64,000 bases of DNA, taken from contig NZ_JABMCJ010000088.1 in NCBI RefSeq assembly GCF_013359755.1, positions 1 to 64,000 on the forward strand, given 5' to 3'. The stretch is from Tardiphaga robiniae (GTDB taxonomy: Bacteria; Pseudomonadota; Alphaproteobacteria; Rhizobiales; Xanthobacteraceae). The translations under genes were made by a program, and so were the position numbers. A model generated the notes under the pieces. That model had not been told where the DNA came from. It ran no database searches and was given only the letters and a program-made list of their open reading frames with translations. Shown here piece after piece: positions 1 to 64,000 of the stretch. Each line of letters begins with the position of its first letter. The first letter of the stretch is position 1.

Positions 1-326
1 CCTTCCCATCGCCTTGGGACTTTAATTCGCGATCGGAGCGTTCGTCGAGGCAAAGTGCAAGCAACCGAAAAAACACCGCAGGCGGAACGTCGGGCACTGG
101 CTCGGCGCCTCCGAAAGTCCTGATGCACTCTCAATTGCGGAAGACCGCATTCGCATCAGGCCCAAGGGTGCAACGGGCACCCGGCGTTCCGCACGCCCTC
201 TCACAAGGGGGCGGGAATGCAAAGGACGACGGCGCCCCCGCGCCGCAAACAATGGGGGCGATGACGCATGTCTGAAGGGGAGTGGCTGTTTGACAGTTGA
301 ATCAGCGATGACGCACAGGCGCCGGA
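1..326. other. No gene recognised at the left edge
   Basis: Both strands hold only reading frames with unnatural composition (very rich in Arg, Pro and Ser) and no family resemblance. The stretch contains several short G/C-run inverted segments around 190-270. No promoter, RNA or terminator could be supported. It may be the spacer behind a gene that lies left of the window. Confidence 0.5.
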
Positions 327-515
327 GGAATCCCTCCCTCAAGCATTGCGCAGCAATGCGCAGTGGGGAGGGTCGGCCGAGCGAAGCGGAGGCCGGGGTG
401 GGGTCTCTCCGCGAACTCAACGCGTGCGGCACCACCCCCACCCGACCGGCCAAGCGGCCGGCCACCCATGGCGGACGAACCGTCCGCCAGACCCCACGCA
501 AGCGCGGGGGAGGGA
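327..515. repeat. GC-rich extragenic palindromic repeat element
   Basis: Nested inverted segments are visible. CCCTCCC near 332 answers GGGAGGG near 366; GGGGTGGGGT near 394 answers the ACC/CACCCCC block near 431; and an ACCCCAC segment near 491 precedes GGGGGAGGG near 506. The element starts between genes and ends just before the stop codon of the minus-strand gene at 528. Repeats of this style are common between genes in Bradyrhizobium relatives (family knowledge from memory). On the transcript of that gene it could fold into a strong 3' structure. The copy number in the genome cannot be seen from one window. Confidence 0.5.
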
Positions 516-527
516 TAAGAAAGCCAG

Positions 528-1004
528 CTACTCGAACTTCATATCGATGCAGCGCGACACGTCCGAGCCGAGTCCTGACGGAATCGTGACGCAGCCACGA
601 ATTTTCTGCTGGGTGTTGTCGCTGACCCACATGGCAAAACCACCATTGCCGAAGAACGAATTGGTGTTCGGCGGCTCGGTCTCCGTGGCATCGAAGGAAT
701 AGCTGGAGTCGGTGTCGAACACGCGCGGCTTCTTCACGCAAGCGCCATCGCTCTGGACGTTGATGACTTCCTTGGCATCACGCGTCATCGATAGCGACAC
801 CGAGCAACGGAAATATTCCGAGGTCTTCGCATTGAACAGATAGGCATAAGAGCGGCAGGTCGCCGTACTCAGCTTGCCTGCGGCAAGCCCACGCCCGCAG
901 GAGATGCGCTGGTTGTTGCTGAGCTTGAAATCATCCGCCGCAGCAAGACCGGGCGCCAATACCACCGCGCCAACAACCAAAAGACTTTTCACGATCGCTC
1001 GCAT
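528..1004 (-). CDS. Small secreted protein of unknown function
   Basis: A 158-residue protein of no family I recognise. The start at 1004 is preferred over longer alternatives because a GGGGA ribosome site sits about 9 bases upstream and the protein then begins with a clean Sec signal peptide (MRAIVKSLLVVGAVVLAPG, then a LAAAD cleavage region). The mature part is about 135 residues with five cysteines (in the contexts SCGRG, ATCRS, RCSVS, GACVK and GCVTI, plus a sixth near the C-terminus), which suggests a disulfide-bonded periplasmic protein. It is transcribed away from the small secreted gene at 1205, with a 200-base shared promoter region. Function unknown. Confidence 0.75.
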   Translation of the reverse strand: MRAIVKSLLVVGAVVLAPGLAAADDFKLSNNQRISCGRGLAAGKLSTATCRSYAYLFNAKTSEYFRCSVSLSMTRDAKEVINVQSDGACVKKPRVFDTDSSYSFDATETEPPNTNSFFGNGGFAMWVSDNTQQKIRGCVTIPSGLGSDVSRCIDMKFE

Positions 1005-1204
1005 TGTCGAATCATCCCCATCGCCGCATTCATCGTGGACCGGCTTAGCCCGAAAGCGAAAGATAGTCGCCAGACCGCGCTTGCGAAATAACAAACTCTG
1101 TCGCGACTGCATGTCGTATTGACGGGCTGTCACCGTTCGTGATTTGTTCAAGACAACCGCGCAGCCGCGATGTACTTTCAAAAACACGTTTCGGAGAATT
1201 TGGG

Positions 1205-1507
1205 ATGACCGCTCGAGCCTTTACGATGCTGTGCGCCGCCGCACTGATGACATCGGCCCTTGCCGACCCTGCTCTGGCTCAGGCGCCGACGCCCTGGGTG
1301 CTCTCGCCCGACATGGGCTATGGCTACGACGCGTCAGGCAAGACCTTCGCGTACAAGATGGGCACCAACAATGCCAAATTCCTGCTGAAGGGCGCCAAGA
1401 AAGTGCCGAAGAACACGCTCTTCTTTATCGGCGAGAACGGCCAGCTCTATATGCGCAGCGGCCCGTTCCTCGAAGACGACGGCAAGTTCAAATTCGGCCC
1501 CGGCTAG
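1205..1507 (+). CDS. Small secreted protein of unknown function
   Basis: A 100-residue protein starting at the ATG behind a GGAGAAT ribosome site. Residues 1-26 form a Sec signal peptide ending in LADPALAQA. The mature part, about 74 residues, is rich in Gly, Lys and Phe (for example FKFGPG at the end), has no cysteine and no domain I recognise. It is divergent from the secreted protein at 528. Behind the stop is a hairpin (CATGCGC at 1528 pairing with GCGCATG at 1547) without a T tract. Likely periplasmic; function unknown. Confidence 0.75.
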   Translation: MTARAFTMLCAAALMTSALADPALAQAPTPWVLSPDMGYGYDASGKTFAYKMGTNNAKFLLKGAKKVPKNTLFFIGENGQLYMRSGPFLEDDGKFKFGPG

Positions 1508-1655
1508 TCCTGGTTTTCGGACAGGATCATGCGCGACCGGACGGGTGCGCATGACGGAGCCATGACATTGCTCCCTTCTCCATGAAGCCCTCTCCCACCA
1601 CGGTGGCAGAGGTGATACAGAGCGCTTCATCTTTTTACGAAAGCTGAAAGCACTC

Positions 1656-2903
1656 ATGGCCAAGCCGTCCCCCGTCTCCCCCCTCGCCCCGACCGACGTT
1701 CCCGAGATGCCCGCCATTGCAGGCGTGCGCCTCGCCACCGCCGCCGCCGGCATCCGCTACAAGGGCCGCACCGACGTGCTGCTCGCGGTGATGGACAAGG
1801 GCACGACGGCAGCCGGCGTGTTCACCAAGTCGAAGTGCCCGTCGGCTCCCGTGGAGTGGTGCCGCGCGGTGCTGAAAAACGGCAAAGCGCAGGCGCTGGT
1901 GGTCAATTCCGGCAATGCCAATGCCTTCACCGGCAAGACCGGCAAGGCCTCGACCAAACTCACCGGCGACATCGCATCCAAGGCCGTCGGCTGCAAGCCG
2001 AACGAGATCTTCCTGGCCTCGACCGGCGTGATCGGCGAGCCGCTCGACGCCACAAAGTTCAACGGTGTGCTCGCCACACTCGCTGAAAGCGCCGGACCGG
2101 ACGGCTGGATGGATGCAGCCAAGGCGATCATGACCACCGACACCTTCCCGAAGGTCGCGACGGCCACGGTGAAACTCGGCAAGGCCAAGGTCACCATCAA
2201 CGGCATGGCCAAGGGCGCGGGCATGATCGCACCGGACATGGCGACGATGCTGTCCTTCATCTTCACGGATGCACCGATCAGCGCGCCCGCATTGCAGGCA
2301 CTCCTGAAGGCCGGCGTGGAAGATTCGTTCAATGCCGTGACCATCGACGGCGACACCTCGACCTCGGACACGCTGCTGATGTTCGCCACCGGCGCAGCAG
2401 CCGCACAGGGCGCGCCGAAGATCACCAAGGCCAGCGACATCAGGCTGAAGCCTTTCGTGAAGGCCCTGAACGTCATTCTCAATGACCTCGCCGAACAGGT
2501 CGCACGCGATGGCGAAGGCGCGCGCAAGCTGGTGGAAGTCGTCGTCGAAGGCGCGACGACCAAGGCCTCGGCGCGCAAGATCGCCATGTCGATCGCCAAT
2601 TCGCCGCTGGTGAAAACGGCGATTGCCGGCGAAGACGCCAATTGGGGCCGCGTGGTGATGGCTGTCGGCAAGGCCGGCGAGCCCGCCAACCGCGACAAGC
2701 TCTCGATTGCGTTCAATGGCATCCGTGTCGCCAAACTGGGCGCACGCGACCCGTCCTATGACGAGACCGAAGTGTCCAACGCGATGAAGAACCCCAAAGT
2801 GCAGATCAAGGTCACCCTCGGCCTCGGCAAGGGCCGCGACCGCGTGCTGACCTGCGACCTCACCAAGGAATATGTCGCCATCAACGGCGACTATCGGTCT
2901 TAG
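1656..2903 (+). CDS. argJ: Bifunctional ornithine acetyltransferase / N-acetylglutamate synthase ArgJ
   Basis: ArgJ moves the acetyl group from N-acetylornithine to glutamate, and in bifunctional forms also acetylates glutamate from acetyl-CoA, in cyclic arginine biosynthesis. The 415-residue length is normal for the family. The protein carries the self-cleavage site PDMATML, where Thr197 becomes the N-terminal nucleophile of the beta chain, and the conserved VNSGNANA segment (about residues 86-93). The final residues (VAINGDYRS) are the usual ArgJ end. The cytoplasmic enzyme is followed 28 bases later by a secreted protein gene and then mutT. Identity is secure; whether it is mono- or bifunctional cannot be told from sequence. 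Confidence 0.96.
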
Positions 2904-2931
2904 CTTGCTACTGCGCCTGCGGACGACGTCG

Positions 2932-3459
2932 ATGAAGATATGTGCGATGGCCGGCACGACAGGGGGTCTGATCCTTGCCTGTGCCGTCGCAATGCCAATC
3001 GGCACCGCCGAAGCGCAGGATCAGTCATCGAGCAGGACACGCACGCTCACCCGCAGCGTCAAGGCCGGTCAGGAGGTCGGCCTTGGCTTCGCGGTGCGAT
3101 GGAACGCGAAATGTGAGCCGGTGCTGCCCAAGCTCACTATCGCCAAACCTCCGTCGCATGGCAGTCTGTGCGGACGGACGATCATGGTCACCCCACAAAA
3201 GAATGTGACCGGGGACGACCAGACCTGTGTCGGGAAACGCATGCGCGCACTGCAACTGGTTTACATGCCCAGCAGCGACTATTCGGGAGCGGACACGGTC
3301 GACTACATCATCGAACTGCCGCGCGTGCAGCTCACGACCCATGTCGACATTCAGGTAATCCCGAACGATGCTGCAACCAAAACTCTCATACCGAACAATG
3401 AGAGCGCGCCCGGAAAAGCTGGCGATGCGATCGTTCCCTGTGCCCCACACATGTCCTAG
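2932..3459 (+). CDS. Secreted protein with cadherin/Ig-like repeat signature
   Basis: A 175-residue protein whose start is placed at the internal ATG so that it begins with a signal peptide (KICAMAGTT, hydrophobic GLILACAVAMPIG, cleavage near TAEAQ). The mature part ends in a segment (VYMPSSDYSGADTVDYIIE, about residues 115-133) that resembles the Y-x-P-x-x-x-Y-x-G-x-D motif of bacterial cadherin-like and Ig-like beta-sandwich domains. Four cysteines in the mature part could form disulfides. It lies between argJ and mutT with short gaps and may share their transcript. Function unknown; a periplasmic or surface location is inferred. Confidence 0.75.
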   Translation: MKICAMAGTTGGLILACAVAMPIGTAEAQDQSSSRTRTLTRSVKAGQEVGLGFAVRWNAKCEPVLPKLTIAKPPSHGSLCGRTIMVTPQKNVTGDDQTCVGKRMRALQLVYMPSSDYSGADTVDYIIELPRVQLTTHVDIQVIPNDAATKTLIPNNESAPGKAGDAIVPCAPHMS

Positions 3460-3485
3460 ACAACCAACAACCGCGTAATAACCCT

Positions 3486-3884
3486 ATGAAACTCGTCCTC
3501 GTCGTCGCCTGCGCATTGATTGATCCCGACGGCCGCGTGCTGATCGCACAGCGGCCGGAAGGCAAGGCGCTGGCCGGCCTGTGGGAATTTCCCGGCGGCA
3601 AGCTGGAGCCCGGCGAACGGCCGGAAGCGGCGCTGATCCGCGAGCTCGACGAGGAGCTCGGGATCACGGTGAAGGAAGCCTGCCTCGCGCCACTGACCTT
3701 CGCCAGCCACGCCTATGAGGACTTCCACCTGTTGATGCCGCTCTATATCTGCCGGCGCTGGGAAGGCCTCGCTATCTCCAGGGAAGGCCAGAATCTTGCC
3801 TGGGTGCGGCCGAACAAGCTGCGCGACTATCCGATGCCGGCTGCGGATATCCCGCTGATCCCGCATCTGATCGATCTGCTTTAG
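3486..3884 (+). CDS. mutT: (Deoxy)nucleoside triphosphate pyrophosphohydrolase, MutT type
   Basis: A 132-residue single-domain Nudix hydrolase. Residues 37-59 give a complete Nudix box (GG-5x-E-7x-RELDEELGI), with the Glu cluster that binds magnesium. The length, the N-terminal ALIDPDGRVLIAQRPEGK and the preceding LWEFPGGK are typical of MutT, which removes 8-oxo-dGTP from the nucleotide pool. The stop codon overlaps that of the convergent methyltransferase gene by four bases, so both reading frames end within the same few bases. Confidence 0.9.
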   Translation: MKLVLVVACALIDPDGRVLIAQRPEGKALAGLWEFPGGKLEPGERPEAALIRELDEELGITVKEACLAPLTFASHAYEDFHLLMPLYICRRWEGLAISREGQNLAWVRPNKLRDYPMPAADIPLIPHLIDLL

Positions 3885-4729
3885 CGCTTCAGCCCCCTCA
3901 CAGCATCCGCGAGGCTCGCTTTTGCCGAGCCCGGCTTCAGCGGCTTCTGCTGGCTCTCATGCGGCGCCCAGCCGGACAACCAGATGACGTCGAAGGTCGC
4001 GCGGATGCGGCCGTCGGGGTCGGCGAAACGCTCGCTGTAGATCTGCGCCATGCGCAGCAGCGTCGCGCGGCGCAGCGGTGCGCGACGGCGCTCGACCAGC
4101 ACATTGGTCGCGCCCATCCTGCGCAGATCCTGCATCAGACCGAAGGCACTGTCGTAGCGCACCACGACGCGATCCACATCGGTCACCGGCAGCGCAAATC
4201 CCGCGCGCTGCAGCAAGGCGCCGACATCGCGCAGATCGGCCATTGGTGCGACGCGCGGCGAGATGCCGCCTTCGCGTTCGGCTTCCGCCGCGGCGAAGGA
4301 CTGCCGCAGCTCGGTCAGCGTGTCGCCGCCGAGCATTGCGGCCAGCAGCAGACCGTCAGGCTTCAGCGCGCGGCGGATCTGCGCCATGACGCCTGGCAGA
4401 TCGTTAACGAAGTGCAGCCCGAGCGCGGAAATGACGAGATCGAGCGACGCCGGCGCGAGATTGAGACCATTGCTTTCGACATCGGGCACGTCGGCATGTG
4501 TGAGATGGCCGACACGCCCGGCCACGACGTCATGCAGACGGTTACCCGGCGTCGCGACGTCAGCCGCATTGTCGAACTGGCGCAGCACCGCCTGCAATCG
4601 CTCATCCATGTCGGCGATGACACGGTCCAGCAGGAAATTCTCGGCGCCCAGCCGCGACGCACGAGCCTGCCGTGCCCGCAGCAGAGCGCGGTCGAACAGA
4701 ATAGGTGCGGCATTCGGGGTCTGAGCCAT
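3881..4729 (-). CDS. SAM-dependent methyltransferase-fold protein, NDUFAF5-like
   Basis: A 282-residue class I methyltransferase-fold protein. The start at 4729 (MAQTPNAAPILFDRALLR) matches the N-terminus usual in alphaproteobacterial members. The LLDRVIADMDERL segment is followed by a core with ALGLHFVNDLPGVMAQIRR and LKPDGLLLAAMLGG (post-I region), and a C-terminal SGWAPHESQQKPLKPGSA tail that is characteristic of this group. It is related to BioC and to mitochondrial NDUFAF5, which modifies a complex I subunit by arginine hydroxylation. A role in complex I assembly is inference by homology. It converges on mutT and diverges from comF. Confidence 0.8.
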   Translation of the reverse strand: MAQTPNAAPILFDRALLRARQARASRLGAENFLLDRVIADMDERLQAVLRQFDNAADVATPGNRLHDVVAGRVGHLTHADVPDVESNGLNLAPASLDLVISALGLHFVNDLPGVMAQIRRALKPDGLLLAAMLGGDTLTELRQSFAAAEAEREGGISPRVAPMADLRDVGALLQRAGFALPVTDVDRVVVRYDSAFGLMQDLRRMGATNVLVERRRAPLRRATLLRMAQIYSERFADPDGRIRATFDVIWLSGWAPHESQQKPLKPGSAKASLADAVRGLKR

Positions 4730-4806
4730 GCGGCTTGGTACGCCGAAGACCGGGGATCTGGCAATCGCGCTTGAGATCAACTCAGGAGAGCTCTAGCCTT
4801 CAACCT

Positions 4807-5616
4807 ATGGACGCAGAGGCGACAGTGTCACGGTCCCTCCCCGCGCAATTGCGCGGCGCGCTGAAGCTTTGCCGGTCTGCATGGACGCAAACCGCCCGCC
4901 TTGCGCTCGACATCGCGCTGCCGACGCTCTGCGTCGCCTGCCGGGAACCCGTCGCCGGCGAAGGCGTCTGCGCAGCCTGCTGGGGCCAGCTCTCCTTCAT
5001 CGCGCCGCCCTTCTGCAGCCGGCTCGGCATCCCCTTCGTCTACGATCCCGGCCCGGGCATCCTGTCGATGCAGGCGATTGCTGATCCGCCGGCCTATCAG
5101 CGCGCCCGCGCAGCTGTGCGCTACGATGATGTCGCCCGCGCGCTGGTGCATCAGTTGAAATATCATGACCGGACAGACCTCGCGCCAACCATGGGTCGCT
5201 GGATGGCGCGAGCGGGGAAGGAATTGCTCGCGGATGCCGATATTCTGGTGCCGGTGCCGCTGCATTGGCGGCGCGGCTTCAGCCGGCGCTTCAACCAGTC
5301 CGGCGCGCTGGCCCGGGCAATCGGCCGGCAGAGCGGCGTTGCGATATCCCGCGACGCCTTGCGGCGAATACGCCCGACCGAACACCAGATCGGCCTGTCG
5401 CGCAGCGAGCGCGCCAGCAATGTCCAGGGCGCCTTCAAGGTCCCACCTGAACGCCGGGCTGAAATCCAGGGCCGCCGCGTCATTTTGGTCGACGACGTGC
5501 TGACCTCGGGTGCCACGACGGACGCATGCGCACGGGCGCTGCTGCGCGCCAAAGCCGCCCAGGTCGATGTGCTGGTCTTTGCGCGGGTTGTGGAGGCCCA
5601 CAAGGTCCCCATATAA
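4807..5616 (+). CDS. comF: ComF family phosphoribosyltransferase-like protein
   Basis: A 269-residue ComF-type protein. The start at the ATG MDAEATVSR is chosen because the in-frame extension runs over the divergent gene. The N-terminal part has a zinc-ribbon-like pair (CVACREP, then CAACW, about residues 44-61). The C-terminal half is a type I phosphoribosyltransferase fold with the PRPP loop VILVDDVLTSGAT (about residues 226-238). ComF proteins are linked to DNA uptake and recombination (interaction with helicases is reported for some), but many bacteria that are not known to be competent carry one. It is followed 30 bases on by grxC. Confidence 0.85.
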   Translation: MDAEATVSRSLPAQLRGALKLCRSAWTQTARLALDIALPTLCVACREPVAGEGVCAACWGQLSFIAPPFCSRLGIPFVYDPGPGILSMQAIADPPAYQRARAAVRYDDVARALVHQLKYHDRTDLAPTMGRWMARAGKELLADADILVPVPLHWRRGFSRRFNQSGALARAIGRQSGVAISRDALRRIRPTEHQIGLSRSERASNVQGAFKVPPERRAEIQGRRVILVDDVLTSGATTDACARALLRAKAAQVDVLVFARVVEAHKVPI

Positions 5617-5646
5617 TCAGGCACTTCCCTGCAACTGGAGCGCCCG

Positions 5647-5922
5647 ATGGCCGCCGCGATTGAAATCTACACCCGCCCCGGCTGCGGCTATTGCAGCGCC
5701 GCGATCTCGCTGCTCCAGCGCAAGAAAGCTGCATTCACCCATTTCGACACCGCGACCGATCCGAAGCTGCGCCAGGAAATGTTCGACCGTACCTATCCCG
5801 GCGCCACCTTCCCGCAGATCTTCATCGATGGCACCCTGATCGGCGGCTGTGACGATCTCTATGCATTGGACCGCGAAGGCAAATTTGACGCCATGATCGC
5901 AGGCGAGAAGGCCACCTCATGA
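5647..5922 (+). CDS. grxC: Glutaredoxin 3 (dithiol)
   Basis: A 91-residue glutaredoxin with the dithiol active site C13-G-Y-C16 (the usual GrxC form is CPYC), the TFPQIFIDG cis-proline segment and the glutathione-binding GGCDDLYALD end. It reduces protein disulfides and mixed disulfides with glutathione in the cytoplasm. Its stop overlaps the ATG of the next gene by four bases (ATGA), so the two are translationally coupled. The Gly in place of the active-site Pro is a mild variant. Confidence 0.93.
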   Translation: MAAAIEIYTRPGCGYCSAAISLLQRKKAAFTHFDTATDPKLRQEMFDRTYPGATFPQIFIDGTLIGGCDDLYALDREGKFDAMIAGEKATS

Positions 5923-6818
5923 GCCAGACATCCCCAACGTCCGAGCCCCAGACCTTCACCGCCGCCATGGTGCAGATGCGCACCGGCCTGCTGCCGGAGC
6001 CGAGCCTCGAACAGGGCCGTCATCTGATCCGCGAAGCCGTGCTCGCCGGCGCTGACTATGTGCTCACGCCGGAAGTGAGCAACATGATGCAGCTCAATCG
6101 CACGGCGCTGTTCGAACATCTGCGCCCGGAGGAAGACGACCTCTCGCTGAAGGCCTATCGCGCGCTCGCCGCGGAGCTGAAGATCTACCTGCATATCGGA
6201 TCGCTGGCCGTGCTGGCCAACCCCGAACGCGCCGCCAATCGCTCGTTCCTGATCGGACCGGACGGCAATGTCCTGGCGAGCTATGACAAGATCCATATGT
6301 TCGACATCGATCTGCCGAACGGCGAGAGCTATCGCGAATCCGCGAATTATCAGCCGGGCGAGACCGCCGTCATCTCGGATCTCCCCTGGGGCCGCATCGG
6401 TCTGACCATCTGCTACGACGTCCGCTTCCCGGCGCTTTATCGCGCATTGGCCGAAAGCGGTGCGTCTTTCCTCACCGTGCCCTCGGCGTTCACCCAGAAG
6501 ACCGGCGAAGCTCATTGGCACACGCTGCTGCGCGCCCGCGCCATCGAGACTGGCTGCTTCGTCTTTGCGGCAGCCCAGGGCGGCGTGCATGAGAACAAGC
6601 GTGCGACATATGGACACTCGCTGATTATCGACCCGTGGGGCGTGGTTCTGGCCGAAGCGACGGGCGTCGAGCCGGGCTTCATTCTGGCCAAGATCGATCC
6701 TGCGAAGGTGACGGAAGCGCGCAAGACCGTACCGTCCCTGCAGCACGGCCGCCGTTTCAGCGTCAGCGATCCCAAATCGGGCCCAGACTATCTGCACCTT
6801 GTCCGGCAAGCGACATGA
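5919..6818 (+). CDS. Carbon-nitrogen hydrolase (nitrilase superfamily, Nit-like amidase)
   Basis: A 299-residue member of the nitrilase superfamily with the complete catalytic triad Glu52 (LTPEVSN), Lys124 (YDKIHMFD) and Cys165 (ICYDVRFP). The YDKIHMFDIDLPNG and CYDVRFPALYRALA segments place it near the Nit1/Nit2 branch, whose members hydrolyse deaminated glutathione or alpha-keto acid amides. Overlap by four bases with grxC on the left and with the DUF1178 gene on the right shows a tightly coupled operon. The glutaredoxin neighbour fits a glutathione-repair role, but the substrate is inferred. Confidence 0.85.
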   Translation: MSQTSPTSEPQTFTAAMVQMRTGLLPEPSLEQGRHLIREAVLAGADYVLTPEVSNMMQLNRTALFEHLRPEEDDLSLKAYRALAAELKIYLHIGSLAVLANPERAANRSFLIGPDGNVLASYDKIHMFDIDLPNGESYRESANYQPGETAVISDLPWGRIGLTICYDVRFPALYRALAESGASFLTVPSAFTQKTGEAHWHTLLRARAIETGCFVFAAAQGGVHENKRATYGHSLIIDPWGVVLAEATGVEPGFILAKIDPAKVTEARKTVPSLQHGRRFSVSDPKSGPDYLHLVRQAT

Positions 6819-7273
6819 TCCGTTACGACCTACGCTGCGAGAAGGGCCATGCTTTCGAAAGCTGGTTCCAGAGTTCCGGCGCCTATGACTCCCAAGTGAA
6901 GCGCAAGCTGGTGAATTGCCCGAATTGCGGATCGGTGAAGGTCGAAAAGGCCATTATGGCCCCGCGTATCGTGGGCAAGAGCAAGAATCGCCCGGCACCC
7001 GCCCCTGACGCCGGTTCCGAGACCACAGCCCCGCTGATGATGGCGCCGCAGGAAGCCGAACTGCGCGCCAAGCTGAAAGAACTGCGCGATCACGTTACCA
7101 AAAACGCGGACAATGTCGGTGAAAGCTTCCCGACCGAAGCTCGCAAGATGCATTATGGCGACATCGAACATCGTCCGATCTACGGCGAAGCGACGCCGGA
7201 TGAAGCACGGTCGCTGATCGATGAAGGTATCGAGGTGACTCCGCTGCCTGTCCTGCCCAGCGATCGGAACTGA
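6815..7273 (+). CDS. DUF1178 zinc-ribbon-like protein
   Basis: A 152-residue protein beginning MIRYDLRCEKGHAFESWF, the signature of the DUF1178 family. Cysteines in the N-terminal third (RCEKGH and NCPNCGS) look like a small zinc ribbon. The C-terminal half has the conserved GESFPTEARKMHYGD segment. The ATG overlaps the stop of the nitrilase-family gene. Function of the family is unknown; the grxC - amidase - DUF1178 order is common in the Rhizobiales from memory. Confidence 0.88.
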   Translation: MIRYDLRCEKGHAFESWFQSSGAYDSQVKRKLVNCPNCGSVKVEKAIMAPRIVGKSKNRPAPAPDAGSETTAPLMMAPQEAELRAKLKELRDHVTKNADNVGESFPTEARKMHYGDIEHRPIYGEATPDEARSLIDEGIEVTPLPVLPSDRN

Positions 7274-7625
7274 GCGCAACCTCCGCTCACCAGCATTCTT
7301 GTGCGCGTTTCGACTCATCCAAACTGCGCCGTCGGTACATGATTCCGAAAGCTTCCCACATACGGCAACTTTGTGGCGTTCGAGTCACAGGCGTGCACAA
7401 TCGCTTTGTTAGCCCTTGAGACATGGCAAAACTCGCCTAACTTATAAGCAAGTGCCTGAATATGAGTCGCGCGATGCACTCAGATCGCATTGCGCGATTT
7501 CGGACCTGGATGTGTCCTGAAGGCTATAGTGCTGATGTTGAGTCGCGATCGGAAAGACGCGTTCCGTTACCACCTTAGGAGCATCGCGACCAACAGGACG
7601 GCCGACCAGCAAGGAGAGAGGGATC
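7274..7625 (+). other. Intergenic region with the presumed promoter of prkA-yeaH-spoVR
   Basis: About 350 bases with no gene. An AT-rich patch (CTAACTTATAAGCA, 7437-7450) lies downstream of a TTGAGA at 7416, but the spacing is not good for a sigma-70 site. I found no convincing general-stress (GGAAC-16/17-CGTT) or sigma-54 site. The prkA start is set by an AAGGAGAGAGG ribosome site at 7611-7622. The 160 bases before the start could be a leader. Confidence 0.4.
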
Positions 7626-9569
7626 ATGTACAACGATTCTCTGTTCAATGCGTTCGCTAGAAGTTACGAAGCCCGAAGTGAGACGGACATGTCGATGTCC
7701 GAGTATCTGGAATCCTGCAGAGGGGACCCGATGCGATATGCGAACGCGGCGGAACGCCTACTGGCGGCGATCGGCGAGCCTCAAATGATAGACACGGCCA
7801 AGGATCCACGCCTTGGCCGTATTTTTTTGAATCGTACCATCCGTAGCTATCCAGCCTTTGCCGGCTTTCACGGCATGGAAGATACGATCGAACGCATCGT
7901 CGCCTTCTTCCGCCATGCGGCGCAGGGCCTCGAAGAGCGCAAGCAGATTCTCTATCTGCTCGGCCCGGTCGGTGGCGGCAAATCATCGCTTGCCGAGCGC
8001 CTCAAGGCCTTGATGGAAGTCCATCCCATTTATGTATTGAAAGCCGGCGACGAACTCTCTCCGGTTTATGAAAGCCCGCTCAGCCTGTTCGATCCCGACA
8101 CGCTCGGCCCGATGATCGAAGAGAAATACGGCATTCCGCGCCGGCGGCTTACGGGTCTCATGAGTCCGTGGTGTTACAAGCGGCTCGAAGCTTTCGGCGG
8201 CGACATCTCGCAATTCCGCGTCGCCCGCATCCAGCCGTCGCGATTGCGCCAGATCGCCATCGCCAAGACCGAACCCGGTGACGAGAACAACCAGGACATC
8301 TCCTCGCTGGTCGGCAAGGTGGATATCCGCAAGCTCGAAATCTTCGCCCAGAACGATCCCGACGCCTACAGCTATTCCGGTGGCCTCAACCGCGCCAATC
8401 AGGGCGTGCTTGAATTCGTCGAAATGTTCAAGGCGCCGATCAAGATGCTGCATCCGCTTCTGACGGCGACGCAGGAAGGCAACTATATCGGCACCGAAAA
8501 TATCGGCGCAATTCCGTTCACTGGCGTGATTCTCGCCCACTCCAACGAGTCCGAGTGGCAGAGTTTCAAGGCCAACAAGAATAATGAAGCCTTCATCGAT
8601 CGTATCTGCGTCATCAAGGTGCCGTACTGCCTGCGCGTCACCGAAGAACAGAAGATCTATGAGAAGCTCATTCAGGGTTCCGAACTCGCCACCGCACCTT
8701 GCGCACCGGCGACGTTGGAAACTCTGGCGCGCTTCTCCGTGATGTCGCGGCTGCGCAAGCACGAGAACTCGACGACCTTCGCCAAGATGCGGGTCTATGA
8801 CGGCGAAAGCCTGAAAGAGTCGGATCCGAAGGCCCGCAGCGTTCAGGAATACAAGGACGCCGCCGGTGTTGATGAAGGCATGGACGGTGCCTCGACGCGC
8901 TTCGCGTTCAAAGTTCTGGCCGCGACCTACAATCACGACACGTCGGAGATTGGGGCGGATCCCGTGCACCTGATGTATACGCTGGAGCAGGCGATCCGCA
9001 GGGAGCAGATGCCTGATGAAGTTGAAAAACGTTATCTCGAATTCATCAAGGCCGAGCTGGTGCCGCGTTATGCGGAGTTCATCGGTCACGAAATCCAGAA
9101 AGCCTATCTGGAATCCTATTCGGACTACGGCCAGAACCTGTTCGATCGCTACGTCGACTATGCCGATGCCTGGATCGAGGATCAGGACTTCAAGGATCCT
9201 GACACCGGACAATTGCTCGATCGCGAATTGCTCAATCAGGAACTGAGCAAGATCGAAAAACCGGCCGGAATCGCCAACCCCAAGGACTTCCGCAACGAAG
9301 TCGTGAAGTTCTCGCTTCGCTCGCGAGCACAGAACGGTGGAAAGAATCCGACCTGGACGAGTTATGAGAAGATCAGGGAAGTCATCGAAAAGCGCATCTT
9401 CTCTCAAGTTGAAGATCTGCTTCCGGTGATCTCCTTCGGATCTAAGAAGGACGGCGAGACCGAGAAAAAGCATGACGACTTCGTCGCGCGGATGATCGTT
9501 CGCGGTTACACCGAGCGCCAGGTTCGCCGTCTCGTCGAATGGTATATGCGCGTGAAACAGGCCGGCTGA
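7626..9569 (+). CDS. prkA: PrkA / YeaG family AAA+ serine protein kinase
   Basis: A 647-residue protein of the PrkA family, the normal length. The N-terminal AAA+ core shows a Walker A segment (LLGPVGGGKSS, about residues 112-122), and the C-terminal half carries the PrkA domain (FAFKVLAATYNHD, EQAIRREQMPDEVEKRYLEF). In enterobacteria YeaG works with YeaH under nutrient stress; in Bacillus PrkA affects sporulation timing. The enzyme is cytoplasmic. It opens a three-gene operon with yeaH (19 bases on) and spoVR, an order conserved in proteobacteria. Confidence 0.95.
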   Translation: MYNDSLFNAFARSYEARSETDMSMSEYLESCRGDPMRYANAAERLLAAIGEPQMIDTAKDPRLGRIFLNRTIRSYPAFAGFHGMEDTIERIVAFFRHAAQGLEERKQILYLLGPVGGGKSSLAERLKALMEVHPIYVLKAGDELSPVYESPLSLFDPDTLGPMIEEKYGIPRRRLTGLMSPWCYKRLEAFGGDISQFRVARIQPSRLRQIAIAKTEPGDENNQDISSLVGKVDIRKLEIFAQNDPDAYSYSGGLNRANQGVLEFVEMFKAPIKMLHPLLTATQEGNYIGTENIGAIPFTGVILAHSNESEWQSFKANKNNEAFIDRICVIKVPYCLRVTEEQKIYEKLIQGSELATAPCAPATLETLARFSVMSRLRKHENSTTFAKMRVYDGESLKESDPKARSVQEYKDAAGVDEGMDGASTRFAFKVLAATYNHDTSEIGADPVHLMYTLEQAIRREQMPDEVEKRYLEFIKAELVPRYAEFIGHEIQKAYLESYSDYGQNLFDRYVDYADAWIEDQDFKDPDTGQLLDRELLNQELSKIEKPAGIANPKDFRNEVVKFSLRSRAQNGGKNPTWTSYEKIREVIEKRIFSQVEDLLPVISFGSKKDGETEKKHDDFVARMIVRGYTERQVRRLVEWYMRVKQAG

Positions 9570-9588
9570 CGCAAGGAGCCAACATAAC

Positions 9589-10866
9589 GTGGCCATGCAT
9601 ATCGTCGATAGACGCCTGAACCCGAGCAGCAAGAGTCTTGAGAACCGCCAGCGGTTCTTGCGACGCGCGAAAGCTCTGGTTCAGGGAGCCGTCAAGAAAG
9701 CCTCCCAGGACCGCGACATCAAAGACGTCCTGGAAGGCGGCGAGGTGTCCATCCCGCTCGACGGGATGAACGAGCCCCGCTTCTATCGCGAAGGCGGCAT
9801 TCGCGACCGGGTGTTGCCCGGCAACGTAAAATTTGTGGAAGGTGATTACCTTCAACGGCCGCAATCGAAGAGCGGCAGATCGAACGATGCCGGCGAAGGC
9901 GACGGCGAGGATGCATTCCGGTTTGTGCTCAGCCGGGAGGAGTTCGTCGACATTTTCCTCGACGACCTGGAACTGCCGGATCTTTCCAAGCGCAAGCTGG
10001 CCGAAGTCGAAAACGAAGGCCTGCGCCGCGCTGGATATACGACGTCCGGTTCGCCTGCCAATATCTCGGTCAGCCGCACCGTACGCTTGGCCATGGCACG
10101 ACGGGTTGCACTGCAGCGACCGCGACCCGAGGCCATTGCACAGCTGGAAGCTGAACTGGAGCATTGCAGTGACGAGCGCCGCCCCGAATTGCTGGCAGAG
10201 ATCACGCGGCTGAAATCCAAGATGCGGCGGATTCCGTTCATCGATCCCATCGACATCCGCTATCGCCGCTTCGAGAACGTGCCGAAGCCGGTGGCGCAGG
10301 CGGTGATGTTCTGCCTGATGGACGTCTCCGGCTCGATGTCCGAGCACATGAAGGATCTCGCCAAGCGGTTCTACATGCTGCTCTACGTCTTCCTGACGCG
10401 TCGCTATCGCAAGGTCGAGATCGTCTTCATCCGTCACACCGACCGTGCCGAGGAAGTCGACGAGCAAACCTTCTTCCACGGCCCCGCGTCGGGCGGCACG
10501 CTGGTTTCCAGCGCACTGCAGACCATGCATGAGATCGTGCAGTCACGCTATCGCCCCGCCGACTGGAATATCTATGCCGCACAGGCCTCGGACGGCGACA
10601 ACTCTTATGCCGACGGCGATCTCTCCGGCCGCCTGCTCAAGGACATGATCCTGCCGGTGACGCAGTTCTTCGCCTATCTGGAAGTGGGCGAATCCGGCAG
10701 CCATCCGTTCGAAATGTCGGAATCCTCACTGTGGACGCTGTATCAGCGGCTGCGCGCGGAAGGTGCACCGCTGTCGATGCGCAAGGTCAACGACCGCAGC
10801 GAGATCTTTCCGGTGTTCCACGACCTGTTTCAACGTCGCCAGGCCAAGGAGAGGGTGGCTCCATGA
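9589..10866 (+). CDS. yeaH: YeaH / YhbH family protein (DUF444, VWA-like)
   Basis: A 425-residue DUF444 protein. GTG at 9589 is the likely start because AAGGAG lies 10 bases before it; the ATG at 9595 is 16 bases away. The C-terminal half holds a von Willebrand A-like metal site (FCLMDVSGSMSEHMKD, DxSxS). The N-terminal part carries the FVEGDYLQRP and FRFVLSREEFVDIFLDDLELP segments of the family. It is predicted to work with the PrkA ATPase in a kinase/VWA module. The stop overlaps the spoVR start by four bases. Confidence 0.93.
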   Translation: MAMHIVDRRLNPSSKSLENRQRFLRRAKALVQGAVKKASQDRDIKDVLEGGEVSIPLDGMNEPRFYREGGIRDRVLPGNVKFVEGDYLQRPQSKSGRSNDAGEGDGEDAFRFVLSREEFVDIFLDDLELPDLSKRKLAEVENEGLRRAGYTTSGSPANISVSRTVRLAMARRVALQRPRPEAIAQLEAELEHCSDERRPELLAEITRLKSKMRRIPFIDPIDIRYRRFENVPKPVAQAVMFCLMDVSGSMSEHMKDLAKRFYMLLYVFLTRRYRKVEIVFIRHTDRAEEVDEQTFFHGPASGGTLVSSALQTMHEIVQSRYRPADWNIYAAQASDGDNSYADGDLSGRLLKDMILPVTQFFAYLEVGESGSHPFEMSESSLWTLYQRLRAEGAPLSMRKVNDRSEIFPVFHDLFQRRQAKERVAP

Positions 10867-12398
10867 CAGACCGTCTCTACGAAGGCGCGGACTGGGACTT
10901 CACCACATTGCAGCGCATCCACGATGCCTGCGAGGAGATTGCCGAAAAGGAGCTCGGACTCAACGTCTACCCGAACCAGATCGAGGTCATCACCGCCGAG
11001 CAGATGCTGGACGCTTACTCGTCCGTAGGCATGCCGCTGTATTACAAGCACTGGTCGTTCGGCAAACAATTCGCCCATCAGGAAGCGTCCTATCGCAAGG
11101 GCCTGATGGGTTTGGCCTATGAGATCGTTATTAACTCGTCGCCATGCATTTCCTACCTGATGGAGGAAAACACGGCGACGATGCAGACGCTGGTAATTGC
11201 CCACGCCGCTTTCGGCCATAATCACTTCTTCAAGAACAATTATTTGTTCAAGCAGTGGACCGACGCCGACGGCATTCTCGACTATCTCGATTTTGCCAAG
11301 GGCTATGTGGCGCAGTGCGAGGAAAAGCATGGCCGCGCAGCGGTGGAGCAGACACTCGACGCCGCGCACGCGCTGATGTCGCACGGCGTCGATCGCTATC
11401 CCGGTAAAAAATCGCTGGATTTGCGGGCCGAGGAAAAACGCGCCAAAGAGCGCCGCAATCACGAAGAAACTTCGTTCAACGATCTATGGCGCACGGTGCC
11501 GACGGGGCGGACAAAGAGTGCCTCACTGCTCAGCGCGGAGCGTCGCCGTGCACTGCTCGGCCTGCCGCAGGAGAACCTGCTATATTTTCTGGAGAAATCC
11601 GCACCGCGCCTGAAGACCTGGCAGCGCGAACTCATCCGCATCGTTCGGCACATCTCGCAATACTTCTACCCGCAAGGTCAGACCAAGGTGATGAACGAAG
11701 GCACGGCCACTTACGTGCACTATCGCATCATGAGCCGACTGCATCAGACCGGACAGATCTCGGACGGCAACTTCCTGGAATTCCTGCAGTCGCACACCAA
11801 TGTCGTGTTCCAGCCGAATTACGACGACCGGCGCTTCTCGGGCTTCAACCCCTATGCGCTCGGCTTCGCAATGATGCAGGACATCGAAAAAATCGTCACC
11901 GATCCGACCGACGAAGACCGCGCGTGGTTTCCCGATATCGCCGGCAAAGGCGATGCAATGGCGGTGCTGCGCGATATCTGGGCCAACTACCGCGACGAGA
12001 GCTTCGTCAGCCAGTTCCTGAGCCCACGACTGATGCGCCACATGCGGATGTTCCACCTGCATGACGACCCGGCCGTGTCGGAAGGCATCCGCGTCGACGC
12101 CATCCATGACGAGCGTGGCTATCGCCGCGTCCGACGTGTGCTGGCGCGTCAGTACGACGTCGGCCTGATCGATGCGAATATCGAAGTGGTGGACGTCGAC
12201 CTCGCCGGCGATCGCCGGTTGATGCTGAAGCATTCGGTGCTCAATGGCGCCCTGCTTAATGAGCCCGATGCGAAGCGGGTGCTGCAGCATCTCGCCGATC
12301 TCTGGAGCTACGACGTCTCGCTTGCCGAGGTCGATGCCTCCGGCCTGGTGCTCAAGGAACATGTCGCCCATCCTCGCGTGATGGCTGCGGCCGCCTGA
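10863..12398 (+). CDS. spoVR: SpoVR family protein
   Basis: A 512-residue SpoVR-like protein. The start at 10863 overlaps the yeaH stop (ATGA). Characteristic parts are YEGADWDFTTLQRIHDACEE at the start, the MNEGTATYVHYRIMSRLHQ segment and the NPYALGFAMMQDIEKI segment. In Bacillus SpoVR affects spore cortex formation; in non-spore-formers such as this lineage the biochemical role is unknown. The conserved link with PrkA and YeaH suggests a starvation or stress function. It is the last gene before a strong hairpin. Confidence 0.95.
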   Translation: MTDRLYEGADWDFTTLQRIHDACEEIAEKELGLNVYPNQIEVITAEQMLDAYSSVGMPLYYKHWSFGKQFAHQEASYRKGLMGLAYEIVINSSPCISYLMEENTATMQTLVIAHAAFGHNHFFKNNYLFKQWTDADGILDYLDFAKGYVAQCEEKHGRAAVEQTLDAAHALMSHGVDRYPGKKSLDLRAEEKRAKERRNHEETSFNDLWRTVPTGRTKSASLLSAERRRALLGLPQENLLYFLEKSAPRLKTWQRELIRIVRHISQYFYPQGQTKVMNEGTATYVHYRIMSRLHQTGQISDGNFLEFLQSHTNVVFQPNYDDRRFSGFNPYALGFAMMQDIEKIVTDPTDEDRAWFPDIAGKGDAMAVLRDIWANYRDESFVSQFLSPRLMRHMRMFHLHDDPAVSEGIRVDAIHDERGYRRVRRVLARQYDVGLIDANIEVVDVDLAGDRRLMLKHSVLNGALLNEPDAKRVLQHLADLWSYDVSLAEVDASGLVLKEHVAHPRVMAAAA

Positions 12399-12427
12399 TC
12401 GATCCCTCTCCGTTTCCTCCCGCAAAC

Positions 12428-12457
12428 TCCCCTGCCCGGCTTGTCGCCGGGCGGGGA
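12428..12457 (+). terminator. Hairpin terminator candidate behind spoVR
   Basis: TCCCC-TG-CCCGGC pairs with GCCGGG-C-GGGGA around a TTGTC loop, an 11-bp interrupted stem 30 bases after the spoVR stop. Only a short T run follows (ACTTTCG), so it may act as a weak intrinsic or rho-assisted terminator separating the prkA operon from dmeRF. Confidence 0.55.
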
Positions 12458-12475
12458 CTTTCGCTCGGACGAAGT

Positions 12476-12492
12476 ATAGGGTAGGGGACTAT
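12476..12492 (+). promoter_or_regulatory. Candidate DmeR (RcnR-type) operator
   Basis: ATAG-GGTAGGGGA-CTAT is an inverted ATAG/CTAT pair around a G-rich centre. This resembles the RcnR/CsoR type of operator, which has a central G tract between short inverted arms. It ends three bases before the dmeR ATG at 12496, and the G-rich centre is also the only possible ribosome site. Binding of apo-regulator could block both transcription and translation initiation. Inferred, not shown. Confidence 0.5.
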
Positions 12493-12495
12493 CCT

Positions 12496-12771
12496 ATGTC
12501 GCATCTCGCCGCTAACAAGACCAAGCTGCTCGCCCGGGTCCGTCGGCTCGCCGGCCAAATGGCCGCCATCGAGAAGGCCATCACCAAAGACGCCGGCTGC
12601 GCCACGATTCTGCATCAGGTCGCAGGCGTGCGCGGCGCCGTGAGCGGGCTGATGGATGAACTGATCGAGGACCATGTCCGCGAGCATGTCGCCCATCCCG
12701 GTCTCAGCACCGACGACCGTGCGGCCGGCGCCGAAGAACTCATCGCCGCCATCCGGCGCTACGCGAAATAA
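12496..12771 (+). CDS. dmeR: Nickel/cobalt-sensing repressor, RcnR/CsoR family
   Basis: A 91-residue all-helical DUF156 (CsoR/RcnR) repressor. It keeps the four metal ligands known from RcnR at identical positions: His3, Cys35, His60 and His64. This points to Ni(II)/Co(II) sensing rather than copper or formaldehyde. The gene is followed 11 bases later by a DmeF-type exporter, the same pair as dmeRF of Rhizobium and Agrobacterium. The apo-protein is expected to bind the G-rich operator upstream and to release it when metal is bound. Confidence 0.88.
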   Translation: MSHLAANKTKLLARVRRLAGQMAAIEKAITKDAGCATILHQVAGVRGAVSGLMDELIEDHVREHVAHPGLSTDDRAAGAEELIAAIRRYAK

Positions 12772-12782
12772 GGACGGGCAGC

Positions 12783-13694
12783 ATGCGCACCCACTCCGAC
12801 ATCGACCACCTGTCCCACGAGCACATGTTTCTGGGCGACAATCATGACGAGAACACCCGCCGCACGCTGTGGGTGGTCGTCCTTACGGCGCTGATGATGG
12901 TCGGCGAGATCATTGCCGGCACAGTCTTCAACTCGATGGCGCTGCTGGCTGACGGCTTCCACATGGCGACACATGCCGTGGCGCTCGCCATTGCTGCGGG
13001 CGCCTATGCCTACGCACGCCGCAACGCGCATAACCGCCGCTTCACTTTCGGCACGGGCAAGGTCGGCGATCTCGCTGGCTTTGCCTCCGCATTGGTGCTG
13101 GCGATCATCGCCATCGGCATCGCCGTCGAATCCGTGCAGCGGCTATTCAATCCGTCCACAGTCGCCTTCGGCGAAGCCACGGTGATCGCCGTCATCGGCT
13201 TGATCGTGAATATCGCCAGTGCGTTTCTGCTGAGCGGCGGGCATCATCACGACGGTCATGACCACGACCATCACCACGACGCACATCATCGCGACAACAA
13301 CATGCGCTCCGCCTTCATGCATGTGCTGGCCGATGCGCTGACCTCGGTGCTCGCCATCGCCGCGCTGCTAGCCGGCCGCTATCTGAACTGGGTTTGGCTC
13401 GATCCTGTGATGGGCATCGTCGGCGGCATTCTCATTGCCGCCTGGGCGTGGAATCTGCTGCGCGACACGGCGGCCGTGTTGCTCGACACGTCAGATCCGC
13501 ATCTGGAACAGGAAATCCGCGATGAGGTCGAGCGCCCCGGCGACGCCCGCATCTTCGACCTCCACGTCTGGCGCGTCGGCCCCGGTGCGCACGCTGCGAT
13601 CGTCGGCTTTGCCGGCGGAGCGAGCACAGAGACGGTGCGGCAGCGCCTCACAGCCGTACATGAATTGCAGCACGTGACTGTGGAAGCGCGCTAG
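12783..13694 (+). CDS. dmeF: Cation diffusion facilitator, Ni/Co exporter DmeF
   Basis: A 303-residue CDF-family proton/metal antiporter of the inner membrane. The N-terminal HEHMFLGDNHDENTRRT stretch is typical of DmeF. Six membrane segments follow, with the LLADGFHMATHAVAL metal-site helix (about residues 54-68, Asp56 and His60) and an equivalent ALTSVLAIA helix later. A very His-rich loop lies at about residues 153-170 (15 His/Asp of 18), and a C-terminal cytoplasmic domain includes LHVWRVGPGAHAAI. It exports nickel and cobalt; the order with dmeR supports this. Confidence 0.9.
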   Translation: MRTHSDIDHLSHEHMFLGDNHDENTRRTLWVVVLTALMMVGEIIAGTVFNSMALLADGFHMATHAVALAIAAGAYAYARRNAHNRRFTFGTGKVGDLAGFASALVLAIIAIGIAVESVQRLFNPSTVAFGEATVIAVIGLIVNIASAFLLSGGHHHDGHDHDHHHDAHHRDNNMRSAFMHVLADALTSVLAIAALLAGRYLNWVWLDPVMGIVGGILIAAWAWNLLRDTAAVLLDTSDPHLEQEIRDEVERPGDARIFDLHVWRVGPGAHAAIVGFAGGASTETVRQRLTAVHELQHVTVEAR

Positions 13695-13838
13695 CCCCGG
13701 ACGCGCATCTCCCACGTTACGAGCCATGCGGCGAAGCGGGTTGGCATTCTCCGCATGGCTGATTAACCTGACGTCATCATCGCCAGCCAAATGGCGGGAC
13801 GTGCCGATTGCGGCGCGCAAAAAACGTCTGGGACGGAC

Positions 13839-15431
13839 ATGCAAGGACAGATCCCGCCGGGAACCTCAACGCCGGCCACCCGCCATGAAGTTCTCTACAG
13901 CGACCGCGTCGTCACCTGTTTCTCCGATCGTCCGCCGACCCTCGACGCCATGCTGCGCGCTGCTGTCGCGCGGAAGCCGGAGGGCGTCGCGCTGGTGCTC
14001 GGCGAGGAACGAGTCGCCTATGCGGAGCTCGACCGCGTCGCGGAGAATGTCGCCCGCAATCTGATCGCCTGCGGCTTCAAGAGGGGCGAGCGCATCGCGA
14101 TGCTGCTCGGCAACTGCCTGGAATTCATCTTCTGCGCGCTCGGCGCCGTCCGCGCCGGCATGATTATCGTCCCGCTCAATACGCGGCAACGCGCACCCGA
14201 GATCGACTATGTGTTGCAGCAGTGTGGGGCTTCAGCGCTCGTCTATGACGCCGACTGCGAGGCCAACCTGCCCGCACCACATGCGGGCTTGCGTAATCAG
14301 TGGGTGGTCGGCAGCGGCCGTGCGCCATCGTTTGCGGAGCTGACGAAAGATGCGCCTGCCGCTGCGCTTCCCGAACTCCATCAGGAAGACACCGCTTTTC
14401 TGCTCTATACGTCAGGCACCACTGGCAACCCGAAAGGCGCGATGCTCACCCACGCGAGCATCATCCATTCGCTGCTCAACTTCCAGCACGGCTATGGCCT
14501 GCACGACGGTGACGTCACCATGCTGGCGGTGCCAGCATCACATGTCACCGGGCTTGTGGCATTGATCCTTGCGACCATCAATGTCGCCGGAACGACGGTC
14601 ATCCTGCCGACTTTCAAGGCACCGGAGTTTCTCGCTGTCGCGGCACGCGAGCGCATGACCTACACACTAATGGTGCCCGCGATGTACAATCTCTGCCTGC
14701 TGCAGCCGGACTTCGAGACCCACGACCTCACGGCTTGGCGCATCGCCGGCTTCGGCGGGGCGCCGATGCCGGAAGCGACCATCACGCGCCTCGCGCAGGT
14801 GCTGCCTAAGCTTAATCTCTGCAATGCCTATGGCTCGACCGAAACCACCTCACCCGCGACGATGTTTCCGCCCGGCTCGCCCGTCAGCAAGATCAATTCG
14901 GTCGGACGCCCGGTAACCGGCGCGCATATCGTGGTTGCTGATGATGACGGCCGCGAGGTGCCGGTCGGTCAGGACGGCGAATTGCTGATTGCCGGCGCGA
15001 TGATCGTGCCGGGCTATTGGGACAACCCGGATGCGACGCGCACCGGCTTCGTCGGTGGCTATTGGCGCTCCGGCGATATCGGCCGCATGGATGCGGACGG
15101 CTATGTCTATGTGGTCGACCGCAAGAAGGACATGATCAATCGCGCCGGCTTCAAGATCTACTGCACCGAGGTCGAAAACGTGATGTCACATCATCCCGCC
15201 ATCGTCGAAAGCGCAGTGGTGGGCAAGCCCGATCCGGTGCTCGGCGAACGCGTACACGCCTTCGTCTATAGCCCCGATGGCGGCAACGAGGCCGACATCC
15301 GCAAATACTGTGCGGAGCGGCTGTCCGATTACAAGGTGCCGGACACCATCACCTTCCTGAAGGAGCCGCTGCCGCGCAACGCTAACGGCAAGATCCTCAA
15401 GACCGAACTACGCAAAATGATGGCGAACTGA
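13839..15431 (+). CDS. AMP-dependent synthetase / acyl-CoA ligase family protein
   Basis: A 530-residue adenylate-forming enzyme. The ATP loop LYTSGTTGNPKGAMLTH (about residues 189-205) is complete, as are the NAYGSTETTSPA motif, the YWRSGDIGRMDADGYVYVVDRKKDMI hinge segment and the C-terminal LPRNANGKILK with the catalytic lysine. It activates a carboxylic acid as AMP ester and then forms the CoA thioester. The overall style is that of medium- or long-chain and aromatic acyl-CoA ligases; the substrate cannot be told. It ends right against the convergent gamma-glutamyltransferase gene. The start is the ATG at 13839; a longer form is less likely. Confidence 0.85.
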   Translation: MQGQIPPGTSTPATRHEVLYSDRVVTCFSDRPPTLDAMLRAAVARKPEGVALVLGEERVAYAELDRVAENVARNLIACGFKRGERIAMLLGNCLEFIFCALGAVRAGMIIVPLNTRQRAPEIDYVLQQCGASALVYDADCEANLPAPHAGLRNQWVVGSGRAPSFAELTKDAPAAALPELHQEDTAFLLYTSGTTGNPKGAMLTHASIIHSLLNFQHGYGLHDGDVTMLAVPASHVTGLVALILATINVAGTTVILPTFKAPEFLAVAARERMTYTLMVPAMYNLCLLQPDFETHDLTAWRIAGFGGAPMPEATITRLAQVLPKLNLCNAYGSTETTSPATMFPPGSPVSKINSVGRPVTGAHIVVADDDGREVPVGQDGELLIAGAMIVPGYWDNPDATRTGFVGGYWRSGDIGRMDADGYVYVVDRKKDMINRAGFKIYCTEVENVMSHHPAIVESAVVGKPDPVLGERVHAFVYSPDGGNEADIRKYCAERLSDYKVPDTITFLKEPLPRNANGKILKTELRKMMAN

Positions 15432-17021
15432 TCACCAAGCGGCGACAGCACCATCCGAGCGCGGGTCCGTCGCGCCTTCGAGCACACCATTGGCGTGCAG
15501 CACGATGGCGCCGGCATGGCCCATGGTACCGGTATAGCTACCGAGCACCTCGACCACGTGACCGGCATCCCGAAGCTGCAGGATCAACGCGGGATCGAAG
15601 CGATCCTCGACCTTCAGCGTGATGCTCTCGTCGCCCCAGGTCTTGCCGAGCAGCCAGCGCGGCGCCGTCACCGCCTGCTGCAGCGGCATGCCGAACATGC
15701 CGTAGCGCGAGAACACCGCCGACTGCGTCTGCGGCTGACCTTCGCCGCCCATATTGCCATAAACCATACGACGGCCGTCATCGAAGATCGCCATCGCCGG
15801 ATTGAGCGTGTGGAATGGCTTGCGGTTCGGCTTCAGCGCATTCCAGCCGCTCTCCTGCAGACGGAACGAGGCGCCGCGATTTTGCCAGCAGATGCCGGTT
15901 TCCGGCAGCACGACGCCGGAGCCGAACTCGAAATAGACCGACTGGATGAAGGACACCGATCGGCCCTGTCCGTCGATGACGCCGAGCCAGATGGTGTCGC
16001 CGGGCTTGCGGATATGCGGCCAAGGCAGCGCGATCTTGCGATCGATGTGGCGCGCCAACTCGTCCAGCTTGGCGTCGTCGAGGAAAGCCGCAGGATCCAC
16101 CGTCATGTGATCGGGATCGCCGACATGCTCGTCGCGGACGATGAAGGCCTGCTTGGTGGCCTCGATCAAGCCGTGAATGTGATCGAAACCTTCGGCCTGG
16201 GTGACACCAAGGCGATCGAACATCGCGAGGATCATCAGCGACGACAGACCCTGCGTCGGCGGCGCCATGTTGAACAGCTGCGCGCCGCGCACGGTGGTCG
16301 ATAGCGGCGGGCGCTCGGTGGCTTGATGGTTCTGCAGATCGGCCGCGGTGACGGGCGATGCGACCCTGGCGAGGTCAGCGGCGATCGTATCGGCAAGCTT
16401 GCCGTTGTAGAAGCTCTCGAAGCCCTCGGCGGCCAGACGCTTCAGCGTCGCACCGAGCGCCGGCAGTTTCATGATATCGCCTTCGGCCGGCGCCTGCCCG
16501 TTCGGCATAAAAGTCCCGGCAAAATTCGGCTGGTCCTTCAGCTCCGCGAATTTCTCAGACGTCAGTTCGGATTGGCTGCGCGTGACGACGATGCCATTTT
16601 CGGCATAATAGATCGCACTTTCCAGCAGCCGCTCGCGCGCCATCGGCTTCTGCCAATGCTGCGAGATATCCAGTGCTTTCTGCCAGCCGGACACGGTCCC
16701 GGCGACGGTGTTGGCAGCGAGCGGTCCGCGGAACGGAATCGCCGATGCGCCCTTCGCCGCATAGTAAGCGAGATCGACGGCAGCGCCGGCGCGGCCGCAG
16801 GCATCCACCGTGACGGGCGCGTTGCCGGGCTCGGCGATCAGCCAGAAGCCGTCGCCGCCGATGCCGGTCATATGCGGATAGACCACTGCCAGCGCCGCGG
16901 CTACGGCGATCGCCGCTTCCACGGCGGTCCCGCCGTCCTTGAGCACATCGAGGCCGGCCTGCGACGCCAAATGATGCGGCGAGGTCACCATGCCCCGTCG
17001 CGCGCGCGGTGTTTCAAGCAT
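15432..17021 (-). CDS. Gamma-glutamyltransferase family Ntn hydrolase
   Basis: A 530-residue GGT-type protein. The start at 17021 has GGAG 8 bases upstream. The sequence contains SPHHLASQAGLDVLKDGG (the usual N-terminus), TGIGGDGF, PTQGLSSL, and the self-cleavage site with predicted nucleophile Thr343 (PGDTIWLGVIDG). Near the end is GGEGQPQTQSAVFSRYG. No signal peptide is seen, so this appears to be a cytoplasmic YwrD-like branch rather than the periplasmic glutathione-degrading form; the substrate may be a different gamma-glutamyl compound. It is read with the downstream amidohydrolase gene upstream of it on the same strand (68-base gap). Confidence 0.85.
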   Translation of the reverse strand: MLETPRARRGMVTSPHHLASQAGLDVLKDGGTAVEAAIAVAAALAVVYPHMTGIGGDGFWLIAEPGNAPVTVDACGRAGAAVDLAYYAAKGASAIPFRGPLAANTVAGTVSGWQKALDISQHWQKPMARERLLESAIYYAENGIVVTRSQSELTSEKFAELKDQPNFAGTFMPNGQAPAEGDIMKLPALGATLKRLAAEGFESFYNGKLADTIAADLARVASPVTAADLQNHQATERPPLSTTVRGAQLFNMAPPTQGLSSLMILAMFDRLGVTQAEGFDHIHGLIEATKQAFIVRDEHVGDPDHMTVDPAAFLDDAKLDELARHIDRKIALPWPHIRKPGDTIWLGVIDGQGRSVSFIQSVYFEFGSGVVLPETGICWQNRGASFRLQESGWNALKPNRKPFHTLNPAMAIFDDGRRMVYGNMGGEGQPQTQSAVFSRYGMFGMPLQQAVTAPRWLLGKTWGDESITLKVEDRFDPALILQLRDAGHVVEVLGSYTGTMGHAGAIVLHANGVLEGATDPRSDGAVAAW

Positions 17022-17089
17022 TCGTCGTCTCCAGAACTCGTGGCATGCCAGCTTTGTTTGGCGCAGTCGTAACGCGTCCAGCCGATGAT

Positions 17090-18301
17090 TCAAGCCTTTC
17101 GGGCGACGATCTCGCCGTCCCGCGCAACCAGCCGGCCGTTCTTGTAGACCGCGCGGCGCTTTGGCAGATCGACCACGGCCTGCGGCACGTGCGGTGCATC
17201 GATGGCGACGAAGTCGGCCTTGGCGCCGACGCGGAGGCCGTGATCTTCCAGCCGCAGCGCTTTCGCACCACCGGCCGTGACGATGTCGAAGGCCAGCATC
17301 AGATCTTCGTCGGTGTTGAAGCCGGAGCGATAGCCGATCATCATGGCGCGGCCGAGCATGTCACCGTCGCCATAGGGCCACCAGGAGTCCCGGATGTTAT
17401 CGCAGCCACCGAACACGGTGACGCCGGCCGCGCGCAGCAGCTTCACCGGTGGAAACGGCCGCGCACCCGGCGCATTGGTCATGATGGCGACGCCGCTCGC
17501 TGCCAGCAACTCGGCTGTTCGCTGCACGACATCAGGAGCGACATCGCCGAGCGAATAAGCGTGGCTGACGGCAACGTGGCCCCGCATGCCCAGCGCCTGC
17601 GTGCGCGAGCAAATCTGTTCTATCTCGAAAATGCCGAGCATCGAGGGATCGTGCAGATGGACGTCGACATCGACCCCGCGGCGCTCGGCGATGCCGAACA
17701 CCACGTCGAGATGCTTCTCGACATCGCGATCGAATCCGCCGGGATCGAGACCGCCGATCACGTTCGCGCCGAGATCGAAAGCAGCATCGAGCAGATCCGG
17801 CGTGCCCGGGCTGCGCAGGATGCCGCTTTGCGGGAAGGCGACAAGCTGGATATCGATGAGGTCGTGATGCGCCTCGCGCACGGCGAGGATGGTCTCCAGC
17901 GATGTCAGGCCGACCGAGCCATCGACCATCACATGGCTGCGCATGCGCGTGCTGCCGTGACCGAGGCAAAGCTCAAGCTGGCTCCGCGCTCGCTCAGCCA
18001 TCGGCGCGGCATTAGCCATGTTGTCGGCCTGGATGGCGACGCGTTCTTGCACGTTGAAGCCGTTCGAATAGGGCACATGCGGCCGCCAGACGTCGCCGTA
18101 GAAACTGGTGTCGAGATGGATGTGACCTTCGACGAAGGACGGGATCACAAGCGTGCCGCCGAGATCGACGGTCTCTGCGGTTGTCGGTGCGGGATTACTA
18201 CCGGATGTGACCGAGGTGATATGGCCGCCGCTGACGGCAATCGTGTTGAAGCTACCGTCGGCGAATTTCGCCTGCGTAAAAATCGTGTCGATGTCGCTCA
18301 C
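17090..18301 (-). CDS. Metal-dependent amidohydrolase, cytosine deaminase-like
   Basis: A 403-residue amidohydrolase-superfamily enzyme of the CodA-like branch. The GTG start at 18301 has a GAGAGG ribosome site. The metal-site motif VEGHIHLD (HxH) is near residue 60; VDVHLHDP and VAVSHAYSLGD supply further His ligands, and GGCDNIRDSWWPYGDGDML supplies the late Asp and the substrate loop. It probably deaminates or hydrolyses a ring C-N bond. Enzymes of this branch act on cytosine, isoguanine or other N-heterocycles, so the exact substrate is open. It precedes the GGT-like gene, with which it may share a transcript. Confidence 0.8.
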   Translation of the reverse strand: MSDIDTIFTQAKFADGSFNTIAVSGGHITSVTSGSNPAPTTAETVDLGGTLVIPSFVEGHIHLDTSFYGDVWRPHVPYSNGFNVQERVAIQADNMANAAPMAERARSQLELCLGHGSTRMRSHVMVDGSVGLTSLETILAVREAHHDLIDIQLVAFPQSGILRSPGTPDLLDAAFDLGANVIGGLDPGGFDRDVEKHLDVVFGIAERRGVDVDVHLHDPSMLGIFEIEQICSRTQALGMRGHVAVSHAYSLGDVAPDVVQRTAELLAASGVAIMTNAPGARPFPPVKLLRAAGVTVFGGCDNIRDSWWPYGDGDMLGRAMMIGYRSGFNTDEDLMLAFDIVTAGGAKALRLEDHGLRVGAKADFVAIDAPHVPQAVVDLPKRRAVYKNGRLVARDGEIVARKA

Positions 18302-18394
18302 GCCAACCTCTCGGACTGATCTGCTGCCGCGAGGTTACAGGAGGACGACACAGCATGCACCCGCACGCCGGCTACTGCATGGCCGATACGCGGG

Positions 18395-18880
18395 TCAGCT
18401 CTCGCGCGCAGCCTTGATCAGGTTATCGCGCAGCGTGGCAACGCCCTGCTGCATTTTCTTGAATTCGTCGGGCTCAAGACCGGATGCCTTCACGAGATTC
18501 ATGGTCAGCCCCTTCTCGCGCAGCCGCCGGCCTTCGTCGGTCAGGCTGATCACCACCTGCCGCTCATCCCCGGGATCGCGTTGCCGGCGCAGATAGCCCA
18601 TGACCTCCAGCTTCTTCAGGATCGGCGTTAGCGTGTTCGACTCCAGAAACAGCTTTTCGCCGAGGCTGCCCACGGTCTGCCCGTCCTCCTCCCACAGCGC
18701 CACGATGGCGATGTACTGGGTGTAAGTCAGACCGAGCTTTTCGAGGATCGGCTTGTAGGCCCGGCCATAGGCCAGATTCGCCGAGTAGATCGAAAAGCAA
18801 AGGAAATCCGACAGTTTCGGCCCGGCTTGCGCGGAATCGGCGGAGGTTTGTTCAATCGATTTGGGCTTGGTGGATGGCAT
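18395..18880 (-). CDS. ohrR: Organic hydroperoxide-sensing MarR repressor OhrR
   Basis: A 161-residue MarR-type winged-helix protein. The reactive cysteine that senses organic peroxides in OhrR is present as Cys28 in KLSDFLCFSIYSANLA, and the GLTYTQYIAIVALWE and GEKLFLESNTLTPILKKLE helices follow the OhrR pattern. It is divergent from ohr. Oxidation of Cys28 is expected to release the repressor from operators in the shared 149-base gap, of which two good candidates are visible. Confidence 0.93.
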   Translation of the reverse strand: MPSTKPKSIEQTSADSAQAGPKLSDFLCFSIYSANLAYGRAYKPILEKLGLTYTQYIAIVALWEEDGQTVGSLGEKLFLESNTLTPILKKLEVMGYLRRQRDPGDERQVVISLTDEGRRLREKGLTMNLVKASGLEPDEFKKMQQGVATLRDNLIKAARES

Positions 18881-18930
18881 GTTTGCACTCCGTCAGGGAC
18901 ACGAGAACGTGACCTGTCGGATCCATATAT

Positions 18931-18942
18931 ATCGGATGCGAT
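18931..18942. promoter_or_regulatory. Candidate OhrR operator 1 (over the ohrR promoter)
   Basis: ATCG-GATG-CGAT is an inverted repeat matching the second site at 19000 in both arms and spacing. On the minus strand it sits just upstream of a TATATAT -10-like sequence, so occupancy would block ohrR (autorepression). Confidence 0.55.
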
Positions 18943-18955
18943 TAAATCGGAAGAG

Positions 18956-18983
18956 TTGACAAGGGCGTCTACGTCGCTATTTA
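18956..18983 (+). promoter_or_regulatory. Candidate ohr promoter
   Basis: A consensus TTGACA at 18956-18961 is followed after 16 bases by TATTTA (18978-18983). Transcription would start near 18990, about 40 bases before the ohr start codon, and the second operator lies just inside the transcribed region. Confidence 0.55.
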
Positions 18984-18999
18984 TAGCGCACTCGATTAC

Positions 19000-19011
19000 A
19001 TCGTATACGAT
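19000..19011. promoter_or_regulatory. Candidate OhrR operator 2 (before ohr)
   Basis: ATCGTATACGAT is a perfect 12-base palindrome of the form ATCG-N4-CGAT, the same arms as the site at 18931. It lies between the candidate ohr promoter and the AAAGGAGA ribosome site. Confidence 0.6.
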
Positions 19012-19029
19012 ATAAAAGGAGAGACGATC

Positions 19030-19452
19030 GTGACCTCGACCACCATCGAAAAGGTTCTCTACACCGCCCAGACCCACACCACCGGTGGCCGCGATGGCGC
19101 CTCGCGCAGCTCTGACGGCCGGCTCGAGGTCAAGCTGTCGCCTCCCGGCTCGGCCGGCGCCGGCACCAATCCCGAGCAAATGTTCGCGGCCGGCTGGTCC
19201 GCCTGCTTCATCGGCGCCATGGGGCGCGCCGCCGGCAATCTGAAGGTCAAGATGCCGGCCGACGTTGCCGTCGACACCGAAGTCGACCTTGGCACCACCG
19301 GCGGCGACTTCTTCCTGCAGGCTCGCCTCAATGTCAGCCTGCCCGGCCTCGCGCCGGACATCGCGCGCCAGGTGGTCGATGCCGCGCATCAGATCTGCCC
19401 TTACTCGAAGGCAACGCGCGGCAACATCAATGTCGCGATCAATCTGATCTGA
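19030..19452 (+). CDS. ohr: Organic hydroperoxide resistance protein Ohr
   Basis: A 140-residue Ohr/OsmC-family thiol peroxidase. Both catalytic cysteines are present: Cys59 (AAGWSACFIGAM) and Cys123 (HQICPYSKATRGN). It reduces fatty-acid and other organic hydroperoxides in the cytoplasm using lipoylated partners. The GTG start follows an AAAGGAGAGA ribosome site by 8 bases. The gene is divergent from ohrR, and a CcdA-thioredoxin fusion gene follows after a hairpin. Confidence 0.95.
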   Translation: MTSTTIEKVLYTAQTHTTGGRDGASRSSDGRLEVKLSPPGSAGAGTNPEQMFAAGWSACFIGAMGRAAGNLKVKMPADVAVDTEVDLGTTGGDFFLQARLNVSLPGLAPDIARQVVDAAHQICPYSKATRGNINVAINLI

Positions 19453-19465
19453 CCCTCACCTTCTT

Positions 19466-19490
19466 CCGCGGACCGTCAACCGGTCCGCGG
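19466..19490 (+). terminator. Perfect hairpin behind ohr
   Basis: CCGCGGACCG pairs exactly with CGGTCCGCGG around TCAAC, 14 bases after the ohr stop. No T tract follows, so it may protect the ohr messenger end or act only partly as a terminator, leaving read-through into the fusion gene at 19548. Confidence 0.5.
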
Positions 19491-19547
19491 ATCGCGGCGC
19501 TCCCCCGAACGGTCGCCGGCTTCACTCGTGTATTTTTGGAGATCACC

Positions 19548-21290
19548 GTGACGCTCTTCATCCTCGCTTATGCGGCCGGCCTGCTCACCATCGCATCGCC
19601 CTGCATCTTCCCGATCCTGCCGATCATTCTCGCCCGCGCGGACCAGCCGTTTCGCCGCAGCGGATTGCCCTTGCTGATTGGCCTCACACTGACTTTCGCG
19701 GTGGCCGCCAGCCTCGCCTCTGTCGCCGGCAACTGGGCGATCGAGGCAAATCGTTATGGCAGAACCATCGCCCTCATCGCGATGACGCTGTTCGGCCTAG
19801 CACTGCTGTTGCCGACTCTCGCCACGCGACTGATGGCGCCGCTGGTGCTACTCGGCGTGAAGCTGTCCGGCTGGGCCGGCCAGAATGATGCAAACGCCAA
19901 CCGCACACCGGTCGGTTCGCTGCTGCTCGGCATCGCGACGGGCCTCGTCTGGGCACCCTGTGCCGGACCGGTGCTGGGCCTGATCCTCACCGGCGCGGCA
20001 CTGCACGGGCCGGGAATCGACACCGTGCTGCTGTTGCTCGCCTATGGTCTTGGTGCGGCCACATCACTTGCCGCCGGCATGCTGCTGGGCCGACGTTTGC
20101 TCGTCAAGGCGCGCGAGCTGATGCCATGGAGCGATGGCGTGCGTCGCGCGCTGGGTGGCGCGGTAGTGCTCGGCGCCATCGCGATCTGGGCCGGGCTGGA
20201 TACGCGCCTGCTGACGCAACTATCACTGCCGTCAACGACGGCGTTTGAAAGCAAGCTGATCGACACGCTCCAGCCCGCACCATCCGCACAGGCCGGAACG
20301 TCCATCGGCAATGCCACACCCCATGCATCACTGTCTGGTCCGCTCGCATCGATCGTGGGCAGCAGGCAATGGCTCAACACGTCGCCGCTGAAGGCTGAAG
20401 ACCTGCAGGGCAAGGTCGTGCTGGTGAATTTCTGGACCTATTCCTGCATCAACTGCCTACGCGTGCTGCCGCATGTCCGCGCCTGGGCCGACAAGTATCG
20501 CGATCAGGGCCTCGTCGTGATCGGCGTACACACACCGGAATTCGCCTTCGAGAAGAACGTCGGCAATGTCAGCACCGCAACAGCGAAGCTTGGTGTGAGC
20601 TATCCGGTGGCGATCGACAACGACTTCCGGATCTGGCGCGCCTTCAGCAACAATGCATGGCCCGCCCTCTATTTCGTCGGTGCCGATGGTCGCATCCGTC
20701 ATCAAGCGATCGGCGAAGGCAACTACGCGACGTCCGAAAAGGTGATCCAGCAACTGCTCGCAGAAGCCGGCCGCAAGCCGACTGTTGAGGCTGCGACGGT
20801 CCGTGCGGAAGGCTCGCAAGTCGCCGCGGATGAGGAGCAACTTCGTTCTTCGGAGACCTATCTCGGCTATGCGCAGGCCACCGGCTTCACCTCGCCCGGC
20901 GGCGCACGGGAAGACGTGCCGAGTCTCTATCGCGGCATCGACATGCTACCGCTGAACCGCTGGACGCTGGGCGGCACATGGACCATCGGCCGCGAATATG
21001 CACAGCTCGACGATGCGTCAGGACGCATCGCCTATCGTTTCCACGCCCGCGACCTGCATCTGGTTCTTGGCCCAACACGGGACGGCAAGCCGGTGCGTTT
21101 CCGCGTGATCATCGACGGCGTGCCGCCCGGCGCCAGCCACGGCACCGATACCGATGCCGAGGGATATGGCACCGTGACGGATGCGAAGCTGTATCAATTG
21201 GTGCGGCAAGTTGGCGGCATCACCGACCGCACATTCGGAATCGAATTCCTCGATCCCGGCGTACGGGCCTATGCCTTCACCTTCGGTTGA
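19548..21290 (+). CDS. DipZ-like CcdA-thioredoxin fusion membrane protein
   Basis: A 580-residue three-part protein. Residues 1-220 form the polytopic CcdA/DsbD-type domain with its two intramembrane cysteines (ASPCIFP and WAPCAGP), which carries electrons across the inner membrane. Residues about 265-410 are a periplasmic TlpA/ResA-like thioredoxin with the active site Cys300-I-N-Cys303 (WTYSCINCLR). The rest, about 150 residues, is a beta-rich C-terminal domain seen in DipZ proteins. The GTG at 19548 has GGAG seven bases before it and is preferred over the TTG at 19536. Such proteins keep periplasmic thiols reduced; the ohr neighbour suggests a link to peroxide damage. Confidence 0.85.
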   Translation: MTLFILAYAAGLLTIASPCIFPILPIILARADQPFRRSGLPLLIGLTLTFAVAASLASVAGNWAIEANRYGRTIALIAMTLFGLALLLPTLATRLMAPLVLLGVKLSGWAGQNDANANRTPVGSLLLGIATGLVWAPCAGPVLGLILTGAALHGPGIDTVLLLLAYGLGAATSLAAGMLLGRRLLVKARELMPWSDGVRRALGGAVVLGAIAIWAGLDTRLLTQLSLPSTTAFESKLIDTLQPAPSAQAGTSIGNATPHASLSGPLASIVGSRQWLNTSPLKAEDLQGKVVLVNFWTYSCINCLRVLPHVRAWADKYRDQGLVVIGVHTPEFAFEKNVGNVSTATAKLGVSYPVAIDNDFRIWRAFSNNAWPALYFVGADGRIRHQAIGEGNYATSEKVIQQLLAEAGRKPTVEAATVRAEGSQVAADEEQLRSSETYLGYAQATGFTSPGGAREDVPSLYRGIDMLPLNRWTLGGTWTIGREYAQLDDASGRIAYRFHARDLHLVLGPTRDGKPVRFRVIIDGVPPGASHGTDTDAEGYGTVTDAKLYQLVRQVGGITDRTFGIEFLDPGVRAYAFTFG

Positions 21291-21299
21291 TGGCGACGA

Positions 21300-22673
21300 C
21301 TATTGATAGGTCGCCACGATATCGGCGACGGCGCGCTCGAGTTGCTGCGCCGTCGCGCATTGGCGCACGACATTACAGAAGGTCGCGTAGCGCGGCATTT
21401 CGGAATCGCCGAAGCCCCAGCCCATCCGTCCTTCCGGATTGAGCCAGACCAGCCGCTTCGAACGCTCGCCGATGCGGCGCAAGATGTCGGCGCGCGGATC
21501 GAGATTGTTGCTGCGGGCATCGCCGAGCACAATGACCGTGGTCTGCGCCGTGATCGCGCTCATGAAACCCCTCTCGAAATCGACGAAGGAGCGACCATAG
21601 TCGGACGAGCCGTAGCCAACCGACGACATGATCTGCTTCATCGCCTCTTCAGGTTTGTTTTTCTCCAGGACTTCACTGACTTCGATCAGGTTGCCGGAAA
21701 AAGCGAAGGAGCGCACATCGGACACCACTTCATGCAGGCTGTGGATCAGCAACAGGAAGAAGTCGGAGACCTGCGCAACCGAGCCCGAGACATCGCAAAT
21801 AGCGACGATCTTCGGTTTGTCACGATGACGGCGCTTCCATGCCGTCATGAACGGCACGCCGCCCCATGCAGCATTGCGACGAATGGTGCGGCGGACATCG
21901 AGATGGCCACGGCGCTGGCGTTTGCGCGGCTTGCTGAAGCGCTCGCGCAGCCGCCGCGCGATCTGCCGGATCAGAACACGCATCTGCGCGATCTGGCGCT
22001 GCTCCAGCCGCGCCATCGGCGCATTGCGCAGGATCTCATTGCGCAGCGCCTCTTTCTCCTCGCGGCCATAGAGCAGCAGCGCCTGCGCGACCATTTCGCT
22101 GACGGTCTCGCGCAGGCTGCGGAGCGCCGTTGCAAGCCGTTCTGCATCTGCTGGATTGCGGGTCGTGAGCGCATCGATGTCGTCGCGCAGTTGCGCGATC
22201 CCGAGCTGCTCGAGCACCCGGCTGGCAAACAGCCCCCGCTGGGTGAAGACACGGATGTCGGTCAGGCCGGCGGCATTCGATGCGTTTGAAAGCGCCGCGG
22301 CAATGGCGGCGCGGTCCTGCGCCAGCAGCATCTGCGCGAGCGAACCGAGTTCGGTCGAAGCCTGTACCGACGCGGTGCCTGCCGCGGCGTCGGTCCCGCT
22401 CTCGCTTGCCCCCTCGCCAGTCTCGTCGTCGTCATTTGCCGCGGACGGCGCGTCGAAATCAGGATGGGTGAAGAACGTATCGAAACAGGCAGCAAGCGCC
22501 GCTTTCTCTTCGCCGGACTTCGCCATGGTCAGCAGCAGCGCATCGCGCAGGATCGCGCGATCGGCGGGGCCCACTTCAGCGGCGGCACGCATCGCATCGA
22601 TACTTTCGGCAGGCGAAATCCTGACACCGGCGCCCCGCGCCGCCCGAAAGAAGCGATGCAGCGTGTCGCGCAT
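21300..22673 (-). CDS. VWA-domain protein, CoxE-like
   Basis: A 457-residue protein with an N-terminal helical region (RFFRAARGAGVRISPAESID), an acidic linker around residues 95-110, and a C-terminal von Willebrand A domain with metal site AICDVSGSVAQVSDF (DxSxS). It belongs to the CoxE-like branch whose partners are MoxR-type ATPases; the partner gene lies immediately upstream (2-base gap). Such pairs help mature or insert metals into enzymes (for example CoxD/CoxE in CO dehydrogenase). No target enzyme is present nearby, so the client is unknown. Confidence 0.85.
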   Translation of the reverse strand: MRDTLHRFFRAARGAGVRISPAESIDAMRAAAEVGPADRAILRDALLLTMAKSGEEKAALAACFDTFFTHPDFDAPSAANDDDETGEGASESGTDAAAGTASVQASTELGSLAQMLLAQDRAAIAAALSNASNAAGLTDIRVFTQRGLFASRVLEQLGIAQLRDDIDALTTRNPADAERLATALRSLRETVSEMVAQALLLYGREEKEALRNEILRNAPMARLEQRQIAQMRVLIRQIARRLRERFSKPRKRQRRGHLDVRRTIRRNAAWGGVPFMTAWKRRHRDKPKIVAICDVSGSVAQVSDFFLLLIHSLHEVVSDVRSFAFSGNLIEVSEVLEKNKPEEAMKQIMSSVGYGSSDYGRSFVDFERGFMSAITAQTTVIVLGDARSNNLDPRADILRRIGERSKRLVWLNPEGRMGWGFGDSEMPRYATFCNVVRQCATAQQLERAVADIVATYQ

Positions 22674-22675
22674 GG

Positions 22676-23626
22676 CTAACCGAACACGCCCTGCCGGTCG
22701 GCCTTGGCAACGAAGCCCGAGACCTGCGGCAGTGTCGCTTCGATATCGCCTTCGTATTTCAGCAGCACATTGAGCGTGTCTTTCACCATCTCGTGGCCGA
22801 GTTCGGACGCCCCGAGCAGCACCAGCACCTTGGCCCAGTCGATAGTCTCGCTGACCGACGGCAGCTTCTTCAGGTCCAGCGTGCGGACCTGATTGACGAA
22901 ACCGACAAGCTGCTTGCGCAGCGTCGCGGACACGCCGGGCACGCGGGTTTCGACGATGCGCTCTTCGAGCTTGGGCTCGGGAAAGCCGATATGCAGATGC
23001 AGACAGCGGCGCTTCAGCGCGTCGCCAAGATCGCGCTCGCCGTTCGAGGTCAGGATCACGGTCGGTGGTACGATGGCTACGACAGTGCCAAGCTCGGGGA
23101 TCGTGACCTGGAAGTCGGACAGGATTTCGAGCAATAGCGATTCGAATTCGGCGTCGGACTTGTCGATCTCGTCGATCAGAAGCACGCAGCCCATCGGCTG
23201 TTCCAGAGCGCGCAGCAACGGACGCGGCTCGACGAACTCCTTGGAGAAGAACACGTCGCCGAAATCGTGCAACTGGTCGAGCGCCTTGGCGAGCGTATCG
23301 GCCCCGCCCAGCACTTCGCCGAGCTTGTCCTTCAGGATCTGGGTGTAGAGTAGCTGTTTGGCATATTTCCACTCGTACAGCGCCTTGGCCTCGTCGAGGC
23401 CCTCATAGCACTGCATGCGGATCATCTCGAGGCCGCGCGACGCAGCGATCGCCTTGGCGAGTTCGGTCTTGCCGACGCCGGCCGGACCTTCGACGAGGAT
23501 CGGCTTCTCGATCTTCTCGGCGAGATAGACGGCGGTGGCGATCTGCCGGCTGGCGATATAGCCGGCGGAGGCCAGGCTGCGCTCAACGGCTTCGATCGAT
23601 GCTGACGAACTGGTGTTCTCGGCCAC
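22676..23626 (-). CDS. MoxR family AAA+ ATPase, CoxD-like
   Basis: A 316-residue AAA+ ATPase. Walker A is EGPAGVGKTEL (residues 46-56), Walker B is CVLLIDEIDKS, and sensor 1 lies in VILTSNGERDL. The GTG at 23626 has GGAG about 9 bases upstream and is preferred to the upstream ATG, which has no ribosome site. It is predicted to form hexamers with the VWA protein encoded 2 bases downstream and to act as a chaperone for a metalloenzyme. MoxR-VWA pairs are common in alphaproteobacteria. Confidence 0.87.
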   Translation of the reverse strand: MAENTSSSASIEAVERSLASAGYIASRQIATAVYLAEKIEKPILVEGPAGVGKTELAKAIAASRGLEMIRMQCYEGLDEAKALYEWKYAKQLLYTQILKDKLGEVLGGADTLAKALDQLHDFGDVFFSKEFVEPRPLLRALEQPMGCVLLIDEIDKSDAEFESLLLEILSDFQVTIPELGTVVAIVPPTVILTSNGERDLGDALKRRCLHLHIGFPEPKLEERIVETRVPGVSATLRKQLVGFVNQVRTLDLKKLPSVSETIDWAKVLVLLGASELGHEMVKDTLNVLLKYEGDIEATLPQVSGFVAKADRQGVFG

Positions 23627-23759
23627 GCGCTTCACTCCGGATTTCGCATACTGGAATAAGCCCCTTAAACAGGTTTTGGGCGCGCGCGCCCGGCTCATTC
23701 CCGCGTCCTGATTTGCTACGTGGTTCAGCCGGCGGCGTCCAGCGCCTCCGGCTCATCGC

Positions 23760-24521
23760 TCAGTTGCGGCGGCTGGGGGCCTGACAGTTGAGCGCCTTGC
23801 GGTACCCCGCGGCGCGGGCGTCGTCCTCGCTGCAAAACCAGCGATCCGGCTTCGGCTGGGTCGCGTAATTCTGGCATTGGGGAATGAGATAGACGCCAAC
23901 ATGGCCGGTAAACTTGGCCCGCCGGACCTGTTTCGCCCGGATATTGCAGCCCACCGGCATCGCGAGATCGGTGGGAAACAGCGCCGCGCGCAGCTCCTTG
24001 TCCTTGTCGCTCCGACAGGCCGAGCCGAGCAATGGGCTGTCGCTCGCCTTGCGGCGGAACTCCGCGGGCGTCACGAAGCACCCGCGCCACAGCCCTCGGC
24101 GCTTGTCCTTGGCAGCCGTCTCATCGGGTTTGAAGCTGGTCTTGGCGCTTGCCTTGTCCGACGGTTCGATACTCACCGCATAGCCCGATTGGATCACCGC
24201 CTGATTGAGGCTACCCGTCTCGCCAACGACACTGCAGATACCGGCGCGACGGTTCTTGTAGATCTTGTCCTCGCCAAGGTCCTCACAGCGAACCTCGCGC
24301 TTGCCGATCAGCTTCACCAGTTGGTCCCTTGCTTCGACGCCGCAGCCCCAGTTGTCGGCATGTTCGTCGACACAGGGCTGATCCACCTCCGGCGCGTCCA
24401 GGCCGGCAAGCTTGTAGGCGACATTGCCGATCTGGATGGTGTCGCCGTCCTTGACGATGGCTTCGACCGCCGAGGCCGGGTTGGCGACAAGCAGCAGGAA
24501 GAACAGGGACAGGATGCGCAT
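23760..24521 (-). CDS. Secreted SNase-like (thermonuclease-fold) protein
   Basis: A 253-residue protein starting with a signal peptide (ILSLFFLLLVANPASAV). The early mature part matches the staphylococcal-nuclease fold: VKDGDTIQIGNVAYKLAGLDAPE (residues about 23-45) includes the first Asp and Arg-side region. The family's catalytic Arg-Glu pair is not obvious later on; the place where it would lie reads EDKIYKNRRAG. It may have lost nuclease activity or use another residue. The C-terminal 100 residues are Cys-rich (seven cysteines) and not recognised. Periplasmic or extracellular. The ATG at 24521 has no strong ribosome site. Confidence 0.75.
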   Translation of the reverse strand: MRILSLFFLLLVANPASAVEAIVKDGDTIQIGNVAYKLAGLDAPEVDQPCVDEHADNWGCGVEARDQLVKLIGKREVRCEDLGEDKIYKNRRAGICSVVGETGSLNQAVIQSGYAVSIEPSDKASAKTSFKPDETAAKDKRRGLWRGCFVTPAEFRRKASDSPLLGSACRSDKDKELRAALFPTDLAMPVGCNIRAKQVRRAKFTGHVGVYLIPQCQNYATQPKPDRWFCSEDDARAAGYRKALNCQAPSRRN

Positions 24522-24613
24522 CAATCTGGTCTCGGGATCGGCACGGGGAGGGCTGCGATCAGTCCTATCGCAGCAGACGCGCCCACGAAAGAGACATCAC
24601 GCGCAATGCGCCG

Positions 24614-25513
24614 TCACACCGCAACCAGCATCGCCACGCCGACGACAATCAGCGCGATCCCCGACAATTCGCGTGCCGAAAGGGGCTGCTTGAACGAATA
24701 ATAGGCGACAGCCTGCGCGAACAGCACCTCGACCAGCGCCAGCGTCCGCACGTTGGCGGCGGCTGTAAGTGCAAAGGCCAGGAACCAGAATTGCGAGGCT
24801 ACCGCACCCATGAAGCCGGCCAGCATCGATGGCTTCCACAAGCCGAGGATGTCGCTCAGAACCTTGGGTGCACGGGCCAGCAGATAGATGGTCAGGATCA
24901 AGGTCTGCACGAATAGTGCCCAGACCAGCGCATAGGACGCCGCCGTGACGAAACTGACACCGGGCACCGTGATGATGGCGCCGCGAAAGCCGACGGCCGA
25001 CAGCGCAAAAGCCGCCGCCGCGACCAGCCCGAGGACGGTCGGCCGGATGCTGGCGATGTTGCGCGTAGCACCGGGCTGCAGCGCCGTGACGACGACTCCG
25101 ATGGTCGCAATCAGGATCGCCGCGACCTTCAGCACCGTCAGATGATCGCCGAGAAAGACGAAACCGAAAATCGCGGTCTGGATCGCCTCGGTCTTGAGAT
25201 AGGCCGTGGTCACCACAAAGGAGCGATCATTCATCGCTGCCAGCATGAGCCCTGTGGCAAAGATCTGGCTCAGCGCGCCGAGTAGCAGCCATGGCCAGAA
25301 TTCGGCTGATGGCCACGGCACCTTGTCGCCCGTCGCCAGGATGATCACCACGAAAAAGACGATCGAAAACGGGAAGCCGAACAGGAAACGGATGTTGGTC
25401 GCGCCCCAGGTCCCGAGCGGCCCGGTGAGCGAGCGCTGCATGGCATTGCGCGCCACCTGCCCCAGCGAGGCGATGATAGTGAAGGGGATCCAGAGCGAGG
25501 CGATGGTGAACAT
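24614..25513 (-). CDS. EamA/DMT superfamily transporter
   Basis: A protein of about 299 residues with ten predicted membrane segments in two EamA-like halves (for example LLGALSQIFATGLMLAAMND in the first half and LVEVLFAQAVAYYSFKQPLS in the second). It is predicted to move small metabolites such as amino acids or other organic solutes across the inner membrane; the direction and substrate are unknown. The start is uncertain: ATG at 25513 gives a natural first membrane segment, and a GTG at 25561 would add 16 polar residues. A perfect 8-bp stem hairpin (24552-24574) lies just beyond its stop. Confidence 0.8.
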   Translation of the reverse strand: MFTIASLWIPFTIIASLGQVARNAMQRSLTGPLGTWGATNIRFLFGFPFSIVFFVVIILATGDKVPWPSAEFWPWLLLGALSQIFATGLMLAAMNDRSFVVTTAYLKTEAIQTAIFGFVFLGDHLTVLKVAAILIATIGVVVTALQPGATRNIASIRPTVLGLVAAAAFALSAVGFRGAIITVPGVSFVTAASYALVWALFVQTLILTIYLLARAPKVLSDILGLWKPSMLAGFMGAVASQFWFLAFALTAAANVRTLALVEVLFAQAVAYYSFKQPLSARELSGIALIVVGVAMLVAV

Positions 25514-25624
25514 GAGGCAGGATGGGTCCGCGAGCGATGGCGCGGAACCTGACTGCGTCACGCCGCAGGGTCAAGCGGCCTGCGCCCATGCCTGCGATGC
25601 GATCGCGACCGCCTCGGACGTGGC

Positions 25625-28600
25625 TTACCAGACGAAGCGCACGACGCCCTTGCCAGCATGGCTGCGGGTGAGGTTGGAAAACTCGCCCTCATACGTCGCT
25701 GCGACCGACAGCCCGCTGCCGAGCATCACCTCCGCACTCGCGCTGGTCAGTGCCGCATCGGGCGCCATCGCCGCGCCGTTGACGACGAAGCTCGCGCCAG
25801 GCAGCGACTGGAACGAGGCCTGCGCGATGCGGTCGCGGTTGAAATCATGCGCCCATGCGGCGCGCCCGCGCAACGTGAGCAACGCGGCGTCGAGAGCGAA
25901 GGATTTGTCGGTGCGCAAGCCGAGCTCGCTACGCGTGGCAGTGACGTTGCGTCCGGTGTAACTAAGCGCGAAATCATTGCCGCCGGAGACAAGCGTCTCA
26001 GCATAGGCTGGCAGGTCGATATTCGTGACCTGGCCCGCGGCATAAGGCGTCAAACCCACGCCGCCAAGCCACGGCAGCACGCTCCGATGGCCAGCTTCGG
26101 CGCGCGCCGAGAAAGCGTGCGCGGTGAAGTTCGCGCGCAGCCGGTCGGCATCGACGATGGTCACCAGCCGCTCGGTGGTGATGTTCTGCCACCCGTAAGC
26201 GAGCGCAGCTGTGATATAAGCGGGGCCTTGGTGATGGCGGATGAAGCCACCGATCTGGAACAGGTCCGAATGACCTGAACCGAGATTATCCGACAAGCCG
26301 AAGCTGGTGCCACCGCCAGCCACGGCGAAGCCGGCAAGCATCTGCGGCGACAGCCAGGTATCGGCACCGACGGCAATGCCCCCGATCCGGCTGCTGCTAT
26401 TATGCGAACCGACGACCGTATTGCCGTCGGTCGCCTGACCACCACCGAAGCCCGCGGCCCAGACGTTCCAGCGCGCTTCGAAGCTCACCGCCACAGGTGG
26501 CGCTTTGGTGATCGCACCGTAGGCGTCGCGCCAGTGCGTCGGTGAACGATCGGCCGTCGCGAAGGCATTCGAAGCTGTGTTCACGGTTGCGAGGCCGCGA
26601 TTGGCAGCGAAGGGATCGGTCAGCACGCCCACGAACTGCGTCATGGCCTGCACGGTGTTCTGTTGCACGCCGGTCGAGAGTTCGCCCGACGATTGCGTCA
26701 GATCTTCCGGCGCCATCGCGCCGAGCGCATAGGGGATGCCGCCATGGCTGCCAAAATAGGCATTCAGCGACGAGGCGATGTTGTTCTGATTGATGTTGAG
26801 ACCAGTCAGCTTCAGATCGACATTGAGATAGGCGTTTTGAGCATCGTAGCTCAGCGTCGTGATGAACGAGGGTGGTTCGTCGCTGACGATATTCGGGCTG
26901 AACGTGCCCGTCATGCCGCCTGCGGCGTTCAAAATGGTATAGCGTTCACGCACATAGGCCGCGGGATCGAAGCTGACGCGAACGCCTGCATTGTTGAGCG
27001 ACGCGGTGCCTGTGACATTGGTCCGATCCGCCGCCGAGCCAGATACTTCGACCATATAGCTCGAAGCCGCGGCAAATGTCAGATTGCCTTGTACTGACAG
27101 CGGCCCGACCGAATTGCCCGGCGACAGCATGCCGCCATCCTGGATCTGCGTGGTGCTGACGATGCCGTTGCCGCCGAGCGTCGCGCCGCGTTCGACACTC
27201 ACCATCGACGACGCGGCGATCGAGCCGTTGACGCTGAGCGTTCCGGCCTTGACGTCGGTGGCGCCCGTATAGCTATTGAGTCCGTCGAGGCGCGTAATGC
27301 CCAAGCCGCTCTGCGTGAATGAACCGCTGCCGGAGATGGCACCCGCCAATGTCAGCAGACCGTCGCGCTTCGCGACAAGTTCGCCATTGTTTATGACATT
27401 GCCGATGATCGATCCTGTGAAACCACCATCACCGATCTGCAGAATGCCCTGCGTGATCTCCGTACCACCGCTGTAAGTATTGTCTGCCGTCAGGACCGTC
27501 GTGCCGGTGCCGACATGCCGGAACATGCCGATTCCCGTGATCGTGCCACCGAATGTGTAGACATCGGAACGGAAAATCTGGAACGTGCCATTATTGATGA
27601 CATCGCCAATGATAGAGCCCGCTGTGCTGCCAGTGCCGAGCTGCAGCATACCGGCAGAGATCAACGTGCCACCGCGGTAGGTGTTATCATTGCTAAACAC
27701 TGTAAGGCCCGCCCCGACCTGGATGAAAGCGCCGGGACCGGAGATGACGTCATTATAGGAGAAATTATCGGATCGGTTGAATGCCAGAATACCATTGTTC
27801 GTGACGTTGCCGGACAGTGTGCCGGTGGTGCCGCCATTGCCGATCTGCAGCGTGCCGGCATTGATCGTCGTGCCGCCGCTGAAAGAGCTGATGCCTGCCA
27901 GAACCAACGTGCCCCAGCCATCCTTGGTCAAGGCGCCGGCGCCCGAGACGCTTCCTGTAGTCGTGAATGTCGTACCGAACAGCGTCTCGATTGTGCCGCT
28001 GCCGGAAAGCACAATACTTCGCACGGACGTGATATCGGCCAGCGTCAGCAGCGTGCCACCCGAGAGCGTCAGCGTGCCCGTGCCGAGATTGGCGTCCGCG
28101 AGAACTGCAACGGCGCCGCCGGAAACTGTCGTGCCGCCCGTGTAAGTATTCGCTCCAGACAACAGCAGCGTGCCGCTGCCGGATTTCACGAGGCTGCCGC
28201 CCACGCCCGTGATTGTACTTGCGATGACCGTATCGCTCGCCTGATCGAGCGTCAGTTGCGCACTGGCGAGCGCAATCTCGCCACCGAAGCCGATCAGCGA
28301 ATGCGTCGTGGTGTTGTAACCGTTGAGATCGAGCTTGCCGCTATAGACGATCACGTCACTGCCGTTGGGCAGTGCACCGGAAGCGCCAAGCTGCAGCGTG
28401 CCAGCTTCGAGTAGCATGCCGCCAGTCCAGCTGTTGGTATTGGCCAACAACAGAGTGCCGTCGCCGGCCTTGATCAAGCTGCCGGTGCCGGACACCGTAC
28501 CGGTGAGCACCAGCGCCGTTGCGGCGTCGGCATCGATCTCGCCGATCCCGAGCAGCGAGACGTTCCGCGCTGAGGCAATGTTTGCAGTCGTATGCAAGAT

Positions 28601-31600
28601 GCCGTTGTCGAAGGTGAGACCGCCGGTTGCAGCGCCGAGATTCGCATTCGACGAAATCTGCAGCGTGCCTCCGCTGATGATCGTGCCGCCAGTATAGGTG
28701 CCGGTGCCGGCGAGCACGAGCGTGCCGCCACCCGTCTTGTTCACACCACCGGCGCCTACAATCGGAGCCGAAATCGTCGCCGTCTCGCCCGACAGAACAC
28801 GCAGTTCACCAATGCCGTCCGAACCGGACAACGCGGTTGGCCGCAGTTCGCCAGTGCCTTGAACAAGGTTGTAGAGACCGCCGACGAATTGCAGTCCATA
28901 GAATTTCTGCGATCCATCTATCGTGACCGTGCCGCCCGGGCCGTTGAAGACGCCATAAATGGATCCCCACTGGGTATTGGCAACACCGCCCAAATCAAAC
29001 CAGTTGTTATTAAGCGCATTCCAGGTTCCGCTGCCACCCGCAGTACCGCTCGACGCATCGTCCCAACGTTGGAGGATGTCGGTGCCGTTGGGCGAAGCAA
29101 TGAGATCGACCACATGGAGCCGCGAGCTGTCGATCGAATAGGTGACGGGGAACAGCCCCGAGATCGGGGGCGTCGTGCCGATGGTCAATCCGGAGATTGA
29201 CGAACCGCCGGTGTAGTTGATCATACGATAGTAACCGACCGCAGGTTCGCCCGTACCACTGATATTAAAGGTTACATCGTGGAGCGAAACATCGCCATTG
29301 ACGAAGACACTCGCTGATGTTGTCGAGGCTGCTCCGTTCGAGAAATGACCCAGATTGAAATCAAAGGCGCTGCCGGCAAGCATTGACAGGTTGCCGTTCA
29401 CCGTCAGACGACCCGTGCCATCAGGCGCGAGGGTGCCACCATTGAGCACCGTGGCGGCTCCGACGGAGCCATTGCCGGTGAGGCGTCCACCCGCATCGAT
29501 ATTGACCGTGCCACCGAGTTGTCCGGTCACGCCAAGTGTTGCGCTCAGGATTTCCGTGGTGCCCGTAAAAGCAGCACTGCGACCGGATAGGATCGTGGTG
29601 CCTGACAGCACATTGATCGCGCCATTGCCGGTGATCAGACTGTTGAAGAAATAGTCGCCGCTCGTATGGTTGAAATTGAGCGTGCCGCTTTGTGCAAGTT
29701 CAACCGGGCCTGTCACAACACCAGGCGCCAGAGCCGCTGCCCCCGGCTCGGATCCGATATTCAACGCACCGCTGACACCGGAGGCACCTACTTGAATCGT
29801 ACGCGCTTTCGCAACGCCCCCATTACTCACCGTCAGCGCGCCGACGGACGCTGCGCCGATCTTCAGGGTCTGGGCATCGAGCGTCGACCGGATGCCATCG
29901 ACCTTCACCGTGCCATGCGCGACATAAGACGCATCGTTGCCAATTGAAGCGGTAGCTGCAGTCACATGCATGCCGTCGGCAATCAGGAGCGAGCCGTTGC
30001 CGCGATAGCCGACGAACAGATTGGTATTGAGCCACGATGCGCTTGGGCCAGAGACGGTGACATTGGCATCGGTGCTGCTGTCATAGCCGACATAGCCATT
30101 GGCCGTCGTCAGTCTGGCGCCGCCAGCAAAGGCCAGGCTGCCGGCATTGGCGTGCAAATCGCCGGCGAAGGATGCCGATATCCCCGAAAGCGTCCAGACG
30201 GCGTCGCCATTTTTTTCCAGCACCGAGAAACCCCGATACTTCGTGCCCAATCCGGAGAGATCGAAAGTCGCGTCCTGATTGCCACCCAACGCAAAGACAT
30301 TGGGATTGCTCGCATCCGAGCCGGCGACGACATCGCCTGTAATGTTCGCGCCGGACCATAACTCCAGCCTGTTGCCGCCGCCGGAGAACAGAATCGCCGC
30401 AGCGCGCGATCCGTCGACGTTTCGCCCACCCTCGATCGTCCCGGCCGCAACGACCGTTATGCCGGCGCTTTGCCCAAGGATGGCGACTCCCGCCGCTCCA
30501 TTCGCACCGGCGTGACCGTTGCTTCCATTGCCGAGCTCCCAGCCGCCGCCGCCCGGGCCGGCTGTCCCGCCCGCTCCGGCATCGCCGCCCTGCACCAGTC
30601 CACCATTGTCGACGCGCACAGTGCCCGGGCTCGCCAACACGACGCCGGTGCCGCCGGCACCGCCGTTGCCGCCATTGCCTCCATTGCCGCCGGAAACGCC
30701 TTGGCCACCCGATCCACCCGCCCCGCCGGTCCCGCCGGTCCCGCCGAACACCGAGGCGCCGCTTCTAATGACGGTCATACGAGCGCTTTCGACGACGATG
30801 CCGGCGCCGCCATTGCCACCATTGCCTCCACTGCCGCCATCGCCGCCGACGCCGCCGTCGGTCGCGGTGGTGATGCAGGGCGGCTGTCCGCCCGGGCAAT
30901 AGTTACCGATACTATCCGGCGCGCCCGTGCCTCCATTGCCGCCGGCGCCACCCCAACCGCCCGAACCACCTTTGATAGCGGGAGCGAGCGTTTCCAGGGT
31001 TTGTCCGGATGCGTAGAGGCCTATTCCGCCGCCGCCGCCCCCACCCCCACCTCCACCGCCGCCGCCGTAGCCGGGGGCCATGAAGGTTCCGTAATACGCC
31101 ACAACACCATCGCCACCATCGGCGGCGGCTCCGCCACTGCCACCTGCGCCGCCCGCAATGAACTGGTTGCCCGGAACGAACGACCCGCTGAATATCGCGC
31201 CGGTGCCGCCACCGCCGCCACCGCCGCCACTGCCGCCGTCATGGCCCATTCCGTGAAACCAGTTGCTGCCATCTCCACCCTTGAGCCGCTGGGGACGCTT
31301 CCCGGGCGATCCCGCGCCTCCCTGGATTTGACCGCCTGGGAGTTGCGAGCCGTTGAAGCCCAGATTTCCACCCTGGCCGCCGTCTCCCCCTCCACTGGCA
31401 TGTGCACCACTGCCACCCTTGCCGCCATTGCCGATATAAGCGTTCTTCAGCGACTCGTTCTTGGCATTCCTGCCGCCACCGCCGCCGCCGCCGCCTCCAT
31501 TGGCGGGGTCGATCACACCGCCTATTCCGCCCGCTTTCGGATTGCTGGATGCATGCGCTCCGCCATTTCCGCCGACGCCCGAAGCCTGCGCATGAACCGC

Positions 31601-31816
31601 TTGCGACGAGGCAATCGCCGCGACCATCAGCACCGGACCCGCAAGCGACAACAGCGACAGCATCATGGCTGTCGACGACATCAATGTGTTAGCACGGCGC
31701 GCGCCGGTGCCACTGCTCGTACTCGAGCCGCTGCGGCACGCTGCGCTGACGACTGAAAATACCGGGAGCTTCACGATCCAACTCCAGCTCGCAGATCCAC
31801 GCGAGCGAAGTTCCAT
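25625..31816 (-). CDS. Giant glycine-rich autotransporter (type Va secretion)
   Basis: A protein of about 2,063 residues. It starts with an extended N-terminus and a signal peptide (hydrophobic LSLLSLAGPVLMVAAIA, cleavage near VHAQA). Residues about 75-460 are extremely Gly-rich (GGNGG runs) with one Cys pair (NYCPGGQPPC). After that comes a beta-helical passenger with about eight passenger-associated transport repeats (pattern GTLVLAGTGTYTGGT..GGTLQI) near residues 1000-1570. The last ~285 residues are the outer-membrane beta-barrel, beginning near WNVWAAGFGG and ending in an aromatic RFVW. The passenger is exported through the barrel; an adhesin or biofilm role is likely but inferred. The start at 31816 lacks a clear ribosome site; 31681 is possible. 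Confidence 0.88.
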   Translation of the reverse strand: MELRSRGSASWSWIVKLPVFSVVSAACRSGSSTSSGTGARRANTLMSSTAMMLSLLSLAGPVLMVAAIASSQAVHAQASGVGGNGGAHASSNPKAGGIGGVIDPANGGGGGGGGGRNAKNESLKNAYIGNGGKGGSGAHASGGGDGGQGGNLGFNGSQLPGGQIQGGAGSPGKRPQRLKGGDGSNWFHGMGHDGGSGGGGGGGGTGAIFSGSFVPGNQFIAGGAGGSGGAAADGGDGVVAYYGTFMAPGYGGGGGGGGGGGGGGIGLYASGQTLETLAPAIKGGSGGWGGAGGNGGTGAPDSIGNYCPGGQPPCITTATDGGVGGDGGSGGNGGNGGAGIVVESARMTVIRSGASVFGGTGGTGGAGGSGGQGVSGGNGGNGGNGGAGGTGVVLASPGTVRVDNGGLVQGGDAGAGGTAGPGGGGWELGNGSNGHAGANGAAGVAILGQSAGITVVAAGTIEGGRNVDGSRAAAILFSGGGNRLELWSGANITGDVVAGSDASNPNVFALGGNQDATFDLSGLGTKYRGFSVLEKNGDAVWTLSGISASFAGDLHANAGSLAFAGGARLTTANGYVGYDSSTDANVTVSGPSASWLNTNLFVGYRGNGSLLIADGMHVTAATASIGNDASYVAHGTVKVDGIRSTLDAQTLKIGAASVGALTVSNGGVAKARTIQVGASGVSGALNIGSEPGAAALAPGVVTGPVELAQSGTLNFNHTSGDYFFNSLITGNGAINVLSGTTILSGRSAAFTGTTEILSATLGVTGQLGGTVNIDAGGRLTGNGSVGAATVLNGGTLAPDGTGRLTVNGNLSMLAGSAFDFNLGHFSNGAASTTSASVFVNGDVSLHDVTFNISGTGEPAVGYYRMINYTGGSSISGLTIGTTPPISGLFPVTYSIDSSRLHVVDLIASPNGTDILQRWDDASSGTAGGSGTWNALNNNWFDLGGVANTQWGSIYGVFNGPGGTVTIDGSQKFYGLQFVGGLYNLVQGTGELRPTALSGSDGIGELRVLSGETATISAPIVGAGGVNKTGGGTLVLAGTGTYTGGTIISGGTLQISSNANLGAATGGLTFDNGILHTTANIASARNVSLLGIGEIDADAATALVLTGTVSGTGSLIKAGDGTLLLANTNSWTGGMLLEAGTLQLGASGALPNGSDVIVYSGKLDLNGYNTTTHSLIGFGGEIALASAQLTLDQASDTVIASTITGVGGSLVKSGSGTLLLSGANTYTGGTTVSGGAVAVLADANLGTGTLTLSGGTLLTLADITSVRSIVLSGSGTIETLFGTTFTTTGSVSGAGALTKDGWGTLVLAGISSFSGGTTINAGTLQIGNGGTTGTLSGNVTNNGILAFNRSDNFSYNDVISGPGAFIQVGAGLTVFSNDNTYRGGTLISAGMLQLGTGSTAGSIIGDVINNGTFQIFRSDVYTFGGTITGIGMFRHVGTGTTVLTADNTYSGGTEITQGILQIGDGGFTGSIIGNVINNGELVAKRDGLLTLAGAISGSGSFTQSGLGITRLDGLNSYTGATDVKAGTLSVNGSIAASSMVSVERGATLGGNGIVSTTQIQDGGMLSPGNSVGPLSVQGNLTFAAASSYMVEVSGSAADRTNVTGTASLNNAGVRVSFDPAAYVRERYTILNAAGGMTGTFSPNIVSDEPPSFITTLSYDAQNAYLNVDLKLTGLNINQNNIASSLNAYFGSHGGIPYALGAMAPEDLTQSSGELSTGVQQNTVQAMTQFVGVLTDPFAANRGLATVNTASNAFATADRSPTHWRDAYGAITKAPPVAVSFEARWNVWAAGFGGGQATDGNTVVGSHNSSSRIGGIAVGADTWLSPQMLAGFAVAGGGTSFGLSDNLGSGHSDLFQIGGFIRHHQGPAYITAALAYGWQNITTERLVTIVDADRLRANFTAHAFSARAEAGHRSVLPWLGGVGLTPYAAGQVTNIDLPAYAETLVSGGNDFALSYTGRNVTATRSELGLRTDKSFALDAALLTLRGRAAWAHDFNRDRIAQASFQSLPGASFVVNGAAMAPDAALTSASAEVMLGSGLSVAATYEGEFSNLTRSHAGKGVVRFVW

Positions 31817-31852
31817 GAGACACGCGATCGCATGACGAGTCGCAATCAAAGA

Positions 31853-31881
31853 TCGACGAATCGACCTATAGGTTCGACGAA
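31853..31881 (-). promoter_or_regulatory. Candidate LytTR binding site before the autotransporter
   Basis: TCGACGAA occurs at 31853-31860 and again at 31874-31881, a direct repeat with 21 bases from start to start. LytTR proteins such as AgrA bind pairs of short direct repeats with this two-turn spacing. Between the repeats lies the palindrome ACCTATAGGT, whose TATAGG could be a -10 element. A GAF-LytTR regulator is encoded just upstream. Confidence 0.5.
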
Positions 31882-31892
31882 CGCCCTGCAGG

Positions 31893-31933
31893 TTTTTCGC
31901 GTGTTGAAACGTAGCAACACACAACGCGAAAAA
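31893..31933. repeat. Long inverted repeat upstream of the autotransporter
   Basis: TTTTTCGCG (31893-31901) is the exact complement of CGCGAAAAA (31925-31933), and TGTTG (31902-31906) pairs with CAACA (31915-31919), giving a bulged hairpin. No T tract follows on either strand, so it is not a standard terminator. It may be an operator or a leader structure. Confidence 0.5.
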
Positions 31934-32052
31934 TACTCAACACACTGACGTCGCTAACGATTTGTTAAGTCGTGATCAGCACGCGATTGATAGCAATCGG
32001 CACGTGGAATGTGAGTCGCTAACGTGCTCGCATTCATCTCGCTTGGTGTCGT

Positions 32053-32982
32053 TCAAACGCCAAGATGCGCACGTAGCTCAGCTCGGCCGGCGCGCGACAC
32101 CGGCCAATGGTCTTCATAATCATGCAAGCGCAATTGCCATGCCCCGCTCGACCGGCGCACGACCTCGCGCACGAACTGATGATTGACGACGGCCGTGCGA
32201 TGAATACGAACGAACCAGCCCGGCGGGATCAGGCCCAGCCACTGTGTCAGCGGCCTTGGATCGAGCACCATCGCGCCATCTACCAGCCACACCTCGGTAT
32301 AGTCTTTGGACGAGCGCAGGCCGACGATTTCGGTCAATGGCGTGCCGAGAATGCCATGCGCGCGGCGTAGGTAGATCAGTGCGGGATACGCAGCCTGCGA
32401 ATCTTCCCCACCAGAGGTGATCGGCGACCGGCCATAGCGCGCCGCCGCGATGAGGTCGGCACAACGAAACAGATCAGCGATTTCATCCGACCACCGGCGC
32501 GACGCTGCGACCGCATCGAAACCGATACAGGCGGCGAGCCTGCCGTCATGAAACACCGGCACACTGAGTACACTCTTGTTGTTCTGCCGAATAAACTCAG
32601 CGCGCAACGCACCGGCGCTGCGCGGCAGTGCCTCGATGTCATTGACCATCACAGCCTGCCCCAGGATTAGCCGTTGATGCAGCCAGCCGATCATTGTGAC
32701 CGGCACATGCTGTAAATCCTGCACAAAGGATCCGACTCCGCCGCGACTCCACTCATGGGTGTTGCGAAAGCGCAGATGGTCGGCATCGTATTCGAACATC
32801 CATGCGCGATCTGCTTCGGCCTCCACGCCTATGACTTGGAGTATCTCGGCAATCGCCGCATCAAGTGGCCGCGTCAGCAGCAGCATCGCAGTGTCAAACA
32901 CCCAGCCCGATTGCGACGCCGCAACACGATCATCGCGGCTGACGAATTCCCAGGGCTGGGCTGAATTGAATGACAACTGCAA
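32053..32982 (-). CDS. GAF-LytTR transcriptional regulator
   Basis: A 309-residue protein. Residues about 30-180 form a GAF-like sensor domain (DAAIAEILQVIGVEAEADRA, SVLSVPVFHDGRLAACIGFD). Residues about 205-309 are a LytTR DNA-binding domain (LTEIVGLRSSKDYTEVWLVDG, GWFVRIHRTAVVNHQFVREV). It therefore senses a small molecule or redox signal directly rather than through phosphorylation. The start is a TTG at 32982, so the real N-terminus may be shorter. It reads toward the giant autotransporter, 236 bases away, and a direct repeat of LytTR type lies between them. Confidence 0.82.
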   Translation of the reverse strand: MQLSFNSAQPWEFVSRDDRVAASQSGWVFDTAMLLLTRPLDAAIAEILQVIGVEAEADRAWMFEYDADHLRFRNTHEWSRGGVGSFVQDLQHVPVTMIGWLHQRLILGQAVMVNDIEALPRSAGALRAEFIRQNNKSVLSVPVFHDGRLAACIGFDAVAASRRWSDEIADLFRCADLIAAARYGRSPITSGGEDSQAAYPALIYLRRAHGILGTPLTEIVGLRSSKDYTEVWLVDGAMVLDPRPLTQWLGLIPPGWFVRIHRTAVVNHQFVREVVRRSSGAWQLRLHDYEDHWPVSRAGRAELRAHLGV

Positions 32983-33195
32983 TGCTCACGGTAGTGATCA
33001 CAAGATCTACCCAACCATATTACCTTAGACAACGTGTCAATCCCTGCAGCGTGGCGACTATTCCATCGCGGCACCCGGGCATCCACATCGTGCGATGCGC
33101 CGCGATCTTGGGCAGTCTCCGGCGCCACAACCAGCATTGCAGCGTCCGCTTTTGGCGATACATTGAAGCAAAGCGCATTCGGAGACTGCCGGATC

Positions 33196-34029
33196 ATGCT
33201 GCGATTTCTGCCTGTTGTCCTCGGCACCCTGACTTGTTGGGCAATGAGTTGGGTTGTTACCCCAGCACTCGCGCAAAATGCCCCGCGTGGCAGTGAGTGT
33301 CTGGCAATGGCCACACGGCCACCACTCGCAATTCCGGTCAGCTTGCAACGGACTGCGGCGAAGGCCGATGAAGTCTCCATCACCTATGCCGGGCACTCCA
33401 CCTATTACATCGACACACCCGGCGGCGTGACTATCGCCACCGACTATAACGGCATCTACAAGCTCGATCGCATCCCGGACGTGGTGACGATGAACCGGGC
33501 GCACAGCACCCACTACACGCTGTACCCCGACCCGCGCATCAAGACGGTATTGCATGGGTGGGGCGAGATTGGACAGCCGGCGCAGATCCATGAACGCATC
33601 GGCGACGTGCTGATCCGCAACGTCACGACGGACATCCGCCGTTACTATGGCGATGACGCAGGCGGCGAGATGGTGAAGGACGGCAATTCGATCTTCATCT
33701 TCGAAGTTGCCGGCCTGTGCATCGGCCATCTCGGCCATCTGCATCACAAGCTCGACGAAAGCCACTTCGCCGCGATCGGCCGCCTCGACATCGTGATGGT
33801 ACCGATCGATGGCAGCTACACAATGTCCCTCGACGGCGTATCCGAGATCACCAAGCGGCTGCGCGCCTCGGTGGTGCTGCCCATGCATCGCTTCATGACA
33901 CCGCTCAGCGACTTCATGACAAAGATCGGAAAAGATTTCGAAATCGACCAGCGCAGCGCCCAAACGCTGACAATATCACTCAATGCGCTGCCCAAGGCAC
34001 CGACGGTGATTATTCTCAACGGGGTTTGA
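33196..34029 (+). CDS. Secreted MBL-fold metallohydrolase-like protein, UlaG type
   Basis: A 277-residue protein. The ATG at 33196 gives a signal peptide (MLRFLPVVLGTLTCWAMSW, cleavage near PALAQ). The remainder has the metallo-beta-lactamase fold of the UlaG branch: ITYAGHSTYYIDTPGGVTIATDY, then MNRAHSTHYTLYP, CIGHLGHLHHKL and VVLPMHRFMTPL. The classic HxHxDH motif appears as RAHSTHYT, so metal binding may be changed (Asp replaced). It is divergent from the LytTR gene. Substrate unknown; likely periplasmic. Confidence 0.78.
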   Translation: MLRFLPVVLGTLTCWAMSWVVTPALAQNAPRGSECLAMATRPPLAIPVSLQRTAAKADEVSITYAGHSTYYIDTPGGVTIATDYNGIYKLDRIPDVVTMNRAHSTHYTLYPDPRIKTVLHGWGEIGQPAQIHERIGDVLIRNVTTDIRRYYGDDAGGEMVKDGNSIFIFEVAGLCIGHLGHLHHKLDESHFAAIGRLDIVMVPIDGSYTMSLDGVSEITKRLRASVVLPMHRFMTPLSDFMTKIGKDFEIDQRSAQTLTISLNALPKAPTVIILNGV

Positions 34030-34066
34030 CGCGCCGGCGAGGCTGAAGCAGGCAGAAGCTGAAACG

Positions 34067-34825
34067 CTACACCTCTTCCGCGACCACCATATAGTTCACG
34101 TCCATATCGGACGACAGCGTCCAGCGGTCACCGAGTGGGTTGTAGACCACGCCTGACTGTTCGGTGATTTCCAGCTTGTTGCGCGACAGGTGATGCGCGA
34201 GTTCGTCCGGGGTGACGAACTTGTCCCACTGATGGGTGCCACGGGGCAGCCAGCGCAGCACGTATTCGGCGGCGACGATGCCGAGCGCAAAGCTCTTCCA
34301 GTTTCGATTTAGCGTCGAGACCACCATCAGGCCACCGGGCTTCAGCATCGACGCGCAGCGATCGAGGAAAGCACCAACATCGACTACATGCTCGATCACT
34401 TCCATCGCCAGCACGATGTCGAAGCGCTCACGCACGTCCATCTCCTCGACGGTGGTGCAACGATAATCGATCGACAGATGCCCTTTGTCGGCGTGCAACT
34501 TGGCCGCGGCGATATTGGTGGCAGAGGGATCGATGCCGATCACCTGTGCGCCGAGCCGCGTGAACGGCTCACACAGCAGACCAGCCCCGCATCCGATATC
34601 GAGCATGCGCAAGCCACTCAGGCAATTGAGACTGCGAACATTGCGATCGAACTTGCGGCAGGCGGCGTCGCGAATATAAGTCAGGCGCAGCGGGTTGATC
34701 TTGTGCAGCGGCGCCATCTTGCCGCGCGGATCCCACCATTCCTCCGACAACTTCGAGAATTTCGCGACTTCGCTGGCATCGACGGAGGATGCAGAAGCAT
34801 CGGAATAGCTGGATTGCATGGCCAT
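34067..34825 (-). CDS. ubiG: Ubiquinone biosynthesis O-methyltransferase UbiG
   Basis: A 252-residue SAM methyltransferase. The SAM motif MLDIGCGAGLL is at residues 74-84, preceded by the UbiG-type SEEWWDPRGKMAPLHKINPLRL and followed by MEVIEHVVD and TLNRNWKSFALGIVAAEYVLRW. It performs both O-methylations of ubiquinone biosynthesis at the membrane. In this lineage it commonly lies near lysC, as here. A PH-domain protein gene on the same strand ends upstream. Confidence 0.95.
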   Translation of the reverse strand: MAMQSSYSDASASSVDASEVAKFSKLSEEWWDPRGKMAPLHKINPLRLTYIRDAACRKFDRNVRSLNCLSGLRMLDIGCGAGLLCEPFTRLGAQVIGIDPSATNIAAAKLHADKGHLSIDYRCTTVEEMDVRERFDIVLAMEVIEHVVDVGAFLDRCASMLKPGGLMVVSTLNRNWKSFALGIVAAEYVLRWLPRGTHQWDKFVTPDELAHHLSRNKLEITEQSGVVYNPLGDRWTLSSDMDVNYMVVAEEV

Positions 34826-34840
34826 TGTGGAGCCGTTGTC

Positions 34841-35308
34841 CTATCGCGCTGTGATGTGGCTGCGAAATGCGAGTGGCGACGCGATCATCTTGATGACCTC
34901 TTCATCATCACCCATGTTCTCAATGGCGATGTCACCATAATTCAAGATGCGTCCCAGAATGCTCTGATTGACGCTGACGCTCGCAACCTTGTCGATACTG
35001 ATCTCGAAAGTCTTGCGCGTAATGAAACCTTCCTTGTGCACGACCCGCAGCGTGGTGACATCCGTCTCGGTCGTCCAGCGCTGGAACCAGCCCTTCATCG
35101 ACCAGTACAGCGCCGCGAAGGCCACTACGGCCGAGGATGCCAGGCAGAGCAGAACAAGGGTTTCGTTGATCGCGTAACGCGTCAGGACCAGCAAAGCCGC
35201 GGAGACAATCCAGGCTGCGATGGCCGGGGCATAGACCACCCAGTGCAAGTTGCTGGAATACAGCACCTTCTCGCCCGGCTGCAGGATATCGTCGATATAG
35301 CGCCCCAT
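34841..35308 (-). CDS. PH-domain (DUF304-type) membrane protein
   Basis: A 155-residue protein with two membrane segments (about residues 24-65: VVYAPAIAAWIVSAALLVL and TLVLLCLASSAVVAFAALYW) and a C-terminal bacterial PH domain (TTLRVVHKEGFITRKTFEISIDKVASVSV). The function of this family is not established. It is 15 bases upstream of ubiG, with which it is probably co-transcribed, and divergent from lysC. Confidence 0.82.
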   Translation of the reverse strand: MGRYIDDILQPGEKVLYSSNLHWVVYAPAIAAWIVSAALLVLTRYAINETLVLLCLASSAVVAFAALYWSMKGWFQRWTTETDVTTLRVVHKEGFITRKTFEISIDKVASVSVNQSILGRILNYGDIAIENMGDDEEVIKMIASPLAFRSHITAR

Positions 35309-35463
35309 AAACCGTCCAAAATGCCCTGTCTCGGTGCGTTCTAAGGGAACAGGAACCCGGGTTGCTTGCCCCCACCCTCGCCGCTATGTATACGCGCGTT
35401 TTCGCCCGCGTGCGTAGTGCGCGGTATCTTTACCCACTGTCGTCAGGGAATGCACCACTCGTC

Positions 35464-36717
35464 ATGGGCCGGCTCGTAATGAAATTCGGCGGTACGTCCG
35501 TCGCCAACATCGACCGCATCCGCAACGTCGCGCAGCACGTCAAACGCGAGGTCGATGCCGGTCATGAGGTCGCGGTCGTGGTGTCGGCGATGTCGGGCAA
35601 AACCAACGAACTGGTGGCCTGGTGCACCGAAGTGTCGCCGATGCATGACGCCCGGGAATACGACGCCATCGTCGCGTCCGGTGAGCTCGTGACCGCCGGC
35701 CTGCTGGCGATCGCGCTGCAGACCATCGGCATCCAGGCGCGCTCCTGGCAGGGCTGGCAGATCCCGATCAAGACGTCGGACGCTCATGCCTCGGCCCGAA
35801 TCGACGAGATCGACGGTGACAAGCTCATCAAGCGCTTCAAGGAGCGCAAGGAAGTGGCCGTCATCGCCGGATTCCAGGGCATCCATGCCGAGACCGGCCG
35901 CGTCACCACGCTCGGCCGCGGTGGGTCCGATACCTCGGCAGTGGCAATTGCCGCCGCCGTCAAGGCCGACCGCTGCGACATCTATACCGACGTGGACGGC
36001 GTCTACACCACCGATCCGCGCGTCGTGCCAAAGGCACAACGCATGAACAAGGTGGCGTTTGAGGAAATGCTGGAACTGGCGTCGCAGGGCGCCAAGGTCC
36101 TGCAGGTCCGCTCCGTGGAACTCGGCATGACCCACAATATGCCGATTTTCGTGCGCTCAAGTTTCGACAAACCCGAAGACATCGACCCGCACGGCACCCC
36201 GCCGGGCACGCTGATCTGCAGCGAGGAGGAAATCATGGAAAGCCACGTCGTTACCGGAATCGCCTTTTCCAAGGACGAGGCCCAGATTTCCGTCCGCCAG
36301 ATCGAGGACAAGCCGGGCGTCGCCGCCTCGATCTTCGTGCCGCTGGCCGAAGCCAACATCAATGTGGACATGATCGTCCAGAACGTCTCCGAAGACGGCA
36401 AGACCACGGACCTGACCTTTACCGTTCCGGCCACCGACTATGCCCGTGCCAAAGAGACTATCACGGCGGCCAAGGCCAAAATCGGCTATGCCCGCATCGA
36501 CAGCGCGACCGATGTCGCCAAGGTCTCGGTGATCGGATCTGGCATGCGCAGCCATGCCGGCGTCGCCGCGCAAGCCTTTGCCGCCCTTTCCGAGCGCCAG
36601 ATCAATATCCGGGCAATCACCACGTCCGAGATCAAGTTCTCGGTCCTGATCGATACAGCCTATACGGAACTGGCGGTTCGCACCCTGCACACGCTGTATG
36701 GTCTCGACAAAGCGTAG
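35464..36717 (+). CDS. lysC: Aspartate kinase
   Basis: A 417-residue aspartokinase, the first enzyme for Lys, Thr and Met synthesis. The N-terminal KFGGTSVANIDRI (from Lys7) is the kinase signature, followed by the TLGRGGSDTSAVAIAAA ATP-site. The C-terminal ~150 residues hold tandem ACT domains (DKPGVAASIFVPLAEANINVDMIVQ and GSGMRSHAGVAAQAFAALSERQINI) for feedback control. The start MGRLVMKF is the standard one; the longer in-frame extension is not conserved in style. Confidence 0.96.
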   Translation: MGRLVMKFGGTSVANIDRIRNVAQHVKREVDAGHEVAVVVSAMSGKTNELVAWCTEVSPMHDAREYDAIVASGELVTAGLLAIALQTIGIQARSWQGWQIPIKTSDAHASARIDEIDGDKLIKRFKERKEVAVIAGFQGIHAETGRVTTLGRGGSDTSAVAIAAAVKADRCDIYTDVDGVYTTDPRVVPKAQRMNKVAFEEMLELASQGAKVLQVRSVELGMTHNMPIFVRSSFDKPEDIDPHGTPPGTLICSEEEIMESHVVTGIAFSKDEAQISVRQIEDKPGVAASIFVPLAEANINVDMIVQNVSEDGKTTDLTFTVPATDYARAKETITAAKAKIGYARIDSATDVAKVSVIGSGMRSHAGVAAQAFAALSERQINIRAITTSEIKFSVLIDTAYTELAVRTLHTLYGLDKA

Positions 36718-36778
36718 AAAATTTTTCCTGAAACATCCGTTATTTTGATGTGAACGGTGTGTTTCTTGTCTGGCAGGT

Positions 36779-36795
36779 GTTTTGCTTGGCAAAAC
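36779..36795. promoter_or_regulatory. Perfect inverted repeat between lysC and ptsP
   Basis: GTTTTGC-TTG-GCAAAAC is a 7-bp perfect inverted repeat in the 266-base gap. There is no T tract after it, so it is more likely an operator for the ptsP promoter than a terminator of lysC. No protein can be assigned. Confidence 0.4.
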
Positions 36796-36983
36796 AAGCC
36801 TCAATTCGCTATACGGCCTGCATGGGCAGCCGTTGCGGCTGAGGGCGCCGTTTCGGACAATCTGATACGGTTCTGTCACTGCGCCTCTTGTTGCGCGGCG
36901 GTGCAAATTCTATTGTTTTCTGAGGCTTAGCGTCGGCGCACGGCTTTTGTCAGGTGTCGGCCTCGTGGGGAGGATGTCGGCAC

Positions 36984-39251
36984 ATGCGGAGCGCGTCGGG
37001 TGGCCCCCGAGTCTTGCTGAGACGGCTCCGCGAAGTGATGGCGGAGCAGGTCAGCGCTCAGGAACGCCTCGACAAGATCGTGGTGCTGATCGCCGCCAAT
37101 ATGGTGGCGGAAGTTTGCTCGACATACGTGCTGCGCGTCGACAATACACTCGAGCTCTACGCCACCGAAGGCCTCAACCGCGACGCCGTCCACCAGACCG
37201 TGCTGAGCTCCCATGAGGGCCTGGTCGGCCTGGTCGCCTCCGAAGCCACACCGCTGAATCTCAACGACGCCCAGAGCCACCCGGCGTTCTCGTTCCGCCC
37301 GGAGACCGGCGAAGAAATCTATCACTCGTTCCTCGGCGTGCCGATCCTGCGCGCCGGCAATACGCTCGGCGTGCTGGTAGTGCAGAACCGCGCCAAGCGC
37401 ACTTATGTCGAGGAGGAAGTCGAGGCGCTGCAGACAACGGCGATGGTGCTCGCCGAGATGATCGCCTCCGGCGAGCTATCGGCGCTGGCGCAGCCGGGCG
37501 CCGAGCCCGCTGCGCGGCATTCCCTGCACAAGACCGGTGCCATCCTCTCCGATGGCATTGCGCTCGGACATGTAGTGCTGCACGAGCCGCGCGTCGTCAT
37601 CACCAATTACATCGCCGAAGACCTGCCGAAGGAAATCAAACGGCTGGACACCGCGCTGACCAAGCTGCGGTCGGACCTCGACCGCATGCTGGAACGCGGC
37701 GACGTCGCCGACGGCGGCGAGCATCGCGATGTCCTCGAAGCCTATCGCATGTTCGCCAATGACCACGGCTGGTCGCACAAGCTGCACGAAGCCGTCGCCA
37801 CCGGCCTCACCGCCGAAGCCGCCGTCGAACGCGTGCAGTCGGATACCCGTGCGCGCATGCTGCGTTCCACCGATCCCTATCTGCGCGACCGCCTGCACGA
37901 TCTTGAAGATCTCGGCCACCGCCTGATGCGGCAGCTGGTCGGCCAGGATCACGCGCCGTCGCGCGAACAGATGCCGGACAATGCGATCCTGATCGCACGC
38001 GCGATGGGCCCGGCCGCCCTCCTCGACTACGATCGCAAGAAGCTGCGTGGCCTGGTGCTGGAGGAAGGCACGGCTAATTCGCATGTCTCGATCGTGGCGC
38101 GCGCGCTCGGCATTCCCGCGATCGGCGAAGTCGCAAATGCGCCGGGCATTGCTGATCCAGGCGACGCCGTCATCGTCGATGGCACCTCGGGCTCGATCTA
38201 TATTCGGCCCTCCGCCGAGATCGAATCCGCTTATGCCGAACGCGTGCGTTTCCGCGCGCGGAGACAGGCGCAGTATTCAGCGTTGCGCGACCTTCCCTGC
38301 GTAACCAAGGACGGCCAGAAGGTTGACCTGCTGATCAATGCCGGCCTGATCATCGACCTGCCGCATATCGACGATACCGGCTCCGCCGGCATCGGCCTGT
38401 TCCGCACCGAACTGCAATTCATGGTCGGGGAAAGCCTGCCCCGCTCCAGCGATCAGCTGGCGCTGTATCGTGCGGTGCTCGATGCTGCCGGCCCCAAGCC
38501 GGTGACGTTCCGCACCCTCGATATCGGCGGCGACAAGGCGCTCCCCTACATGGAGACCATCGTCGAGGAGAACCCGGCGCTGGGCTGGCGCGCGATCCGT
38601 CTTGGCCTCGATCGGCCGGGCCTGCTGCGCGGCCAGATCCGCGCATTGCTGCGCGCCGGCGGCGGGCGGGCGCTGCGCATCATGTTCCCGATGATTTCGG
38701 AAGTGGCCGAATTCGATCAGGCCAAGGCGATCATCGAACGCGAGCTGACTTATTTGCGCCAGCATGGTCATGCGCTGCCCGAGCGAATCGATGTTGGCAC
38801 CATGATCGAGGTGCCTGCGCTGGTCTATCAGCTCGACGAACTCCTGAAGAAGGTCGACTTCGTCTCGGTCGGCTCCAACGACCTGTTCCAGTTCCTGTTC
38901 GCTGTCGACCGCGGCAATGCCAAGGTGTCGGAACGCTTCGATACGCTGTCGGCGCCGATTCTGCGCGTACTGCGTGAGATCGTGCAAAAGGGCGACGCCG
39001 CCAAACGTCACGTCTCGCTGTGCGGCGAGATGGCCTCGCAGCCGATCGGCGCGCTGGCGCTGATTGGCATGGGCTATCGCTCGCTGTCGCTGTCGGCCAC
39101 CGCACACGGTCCCGTAAAGGCAATGATTCTCGACCTCGATGCCAAAAAGGCCGAGGCGCTGATGACACAACTGCTCGACGCTCCCTCGGGCAGCGTTTCG
39201 ATCCGGCAGAAGCTCACCGAATTCGCTGAGGCCGAGGGACTGTCGTTGTAG
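36984..39251 (+). CDS. ptsP: Phosphoenolpyruvate-protein phosphotransferase PtsP (EI-Ntr)
   Basis: A 755-residue EI-Ntr. Residues about 1-165 are a GAF domain ([31 protein letters not shown]), then the enzyme I domain with phospho-acceptor His367 ([15 protein letters not shown]), and the TIM-barrel PEP-binding part ([42 protein letters not shown] with the catalytic Cys). It starts the nitrogen-related phosphotransfer chain to NPr and EIIA-Ntr. The start at 36984 follows GGGGAGGA by about 12 bases. Confidence 0.95.
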
Positions 39252-39306
39252 CGAGGCTCTGCCCGTACGACGCGCTTCCCCTTTCCGCGATCTCCGAGAT
39301 TCCACG

Positions 39307-40392
39307 ATGTCCCTGCTGCCCGAAACCAAACTCGACGTACTCCTCGCACATCACGCCTCGCTCGAGGCACAACTGATGGGTCAGGTCAGCGCCGAGAATT
39401 ATGTGAAGATGACGCGCGAGCTGTCCGAGCTCAATCCGCTGATCGACGCGGTGAAGACCTATCGCGGTGCGCTTGCAGAGATCAAAGACATCGATGCGAT
39501 GATCGCCGATACTTCGACCGATGCGGAGATGCGCGAGATGGCGCAGGCCGAGCGCCCGGCGCTGGAAGAACGCATCGAGGCGCTGGCGCAGGAAATCCGC
39601 GTGGCGCTGTTGCCGAAGGATGCGATGGACGAGCGCAACGTGGTGCTGGAAATCCGTGCCGGCACCGGCGGCGACGAGGCTTCACTCTTCGCCGGCGACC
39701 TGTACCGGATGTATGAGCGTTTTGCGGCACTGGCCGGCTGGAAGGTCGAGGTGATTTCGGCGTCCGAAGGCACCATGGGTGGCTACAAGGAAATCATCGC
39801 CGAGGTGAAGGGCCGCGGTGCTTTCGCCAAGTTGAAATTCGAATCCGGTGTACACCGCGTACAGCGCGTGCCCGATACGGAAACTCAGGGGCGCATTCAC
39901 ACGTCGGCGGCAACGGTCGCTGTCATGCCCGAAGTCGAAGAAGTGGATATCGACATCAAGCAGGACGACCTGCGCATCGACACGATGCGCGCCCAGGGCG
40001 CCGGCGGCCAGCACGTCAACAAGACCGAATCAGCGATCCGCATCACGCATATCCCGACCGGCATCGTGGTGATGATGCAGGACAGCCGCTCGCAACATAA
40101 GAACCGCGCTTCGGCGATGAACATCCTGCGCTCGCGCATCTATGACGCCGAGCAGCAGCGTATCGATTCCGCCCGCTCGGCCGAGCGCAAGGAGAAGGTC
40201 GGCTCCGGTGACCGCTCGGAGCGCATCCGCACCTATAATTTCCCGCAGGGCCGCGTCACCGACCACCGCATCAATCTCACGCTCTACAAGCTGCCGCAGG
40301 TGATTGCCGGCGAAGCGTTGGGCGAACTGGTCGATGCGCTGACGACAGAGCATCAGGCTGCACAACTCGCTGCCCAGGGCGACGCGGCGTGA
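39307..40392 (+). CDS. prfA: Peptide chain release factor 1
   Basis: A 361-residue class I release factor. The GGQ loop is at Gly233-Gly234-Gln235 ([17 protein letters not shown]), which catalyses peptide release. The C-terminal signature [24 protein letters not shown] is present. It decodes UAA and UAG. The stop overlaps the GTG start of prmC, whose product methylates the GGQ glutamine, so the pair is coupled. Confidence 0.97.
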
Positions 40393-41279
40393 GCGCCGGC
40401 GACATGTTCGCCGGACAGAGCGTCGAGAACGCACGACGCTCATTGACCAATCTGCTCCGCACCCACAGCATCGATTCCGCTGAACTCGACGCACGCTTGC
40501 TGACAGGCGACGCGCTCGGACTCGATCTGACCGGGTTGATCTCGGCTGCGAATCGCATTTTGACGTCTAATGAAGCGGCCCAACTTGCCCGCTTCGCACA
40601 GCGCCGCATCGATGGCGAACCCGTGGCCCGTGTCCTAGGCATGAAAGAATTCTGGGGTCTGCCGCTGCAGCTATCGCCCGACACGCTGGTGCCCCGTCCC
40701 GATACCGAAACCCTCGTCGAGGCGGCGCTCGAACTTCTCGATGCGACAGGTCCGCGTGACCGTCCGCTTGTGATCGCCGATCTCGGCACAGGCTCCGGCG
40801 CAATCCTGCTGGCGCTGCTTTCGGAGTTAACCAACGCCACCGGCATTGCGACCGATATCAATCTCGACGCCCTGCGAACGGCTCGCTCCAACGCTGCGCA
40901 ACTTGGCTTGATCGAGCGCGCCCATTTCGCTGTCTGCGACTATGCCTCAGCCCTGGCCGGCGGCTTCGACCTGATCGTCTCCAATCCGCCCTATATTCCC
41001 TCGGCCGACATTGCCGACCTCGACATCGAGGTGCGCGACCACGACCCGCTCCGCGCCTTGGATGGTGGAAAAGACGGACTAAATGCCTATCGAACCATCG
41101 CCCCCGAAGCCGCCCGGTTGCTGGTGCCCGGCGGCCTCCTGGTGGTCGAGGTGGGCCACGACCAAAGCGACGATGTCGCCGGTCTGATGACGGTGTCCGG
41201 GTTAACCCTGCCGGGGCCGGCCAAAGCCGATCTGGGTGGCATTCGCAGGGCGGTATCGGGACAAAAAAAGCCCCGATAA
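40389..41279 (+). CDS. prmC: Release factor glutamine methyltransferase PrmC
   Basis: A 296-residue N5-glutamine methyltransferase. The SAM motif [14 protein letters not shown] and the substrate motif SNPPYIP (Asn199-Pro-Pro-Tyr202) are present. The N-terminal helical domain is of the usual length. The GTG at 40389 overlaps the prfA stop (GTGA); an ATG at 40404 is a less likely start. It modifies the GGQ motif of release factors. Confidence 0.95.
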
Positions 41280-41757
41280 AGCCTTCTTGCGACAGAAAAA
41301 ACCACTTGGAATATCCCCGGGGAGCGACTACCTTCCTGTCACAACATCGGTTCAGGGTTGGCTCGCCCCGTAGATTTACGGCAGGAAGCCAGAATTCTCG
41401 CTAGAGAGCCCGTCCGGGTGAAAGGTTCCAACAGGCAGGTTTGGTTGAGCGCGATGGCTGAGAGAGCTGCGCTGCTCGCGACCGCAAAGCGAACGAAAGC
41501 CTGATATTGCGCTTTAAACTTCACGCACAGAAGCCTGACCTTGTTTCGGCAGGTGGGTGATTTGGTCCGGCTGGCATGGTCAGCGGGCGGTTGGGGAACG
41601 CGTCTTTGTTGAACGCGAATGACGGCAAGATCAATGCAGCAAAGGTCTGCACGACGATTCGGGCGCTTCACGCGTCCGCATCCCGCAATGTGCTGCGGCA
41701 ATCATCTCTTTGAAACATAGCTCTGTGACACTCTGGATCGATAACTGAAGGCGACAC
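41280..41757 (+). other. 478-base intergenic region; candidate long leader or small RNA
   Basis: No protein gene is supported. A TTGCGA (41287) followed after 17 bases by AATATC (41310) could be a promoter, which would give a leader of over 400 bases before the DUF4167 gene. Several short inverted segments are visible (for example CGCGT near 41600 with ACGCG near 41613). No known riboswitch was recognised. The stretch may carry a small RNA. Confidence 0.35.
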
Positions 41758-42543
41758 ATGCGAAACGGTCAGAACAACAACAACAAGCGGATGCGGAACA
41801 ACAACCGCAACAACAATAATAATAACAACAATAACAATCGGCGCGGCCAGAACCCGATGACCCGGGTCTTCGAATCGAATGGCCCCGACATCAAGATCCG
41901 CGGTACCGCCTCCCACGTCGCAGAGAAATACGTCCAGCTCGCCCGCGATGCACGCAGCTCCGGCGATCCCGTTGCTGCCGAGAACTACTATCAGCACGCC
42001 GAGCACTATTTCCGCCTGATCGCCGCCGCGCAGGAGCAGTTCCGGCAGAATCAGCCGCAACCGCGCACCGAAAACGAGATGCCGCCTGAGGACAACGATG
42101 ACGAGAGCGAGAGCTACTCGAACTTCGGTGCCGAGCCCGGTTTCGTGCCGGTACAACAGCAGCCCTTTGCGCAGCGCGAGCAGCCTCCGCAGCGTGAGGG
42201 TGGTCAGCCCTATCAGCAGCGCGGCGAACAGCCCTATCAGCCCCGCGAGAACAATAATCGCGAACACCGTCAGCAGAATCAGCCGCAGGGCCAGCCGCAA
42301 TATCAGCCGCAACCGCAGCCGATGATGCCGGTCGGCGATGGTGTCGATCGTCTGCCTTCTTTCATCACGGGTGGTGCGCAGCCTCAGCCGGGTGCTGCTC
42401 CAGGCGGCTTCGAACAGAATGCTGGTGGAGAGCGCTTCCCGCCGCGTCGTCGCCGCCGTCCGCACGGTCCTCGCCCCGACGTTGCCGCAGCTGGCGCGCC
42501 GGCAGAAGCACCAAGCGACGATTTCAATCCGGGCAACTCATAA
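41758..42543 (+). CDS. DUF4167 protein with poly-asparagine N-terminus
   Basis: A 261-residue protein. Residues 1-30 are mostly Asn broken by Arg and Lys, encoded by runs of AAC and AAT. Residues about 36-95 are the conserved DUF4167 domain (RVFESNGPDIKIRGTASHVAEKY, ENYYQHAEHYFRLIAAAQEQ). The rest is a disordered Gln/Pro-rich tail, with a basic PPRRRRRPHGPR stretch near the end. The family is typical of Rhizobiales and usually sits behind prmC. The charge pattern suggests RNA binding, but no function is established. Confidence 0.9.
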   Translation: MRNGQNNNNKRMRNNNRNNNNNNNNNNRRGQNPMTRVFESNGPDIKIRGTASHVAEKYVQLARDARSSGDPVAAENYYQHAEHYFRLIAAAQEQFRQNQPQPRTENEMPPEDNDDESESYSNFGAEPGFVPVQQQPFAQREQPPQREGGQPYQQRGEQPYQPRENNNREHRQQNQPQGQPQYQPQPQPMMPVGDGVDRLPSFITGGAQPQPGAAPGGFEQNAGGERFPPRRRRRPHGPRPDVAAAGAPAEAPSDDFNPGNS

Positions 42544-42587
42544 GCCCAGCCGTTCTCCGGCGAGAGAGCGCACATTACGAGGCTTAG

Positions 42588-42624
42588 ATTGGCCGTGGCT
42601 CAAAAAGCCGCGGCCAATTCTTTT
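42588..42624 (+). terminator. Strong intrinsic terminator behind DUF4167
   Basis: ATTGGCCGTGGCT pairs with AGCCGCGGCCAAT (13 bp with one G-U) around CAAAA and is followed by TCTTTT. It ends the plus-strand DUF4167 transcript 45 bases after its stop. The right part of the hairpin also encodes the last residues and stop codon of the convergent minus-strand gene. Confidence 0.8.
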
Positions 42625-43793
42625 GCGCCTGGCAGATTGCTGTTGCTGTCCATTCGCGCATTGGTAACTGCGAGTAGCTTGGCCACGGTATTGTGGCGGA
42701 TCGCCACCGGATTGCGCTCATACCCGCCACGCTGGAAGAAGTTCGCCGTCGGCACCTGTTCACGCATCGCCAGCGGCATGGTCACCATATCGAAGCCGTT
42801 GCCATCGCCAGTGAGATTCATCATCTCAAGCTCGGCTGCGCTGAGCGGGCGATCAAACCCGCGGGCGCGGGCAAAATTCACTGACGTCAGTAGTTTGTGG
42901 ACCTGCAATTGCGGGCCAATATCCATGTCCAGCACCAGCGCATGCATGGCCCAGCCCTGCGGCGTCGTGCCGAGCTTCTCAAGCGCGCTCCAGTTTTGCG
43001 GGACAGTGCGCACAGTCGCCTGCATGCGCTTGAAGACCGCAATCTTGTGATCCATCGCCTTGCGCTGCGAGCCCGAGAGCGTAGATGCCTTCTCCGTCAG
43101 CACCTTCAGAATCTGAGGCCCCTGTTCCGCAACGAGCGTCGTCGTATTGGCTGTGAGCAGCTGATTGTAGCCGATAGCGGTGGAGATCGCGCGCGACCCT
43201 GGACGTGACGGATTCAGGCCCGACTGCATGTCATGGCCGCCATTGCCACCGGTCTCGAAGGAATAGACGCGTACCGCAATGTCGCGTGTCAGCCCGGCCT
43301 GCAGGGCGGCACGAGCATAAGCGCGCTTGAACTCCATCTCATTGGCAGGCCGCTGCGGCACGAACTGAAATTGCTCCCTCGCCGCCGCGAGGAAATCCGC
43401 CACCACCGGAAGATCCTTGCGGACGCGCGGATCGCTATCCTCGGGCTCCGGATTCACCGGACGTTTTGGTCCTTCATAAAGCGGCGCCTGTTCCAGCACG
43501 TAGTCATTCAGCGTGATCTGCTGGCGGTCGCGGCGCTTGGCATTGCGGATTTTTCGCTTCTCAGAGATTGCATCCCAATAGGCACCGGCCTCCTGATCGA
43601 AGGCCGCGCGCGCTTCCTGATATTCCGCAAGCTTGTGTCGGTATTCTGCAACGGCCTGCGGCGAGGCGCCCTGCGCCATCGCATTGGCAACGCCTGCCGG
43701 TAATTGGGCGGAATCCAGCGCATAACCGACCGGCATGAACAAAAATACCGCGAGCGGGACAGTGGCAGTAAAGGTGCGAATCAAATGAGACAT
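42600..43793 (-). CDS. Secreted protein with lysozyme-like motifs, function unknown
   Basis: A 397-residue protein starting at 43793 with a signal peptide (LIRTFTATVPLAVFLFMPVG, cleavage near YALDS). A coiled, charged stretch (about residues 35-75) follows. The middle contains RVYSFETGGNGGHDMQSG and, about 18 residues on, AISTAIGYNQLL. A Glu followed by a GYxQL loop is the arrangement of lytic transglycosylases, so a cell-wall-cleaving or wall-binding role is possible. The family is not one I can name. It converges on DUF4167, and its last codons lie in that gene's terminator. Confidence 0.72.
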   Translation of the reverse strand: MSHLIRTFTATVPLAVFLFMPVGYALDSAQLPAGVANAMAQGASPQAVAEYRHKLAEYQEARAAFDQEAGAYWDAISEKRKIRNAKRRDRQQITLNDYVLEQAPLYEGPKRPVNPEPEDSDPRVRKDLPVVADFLAAAREQFQFVPQRPANEMEFKRAYARAALQAGLTRDIAVRVYSFETGGNGGHDMQSGLNPSRPGSRAISTAIGYNQLLTANTTTLVAEQGPQILKVLTEKASTLSGSQRKAMDHKIAVFKRMQATVRTVPQNWSALEKLGTTPQGWAMHALVLDMDIGPQLQVHKLLTSVNFARARGFDRPLSAAELEMMNLTGDGNGFDMVTMPLAMREQVPTANFFQRGGYERNPVAIRHNTVAKLLAVTNARMDSNSNLPGAKELAAAF

Positions 43794-43978
43794 GGGACCT
43801 GTCGAGATGTCAGCCGGCATAGCCGGCCATGCAGAGGAATGAGGCGGGACGCCGCCCCGCGCCCGTCCCAGGCGGGTCAAGCATACCCCGCTTAAAATGA
43901 CGTTGGATGAGTTTGGTGAACAATGTCTTTCCAAGGCCGGACGCTGCCTGCGCTGACACGTCGCGCCGGGGAGCAGAA

Positions 43979-44608
43979 TCACTTCCAGGCGAAGACCGGC
44001 TGCTCCAGCTCAGCCACACGGGTGATGCGACCCGCAAGAACTTCGCTGAACTGATAGATCAGCGCGGCGGTCGGCGCGTGAATAAAGTGGCCGAAATGGC
44101 TGTAGCGGATCAGGCGCCGGTCGCTCTCGGGAATGGCAACGAAATCGAACGCCTGCGGCCGCGCGATCTGCGACAGCGCAATGCGATGAACCGAGGCGAC
44201 CTCATCGGGGTTCGGCATCAATTGAACGCTGTCGTGCGCCCACATGACGACAGGCGTGATCAGATAGCCGGAGCGGGTCGGGTAATCGTCGAGGACACCG
44301 ACGACATCGTCCGGCGTAAGCTGCAGACCGAGCTCCTCATGCAACTCGCGGATTGCCGCCTGCACGGGCGTCTCGCCGGGATCGCAGCGACCGCCAGGAG
44401 GTGCCCATTGATTACTGTGAGCGCGCAGACCGGACGCGCGTAACGTCAGCAACAGCGAGGTCTCCAATTCGGTCGCCGCTTCAACCATCACCAGGGCCAC
44501 CGCCGCACGCTTCAGCCCCGAAGCGTACTGGCCCTCGTCGATCCGCGTGAATGCGGCTAGGCGATTCTCGATCATTGTTCGGGTGGCGGCATTGAACGGC
44601 AGGATCAT
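43979..44608 (-). CDS. Nudix hydrolase, CoA pyrophosphatase-like
   Basis: A 209-residue Nudix protein. The Nudix box GGRCDPGETPVQAAIRELHE and ELGL (about residues 72-95) is complete. The preceding LLLTLRASGLRAHSNQWAPPGGR resembles the CoA-pyrophosphatase (NUDT7/8-type) motif, in which LTxRS..LR.H.G..aFPGGR is usual. It probably cleaves CoA or acyl-CoA derivatives to phosphopantetheine and ADP. The start may be the ATG at 44575 instead of 44608. It reads in the same direction as the secreted gene that follows, 185 bases away. Confidence 0.82.
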   Translation of the reverse strand: MILPFNAATRTMIENRLAAFTRIDEGQYASGLKRAAVALVMVEAATELETSLLLTLRASGLRAHSNQWAPPGGRCDPGETPVQAAIRELHEELGLQLTPDDVVGVLDDYPTRSGYLITPVVMWAHDSVQLMPNPDEVASVHRIALSQIARPQAFDFVAIPESDRRLIRYSHFGHFIHAPTAALIYQFSEVLAGRITRVAELEQPVFAWK

Positions 44609-44663
44609 CCGCGATTGATAGCACAGTCACGGACGATCCAACAAAGCCGATAAATTCAGCGCA

Positions 44664-46331
44664 TCAGGCCAGTTCAGATGCCGCGCGCTGCATGTTGTCA
44701 GACATATCACTGGTCACAGTGCTCTGCTCTTCGACGGCCGCTGCCGTCGAGGTCACGAACTCGTTAACATGTTCGATCGCCTGCTTGATCGAGACCAGTG
44801 CGCCAACCACGTCACCGGAGATACCGTTCAGGGCCTCGATTTCGCTGCTTATCTTGTCGGTCGCCTGCTTGGCCTGGTTGGCCAAATTCTTGACCTCCGC
44901 GGCCACCACCGCAAAGCCCCGCCCCGCCTCACCGGCGCGAGCCGATTCGATGGTCGCATTGAGGGCGAGCAGATTGATCTGGCCGGTGATGTCGCCGATG
45001 AGCCCAACGATGCCTCCCATGGCATGTGCAGCCGAGGTGAGCCGCTGCGCCTGGATGTCCGCCGTCTCCACCTGTTGCACCGCGGATTCTGCCGTCTGCC
45101 GGGACTTCACCATCGTCTCGGAGATCTCGCGGATCGATGCATTCATCTCTTCGCTGCCGGCTGCGACCGACTCGATCAAGGAACGAGCGCGCTCCGCTTT
45201 CAAGCGGGCCTTGGCCTGCGCCGTAATATCGGCAGCGTATTTGACCACCTTAAACGGCTTGCCATTCAGATCGAAAATCGGATTGTAGGATGCCTGGATC
45301 CAAATCTCCCGCCCCCCCTTTCCGAGGCGTCTGTATTCCGCGGCCTGATAGGTCCCGCGATTAAGGCTCGCCCAGAATTCCACATAGGCCGCGCCAGATC
45401 GCTCTATCGGATCGACAAACATGCTGTGATGCCGGTCCCGGATTTCGTCGATCGTGTAACCGACCGTATCAAGGAAATTCTGGTTTGCCGTCAGGATGGT
45501 GCCATCCATGCGAAACTCGATGACCGCCTGCGACTTGCGAATAGCCGCCATCTGGCCGTTGCTATCAGCGGCAAGCAACTTTTGTTGGGTCACGTCAGTC
45601 GCGAATTTCACAACCTTGAACGGCTTGCCGGCATCATTGAGAATCGGATTATAGGTCGCGAGAATCCAGATTTCCTTGCCACCCTTGCCGACGCGCTTGT
45701 ATTCGGCCGCCTGATACTCACCCCGGCCGAGCCGCGCCCAGAAGTCCCGGTAGGCTGCGCCATCGCGTTCACCGGCTTCCACGAACATGCTGTGATGCCG
45801 CCCCTGTATTTCGGACAGCGCGTAACCAAGCGTGTTCAGGAAATTCTCGTTTGCGGTAATGATAGTTCCGTCAAGATTGAATTCGATGACCGCCTGCGCA
45901 CGGCTGATCGCGATCACTTTTCCGGAGGCTTCGAGGCTTTCGAGTTTCTGCGCCGTGATATCTGTAGCGAATTTGATGACTTTGAACGGCTTACCACTCT
46001 TGTCCATGATCGGGTTATAGGAGGCCTCGATCCAGATCTCCCTGCCGCCTTTGGCGACCCGCTTGAACTGCCCTGCCTGAAATTCACCCCTGTTAAGGTT
46101 ACCCCAGAACTCCCGATAAGCGACACTCTCGTGTACGGCAGGCTCCACAAATATACTGTGGTGCTTGCCCTTGATCTCATCGAGCGTGTAGCCGAGCGCC
46201 TTGAGAAAATTCTCATTCGCTTTGATGATCGTGCCATCGAGATTGAATTCTATGATGGCCTGGGAGCGACTGATGGCGGTCGCTTGCGCCAACGCATTCT
46301 GCAAATCGGTCTTGCTCTGTCGGTTAAACAT
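44664..46331 (-). CDS. Soluble methyl-accepting chemotaxis-type receptor with three PAS domains
   Basis: A 555-residue cytoplasmic protein. Three nearly identical PAS/PAC units of about 122 residues occupy residues 18-380. Each has EFNLDGTI or a near variant, a HHS(I/M)FV core, and EIWI-x-A-(S/T)-YNPI followed by GKPFKV. A methyl-accepting signalling domain follows ([33 protein letters not shown]). There is no membrane segment and no pentapeptide tether. The layout is like BdlA-type receptors that act on biofilm dispersal. ATG at 46331 has GGAG seven bases upstream. Ligand or cofactor unknown; heme or flavin PAS is possible. Confidence 0.88.
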
Positions 46332-46445
46332 CTGTCGCTCCGTGGCCAAAACGGCCGTTGTCGTAAAATAGTCGACGAACGACGTCGCGCGGCACTGCGC
46401 GTCGTTTCCTCAAATCAAATAAACTGAAAGGTTCGAGCAGCTGAC

Positions 46446-46829
46446 CTAGTCGACCAGCTGCTGATTCTGTGATCCCTCACGCCCCCAATAGGCCGCTACC
46501 TTTTCAGCCAGCTGGTTGTGGTTGTCATGCAGCTTGGCATTGCTGCTCGCCGCCGGTTGATCGGCCGTACCGGCTGTCAAGCTGCGTGCAGCAATCTGCT
46601 GAAAATACTCGAGCACAGCGATACGCAGGTTAGATGATAAATTTGGTGTTTCGCGCTTGCGCTCAATCTTCTCGATATAGTGCTCGATAGTGGTATTCTC
46701 CATGCGAACGATCGCTTGCAGGCTGGCCCAGAAGCTATCTTCCAGGCTGACGCTAGTGCGTTTTTTCGAGACGACAACCGAGCGCTTGCGGTTAACGTTG
46801 GGGCGGTTCATTGCGGCTTCGTATCCCAT
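46446..46829 (-). CDS. Ribbon-helix-helix domain protein
   Basis: A 127-residue protein. Residues about 22-75 (KKRTSVSLEDSFWASLQAI, then TPNLSSNLRIAVLEYFQ) match the ribbon-helix-helix family found in Rhizobiales, in which a beta strand (KRTSVSL) is followed by two helices. The tail is polar and Gln/Asn-rich. The start at 46829 has AGAGGAC eight bases before it. It lies between tadG and the PAS chemotaxis receptor on one strand (gaps of 52 and 114 bases) and may regulate one of them. Function unproven. Confidence 0.75.
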   Translation of the reverse strand: MGYEAAMNRPNVNRKRSVVVSKKRTSVSLEDSFWASLQAIVRMENTTIEHYIEKIERKRETPNLSSNLRIAVLEYFQQIAARSLTAGTADQPAASSNAKLHDNHNQLAEKVAAYWGREGSQNQQLVD

Positions 46830-46881
46830 TTTATCAGTCCTCTTCTGTTAAAGCTGGCATTGAAGTTCACGCGTTACTGAT

Positions 46882-48549
46882 TCAGTTCACCAACACTGCA
46901 CCGTCACAGCGAATGCCGGATACCCACACATCGGCCTGTCCAATTCCGACGCCGAGACTTGCCAACGTTGCCGCCAGCAATTGATCGATTGAACTGGTTG
47001 CCCCGCTGATGATGCTGGTGACGAGTCCACCAAGACCCGGGATCGCCAAACCCAGTCCAAGAACACTGATGTTGAGGTCGCCAAGCAGACTGCCCGTCAG
47101 GGACGACGTGAAGTTTGTCGTGTTTACGGTCTTCTTCGTCTGCGACGTGATATCCGAATAGCTGAAATTGACGCTGACCGGCGTGGTGTTGCCCATGCCC
47201 GCATGGGCCTTTGCCGTCACAATTGGAATACCCAGGAGATTCACAAGCGGTGCCGGCCCTGGATTCGGCTTGGTCGCAACATTGTTGAGGTCGGCTACAG
47301 TGACGTTACCTATCCATGCATCGACAATGCCCGGCGTAACGCCAAGCGTGACGCTCGATGTATTGACGTTGGGATAGCCGCAACTGACCTTGTTCAGCGT
47401 CGCTGTGCCCGACGCGACCTCTACATAAACCGGTAGATTGACCAACGACGCCGAACCACTTCCGATCAACTGGATGGATAGCAGCACACGTGTCTGAGCT
47501 GTATGAACACTGACGCCCTGCGTGCCCACGGCAATCCAGCCGGATCCCTGTGGCCGTGCGCCAATAGTCGCCGTCAGTGACGCGCTGGCAATGCCCGGCA
47601 GACCTAAATTGACGGATGTGGCGATCTGGTTGGTGCCGTTAGCGATTCCAGCTGTTGCCTGTAGCAAATCGTAAAGCGAGATGCTCACACCGTCTTTCGG
47701 CTTGACGCCCACAATCAGGTTCGCGTAGGGGCCCGCATCGATCAGCTTGCCAGGCGCAATCTTGGTCGTCACGGATGCCGAAGCCTGCGATATCGTCGAG
47801 AGTGCGGTGGTCGCGGTGCCGCTGCCATTGGTAGCCTGCTGCGCGCTCAGCGCTGCGGCAAGAACGTCCCCGATCTTGATGTTCGAATTCAGCAGCGTGT
47901 CATAAGTCACACCGGTCAGACCGACGCGCGTCGCCAGCGCTGAGAGGAAGGTGAAAGCATCGATGCGCGCGCCAAGAAGCGCATTGTAGTCCATGACTGA
48001 CAGCGACAGGGTCGTTCCCAGCATTGATCCGAGAACACTATTCAACAAGCCGCCATTTAACGATGCCAATCGCGAACCGATCGAGAACGACGCGATGGCC
48101 GTCGTTGTTGCGGTCGCCGTTGTCTTGATGGTGAAATTGTTGCTGCCGGTAAAGAAATGGCTGAAGTAGAGCGGCGTCGCCGTCTGAAGACTGACCCGCG
48201 CCGCATTGGCTGTTCCAGTCGCTGGCGTGACAAAGCGGCTTTGCGCAGCGACGGCGGAATTGGTTGTGTAAGTTCCGAGTTCTACACCGACCAGAGCGCT
48301 TGCTGGATAGTTATTGCTGGTGACCGCCGCCTTTGCTGCGTTTGTCGCATTGCTTAAGTTGCTGGCCGCAACGATCGCGGCGAGATCCGTGGCAGCCTGC
48401 GTCTTGCGACGATCGGCGGCAATGGTCCCGATATCGACACCCAGTGCAGCACAACAAACGGCCAGGATCATGCCGCCCGCAGACATGATGGCAATATTTC
48501 CGCGCTGGTCGGTGCGAAACCTCTTGAGAAGTGCGCGCATCGGTTCCAT
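46882..48549 (-). CDS. tadG: TadG-like pilus assembly protein
   Basis: A 555-residue protein with the TadG signature at its N-terminus: a short basic start, then RGNIAIMSAGGMILAVCCAAL (pseudopilin-like hydrophobic segment, about residues 16-37) and DRRKTQAATDLAAIVAA. The remainder is a Ser/Thr/Ala-rich extracytoplasmic domain with four repeated ISLYDLLQA-like stretches and one pair of cysteines. It is predicted to be an inner-membrane-anchored component of a Tad/Flp-type pilus. The tadE gene is 3 bases upstream. No other tad genes are in the window. Confidence 0.82.
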   Translation of the reverse strand: MEPMRALLKRFRTDQRGNIAIMSAGGMILAVCCAALGVDIGTIAADRRKTQAATDLAAIVAASNLSNATNAAKAAVTSNNYPASALVGVELGTYTTNSAVAAQSRFVTPATGTANAARVSLQTATPLYFSHFFTGSNNFTIKTTATATTTAIASFSIGSRLASLNGGLLNSVLGSMLGTTLSLSVMDYNALLGARIDAFTFLSALATRVGLTGVTYDTLLNSNIKIGDVLAAALSAQQATNGSGTATTALSTISQASASVTTKIAPGKLIDAGPYANLIVGVKPKDGVSISLYDLLQATAGIANGTNQIATSVNLGLPGIASASLTATIGARPQGSGWIAVGTQGVSVHTAQTRVLLSIQLIGSGSASLVNLPVYVEVASGTATLNKVSCGYPNVNTSSVTLGVTPGIVDAWIGNVTVADLNNVATKPNPGPAPLVNLLGIPIVTAKAHAGMGNTTPVSVNFSYSDITSQTKKTVNTTNFTSSLTGSLLGDLNISVLGLGLAIPGLGGLVTSIISGATSSIDQLLAATLASLGVGIGQADVWVSGIRCDGAVLVN

Positions 48550-48552
48550 CGC

Positions 48553-48987
48553 TCAAAACCCTCCGTAGGGAATGGCGGCAGATCGCGAGACTTGCGATGG
48601 AGGCATCGGCACGAAAGGAAGTGAATAGATGAACATGGTCGACGCGTCGTAGTTGACCGTGACCACGAAGACGTTCGCGTTCGACGACGATGTCGCCGCA
48701 TTGACGCTCAGCTTTGACGCATTGATCAGCGGATAAGTCGCGGCATTCGACGTGACATAGGTCGATGCGATCGAGCCACGTTCGGTCTCGGTCAGCCCGG
48801 CGACAGAGGAACGTGCTGCCTCGGCAGCAAGCTGCTGAACACCGTGAACGACTGCAAAATATGACCCGAAGACGACGATGCCGAAAACGATCGACAGAAA
48901 GACGGGAAGCAGCATCGCGAATTCGACTGCGGAAGAACCGCGTCGACACGATAGGAGTTTTTTCATGCTGGCATCGAATCTCAACAT
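48553..48987 (-). CDS. tadE: TadE-like pseudopilin
   Basis: A 144-residue protein of the TadE family. The motif RRGSSAVEFAMLLPVFLSI (about residues 15-33), with Glu after the Gly-Ser site, is the prepilin-peptidase-type pseudopilin signature. The rest is a periplasmic domain with an alternating beta pattern. The start is either 48987 or the ATG at 48966 (MKKLLSC). It is followed 3 bases later by tadG. Together they form part of a Tad pilus module whose ATPase and pilin must lie elsewhere. Confidence 0.85.
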   Translation of the reverse strand: MLRFDASMKKLLSCRRGSSAVEFAMLLPVFLSIVFGIVVFGSYFAVVHGVQQLAAEAARSSVAGLTETERGSIASTYVTSNAATYPLINASKLSVNAATSSSNANVFVVTVNYDASTMFIYSLPFVPMPPSQVSRSAAIPYGGF

Positions 48988-49139
48988 GCGCTGAGCTTCG
49001 CAAGACCGCGTGAAAACTACCTATACAACTTCTGCTACCACTTGGTGGGATCGATCATCTCCAATGCCTGCATTGTGTTGGATGATGGCATTGGATTTGA
49101 TGAGGTGATCATGTTTTCTGATACGCGCTGATGAGAGAA

Positions 49140-50003
49140 CTATATACCGAAGAATTTAACGTGTAGTTCCTCTATTAGAATGCTGTGTTTCTTGCGAATA
49201 CCCTCGCGCGCGCATAGCACGAGTTTGGGTATCGCCAGCTTTGGAAGATAATACTCATTGGCCGCCAAGAGCGACGCCGGGATCAGAGCCGTTGGCAGCA
49301 GGGTCAAACCGATGCCCGCCTTCGCAGCCTCGATCCGTGCATGATAGTCCGGGCTGGAAAATGCGATACGATAGATCATTCCCTTGCGCTCAAGCGCCTG
49401 AATCATGACGTTATGCACGATCTGCCCCGGCCAGGTCAGCAACGGAATGGGCGCGCCAGGGCTTAACGTAAAATCCCTGGATCGAACCCAAGTCAATTCA
49501 TCGTCGCGCTGCGCGATGACATCGATGGCCGCATCCCCGGGCATTTCGGAGATACTGAGGAACACGCCGACATCGACGTAGCCGTCGAGCATGCTTTTCG
49601 CGATCTCGGCCGAATTATCTGAATAGATGCAGACATTGCTCATCGCCGCCTTGCTCATCCCTTCCATTGCGCGTTGCGAATAGAAATTGGTCAGACCAAG
49701 CCGGATGGTCTGATCTTCGGGCGAAGCGCCACGCAGCAAGAGCAACTGGTCGTTCGCCTCCAAAATCTTCCTGGCCTGGATCAGAACGAGCTTTCCGAGT
49801 TCTGTCGTCGATGAGCCGTTGGCAGACTTCTGGAAGATACTGCCGCCGACCGCGTGCTCAATGCGCTTGATCTGCGAGCTGATGGCCGGCTGGCTCAGGC
49901 CGAGCAGCTTCGCGGCCTTGGTGATGCTGCCGGCTTCGGAGATACCGACAACCGATCGCATGATTTCGGTCGGGATGCTCGAATGCTGGTACCGCCGATG
50001 CAT
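49140..50003 (-). CDS. LysR family transcriptional regulator
   Basis: A 287-residue LysR-type regulator. The N-terminal helix-turn-helix reads GSITKAAKLLGLSQPAISSQIKRIE (about residues 24-48), and the effector domain follows. The start at 50003 has GGAC about 11 bases upstream; a longer form to 50042 is possible. The gene stands alone between tadE and vanZ, about 850 bases from the end of the big catabolic operon. Its target could be that operon, a nearby gene or itself; an inverted repeat lies upstream. Confidence 0.85.
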   Translation of the reverse strand: MHRRYQHSSIPTEIMRSVVGISEAGSITKAAKLLGLSQPAISSQIKRIEHAVGGSIFQKSANGSSTTELGKLVLIQARKILEANDQLLLLRGASPEDQTIRLGLTNFYSQRAMEGMSKAAMSNVCIYSDNSAEIAKSMLDGYVDVGVFLSISEMPGDAAIDVIAQRDDELTWVRSRDFTLSPGAPIPLLTWPGQIVHNVMIQALERKGMIYRIAFSSPDYHARIEAAKAGIGLTLLPTALIPASLLAANEYYLPKLAIPKLVLCAREGIRKKHSILIEELHVKFFGI

Positions 50004-50176
50004 AATACGTTGTCCTTTGAGATCGACGTCTTCTCCACGCAACGGAATTGTCCGCTTCGAGACGTCACACCAAAGTCATCGGCCATACATCAATCTGGCC
50101 GAAACGTTTCTTAGGCTCGTCCAAATTGTAGACGCCACGGCATACACCTTCCTTCAAGTTGTACCGGTGTCTTTTT

Positions 50177-50211
50177 ACACATGCCAAGTACTTTCATGTG
50201 GAGACATGTGT
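50177..50211. promoter_or_regulatory. Inverted repeat upstream of the LysR gene
   Basis: ACACATG (50177) pairs with CATGTGT (50205), and a further CATGTG stands at 50195. LysR proteins bind spaced inverted half-sites upstream of their own or target genes, so this could be the operator; a self-complementary RNA structure is the alternative. Confidence 0.4.
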
Positions 50212-50247
50212 GATTTCTGCCATTAGCAGTCTCAAAGAGGGGGCGCG

Positions 50248-50273
50248 GGTAGAGCGCTACCGTGATTTTTTTT
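50248..50273 (+). terminator. Plus-strand intrinsic terminator with no plus-strand gene
   Basis: GGTAG-AGCG-CTACC, a 5-bp stem with a 4-base loop, is followed by GTGA and eight T residues. No plus-strand protein gene ends here, so it would have to end a short plus-strand RNA or read-through. Confidence 0.5.
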
Positions 50274-50342
50274 AAAGCGGGCGAGATGTAAAGCATCGGG
50301 ATATCGCTTCACAGGCTGGAACTCACCAAACGCGATTCGCGG

Positions 50343-50375
50343 AAAAAACTGACGTACCTCAGTGAGGTAGTTCAG
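50343..50375 (-). terminator. Intrinsic terminator behind vanZ
   Basis: On the minus strand CTGA-AC-TACCTC-ACT-GAGGTA-CG-TCAG forms a 10-bp interrupted stem and runs straight into TTTTTT. It starts 8 bases after the vanZ stop and is a canonical rho-independent terminator. Confidence 0.85.
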
Positions 50376-50382
50376 CTGATTC

Positions 50383-50733
50383 TCAACCTAAGGTGATAAA
50401 TCGCTTTAAGGTCTGATGGAGCGCGAGCGATATCCCGATGCCGGTGACGCCACCTGCAAGTTTGACCAGCGCATCCCGCACCTCGCCGTGCCGGTCCGGC
50501 GTCAGATGTTGCAGCACCTCCAGCCCGACTGCCGCCCCCCCAACGAGCGTCAGAACAAGCCAGAGATGGCGGGGATAGGCGAGACCGAACAAAAGGCCCA
50601 CGAGTGCGAATGCGCCGAAGCGCTCAAGGCTGACGCCGCCAAAATGCGGCCGCAGCCCGATCGGTGATAGAGTCGCAAAAGCAATCAATGCAAGTGTAGT
50701 CCACGCGACAACAATGACGGTTTTCCGATACAT
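50383..50733 (-). CDS. VanZ-like membrane protein
   Basis: A 116-residue integral membrane protein with four predicted helices, of the VanZ-like fold (RKTVIVVAWTTLALIAFATL, TLSPIGLRP, GLEVLQHLTPDRHGEVRDAL). The SP(I/D)-x-LRP and EVLQ..(T/P)R..DxxD-like motif is conserved in the family. The start at 50733 is preferred over 50778 because the extension is Cys-rich and unlike the family. Function unknown. It may be the last gene of the upstream operon (117-base gap) or stand alone. Confidence 0.78.
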   Translation of the reverse strand: MYRKTVIVVAWTTLALIAFATLSPIGLRPHFGGVSLERFGAFALVGLLFGLAYPRHLWLVLTLVGGAAVGLEVLQHLTPDRHGEVRDALVKLAGGVTGIGISLALHQTLKRFITLG

Positions 50734-50849
50734 CCAGCAGTCATATCCCATGCAACCGCAGGAGCGGCAATTTCTCACCTCTGACGGTTAATCGAACGCG
50801 CAGAGAACTACCACCGGCATTCCGACGCACTCCGCGGACAAAACCTCCC

Positions 50850-51488
50850 TCAGCGGGGGTTGCGGAGTTGCCAAGTGTCTAAACTGTCAGGTTTGATCTC
50901 GAACCGATCTTGCATCCGTGCATACATGGTTCCCGCGATGCGTGCGACCGGAAGATAGTGATCATAGTCCGTACGCAAGGTGACGGGGTCGACAACACCA
51001 TCGCGAACCTGAATGCCCAGGACCTCTCCGACCAGTAGGTCGCGTTCTGCGCCAAAGTTCATCATTGTCACTTTTCGGCATTCCAGTGCCGCAGGCGCCT
51101 TCGCCAAATGCGGGACCGGCACATTGATGCCAGCCGTCATTGGGAGCTGCAGGGCATCCAGTTCACCGATGTCAGATGGAAAGCTGATCGAACAATCGAC
51201 CATATCGTTGGCGAGGGCCTCATCCACCATATTGATAACAAACAACCCATTGGCGCGCACATTGCGGGTCGTGTCCTTGACCGACAGGTCGGGCCTGGCC
51301 TGCAGGCCGACCACCACCAGCGGCGGCTTCTCGGAGAACACATTGAAGAACGAAAACGGCGCGGCATTGACCACACCAGCCTCGGAAATGGTTGTGATCA
51401 ACGCAATCGGTCGTGGGACAACGAGACCACAAAGCAACTTGTAGCGCTCCGGCGCGCTAAGCTTGGCGAAATCAAAGTGGATCGTCAT
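50850..51488 (-). CDS. Flavin reductase-like (FMN-binding split-barrel) protein
   Basis: A 212-residue protein of the flavin-reductase (DIM6/NTAB) family. The segment LVVPRPIALITTISEAGVVNAAPFSFFNVFSEKPPLVVVG (about residues 19-58) is the flavin-binding signature. Members give FMNH2 to a partner monooxygenase or act on quinone-like substrates. No monooxygenase is encoded in the cluster. The start at 51488 is chosen over 51524, which has no ribosome site. It is the last gene of the 50.8-63.2 kb operon. Confidence 0.82.
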   Translation of the reverse strand: MTIHFDFAKLSAPERYKLLCGLVVPRPIALITTISEAGVVNAAPFSFFNVFSEKPPLVVVGLQARPDLSVKDTTRNVRANGLFVINMVDEALANDMVDCSISFPSDIGELDALQLPMTAGINVPVPHLAKAPAALECRKVTMMNFGAERDLLVGEVLGIQVRDGVVDPVTLRTDYDHYLPVARIAGTMYARMQDRFEIKPDSLDTWQLRNPR

Positions 51489-51536
51489 CGCAGGTTTTGC
51501 CTCTTGTGCCGCACCTTGCCGCAACGAGGCAGGAGC

Positions 51537-52526
51537 TTATCCGATCTTGAGCAGCCGGCTCGCATTGCCGAACAGGACTTTCTGACGATCAGTGTCCGAT
51601 AGCTTGGCCTTGTTGACCAGCCCCACCGGGTCGGGGTCCCCCATGTCAAACGGGTAGTCCGAGCCCATCATGACGCGATCCACGCCCACCGTCTTGACGA
51701 GATTGTCGATCAGCTCCGCAGAGAACACGCAGGTGTCAAACCAGAGCCGCTTGAGATAGGTCGACGGCGCATCTGCCGTGAGCCGGCGTACTTCCGGACG
51801 CACCTTCCAGGCGTGATCCAGTCGGGCTGCGTAGAATGGGTAGAAACCACCGCCATGAGCGATAACCACGTCGAGATCCGGATGCCGGTCTAAAATGCCA
51901 CCCATGATGAAGTGGGCGATCGCAATCGTCTCTTCGATGGGCTGGCCGACGCTGTTGACCATGAAGAAATCGCCGAGCCGCTGGCCATGGGAGAAGCCCA
52001 GGGGATGCACGAACAGCGGTACGCGCAGATTGGTAAGCCGCGCATAGAGTGGATCGAAGGCGGCATGGGACAGTTCGAGGTTTTCGACGCGGGTATCGAT
52101 CTGGAATCCGCGCAGGCCGAGCTGCTCGACTGCATGAACCGCCTCCTCCACCGCACGCCCGGGAAACCGCATCGGCAGTGTACCCATCCCGGCGAAATGT
52201 GCAGGATCCTGCGCCACAAGCGCGGCAATGTCTTCGTTCTGCACGCGCGACAGCGCACATTGCAAATCTTCGTCGGCCCAGTAGTTCTGTTGCGCCGGTG
52301 CCGGCGCGATCACCTGAAAGTCGACGCCCATCTTCGCCATCATCTCGCGGCGCTTGGCGATGTCGAGCATCAAGCCCGGCAGCAGCTTGCCCTGCTCTGC
52401 ATCAGTTTCGCGGCTCGCGGGCGACATGTCGCGGCGATAGGGATTGTCCATCGGATCGTAGTGCCCGGCCACCAGCGGCTCGACGCGCTTGCTGAGGGCA
52501 TGGGTGTGCATATCGATGATGGGCAT
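51537..52526 (-). CDS. Amidohydrolase, ACMSD-like
   Basis: A 329-residue amidohydrolase-2 family protein. The DMHTHAL motif (HxH) is at residues 5-11, a His lies in FVHPLGF, and a second metal-site region in VIAHGGGFYPFYAARLDHAW is followed by MMGSDYPFDMG with the late Asp. The pattern is that of 2-amino-3-carboxymuconate semialdehyde decarboxylase and related ring-cleavage product decarboxylases. The reaction here could be decarboxylation or C-N hydrolysis. It lies 16 bases after the amidase. Confidence 0.85.
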   Translation of the reverse strand: MPIIDMHTHALSKRVEPLVAGHYDPMDNPYRRDMSPASRETDAEQGKLLPGLMLDIAKRREMMAKMGVDFQVIAPAPAQQNYWADEDLQCALSRVQNEDIAALVAQDPAHFAGMGTLPMRFPGRAVEEAVHAVEQLGLRGFQIDTRVENLELSHAAFDPLYARLTNLRVPLFVHPLGFSHGQRLGDFFMVNSVGQPIEETIAIAHFIMGGILDRHPDLDVVIAHGGGFYPFYAARLDHAWKVRPEVRRLTADAPSTYLKRLWFDTCVFSAELIDNLVKTVGVDRVMMGSDYPFDMGDPDPVGLVNKAKLSDTDRQKVLFGNASRLLKIG

Positions 52527-52542
52527 TCGGAATCTCTTTTTC

Positions 52543-53928
52543 CTAGTTCAGTTCGGCAGCGTCGGGGACGCGATGATGCCAGTCGGTCGCGCCCTGATAG
52601 GCGTGAGCGGCGCGCAGGATATCGGCCTCGGCATAGGGGCGGCCGACCAGCTGGAACGCGATCGGCAGACCTGCCGCATCGAAGCCGCACGGCACTGACG
52701 CTCCGGGTAGGCCGAGATAATTGATGCCGCGGGTGCAATGTGTGAGCTGGCCGATCACAGCAGCGACGTCGGCGGGGTTGCCTTCCGTGGTCGCCGCGAT
52801 GGTCGGTACCGGAATCGAGATCGCCGGCAGAAGCGCGAGATCGGTGGATCCGATGCAGGATGCGATCCATTGCTGGGTGATCTGCGCTCGCAGCGACAGC
52901 GCTTCCACATAACGTGTCGCCGGATAGAACAGGCCGGGCTCGATGCGCGAGCGCACCTGATCGGCATAATCCTGCGGTCGCTCGATCAGCCAGCGGCGAT
53001 GGATCGTCGCAGCCTCAACGCTCATGACGATCTGCATCAGCGCGTTGATCAAGGCCATGTCCGGCGGCGAGGTCTCGACGACGGTGGCGCCGAGCAACCG
53101 CAACACCTTCACAGCTTCGTCCAGCGCAGTCGCCACATCCGAATGCATGAGCTCGCGGTAGTATCCACCGGGAATTGCGATGCGCATCCCGGTCACACCC
53201 GTATCGAGCGTCGTTTCATAGTCGCGATCCGCGATCACCGACAGCAGTCGCGCGGCATCTCGTGCGGTGCGGGCCAGAGGTCCCGTGCAATCTAGTGAGG
53301 CAGATAGCGGCATCACACCATCAGTCGGAACCAGTCCCCAGGTCGGCTTCAACCCGATCAGGCCGCACATCGCGCCGGGATGGCGTAGTGAACCGCCAGT
53401 ATCCGTCCCGAGCGAGCCGGTCACGAGGCGCGCGGCGACGGCAACGCCGGAACCGGAGGACGAGCCGCCCGGCACATGCGCCGGATTCCACGGGTTGCTC
53501 GCATGCCCCAACGATTCGTTATAGCCCGTCGGACTCATGGCGAATTCAGCCAGTTGCAGCCGGCCGAGATCGAGCGCGCCGGCGGCATCGAGCCGGGCAA
53601 TCACCGTGGCTGTCACGTCAGCGCGAAAGTCAGCCCGGATTTTCGAGCCGCCACCGGACAGATCACCGACACGGTAGAAGAGGTCTTTATGTGCAAGGGG
53701 CACGCCATGCAGTACCGGCAATGCCCCCCCCGATGCGCGCAACTTGTCGGCGGCTTCGGCCGCATCCAGCGCCCGTTCGTCGTCAAGCCGCACCACCGCA
53801 TTCAATTTGCGGCCGATCAGATCGAGCCGTTCCAGCGCCACCGTTGTCGCCTTCACGGACGTGACTTCGCCTTTAGCAACAGCATCCGCGAGAGCGCAGA
53901 GATCAAGGGCTGCGATTGCGCTCTGCAT
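52543..53928 (-). CDS. Amidase (amidase-signature family), AtzE/HpxW-like
   Basis: A 461-residue amidase. The Ser-cisSer-Lys triad is visible: Lys81 (PLAHKDLFYR), the cis-Ser in GGSSSGSGVAV (about residues 154-164) and nucleophile Ser180 (DTGGSLRHPG). It hydrolyses an amide or carbamoyl bond. Its start overlaps the stop of the small gene upstream (ATGA), which looks like the GatC/AtzG small partner, so a two-subunit enzyme is likely. The substrate is not known. Confidence 0.85.
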   Translation of the reverse strand: MQSAIAALDLCALADAVAKGEVTSVKATTVALERLDLIGRKLNAVVRLDDERALDAAEAADKLRASGGALPVLHGVPLAHKDLFYRVGDLSGGGSKIRADFRADVTATVIARLDAAGALDLGRLQLAEFAMSPTGYNESLGHASNPWNPAHVPGGSSSGSGVAVAARLVTGSLGTDTGGSLRHPGAMCGLIGLKPTWGLVPTDGVMPLSASLDCTGPLARTARDAARLLSVIADRDYETTLDTGVTGMRIAIPGGYYRELMHSDVATALDEAVKVLRLLGATVVETSPPDMALINALMQIVMSVEAATIHRRWLIERPQDYADQVRSRIEPGLFYPATRYVEALSLRAQITQQWIASCIGSTDLALLPAISIPVPTIAATTEGNPADVAAVIGQLTHCTRGINYLGLPGASVPCGFDAAGLPIAFQLVGRPYAEADILRAAHAYQGATDWHHRVPDAAELN

Positions 53929-54122
53929 CAGCGCTTGTCCATGCCAGCGAGCCACGCCTGATAGGCGTAGGGCGTCGAATCGAACGCCATGTCTTGTACA
54001 GCCGCAGTTGCGACGCGCGTGTTGTTTTCCACGACCAGCCCCGTCATGCGCGGTGTGCGTTCAGCGGCGCCGGGCGCCTTGTTCAATTCGGCGGCTACTT
54101 GGCGCAGCAAATTTTCGCTCAT
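53928..54122 (-). CDS. GatC/AtzG-like small amidase partner
   Basis: A 64-residue protein. The pattern LVVENNTRVATAAVQDMAF followed by D-STPYAY is like that of AtzG and HpxX (V-x-N-x-x-R, then AA and F-D-x-x-P), the short helical partners of AtzE-type amidases. Its ATG has an AGGTG ribosome site, and its stop overlaps the amidase start. Recognition is by pattern only, so the assignment is moderate. Confidence 0.6.
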   Translation of the reverse strand: MSENLLRQVAAELNKAPGAAERTPRMTGLVVENNTRVATAAVQDMAFDSTPYAYQAWLAGMDKR

Positions 54123-54129
54123 GATCACC

Positions 54130-54834
54130 TCAATGCACGCCGAGGCGCTGGAACAGCACATCAGTCTGCTGGTTCATTTCCTGCGACGTGCCGTGATGCA
54201 CGATCTGCCCGGTTTCCATAATGTAGACGCGATCGGCGACGGCCAGCGCGCTATAGAGATTCTGCTCGACCAGCAGGATCGACAACCCTTCCTTTTTAAG
54301 ATCGAGAATGATGCTTTCGAGGTGCTGCACCATCACCGGCGCGAGGCCTTCGGACGGCTCGTCCATTAGAATCAGTTCGGGGTCGATCATCAGCGCACGG
54401 CCCACAGCCAGCATGCCGCGCTCACCACCAGACAATTGGCCACCGCGGTGATAGCGGCGCTCAGCAAGCCGCGGGAAAATGCCGAATACGCGATCGAGCG
54501 TCCAGCCGTCCTTGGCGCGCGCGCTCTTCAGCATGGTCAGATGCTCGGTCACCGTCAGCGACGGAAACAGCCGCCGCCCCTGCGGCACGATCGCAATCTT
54601 GCGATTGGCGATATCATGGGGACGCAGACCAATAAGGCTATCGCTGCGCCAGGTAATCGTGCCCGAGCGCACCTGCGGCGGCGTCAGGCCCATGATCGAG
54701 CGAATGAAGGTGGTCTTGCCCATGCCATTGCGGCCGAGCAGCGCCACGATCTCGCCAGGGCGCACCTCAAGCGACGCACCGCGCACCACGACCGCGTCGC
54801 CGTAACCGCTGTGCAGATCCTTGACCTCAAGCAT
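54130..54834 (-). CDS. livF: Branched-chain-type ABC transporter ATP-binding protein LivF
   Basis: A 234-residue ABC ATPase. Walker A is LLGRNGMGKTT (residues 32-42), the signature is LSGGERGMLAVGRALM, and Walker B is ELILMDEPSEGLAP. The style (short, with the SEGLAP loop) is LivF. It pairs with LivG (8-base overlap) to power the LivHM permease. In this operon the substrate is probably not an amino acid but the compound degraded by the neighbouring hydrolases. Confidence 0.92.
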   Translation of the reverse strand: MLEVKDLHSGYGDAVVVRGASLEVRPGEIVALLGRNGMGKTTFIRSIMGLTPPQVRSGTITWRSDSLIGLRPHDIANRKIAIVPQGRRLFPSLTVTEHLTMLKSARAKDGWTLDRVFGIFPRLAERRYHRGGQLSGGERGMLAVGRALMIDPELILMDEPSEGLAPVMVQHLESIILDLKKEGLSILLVEQNLYSALAVADRVYIMETGQIVHHGTSQEMNQQTDVLFQRLGVH

Positions 54835-55582
54835 GACGCGGCTTCCCGAGATAGACTTCCTGAACCTGCTTGTTGCGGCGGATGCCTTCCGGCGGCTCCT
54901 CCACCAGCACGCGGCCTTCGAACATGCAGGTGACGTAGTCGACCAGACCGAGTGCCAGATCCATGTCGTGTTCGATCAGGATCACGGTGATCGCCGGATC
55001 GAGCGAACGGATCACCTCGGCAATCATCGAGCGCTCCGACGGCGACAGGCCGGCCGCGGGCTCATCCAGTAGCAACATGGTCGGCGTCGTCACCAGCGCA
55101 ATCGCGATTTCGAGCTGACGCTGCTCGCCATAGGACATTTCCTTGACGATGATGTCCGCGCGTTCGGCAATCCGTGCGGCATTCAGCGCGGCCGCGATAC
55201 GTGTAACCTCGCTATCGTCCGGATCGGGCGAACCGAACAGCGAAAACTTCTTCGGCTTCAATCCACGCAGCGCCAGCATCATGTTGTCCTGTACGCTCAG
55301 CGTTGGGAACAGGTTGGTGATCTGGAAGGTACGCGAGATGCCGAGCTGCGCACGCCGGTGTGGCGGCAGCCTGGACACGTCGTGCCCATTGAACCTGATC
55401 TTGCCCAATGTCGGCGGATGCGCGCCGGCGATGGCATTGAATAATGTGGTCTTGCCGGCGCCATTGGGGCCTATGATGGCGCGGCGCTGGCCCCGTGGCA
55501 CAATCAGGCTGACGCCATCGACGGCCCGCAAGGCATCGAAGGCCACCACCACATCTGTCAGCGTCAGGATCGGTTCGGACAC
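54827..55582 (-). CDS. livG: Branched-chain-type ABC transporter ATP-binding protein LivG
   Basis: A 251-residue ABC ATPase of LivG type. Walker A is IIGPNGAGKTTLFN (residues 36-49), the C-loop is EMSYGEQRQLEIAIAL, and Walker B is TMLLLDEPAAGLSP. The GTG start at 55582 (VSEPILTLTD) is preferred over the longer form to 55639, which begins in an Arg-rich extension. Its stop overlaps the livF start. Confidence 0.9.
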   Translation of the reverse strand: MSEPILTLTDVVVAFDALRAVDGVSLIVPRGQRRAIIGPNGAGKTTLFNAIAGAHPPTLGKIRFNGHDVSRLPPHRRAQLGISRTFQITNLFPTLSVQDNMMLALRGLKPKKFSLFGSPDPDDSEVTRIAAALNAARIAERADIIVKEMSYGEQRQLEIAIALVTTPTMLLLDEPAAGLSPSERSMIAEVIRSLDPAITVILIEHDMDLALGLVDYVTCMFEGRVLVEEPPEGIRRNKQVQEVYLGKPRHA

Positions 55583-55646
55583 GAATAATTCCCAGTGAAC
55601 GAGAGACGCGGCGACACGGCCGCGCCTCGATGTCAGCAATATTGAA

Positions 55647-56906
55647 TCAGGTCTTCTTGATGCCCTGGAAGGTCCGCGAGTAAGGCGGCTGCTTCAGATA
55701 GGTCGCCGGATCGTACTTCCAGAATTGCGAGACATTCGGATAGGTCTCGATCGGCACGTTCCAGTATTTGCCATCGGCGCGCTTGACGACCTTGCGAATG
55801 TAGACGTCGTAGATCGGGTTGCCGTAGTCGTCGAACTTCACGGTCTTGCCGAGCGGCGAATTGTCGAGCTCGGTCTTCAGTACCGTATCGATAAAGGTTT
55901 CGCGGTCCTCGACCTTGCCGCCCATCTTCTTCAGTGCGGCATCGATCCACATCATGCCGGAATACATCGAGAAACCGTAGAGCGACGGGATCTTGCCGTA
56001 CTTCGCCTCATAATCCTTCTCGAACTTTGCCGTGGTCGGGACGTCCGAACCTTCGGCGAAATGTGCCGCTGCGATGATGCCTTCGCATTCGGGGCCCATG
56101 GTGCGGATCACCGACTGGTCGGTGCCATTCATCGCCATCAACAGCGGCGTCTTTTCCTTCAGGCCGAAGGACGCGTATTGCTGGATCAGACGCGTCGAAT
56201 CAGCACCGGTTTCCATCGCGAAGATGGCATCGACCTTGAGATCGGCGAGCTGGCCGAGATAGGGGCTGAAGTCGGCGGTGTTCAGCGGATGCCAGAACTG
56301 CTGCACGATCTGCCCGCCCCCTTCGGTGAACACCTGGGCGAGACCGCCGCACTGTTCGTGGCCGAAGGTGTAATCCTGGCTGATGGTGGCGATCTTCTTG
56401 TAGCCCTGCTTCAGGGCCCAATCACCGAACGGATGGGTGAAGGCGCTGGCAGAATAGCCGGCGACGCGGATTACGTTCTTGATGCGGGCGCGCTGGGTGA
56501 GATCGTCAGCCGCGATAATCGGAATGAAGTAGGGCGTGCCGGTGCCCTTAACGTAGTTGGCGACAGCAAGGCCGGTATTGGCGAGCAGATTGCCGATCAA
56601 CATGTGGCAATTGCCCTGCTCGACCAGGCGGCGCGCTTTCTGCAGAGCGGTGTCGGGATTCGACGCATCGTCCTCAATCACCAGCTCGACCTTACGGCCG
56701 CCCATCTCGTTCTTCACCTGATCGAGATAGAACTGCACGCCCTCGACCATTTCCTTGCCGCCCGACGCGACAACGCCGGTCAGCGGCGCCAGCAGACCGA
56801 TCTTGATCGGGCTTGCCTGAGCCTGAGCCGAGCGCCACGGAGCGGCGCCAACGCCCGCGGCAGCGACGGCCGCCGTAGTGTTCTTGAGAAATTGCCTGCG
56901 ATCCAT
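55647..56906 (-). CDS. livK: Periplasmic solute-binding protein of Liv type
   Basis: A 419-residue ABC substrate-binding protein (type I periplasmic fold, LivK-like). The N-terminus DRRQFLKNTTAAVAAAG is a Tat-type signal (RRxFLK). The mature part has PIKIGLLAPLTGVVASGGKEMVEG and the VELVIEDDASNPDTALQ motif. It delivers the solute to LivHM. Tat export suggests it may fold with a ligand or early. The ligand is unknown; relatives bind amides, urea, aromatic acids and branched-chain amino acids. Confidence 0.87.
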   Translation of the reverse strand: MDRRQFLKNTTAAVAAAGVGAAPWRSAQAQASPIKIGLLAPLTGVVASGGKEMVEGVQFYLDQVKNEMGGRKVELVIEDDASNPDTALQKARRLVEQGNCHMLIGNLLANTGLAVANYVKGTGTPYFIPIIAADDLTQRARIKNVIRVAGYSASAFTHPFGDWALKQGYKKIATISQDYTFGHEQCGGLAQVFTEGGGQIVQQFWHPLNTADFSPYLGQLADLKVDAIFAMETGADSTRLIQQYASFGLKEKTPLLMAMNGTDQSVIRTMGPECEGIIAAAHFAEGSDVPTTAKFEKDYEAKYGKIPSLYGFSMYSGMMWIDAALKKMGGKVEDRETFIDTVLKTELDNSPLGKTVKFDDYGNPIYDVYIRKVVKRADGKYWNVPIETYPNVSQFWKYDPATYLKQPPYSRTFQGIKKT

Positions 56907-56951
56907 CTCGAAGTCCTTTCGTGAGCAACCCGATTGAAACGTGAAACCGAC

Positions 56952-57914
56952 TTATCGCACCTTGCGCGAGGTGATCGCGCGCAGCTTGCCTATGATGCCC
57001 TCGGGGGCGAAGATCATGATGAGAACGAATGTGATGCCGAGAACCATCAGCCAGCGTTCGGTGTAGGAACTGACGATGTTCTCCAGCACGATGATCGCAG
57101 CTGCGCCGACAAAGGCGCCGAACAGTGTGCCGACACCGCCCGCGATCATCATCAACACACCCTCCACCGATTGCGCGAGCGCGACGGTCGAAGGGCTGAC
57201 GAAATTGTTGAACATCGCGTAGAGGCCCCCGGCGATACCGGCGAAGATGCCGGACACCGTAAAACCGATGAACAGATGCAGCGGCACATTGTAACCGAGG
57301 CTGCGCATGCGACTTTCGCTATCGCGGATACCGCGCAGCGTCAGGCCGAACGGCGATCGCACGAACCGCCACATGGCAAAAGATACAATGACGGCGCCAG
57401 CGAGCACCGCCCAATAGAACGCGCTGTGGCTCATCAGGGCCGCCGGCCGCACATCGGCGCGCATGCCATTCTCGCCGCCGGTGACCTGCGTCCAGCGCAG
57501 GCAGACGCCCCACACGATCATGCCGAGCGCAAGCGTCAGCAGCAGGAAATAGACGCCGGAGGTGCGCACGGCGAGCAGCGCAAATATCGAGGCCACCGCG
57601 GTCGCCGCCAGCACACCGAGCGCGAAGCCCGCCCAGGGCGACAGACCGGCCTGGCCGGTCGCATAAACGACGACATAGGTCGAGACACCGAAGATGGCAC
57701 CATGCCCGAGGGAAGTCCGGCCGGCAAAGCCGGCGAGAATGTCGATCGACATGGCAAGGACTCCGAAGATCAACACTTCGGTGGCGAGGCCGACCTGATA
57801 GCTCGACAGCACCATCGGCAGGCAGGCAGCGACGATCACCACCAGCCCGGTAATGACGAGCGCACGGCTGGTCATGCCGGCGAGAACTGACGTTTTGGAC
57901 ACGGGCTGCGTCAT
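56952..57914 (-). CDS. livM: Branched-chain-type ABC permease LivM
   Basis: A 320-residue inner-membrane permease with about nine membrane segments. The EMF/LivM features VYATGQAGLSPWAGFALGV, RTSLGHGAIFGVSTYVVVYA and MIAGGVGTLFGAFVGAA are present. It pairs with LivH; the ATG overlaps the livH stop (ATGA). Confidence 0.9.
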   Translation of the reverse strand: MTQPVSKTSVLAGMTSRALVITGLVVIVAACLPMVLSSYQVGLATEVLIFGVLAMSIDILAGFAGRTSLGHGAIFGVSTYVVVYATGQAGLSPWAGFALGVLAATAVASIFALLAVRTSGVYFLLLTLALGMIVWGVCLRWTQVTGGENGMRADVRPAALMSHSAFYWAVLAGAVIVSFAMWRFVRSPFGLTLRGIRDSESRMRSLGYNVPLHLFIGFTVSGIFAGIAGGLYAMFNNFVSPSTVALAQSVEGVLMMIAGGVGTLFGAFVGAAAIIVLENIVSSYTERWLMVLGITFVLIMIFAPEGIIGKLRAITSRKVR

Positions 57915-58762
57915 GTGGCACGTCCGAACAGGCCGAGCGGACGGAATGCGAGCAACACCGCCATCGGGCCGAAGATCACGAAATAAGCGAGTTCGGGGAA
58001 CATCACCTGGCCGAGCGTATTCAGAAGCCCGACCAGCAGGCTACCGACACCGACGCCGACGAGGCTGCCACGCCCACCGATGATGACGACGGCGAGACTG
58101 AAGGTGAGGATTTCCGCGTCCGCCGACGGATAGAGCGACAGGAACGCACCTCCCATCAGGCCGCCAAGGCCGGCCAATGCCGAGCCGAACAGGAAGGTGA
58201 AGAGGAAGACGCGGCGGATATTGACGCCGGACGCTTCGACCATCTCTGCATCGTCCACGCCAGCGCGGATCAGCGCGCCGAGCCTTGTATGATTGAGCAG
58301 CACCCACAGGCCGATGAAGACGAAGATGCCCATCCCCAGCACAAACAACCGGTAGATCGGATAGAAGGTGCCGAACACCCGCGTGCCGCCGCGCAACATC
58401 TCCGGAATCGGCACCGTGAAACTGTCGCCGCCCCAGATCACCAGCGCGAGATCGTTGAGGAAAAAGGCAACGCCGAGCGTCAGCAGCACCTGCCGCAGCT
58501 CATTGCCGCGTACGAAGCGGAGCAATCCCTGATCAAGCACGAAGCCGATGGCCGCGATCGCCGCCATGGCGCCGATACCACCGACGACAAAGCTGCCGGT
58601 CTTCACCGCAACGCTATAGCCGATATAGCCGCCGAACAGATACAGCGCGCCATGCGCGAGATTGACGATACGCAGCAGACCGAAGATCAGCGTGAAGCCG
58701 CTCGCCACCACGAACAGCAGCGCGGCGAAGGTCAGGCCGTTGAGGAGTTGAAAGAGACTCAT
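57911..58762 (-). CDS. livH: Branched-chain-type ABC permease LivH
   Basis: A 283-residue permease with about eight membrane segments (FAALLFVVASGFTLIFGLLRIVNLAHGALY and LAVVIIGGRGSLVGVGVGSL are LivH motifs). It follows the NodB-fold hydrolase gene after a 19-base gap and leads the transporter set livH-M-K-G-F. Confidence 0.9.
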   Translation of the reverse strand: MSLFQLLNGLTFAALLFVVASGFTLIFGLLRIVNLAHGALYLFGGYIGYSVAVKTGSFVVGGIGAMAAIAAIGFVLDQGLLRFVRGNELRQVLLTLGVAFFLNDLALVIWGGDSFTVPIPEMLRGGTRVFGTFYPIYRLFVLGMGIFVFIGLWVLLNHTRLGALIRAGVDDAEMVEASGVNIRRVFLFTFLFGSALAGLGGLMGGAFLSLYPSADAEILTFSLAVVIIGGRGSLVGVGVGSLLVGLLNTLGQVMFPELAYFVIFGPMAVLLAFRPLGLFGRAT

Positions 58763-58781
58763 GCCCTTCTGCTTGCCTGAT

Positions 58782-59666
58782 CTATGCTGCTGGCGCTTTC
58801 GGTCCGACCGAAAGATACCAATCGAGAATCTGTTCGCCGGTCATGAAGGCCACGTCGGATTTCTTCTGGATGGTCTCGAAGATTCGGCGGAAATACTTCA
58901 GGCGATGCGGCGCGCCCATGATGTAGGGATGCACAACCAATGCCATGACCCGGGCCGAATTCTCGGAATCCTCGTAAATCTGCTCGAACTGGTCGATGGC
59001 CCGGTCGTAATATTCCGACGCCTTGTGATGCTGGATCAGCATCATCGCGACGTCATTGCATTCCTGCGTATAGGGCACGTTGACGATCGGTGTCGTCGTG
59101 GTCTTGAGCCACACCGGCTGATCGTCGAGTACCCAGTCGGCGACGTAGTCATAGCCTTCCTGTTTCAGCAGGTCCGGCGTTTCCCAGGTCTCGGTCAGAC
59201 CCGGCCCGAGCCAACCGCGCGGCCGCTTGCCAGTGGCCTTCTCGATTACGTCGGCAGTCTTGCGGATATCCTCGCGTTCGTTCTCAACCTTCTGCATATT
59301 GCGCTGGGTGAAACCGTGACCCATGAATTCCCAGTTGCGCGCCTTGGCTGCCTCGACGATGGGCGGGTAAGCGGCGATTGCCGAGCCATTGATCGCCAGC
59401 GCGGCGGGGAGCTTGTAGTCGTCGAACACTTTCAGCATGCGCCAGAAGCCGACACGATTGCCGTATTCGTGCCAGGCCCAGTTCGGAACGTCCGGCGACG
59501 GCGAGCCGCCGGCCGGCGGTGTCAGCACCGTGCGCGGCATCGGCTGCTTGGCGTCCCATTCCTCGACATTGACGATGATCCACACTGCCATGCGCTTGCC
59601 ATTCGGCAGCTTCAGTGGTGGACGAGCGTCAATCGGCGAGTAGGAAATGCGTTCGGTCGGCAACAT
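58782..59666 (-). CDS. NodB-fold hydrolase (PuuE/imidase-like), copy A
   Basis: A 294-residue polysaccharide-deacetylase-superfamily enzyme. The fold motifs are NVEEWDAKQPMPRTV near residue 33 (metal Asp region), GHGFTQ and LGPGLTETWETP, with a His in VVHPYIMG. This arrangement resembles PuuE allantoinase and bacterial cyclic-imide hydrolases more than sugar deacetylases. It is likely to open a cyclic amide. It is a paralogue of copy B (60373-61257): GKRPRGWLGPGLTETWETP here and GKRPVGWLGPGLTQTLETP there. It is the fifth gene of the operon. Confidence 0.82.
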   Translation of the reverse strand: MLPTERISYSPIDARPPLKLPNGKRMAVWIIVNVEEWDAKQPMPRTVLTPPAGGSPSPDVPNWAWHEYGNRVGFWRMLKVFDDYKLPAALAINGSAIAAYPPIVEAAKARNWEFMGHGFTQRNMQKVENEREDIRKTADVIEKATGKRPRGWLGPGLTETWETPDLLKQEGYDYVADWVLDDQPVWLKTTTTPIVNVPYTQECNDVAMMLIQHHKASEYYDRAIDQFEQIYEDSENSARVMALVVHPYIMGAPHRLKYFRRIFETIQKKSDVAFMTGEQILDWYLSVGPKAPAA

Positions 59667-59668
59667 GA

Positions 59669-60376
59669 TCAGGTCTCCGGCTCAACGATGGTAATGCCGA
59701 GCGACGGCAGGCCTTCGATCCGCGCGTCGATAACGTCGCCCGGAACGACGGGACCCACGCCGGCAGGCGTGCCCGTATAGATGAGATCGCCCGGCTCGAG
59801 CTTCATCTGCTTCGACAGCTGCGCCACGATCTCCGGCACGCTCCAGATCATCTGGCCGATATCGCCGCGCTGCTTCTCGACGCCGTTCACCGACAGCGTG
59901 ATCGCGCAATTGTTGAAATGCCGGGCATCGCGTGCCGGCGCAATTTCGCCACAAGGCGCGGACGCGTCGAAGCTTTTGCCCATTTCCCAAGGCAGTCGCA
60001 TATCGCGGGCATCGCGCTGGCGGTCGCGACGGGTGAGATCGATGCCGACGGCATAACCCCAGATATAATCGAGCGCATCCTCCACCGCGATATCGCGGCC
60101 GCCGCGTCCGATCGCCAGCACCAGCTCAACCTCGAACTGGAAGTCCTCGGTGAAAGCCGGATAAGGCACGCGCGCGCCGTCCGGCACCACGCTGTCGCGC
60201 GGCTTCTGGAAGAAGAACGGCGGATCGCGCTCGTCGGCTTCCTTCATCTCGCGGATGTGGTCGAGATAGTTGCGCCCCACGCAATAGACGCGGCGTACAG
60301 GGAAAAAACCGCCCCCCACGACCGGCACGCCGGTGACGGGAATTGCTGGCAGCATCTGCTGGGACGTCACACTCAC
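59669..60376 (-). CDS. Fumarylacetoacetate hydrolase family protein
   Basis: A 235-residue FAH-family enzyme. RVYCVGRNYLDHIREM, FEVELVLAIGR (metal Glu pair) and VGIDLTRRDRQRDARD (metal Asp) are the family signature. FAH enzymes cleave C-C bonds of 1,3-dicarbonyl ring-cleavage products or decarboxylate oxo acids. The GTG start at 60376 has AGGTGG seven bases before it, and GTGA overlaps the stop of the copy B hydrolase; the ATG at 60355 has none. The gene lies between the two NodB-fold paralogues. Confidence 0.88.
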   Translation of the reverse strand: MSVTSQQMLPAIPVTGVPVVGGGFFPVRRVYCVGRNYLDHIREMKEADERDPPFFFQKPRDSVVPDGARVPYPAFTEDFQFEVELVLAIGRGGRDIAVEDALDYIWGYAVGIDLTRRDRQRDARDMRLPWEMGKSFDASAPCGEIAPARDARHFNNCAITLSVNGVEKQRGDIGQMIWSVPEIVAQLSKQMKLEPGDLIYTGTPAGVGPVVPGDVIDARIEGLPSLGITIVEPET

Positions 60377-61257
60377 TTCGCCACCTGGGTATTGTGCCAA
60401 TCGAGGATCTGGGCGCCATTCCAATGCACCACGCCTTCGAACTGGTTCACGTAGTCATAGATCGCTTCGAGATATTTGATGCGGAACGGCTGACCCGAAA
60501 TATAAGGGTGGATCGCAATCGACATGATCTTCGGCCGCTCGGCGCTTTCAGCATAGAGGCGATCAAACTGATCCTTGGCACGGTTCAGGAGCTGCGTGCT
60601 CTCATGATGTTGCACCATCATCATCGGGATGTCGTTCATCTCCACCGTGTAAGGCAGCGTTGTGAGCGGCCCCTTCTCGGTACGGATCACGGTTGGTTCG
60701 TCGTCATAGACCCAGTCACCGATATATTTCACGCCGGCTTCGGCGAGGAATTCCGGGGTCTCCAGCGTCTGCGTAAGACCCGGCCCGAGCCAGCCCACCG
60801 GGCGCTTGCCGGTGAAGTTCTCGATCACATCCATCGAGCGGTTGATCATCGCTTTCTGGTCGGCCTCCTTGTGGATGGGCCCCTGCTCATAGGCATGGCC
60901 CATGAACTCCCAGCCGGCGTCCTTCGCCTGCTGAGCCACGCGTGGATAATCCTCGCAGACGCGCGCATTGATCGACAGCGTCGGCTTGATGCCGAGCTTC
61001 TTGTAGAGATCGAAGAAACGCCAGACACCGACACGCATGCCGTATTCGTGCCAGCCCCAATTGGCGACATCGGGCAGCAGCGGAATGCCGGTCGGCGCCG
61101 GCAGCACCTGACGCGCCATCGGCTTGGCAATGTCCCAGACCTCTAGATTGACGATGGTCCAGATGATCATGCGGGCATTGCCCGGCAGCTTCAGCTTGGG
61201 ACGATCGACGATGGCGGAATAGTCGCAACGCTCGCGCGGCTGCATGGGACCGGTCAT
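60373..61257 (-). CDS. NodB-fold hydrolase (PuuE/imidase-like), copy B
   Basis: A 294-residue enzyme with the same layout as copy A. NLEVWDIAKPMARQV (metal Asp region), MGHAYEQ and AIHPYISGQ (His) are present, with GWLGPGLTQTLETPEFL. The high similarity to copy A shows duplication, and the FAH gene between them argues that both copies act in one pathway, perhaps on two cyclic intermediates or as a heteromer. The start at 61257 is the first natural ATG; a longer form to 61326 is not favoured. Confidence 0.82.
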   Translation of the reverse strand: MTGPMQPRERCDYSAIVDRPKLKLPGNARMIIWTIVNLEVWDIAKPMARQVLPAPTGIPLLPDVANWGWHEYGMRVGVWRFFDLYKKLGIKPTLSINARVCEDYPRVAQQAKDAGWEFMGHAYEQGPIHKEADQKAMINRSMDVIENFTGKRPVGWLGPGLTQTLETPEFLAEAGVKYIGDWVYDDEPTVIRTEKGPLTTLPYTVEMNDIPMMMVQHHESTQLLNRAKDQFDRLYAESAERPKIMSIAIHPYISGQPFRIKYLEAIYDYVNQFEGVVHWNGAQILDWHNTQVAK

Positions 61258-61294
61258 GGCTGGATGCCCTTCGAAAGTGGGAAGTTGTATGGGA

Positions 61295-61942
61295 TCATGC
61301 GGCGCGTCCTGCACCCTTGAGGCCATCGAGCTGCATCACGGCATCGGTATCCATCACGAAACCGAAGGCGGTGCGGATGCAGGCGAGGCCGGCGGCATGC
61401 AACTCCGGCCCGTCCATGCTGTCGACGCAATCCTCGACGACGATCACCGAGTAGTCCCGCACATTGGCAGCCGTCGTCGTCGCCAGCACACAGGAATTGG
61501 TGTTTACGCCGGTGACGAGCAGCGTGTTGATGCCGTGCGAACGCAACACGAAATCGAGATCGGTGCCCAAGAAGCAATCGTAGCGCTTCTTGGTGTTGAC
61601 GATGAAGTCGCTGGGGTCCAGCAGCTCCGGCATCACGGTGCAGCCGGGGCCGCCCATGATATTGTGCCGCATCACATTCTTGCGCGTTGCTTTTGGATCC
61701 TCGGCGCGGGTCCGCCAGAACGGATTGGCGCGGATCTCGGCCTCGTCGCGATAGGACGTGACCTGGTGGATCACGGGAATGCCGACACTACGGCACCAGT
61801 CGAACAGCCGCTTATTGGCAGCGATCACCGTCTTCGCGACATCCGGCGTGGTCGGCATGGTCGCCACCGACATGTCCAGATGACCGCGATGCAGGTCGAT
61901 CGCGACAACGGCAGCCTTGATCTGATCGACACCAAAATTCAT
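61295..61942 (-). CDS. Isochorismatase-family amidohydrolase
   Basis: A 215-residue cysteine hydrolase. The catalytic Asp lies in VVAIDLHRGHLD, Lys in VNTKKRYDCFLGTDL and Cys in GVNTNSCVLATTTAANVRDY, with the cis-peptide region before it. Relatives hydrolyse N-carbamoyl compounds, ureidoacrylate, maleamate, nicotinamide or biuret. In this operon it may release ammonia or carbamate from the opened ring product. It lies 2 bases from the alpha/beta hydrolase gene upstream. Confidence 0.85.
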   Translation of the reverse strand: MNFGVDQIKAAVVAIDLHRGHLDMSVATMPTTPDVAKTVIAANKRLFDWCRSVGIPVIHQVTSYRDEAEIRANPFWRTRAEDPKATRKNVMRHNIMGGPGCTVMPELLDPSDFIVNTKKRYDCFLGTDLDFVLRSHGINTLLVTGVNTNSCVLATTTAANVRDYSVIVVEDCVDSMDGPELHAAGLACIRTAFGFVMDTDAVMQLDGLKGAGRAA

Positions 61943-61944
61943 GA

Positions 61945-63186
61945 TCACACCAGCGGGTTGAACGAAGTTTTCAGCAGAGTGCGCTGATCGATCTTGAATT
62001 TGTCGGCGAGCCAGTCGGCCAACACTTCCTGTCCAATGGTGGGATTGTCGTGCTGGCAATGTTCGGCGCCGGTCTCGTCCGGCTCAAGCACGCGCAATGT
62101 CGCATCAACACCATTGGCAATCGCATGGTCATAGGTCGAGCGCGCCGCGGTCACCGTGAGCACGTCGTGGCCGCCATGCAGCACGAGATACGGACACTTC
62201 ATGTGTTCGAGATGGCCCTTCAGCGTAAAGGGCTTCATCAGCTCATGAGCTTCCTTCATGGTCTTGGCGCCAAATACCCAGCGGATATGCATCGCCAGAC
62301 CGAAGTCGTCGCCCTTCTGGCCCCACATGTCATGCACCGACCAGACAGCCCCGTGCGAGATCACCGCCGCGAGGCGATGCTCGTAACAGCCGGCGCGCGC
62401 GGCGTAGTAACCGCCCATGCTGGAGCCGCAGACCGCGATGCGCGAGCTATCGACATCGGCGCGCTTTTCGAGCCAGTCGACACATTTGCCGACCGGCACT
62501 TCCGTATCGGCGCGGGTTGCAAGTCCGTGGCGGCGCAAGGTACCGCCCTGCCCGGGCAGATCGACCATCAGCACCGAGATGCCGCGCTGCAGGCAACCAT
62601 GGGCCTGCATGAACCACATCTCGTCCTTGATGGAGTCGAGACCGCCCATGCAGATCAGCACCGGCAGCTTGTCTCCAGGAAATGGCGCACGGATGAAGTA
62701 GCCGCAGATCGGCTTGCCCGGCTCATAAGGGATTTCGACCACTTCGCCGGGCGGATTGAGATAGGAAATGAACTTATGCGAGCAGGCTTCCATCTTCTCG
62801 AAGGTCGGCAGCCGTCGCGGATCGGTCGGCTCGAGATGAAATTCGGCTTGGCGGTAATAATCGGCAGCCCGCAGGAAACAGTTCATCGCCGTGCGGATGT
62901 GGCCGAGCTTTTCTTCGGAAAGGCCGCGCTGCCAGTTGGCATCCGCGATCACCATCCACTCTTTATGCCAGCTTTCGAGGTCGCCCGGGATCATCCGCGA
63001 ACCGGCCAGCATCACCTCGGACACGCTGCCGCCGCCCTCCTGGGTCTCACCGAGACCGCGGCGGAATTGATAGGCAAGCCAGGGATGCTCCGGCCAGTGA
63101 TGCCAGCCAAACGGCTCATAGTGCGGGGTGCGATCCGCCGTGATCTCCTCGATGGCGTTTTCGCCGATCGACTTCCCTGCCGCCAT
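61945..63186 (-). CDS. Alpha/beta hydrolase, FrsA/DHPON-hydrolase-like
   Basis: A 413-residue protein. An N-terminal helical part (about residues 40-140) is followed by an alpha/beta-hydrolase domain with nucleophile elbow CGSSMGG (GxSxG), Asp in HGGHDVL and His in GAEHCQHDN. The layout is that of 2,6-dihydroxypseudooxynicotine hydrolase and FrsA-type proteins, which cleave C-C bonds. It is the first gene of the operon, with a 227-base gap to the divergent GntR gene. Confidence 0.83.
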   Translation of the reverse strand: MAAGKSIGENAIEEITADRTPHYEPFGWHHWPEHPWLAYQFRRGLGETQEGGGSVSEVMLAGSRMIPGDLESWHKEWMVIADANWQRGLSEEKLGHIRTAMNCFLRAADYYRQAEFHLEPTDPRRLPTFEKMEACSHKFISYLNPPGEVVEIPYEPGKPICGYFIRAPFPGDKLPVLICMGGLDSIKDEMWFMQAHGCLQRGISVLMVDLPGQGGTLRRHGLATRADTEVPVGKCVDWLEKRADVDSSRIAVCGSSMGGYYAARAGCYEHRLAAVISHGAVWSVHDMWGQKGDDFGLAMHIRWVFGAKTMKEAHELMKPFTLKGHLEHMKCPYLVLHGGHDVLTVTAARSTYDHAIANGVDATLRVLEPDETGAEHCQHDNPTIGQEVLADWLADKFKIDQRTLLKTSFNPLV

Positions 63187-63254
63187 GAGACGCGTACCGC
63201 CTGCTTCTTGTGAACGTGACCGCATCATTGCGGGTTCGGGTCACGAGTCAATCG

Positions 63255-63270
63255 GAATTACATACACTTT
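63255..63270. promoter_or_regulatory. Candidate GntR operator, operon side
   Basis: GAATTACATACACTTT matches the site at 63381 (GAATTGTATTCACTTT) at 13 of 16 positions. It lies 69 bases before the operon start codon at 63186. Confidence 0.4.
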
Positions 63271-63380
63271 TTCAGATGCTCATCATTTCCGCGAATTGCC
63301 TCCCCTTTATGCGCGATATTTATGCAGTAAAATTGCGCTTTCCTGTATGCTGAGTAGCAAAGACGGATCACACTCGGATT

Positions 63381-63396
63381 GAATTGTATTCACTTT
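63381..63396. promoter_or_regulatory. Candidate GntR operator, regulator side
   Basis: GAATTGTATTCACTTT contains the perfect inverted repeat GAAT-TGT-ATTC and repeats the site at 63255 in the same orientation, 126 bases away (12 helical turns). It lies just before the regulator's ribosome site. Confidence 0.45.
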
Positions 63397-63413
63397 GCTG
63401 CGGAGCACCACCG

Positions 63414-64000
63414 ATGCCCGACCCATCCCCCTTGCCGCCGCCTGAAGCTGGCGGCCCCGGCCGCGCCGCTAACCGGTCGCTATCGGTGACGGATCAGATC
63501 CGCGACGCCATTCTGGATGGCACGGTCAGCGCAGGCGAACGGATCAACGAAGTTCGTTTCAGCAAGACGCTGGAGGTCTCGCGGACCCCCGTCCGGGCCG
63601 CCTTGCAGGCACTGGCCGGCGAAGGGCTGCTCGACTACGCCCCCAATCGCGGCTTCACCGTCCGTGAATTCCCGCTCTCGGCCATCGTCGATGCTTATGA
63701 AATTCGCGCATCGCTGGAAGGCGTGGCCGCACGCTTCGCCGCCGAACGTGGACTGAGCGCCGAGGAGCGCGCCATCATCGAGGAAAGCCTTGTCGCCGGC
63801 GATAAACTGCTGGCGCGCGGTGAGTTTGCGGAAGGCGATCTCACCATCTATCGCGGCATCAATGGCGACTTCCACGACACCCTGCTGGGCGCCGCCCGTA
63901 ACCGCATGCTGGCGGAGATGATCCGGATTTGCCACCACGTGCCGATGTCATCGAGCCGCAATATCGTCGCCTTCGAGCATCGCGACGTACGCCGGCGTCA
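63414..64000 (+). CDS. GntR family regulator, FadR/FCD type (cut by window end)
   Basis: The first 195 residues of an open frame that runs off the right edge. After a Pro-rich start comes the GntR winged helix (LSVTDQIRDAILDGTVSAGERINE, TLEVSRTPVRAALQALAGEGLL and DYAPNRGFTVREF), then a helical FCD-type effector domain with a metal-site His in NGDFHDTLLGAA. It is divergent from the operon starting at 63186 and the natural candidate for its regulator, with an organic acid as probable inducer. The start is the ATG at 63414 after CGGAGCACCACCG. Confidence 0.88.
   Translation, partial: MPDPSPLPPPEAGGPGRAANRSLSVTDQIRDAILDGTVSAGERINEVRFSKTLEVSRTPVRAALQALAGEGLLDYAPNRGFTVREFPLSAIVDAYEIRASLEGVAARFAAERGLSAEERAIIEESLVAGDKLLARGEFAEGDLTIYRGINGDFHDTLLGAARNRMLAEMIRICHHVPMSSSRNIVAFEHRDVRRR

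Follow-up and report, generated by a model that had tools for sequence, protein, structure and literature searches.

The 14 tandem genes on the minus strand of the window (the 64,000-nt stretch of Tardiphaga robiniae DNA analysed here) appear to form a GntR-controlled catabolic operon that imports an N-heteroaromatic or cyclic-imide carboxylic acid and dismantles it hydrolytically, a reading to which we assign a probability of roughly 0.6. The genes behave as one conserved unit with its own importer and regulator, and the enzymes mostly belong to hydrolase families that fit such a task. To this extent the initial annotation, which had proposed an operon for the import and breakdown of an amide, imide or N-heterocycle, is upheld; what did not stand is its inclusion of the terminal flavin-protein gene in the common set and of a small protein as amidase partner. 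Its remark that it knew of no described pathway with this gene list agrees with our searches of the open-access literature, which found none.

Operon layout and gene families

The genes run without interruption from 63186 down to 50850, as annotated at the outset, with spacings from abH downwards of 2, 37, 2, 2, 19, -4, 45, 64, -8, 7, -1, 16 and 48 bases. The largest gap of 64 bases lies within the 65 bases initially given, and gaps of 2 bases occur three times. The 'many' four-base overlaps shrink to a single one (LivH/LivM), the others measuring 8 bases (LivG/LivF) and 1 base (small gene/amidase). Families were assigned by Pfam, NCBIfam and PDB searches, which recovered those named before: alpha/beta hydrolase, isochorismatase, two NodB proteins, FAH, LivHMKGF, amidase, ACMSD-like and flavin-reductase-like proteins. 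The features are as follows.

63384..64000, plus strand, extending past the window end (contig 63384-64163, equal to L031:3384-4163): divergent GntR-FCD regulator; Pfam GntR and FCD over cut-off on L031:3414-4160
63385..63392: candidate GntR operator, TGTATTCA on the plus strand, class TGTATNCA/TGNATACA; motif shared with relatives
61945..63186, minus: abH, alpha/beta hydrolase, 413 aa; 2jbw match; proposed C-C or acyl hydrolase
61295..61942, minus: iso, isochorismatase-fold amidohydrolase, 215 aa; PF00857, E 9e-34; proposed amide or ureide hydrolase
60373..61257, minus: nodB1, PuuE-like NodB-fold hydrolase, 294 aa; proposed ring-opening cyclic imide/amide hydrolase
59669..60370, minus: FAH-family protein, 233 aa, GTG start; PF01557, E 1.3e-62; proposed C-C hydrolase, decarboxylase or lyase on a ring-opened acid
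58782..59666, minus: nodB2, second PuuE-like NodB-fold hydrolase, 294 aa; TIGR03212, 135 bits; 44% identity to nodB1
57911..58762, minus: LivH-type permease; PF02653 (BPD_transp_2), E 1.9e-33; 46/56 loci
56952..57914, minus: LivM-type permease; PF02653, E 6.5e-35; 46/56 loci
55647..56906, minus: LivK-type binding protein (Peripla_BP_6), 419 aa; Tat-type signal (TIGR01409 over cut-off)
54827..55582, minus: LivG ATPase, GTG start; PF00005, E 2e-32; 46/56 loci
54130..54834, minus: LivF ATPase; PF00005, E 3.9e-27; 46/56 loci
53928..54122, minus: 64-aa small protein occupying the AtzG/GatC position ahead of the amidase; three helices predicted
52543..53928, minus: amidase-signature hydrolase, 461 aa; PF01425, E 5.7e-89; proposed half-amide hydrolase
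51537..52526, minus: predicted ACMSD-like metal-dependent decarboxylase, 329 aa; ACMSD 4igm, E 7.1e-50
50850..51488, minus: NbaA-like flavin protein (Flavin_Reduct), 212 aa; 2-nitrobenzoate nitroreductase 4z85, E 1.3e-38

No enzyme of the operon reaches an NCBIfam equivalog cut-off, and therefore no reaction can be assigned by orthology. None of the 14 genes belongs to a monooxygenase, alkene reductase or dehydrogenase family, and neither a ring dioxygenase, ring-cleaving or otherwise, nor a ring monooxygenase is found among them.

Hydrolases and their catalytic residues

The catalytic residues of six enzymes are nearly invariant among aligned relatives. For nodB1, PuuE allantoinase (3cl6, E 2.1e-26) has the best E-value of five PDB matches, and Glu117 (58/59, one Asp), His121 and His250 (both 59/59) are kept; the corresponding residues of nodB2 are Glu113 (41/43, two Asp), His117 and His246 (both 43/43). 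In a profile containing a typed PuuE row, the Glu-x3-His motif of both proteins aligns with that of PuuE. Judged by sequence, nodB1 is thus nearer to PuuE than to classical deacetylases and carries the PuuE motif. An identity as PuuE allantoinase itself was rejected, as nodB1 and nodB2 score 112.6 and 135.4 bits on the equivalog model TIGR03212 against a cut-off of 424.6.

By fold family, abH is an FrsA/DHPON-type alpha/beta hydrolase (PF06500, 44.3 bits against a cut-off of 22) with a Ser256, Asp341 and His376 triad in 81/81 aligned sequences, its reaction being a prediction. The best solved relative, 2,6-dihydroxypseudooxynicotine (DHPON) hydrolase 2jbw, is a distant one (E 1.1e-24), and an N-terminal motif, GWHxWPxxPWxxYQFRRxLGETQEGGG (6/6 aligned), lies outside the stretch matched to it. 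A paralogous abH on this contig, at a distance of 74 kb, likewise has Liv-type genes in its vicinity, along with a molybdenum hydroxylase. The iso protein keeps Asp16 in 57/58 sequences (one gap) and Lys118 and Cys151 in 58/58; an identity as BiuH (the nearest NCBIfam family) or RutB was discarded at 77.3 and 67.5 bits against cut-offs of 370 and 377.95. The FAH-family protein stays under all NCBIfam cut-offs listed. In the ACMSD-like protein, H174, H224 and D290 (17/17) and H7 and H9 (16/17, one gap) are retained, which we take to be the metal ligands; homology together with this HxH, H, H, D pattern makes it ACMSD-type, with decarboxylase activity predicted.

The amidase is a member of the amidase-signature family, with the Ser-cisSer-Lys triad (Lys81, Ser157, Ser180) in 26/26 sequences. 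Its best NCBIfam score is to PRK07056 (274 bits), followed by AtzE (271 and 258) and GatA (236), all under cut-off; identity as AtzE was rejected on 257.7 (TIGR02715) and 271 bits (NF006631) versus required values of 425.75 and 461. The small gene directly upstream had been annotated as partner of the amidase, a role for which Pfam, PF13318, hhalign and Foldseek provided no support. A frame occupies its position in 15/15 alphaproteobacterial and 1/15 betaproteobacterial loci examined, and D48 and P51 are invariant in an alignment of 16 sequences. The protein has no Pfam match at E <= 0.01, and a search of the genome with PF13318 (AtzG-like) misses it while returning one match over cut-off, on contig C7, and two weak ones elsewhere. 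Comparison with one AtzG-like protein gave an hhalign probability of 0.1, and the structural model (64 aa, pLDDT 81, pTM 0.39) had no Foldseek match at E <= 0.001.

Among solved structures, LivK is closest to 4zpj (1e-52), 4ey3 (1.3e-45) and 4evq (5e-40). Chains labelled simply as branched-chain amino acid binding (3i09, 3td9) are intermediate at 1e-23 to 1e-21, and the leucine-binding LivJ type (1z15, 1.2e-7) falls far behind.

Conservation and regulation

Conservation was assessed in 56 alpha- and betaproteobacterial loci selected by abH and with at least 9.5 kb downstream of it; abH is universal among them because it was the search query. LivHMKGF is present in 46 of these 56 loci, a NodB gene in 47 and an isochorismatase gene in 41. 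The initial annotation had suggested a synteny check, and gene order is indeed retained into distant Alpha- and Betaproteobacteria, so the gene set is more than a chance assembly. Carriers of the operon include certain members of Bradyrhizobium, Tardiphaga, Azorhizobium, Limnohabitans and Polynucleobacter. When six operon genes were compared over 40 loci, their pairwise distances showed correlations of 0.61 to 0.93, an outcome that species relatedness by itself could also produce. No single one of FAH, HpaI, ACMSD, amidase, iso, NodB1 and NodB2 is present in every locus, and variant operons carry an asparaginase, an HpaI aldolase or TRAP transport. Because genes are variably missing and the betaproteobacterial ACMSD-like proteins are just 37-41% identical, a single fixed chemistry for all loci is uncertain.

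The flavin-protein gene is a lineage-specific 3' addition outside the core: it occurs in two of 20 extended loci (Bradyrhizobium sp. NFR13 and Tardiphaga robiniae) and has the lowest GC (0.565) and GC3 (0.671) of the operon.

The divergent GntR regulator was correctly called, Pfam adding an FCD domain, and a GntR gene is divergent and adjacent in 44/80 homologous loci. Its translation probably begins at the ATG at 63414, since the candidate operator occupies 63385-63392. A palindrome of the TGTATNCA type is found in 39 of the 44 abH/GntR intergenic regions of relatives, compared with a simulated mean of 1.3 and maximum of 6 in 500 runs, the motif having been picked post hoc from the same set of regions in which it was counted.

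Proposed route

We propose the following route, in which each reaction, the order of steps and the substrate class are predictions. LivHMKGF would take up the compound, whose ring would next be converted to an imide or lactam; several betaproteobacterial relatives encode a molybdenum hydroxylase in the same operon that could do this. In Tardiphaga, ring oxidation might be carried out by another enzyme, or the compound may enter already oxygenated. NodB1 and/or NodB2 would then open the ring hydrolytically to a half-amide, from which the amidase and the isochorismatase-fold enzyme could liberate ammonia (or carbamate). Decarboxylation of the product would fall to the ACMSD-like enzyme, and abH and FAH (in other versions HpaI aldolase) might cleave the carbon skeleton and feed central metabolism. 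NodB genes cluster with asparaginase in loci L163, L049 and L177 (the last by annotation), which fits a sequence from imide via half-amide to diacid.

The oxygenase noted as missing is indeed not in the operon, and the molybdenum hydroxylase of relatives, a member of the xanthine dehydrogenase superfamily, is a possible answer for ring oxidation. Five of the 20 extended loci, all betaproteobacterial (L157, L163-L166; by Pfam for L164), encode a two-subunit enzyme on the operon strand, and two further ones (L158, L159) have a three-subunit enzyme plus a TRAP transporter near abH; in 13 of the 20, no same-strand molybdenum hydroxylase follows abH. No close homologue of the betaproteobacterial large subunit was found in the Tardiphaga genome (best 29%). 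None of the genome's 15 MoCoBD_1 matches falls inside the operon; with so many in the genome, this lack says little either way.

Alternative readings

A ureide or pyrimidine/purine-type pathway is unlikely, yet has several points in its favor. The ring would contain N-C(=O)-N, NodB would act like an allantoinase or hydantoinase, iso and amidase would cleave ureido/carbamoyl groups like BiuH, RutB and AtzE, and FAH would presumably be ureidoglycolate-lyase-like. The top NCBIfam families for iso are biuret hydrolase and RutB, NodB points to PuuE and the amidase partly to AtzE; the superfamily of the relatives' molybdenum hydroxylase is in line with this as well, as is an acetamidase/formamidase (PF03069) in the abH-FAH locus L067, with similar genes in L065, L107 and L109. 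However, every score is far under the family cut-offs, and an AtzD/TrzD-family gene sits elsewhere in the genome, with an amidase-like frame nearby and two more NodB-fold genes about 11 kb off. We also know of no place in ureide routes for an ACMSD or C-C hydrolase relative, which counts against this pathway.

Distinctly improbable is a pyridine (or other aromatic) substrate whose side chain abH would remove, in the manner of DHPON hydrolase during nicotine degradation, to leave a 2,6-dihydroxypyridine-like ring, an imide tautomer that NodB would then open. Kinship of abH to that enzyme, with the triad kept, and the molybdenum hydroxylase of relatives would suit it, but the kinship is distant, the fold family includes members named for other reactions, and inspection of loci by eye recognised no nicotine-type genes. 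That the genes form a loose amide-scavenging island serving separate substrates has little to recommend it: several are singly dispensable across loci, but even distant relatives keep the order, strand and operator motif, and the distance correlations of the six genes, which species relatedness could also yield, point the same way. Cell-wall sugar modification by NodB proteins as true polysaccharide/peptidoglycan deacetylases, suggested by the Pfam name Polysacc_deac_1, can practically be dismissed in view of the top rank of PuuE among the PDB matches of nodB1, the PuuE-type Glu/His motif, the catabolic neighbors and the importer.

Under the preferred reading, a hydrolytic operon for N-heteroaromatic or cyclic-imide acids, this regulated and widely shared unit points to a missing piece in our picture of how dissolved organic nitrogen is turned over in soil and lakes. 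It provides a concrete enzyme list open to direct testing and could help to assign proteins now called 'polysaccharide deacetylase'. If true, hydrolytic opening of imide-type rings could prove to be a bacterial route for N-heteroaromatics.

Comparison with known systems

Like the AtzDGEHF and atzG-atzE-atzH clusters (PMC6219798), the operon has a small gene directly upstream of the amidase and a transporter in the cluster; unlike AtzDGEHF, its 14 genes include neither AtzD nor AtzH, and none of our tests matched the small gene to AtzG. A cyanuric acid operon was rejected, as AtzD is absent from the 14 genes; an AtzG-like gene and the single AtzD-family gene found (contig C2) sit elsewhere in the Tardiphaga genome. 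PuuE allantoinase shares family and Glu/His motif with nodB1 and nodB2, with known purine-route genes lacking among the 14. DHPON hydrolase 2jbw is homologous to abH including the Ser-Asp-His triad, yet distant, and abH has the extra N-terminal motif.

The 2-nitrobenzoate nba pathway combines the reductase NbaA with an ACMSD-type decarboxylase, and NbaA-like and ACMSD-like genes are neighbors at the operon 3' end; unlike nba, the 14 genes hold no ring dioxygenase, and the NbaA-like gene is confined to its two loci. The bacterial nicotinate route (NicAB/NicCDXEF) has molybdenum hydroxylase and amidase steps, both in common with the operon if relatives are included, but the 14 genes lack its ring-cleaving dioxygenase and ring monooxygenase.

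The fungal hxn pathway begins with HxnS, a molybdenum hydroxylase. According to the report on nicotinate use by Aspergillus nidulans, the proposed substrate of HxnM is 3-hydroxypiperidine-2,6-dione, whose ring it would open before the amidase HxnN acts; HxnM shares 64.2% identity with a cyclic imide hydrolase homologue from P. putida and is structurally like HpPgdA, whose nearest characterised relative is PuuE, and HxnN is likened to FAAH (PMC9304392). Our system differs in being bacterial and in having, besides an ABC importer, the genes iso, abH, FAH and ACMSD and a second NodB; the likening of HxnM to NodB follows its published description. Common to both would be hydroxylation first (HxnS; here in relatives), a cyclic imide hydrolase of the PuuE kind and subsequent half-amide cleavage (PMC9304392). 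We tentatively suggest, as a possibility short of even odds, an aerobic bacterial route that mineralises an N-heteroaromatic acid and dispenses with a ring-opening oxygenase, in which a molybdenum hydroxylase yields an imide tautomer for PuuE-type opening, convergent with fungal HxnM and used by rhizobia-like soil bacteria and freshwater plankton.

Operon layout and regulation

The operon is real, conserved, specifically regulated, catabolic and built of known enzyme families. The initial annotation had recognized it as a 14-gene set, which is borne out by the contiguity of the minus-strand genes and by the maintenance of their order in relatives. The features concerned are:

63186 to 50850, minus strand: operon of 14 genes in the order abH (alpha/beta hydrolase), iso (isochorismatase-fold), nodB1 (NodB-fold), FAH, nodB2 (NodB-fold), LivH, LivM, LivK, LivG, LivF, small gene, amidase, ACMSD-like gene, flavin-protein gene
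63384 (TTG) or 63414 (ATG) to contig position 64163, plus strand: divergent GntR regulator, running beyond the window end
63385 to 63392: window copy of the candidate operator motif TGTATNCA

From abH downwards, the intergenic spacings amount to 2, 37, 2, 2, 19, -4, 45, 64, -8, 7, -1, 16 and 48 bases, with gene starts picked among alternatives and least certain for nodB1, FAH, LivG and the flavin-protein gene; the many four-base overlaps originally described thus shrink to a single one among the 13 junctions measured. For the regulator, ATG 63414 is the more likely start. Beyond the regulator lies a 909-aa protein that looked GGDEF/EAL-like by eye. Matches in a promoter/terminator scan deviated from shuffles by at most one standard deviation. 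The sole tRNA gene found in the window is a tRNA-Met (cat) at 21789–21881 on the minus strand. A reading as anti-phage defence was discarded, as PADLOC gave no match among the 8 proteins scanned.

At 44 of the 80 loci of relatives, 73 of which hold at least 1.2 kb of upstream sequence, the neighbour of abH is a divergently oriented GntR match. Shared k-mers of the abH/GntR intergenic regions centre on TGTATACA, TGGATACA and TGAATACA, and an initial motif count gave 33/45 regions, the window included. In the motif set, defined by a divergent GntR match of more than 40% identity within 700 bases (44/80 loci), and with regions lengthened by 60 bases into the regulator match, TGTATNCA or its complement was present in 39/44 regions, at least twice in 24, and absent from five. 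The number expected from first-order simulations averaged 1.3 and never exceeded 6 (500 runs), and control stretches within the operon contained the motif in 1/44, 0/39 and 1/36 cases. This evidence for an operator is strong but post hoc, since the motif was chosen from the same sequences.

Conservation and distribution

The conserved-synteny check on the gene order showed the arrangement to be retained among relatives selected by abH. All downstream counts refer to the same-strand run after abH in the 56 of 80 loci with at least 9.5 kb following this gene (the other 24 were left out as shorter) and are conditional on abH, which served as the query. LivHMKGF was found in 46/56 loci, nodB1 in 42, nodB2 in 35 and at least one NodB gene in 47, followed by iso (41), FAH and amidase (30 each), ACMSD (17), HpaI aldolase (16), OsmC (9) and a Mo-hydroxylase small subunit (7); the last genes of the operon are under-counted because the stored loci stop 10 kb downstream. 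Gene names in the loci are those of the best tblastn matches, so that some genes called nodB1, nodB2 or ACMSD (34 to 55% identity) are perhaps not orthologues. The commonest arrangement (6/56 loci) is the window's own as far as ACMSD. Pairwise distances of abH, iso, nodB1, LivH, LivK and LivF correlate at 0.61 to 0.93 (40/80 loci), which could also be explained by shared species history.

Scanning the abH alignment against a genome collection of 84,980 species gave 304 pattern matches, 180 of which encode relatives. The best 80 of these 180 were kept; they range from Bradyrhizobium, Azorhizobium and Aquabacter to Limnohabitans, Polynucleobacter, Ramlibacter and Alcaligenaceae, with identities down to 66%. 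In the nearest named relatives (Bradyrhizobium sp. NFR13, Tardiphaga robiniae and Tardiphaga sp. P9-11) abH is 99% identical. A sample of 385 genomes from the window's class gave abH matches at E ≤ 1e-60 in 13: the window's own scored 873 bits, and the other 12, at 268 bits or less, are taken as paralogues. In plasmid relatives, the best place in every record was less than 60% identical. Homologues of nodB1 with 48–49% identity occur in small genomes (1.0 to 1.6 Mb) of the same order (loci L022–L024, L026, L027 and L029; the genomes holding them are G221, G258, G054, G125, G153 and G290).

The genome carrying the window (6.3 Mb, 94 contigs) holds further loci of related content. On contig C1 at about 137–150 kb, a second abH-like hydrolase (L183:9400-10623 and L184) lies 74 kb from the operon, close to Liv-type genes for permease and binding protein (Pfam) and to a Mo hydroxylase; a Rieske-type protein and a dihydroorotase-like amidohydrolase were seen nearby by eye. 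Two adjoining NodB-fold genes on contig C2 (L187, 115500-135400) have an AtzD/TrzD-family gene (PF09663, 482 bits) some 11 kb away; ABC transporters of the NMT1 and BMP types, as well as an amidase, were discerned there by eye.

Enzymes and importer

Within the importer, both permeases, both ATPases and the binding protein match their own Pfam families. LivK carries a Tat-type signal, with TIGR01409 scoring over its cut-off and Pfam's own model below. Its scores with 4zpj, 4ey3 and 4evq are far better than those with LivJ-type leucine binders, and chains merely named as branched-chain amino acid binding score in between; 4ey3 and 4evq reportedly come from a study of Rhodopseudomonas aromatic-acid binding proteins.

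Among the enzymes, abH matches 2,6-dihydroxypseudooxynicotine hydrolase (2jbw, E 1.1e-24), the ACMSD-like protein matches ACMSD, and the flavin-protein matches 2-nitrobenzoate nitroreductase. The top models of the amidase are PRK07056, AtzE and GatA-type, each with a score under its cut-off. The nearest NCBIfam models of iso are biuret hydrolase and RutB, far under their cut-offs; both NodB proteins match the PuuE model, again under cut-off, and PuuE allantoinase is the nearest PDB relative of NodB1. A ureide-type compound as substrate is the main rival explanation to the opening of imide-tautomer rings considered below. All operon enzymes stayed below the equivalog cut-offs of NCBIfam, which precludes naming any of them by orthology. 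Catalytic residues were counted in matches that span 80% or more of the window protein at more than 35% identity (30% for ACMSD), the window protein included: Ser/Asp/His of abH are kept in 81/81, Lys and Cys of iso in 58/58 and its Asp in 57/58 (one gap), both His of nodB1 in 59/59 and its Glu in 58/59, both His of nodB2 in 43/43 and its Glu in 41/43, the amidase triad in 26/26, and the ACMSD residues in 16 or 17 of 17. A polysaccharide deacetylase function of the NodB proteins was rejected as less likely; PuuE itself is described as a deacetylase-family member whose cavity is reduced and whose substrate is small and cyclic (PMC3084791).

The small gene preceding the amidase is a 64-aa frame whose end reaches one base into the amidase gene. 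A frame at the same place was present in 15/15 alphaproteobacterial and 1/15 betaproteobacterial loci examined, the other 14 of the latter having only 18 to 63 bases at this position. We did not accept its identification as AtzG: it had no Pfam match, was not recovered by a PF13318 search of its own genome, lacked profile similarity to the one AtzG-like protein of the genome compared by hhalign, and the three-helix model predicted for it (pLDDT 81, pTM 0.39) found no fold match at E ≤ 0.001. The small gene is AtzG-like solely by position. Apart from the operon, an AtzG-like gene (PF13318, 61.7 bits) adjoins an amidase-like frame on contig C7 near 21247 (L180).

Accessory and variable genes

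Twenty of the 80 loci, picked by hand, were extended. In five of them (L157, L163, L164, L165 and L166) the operon strand encodes a two-subunit Mo hydroxylase, which follows the ACMSD gene in four and stands between amidase and ACMSD in L157; L163 has a further NodB gene behind it. A three-subunit Mo hydroxylase and a TRAP transporter lie downstream of abH in L158 and L159. No Mo hydroxylase was found on the operon strand in 13/20 extended loci, L152 having one on the opposite strand. Pfam searches bore out the MoCoBD and 2Fe-2S domains in L164; in L159 they did so for the large subunit and the FAD subunit. The window genome has 15 MoCoBD_1 matches, and nothing closely homologous to the betaproteobacterial Mo hydroxylase was found in it (best 29%).

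Ten of the 20 extended loci carry ACMSD on the operon strand, the betaproteobacterial ones with 37–41% identity. The flavin-protein gene, being rare (2/20) and having the lowest GC of the operon set, looks like a lineage-specific addition. HpaI aldolase and OsmC genes mostly occupy the interval between iso and nodB1; no HpaI homologue was found in the window genome at E ≤ 1e-15. FAH without nodB2 occurs in 4/56 loci (L065, L067, L107 and L109), where abH and FAH accompany an SsuC-type ABC transporter gene and an acetamidase/formamidase (gene calls by Pfam for L067, by similarity or eye for the others).

An asparaginase gene is near NodB in L163 and L049, and shares one cluster with NodB in L177, an annotated Mesorhizobium plasmid locus. 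This neighbourhood is expected of a route from imide via half-amide to diacid. On Variovorax and Streptomyces plasmids (L178, L179), FAH, NodB, MFS, TauE/SafE and amidohydrolase genes are clustered. None of the annotated neighbours of the Variovorax, Streptomyces and Mesorhizobium plasmid NodB clusters names a substrate.

Proposed pathway and precedent

A pyridine bearing hydroxyl groups on either side of the nitrogen is a tautomer of a cyclic imide, so that a Mo hydroxylase together with a NodB hydrolase could open the ring without a ring-cleaving oxygenase. Following such an opening of imide-tautomer rings, amidase and iso may release ammonia, and ACMSD, abH and either FAH or HpaI might shorten the carbon chain; we infer every reaction of this pathway as well as the reaction order. 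In keeping with the initial annotation, which knew of no described pathway with this gene list, we recognized none in the literature searched (open-access PMC text). The significance of the operon would grow if ring opening indeed proceeds free of an oxygenase. For the key step there is a precedent in Aspergillus nicotinate utilization, where the ring of 3-hydroxypiperidine-2,6-dione is proposed to be opened by HxnM before HxnN splits the half-amide (PMC9304392).
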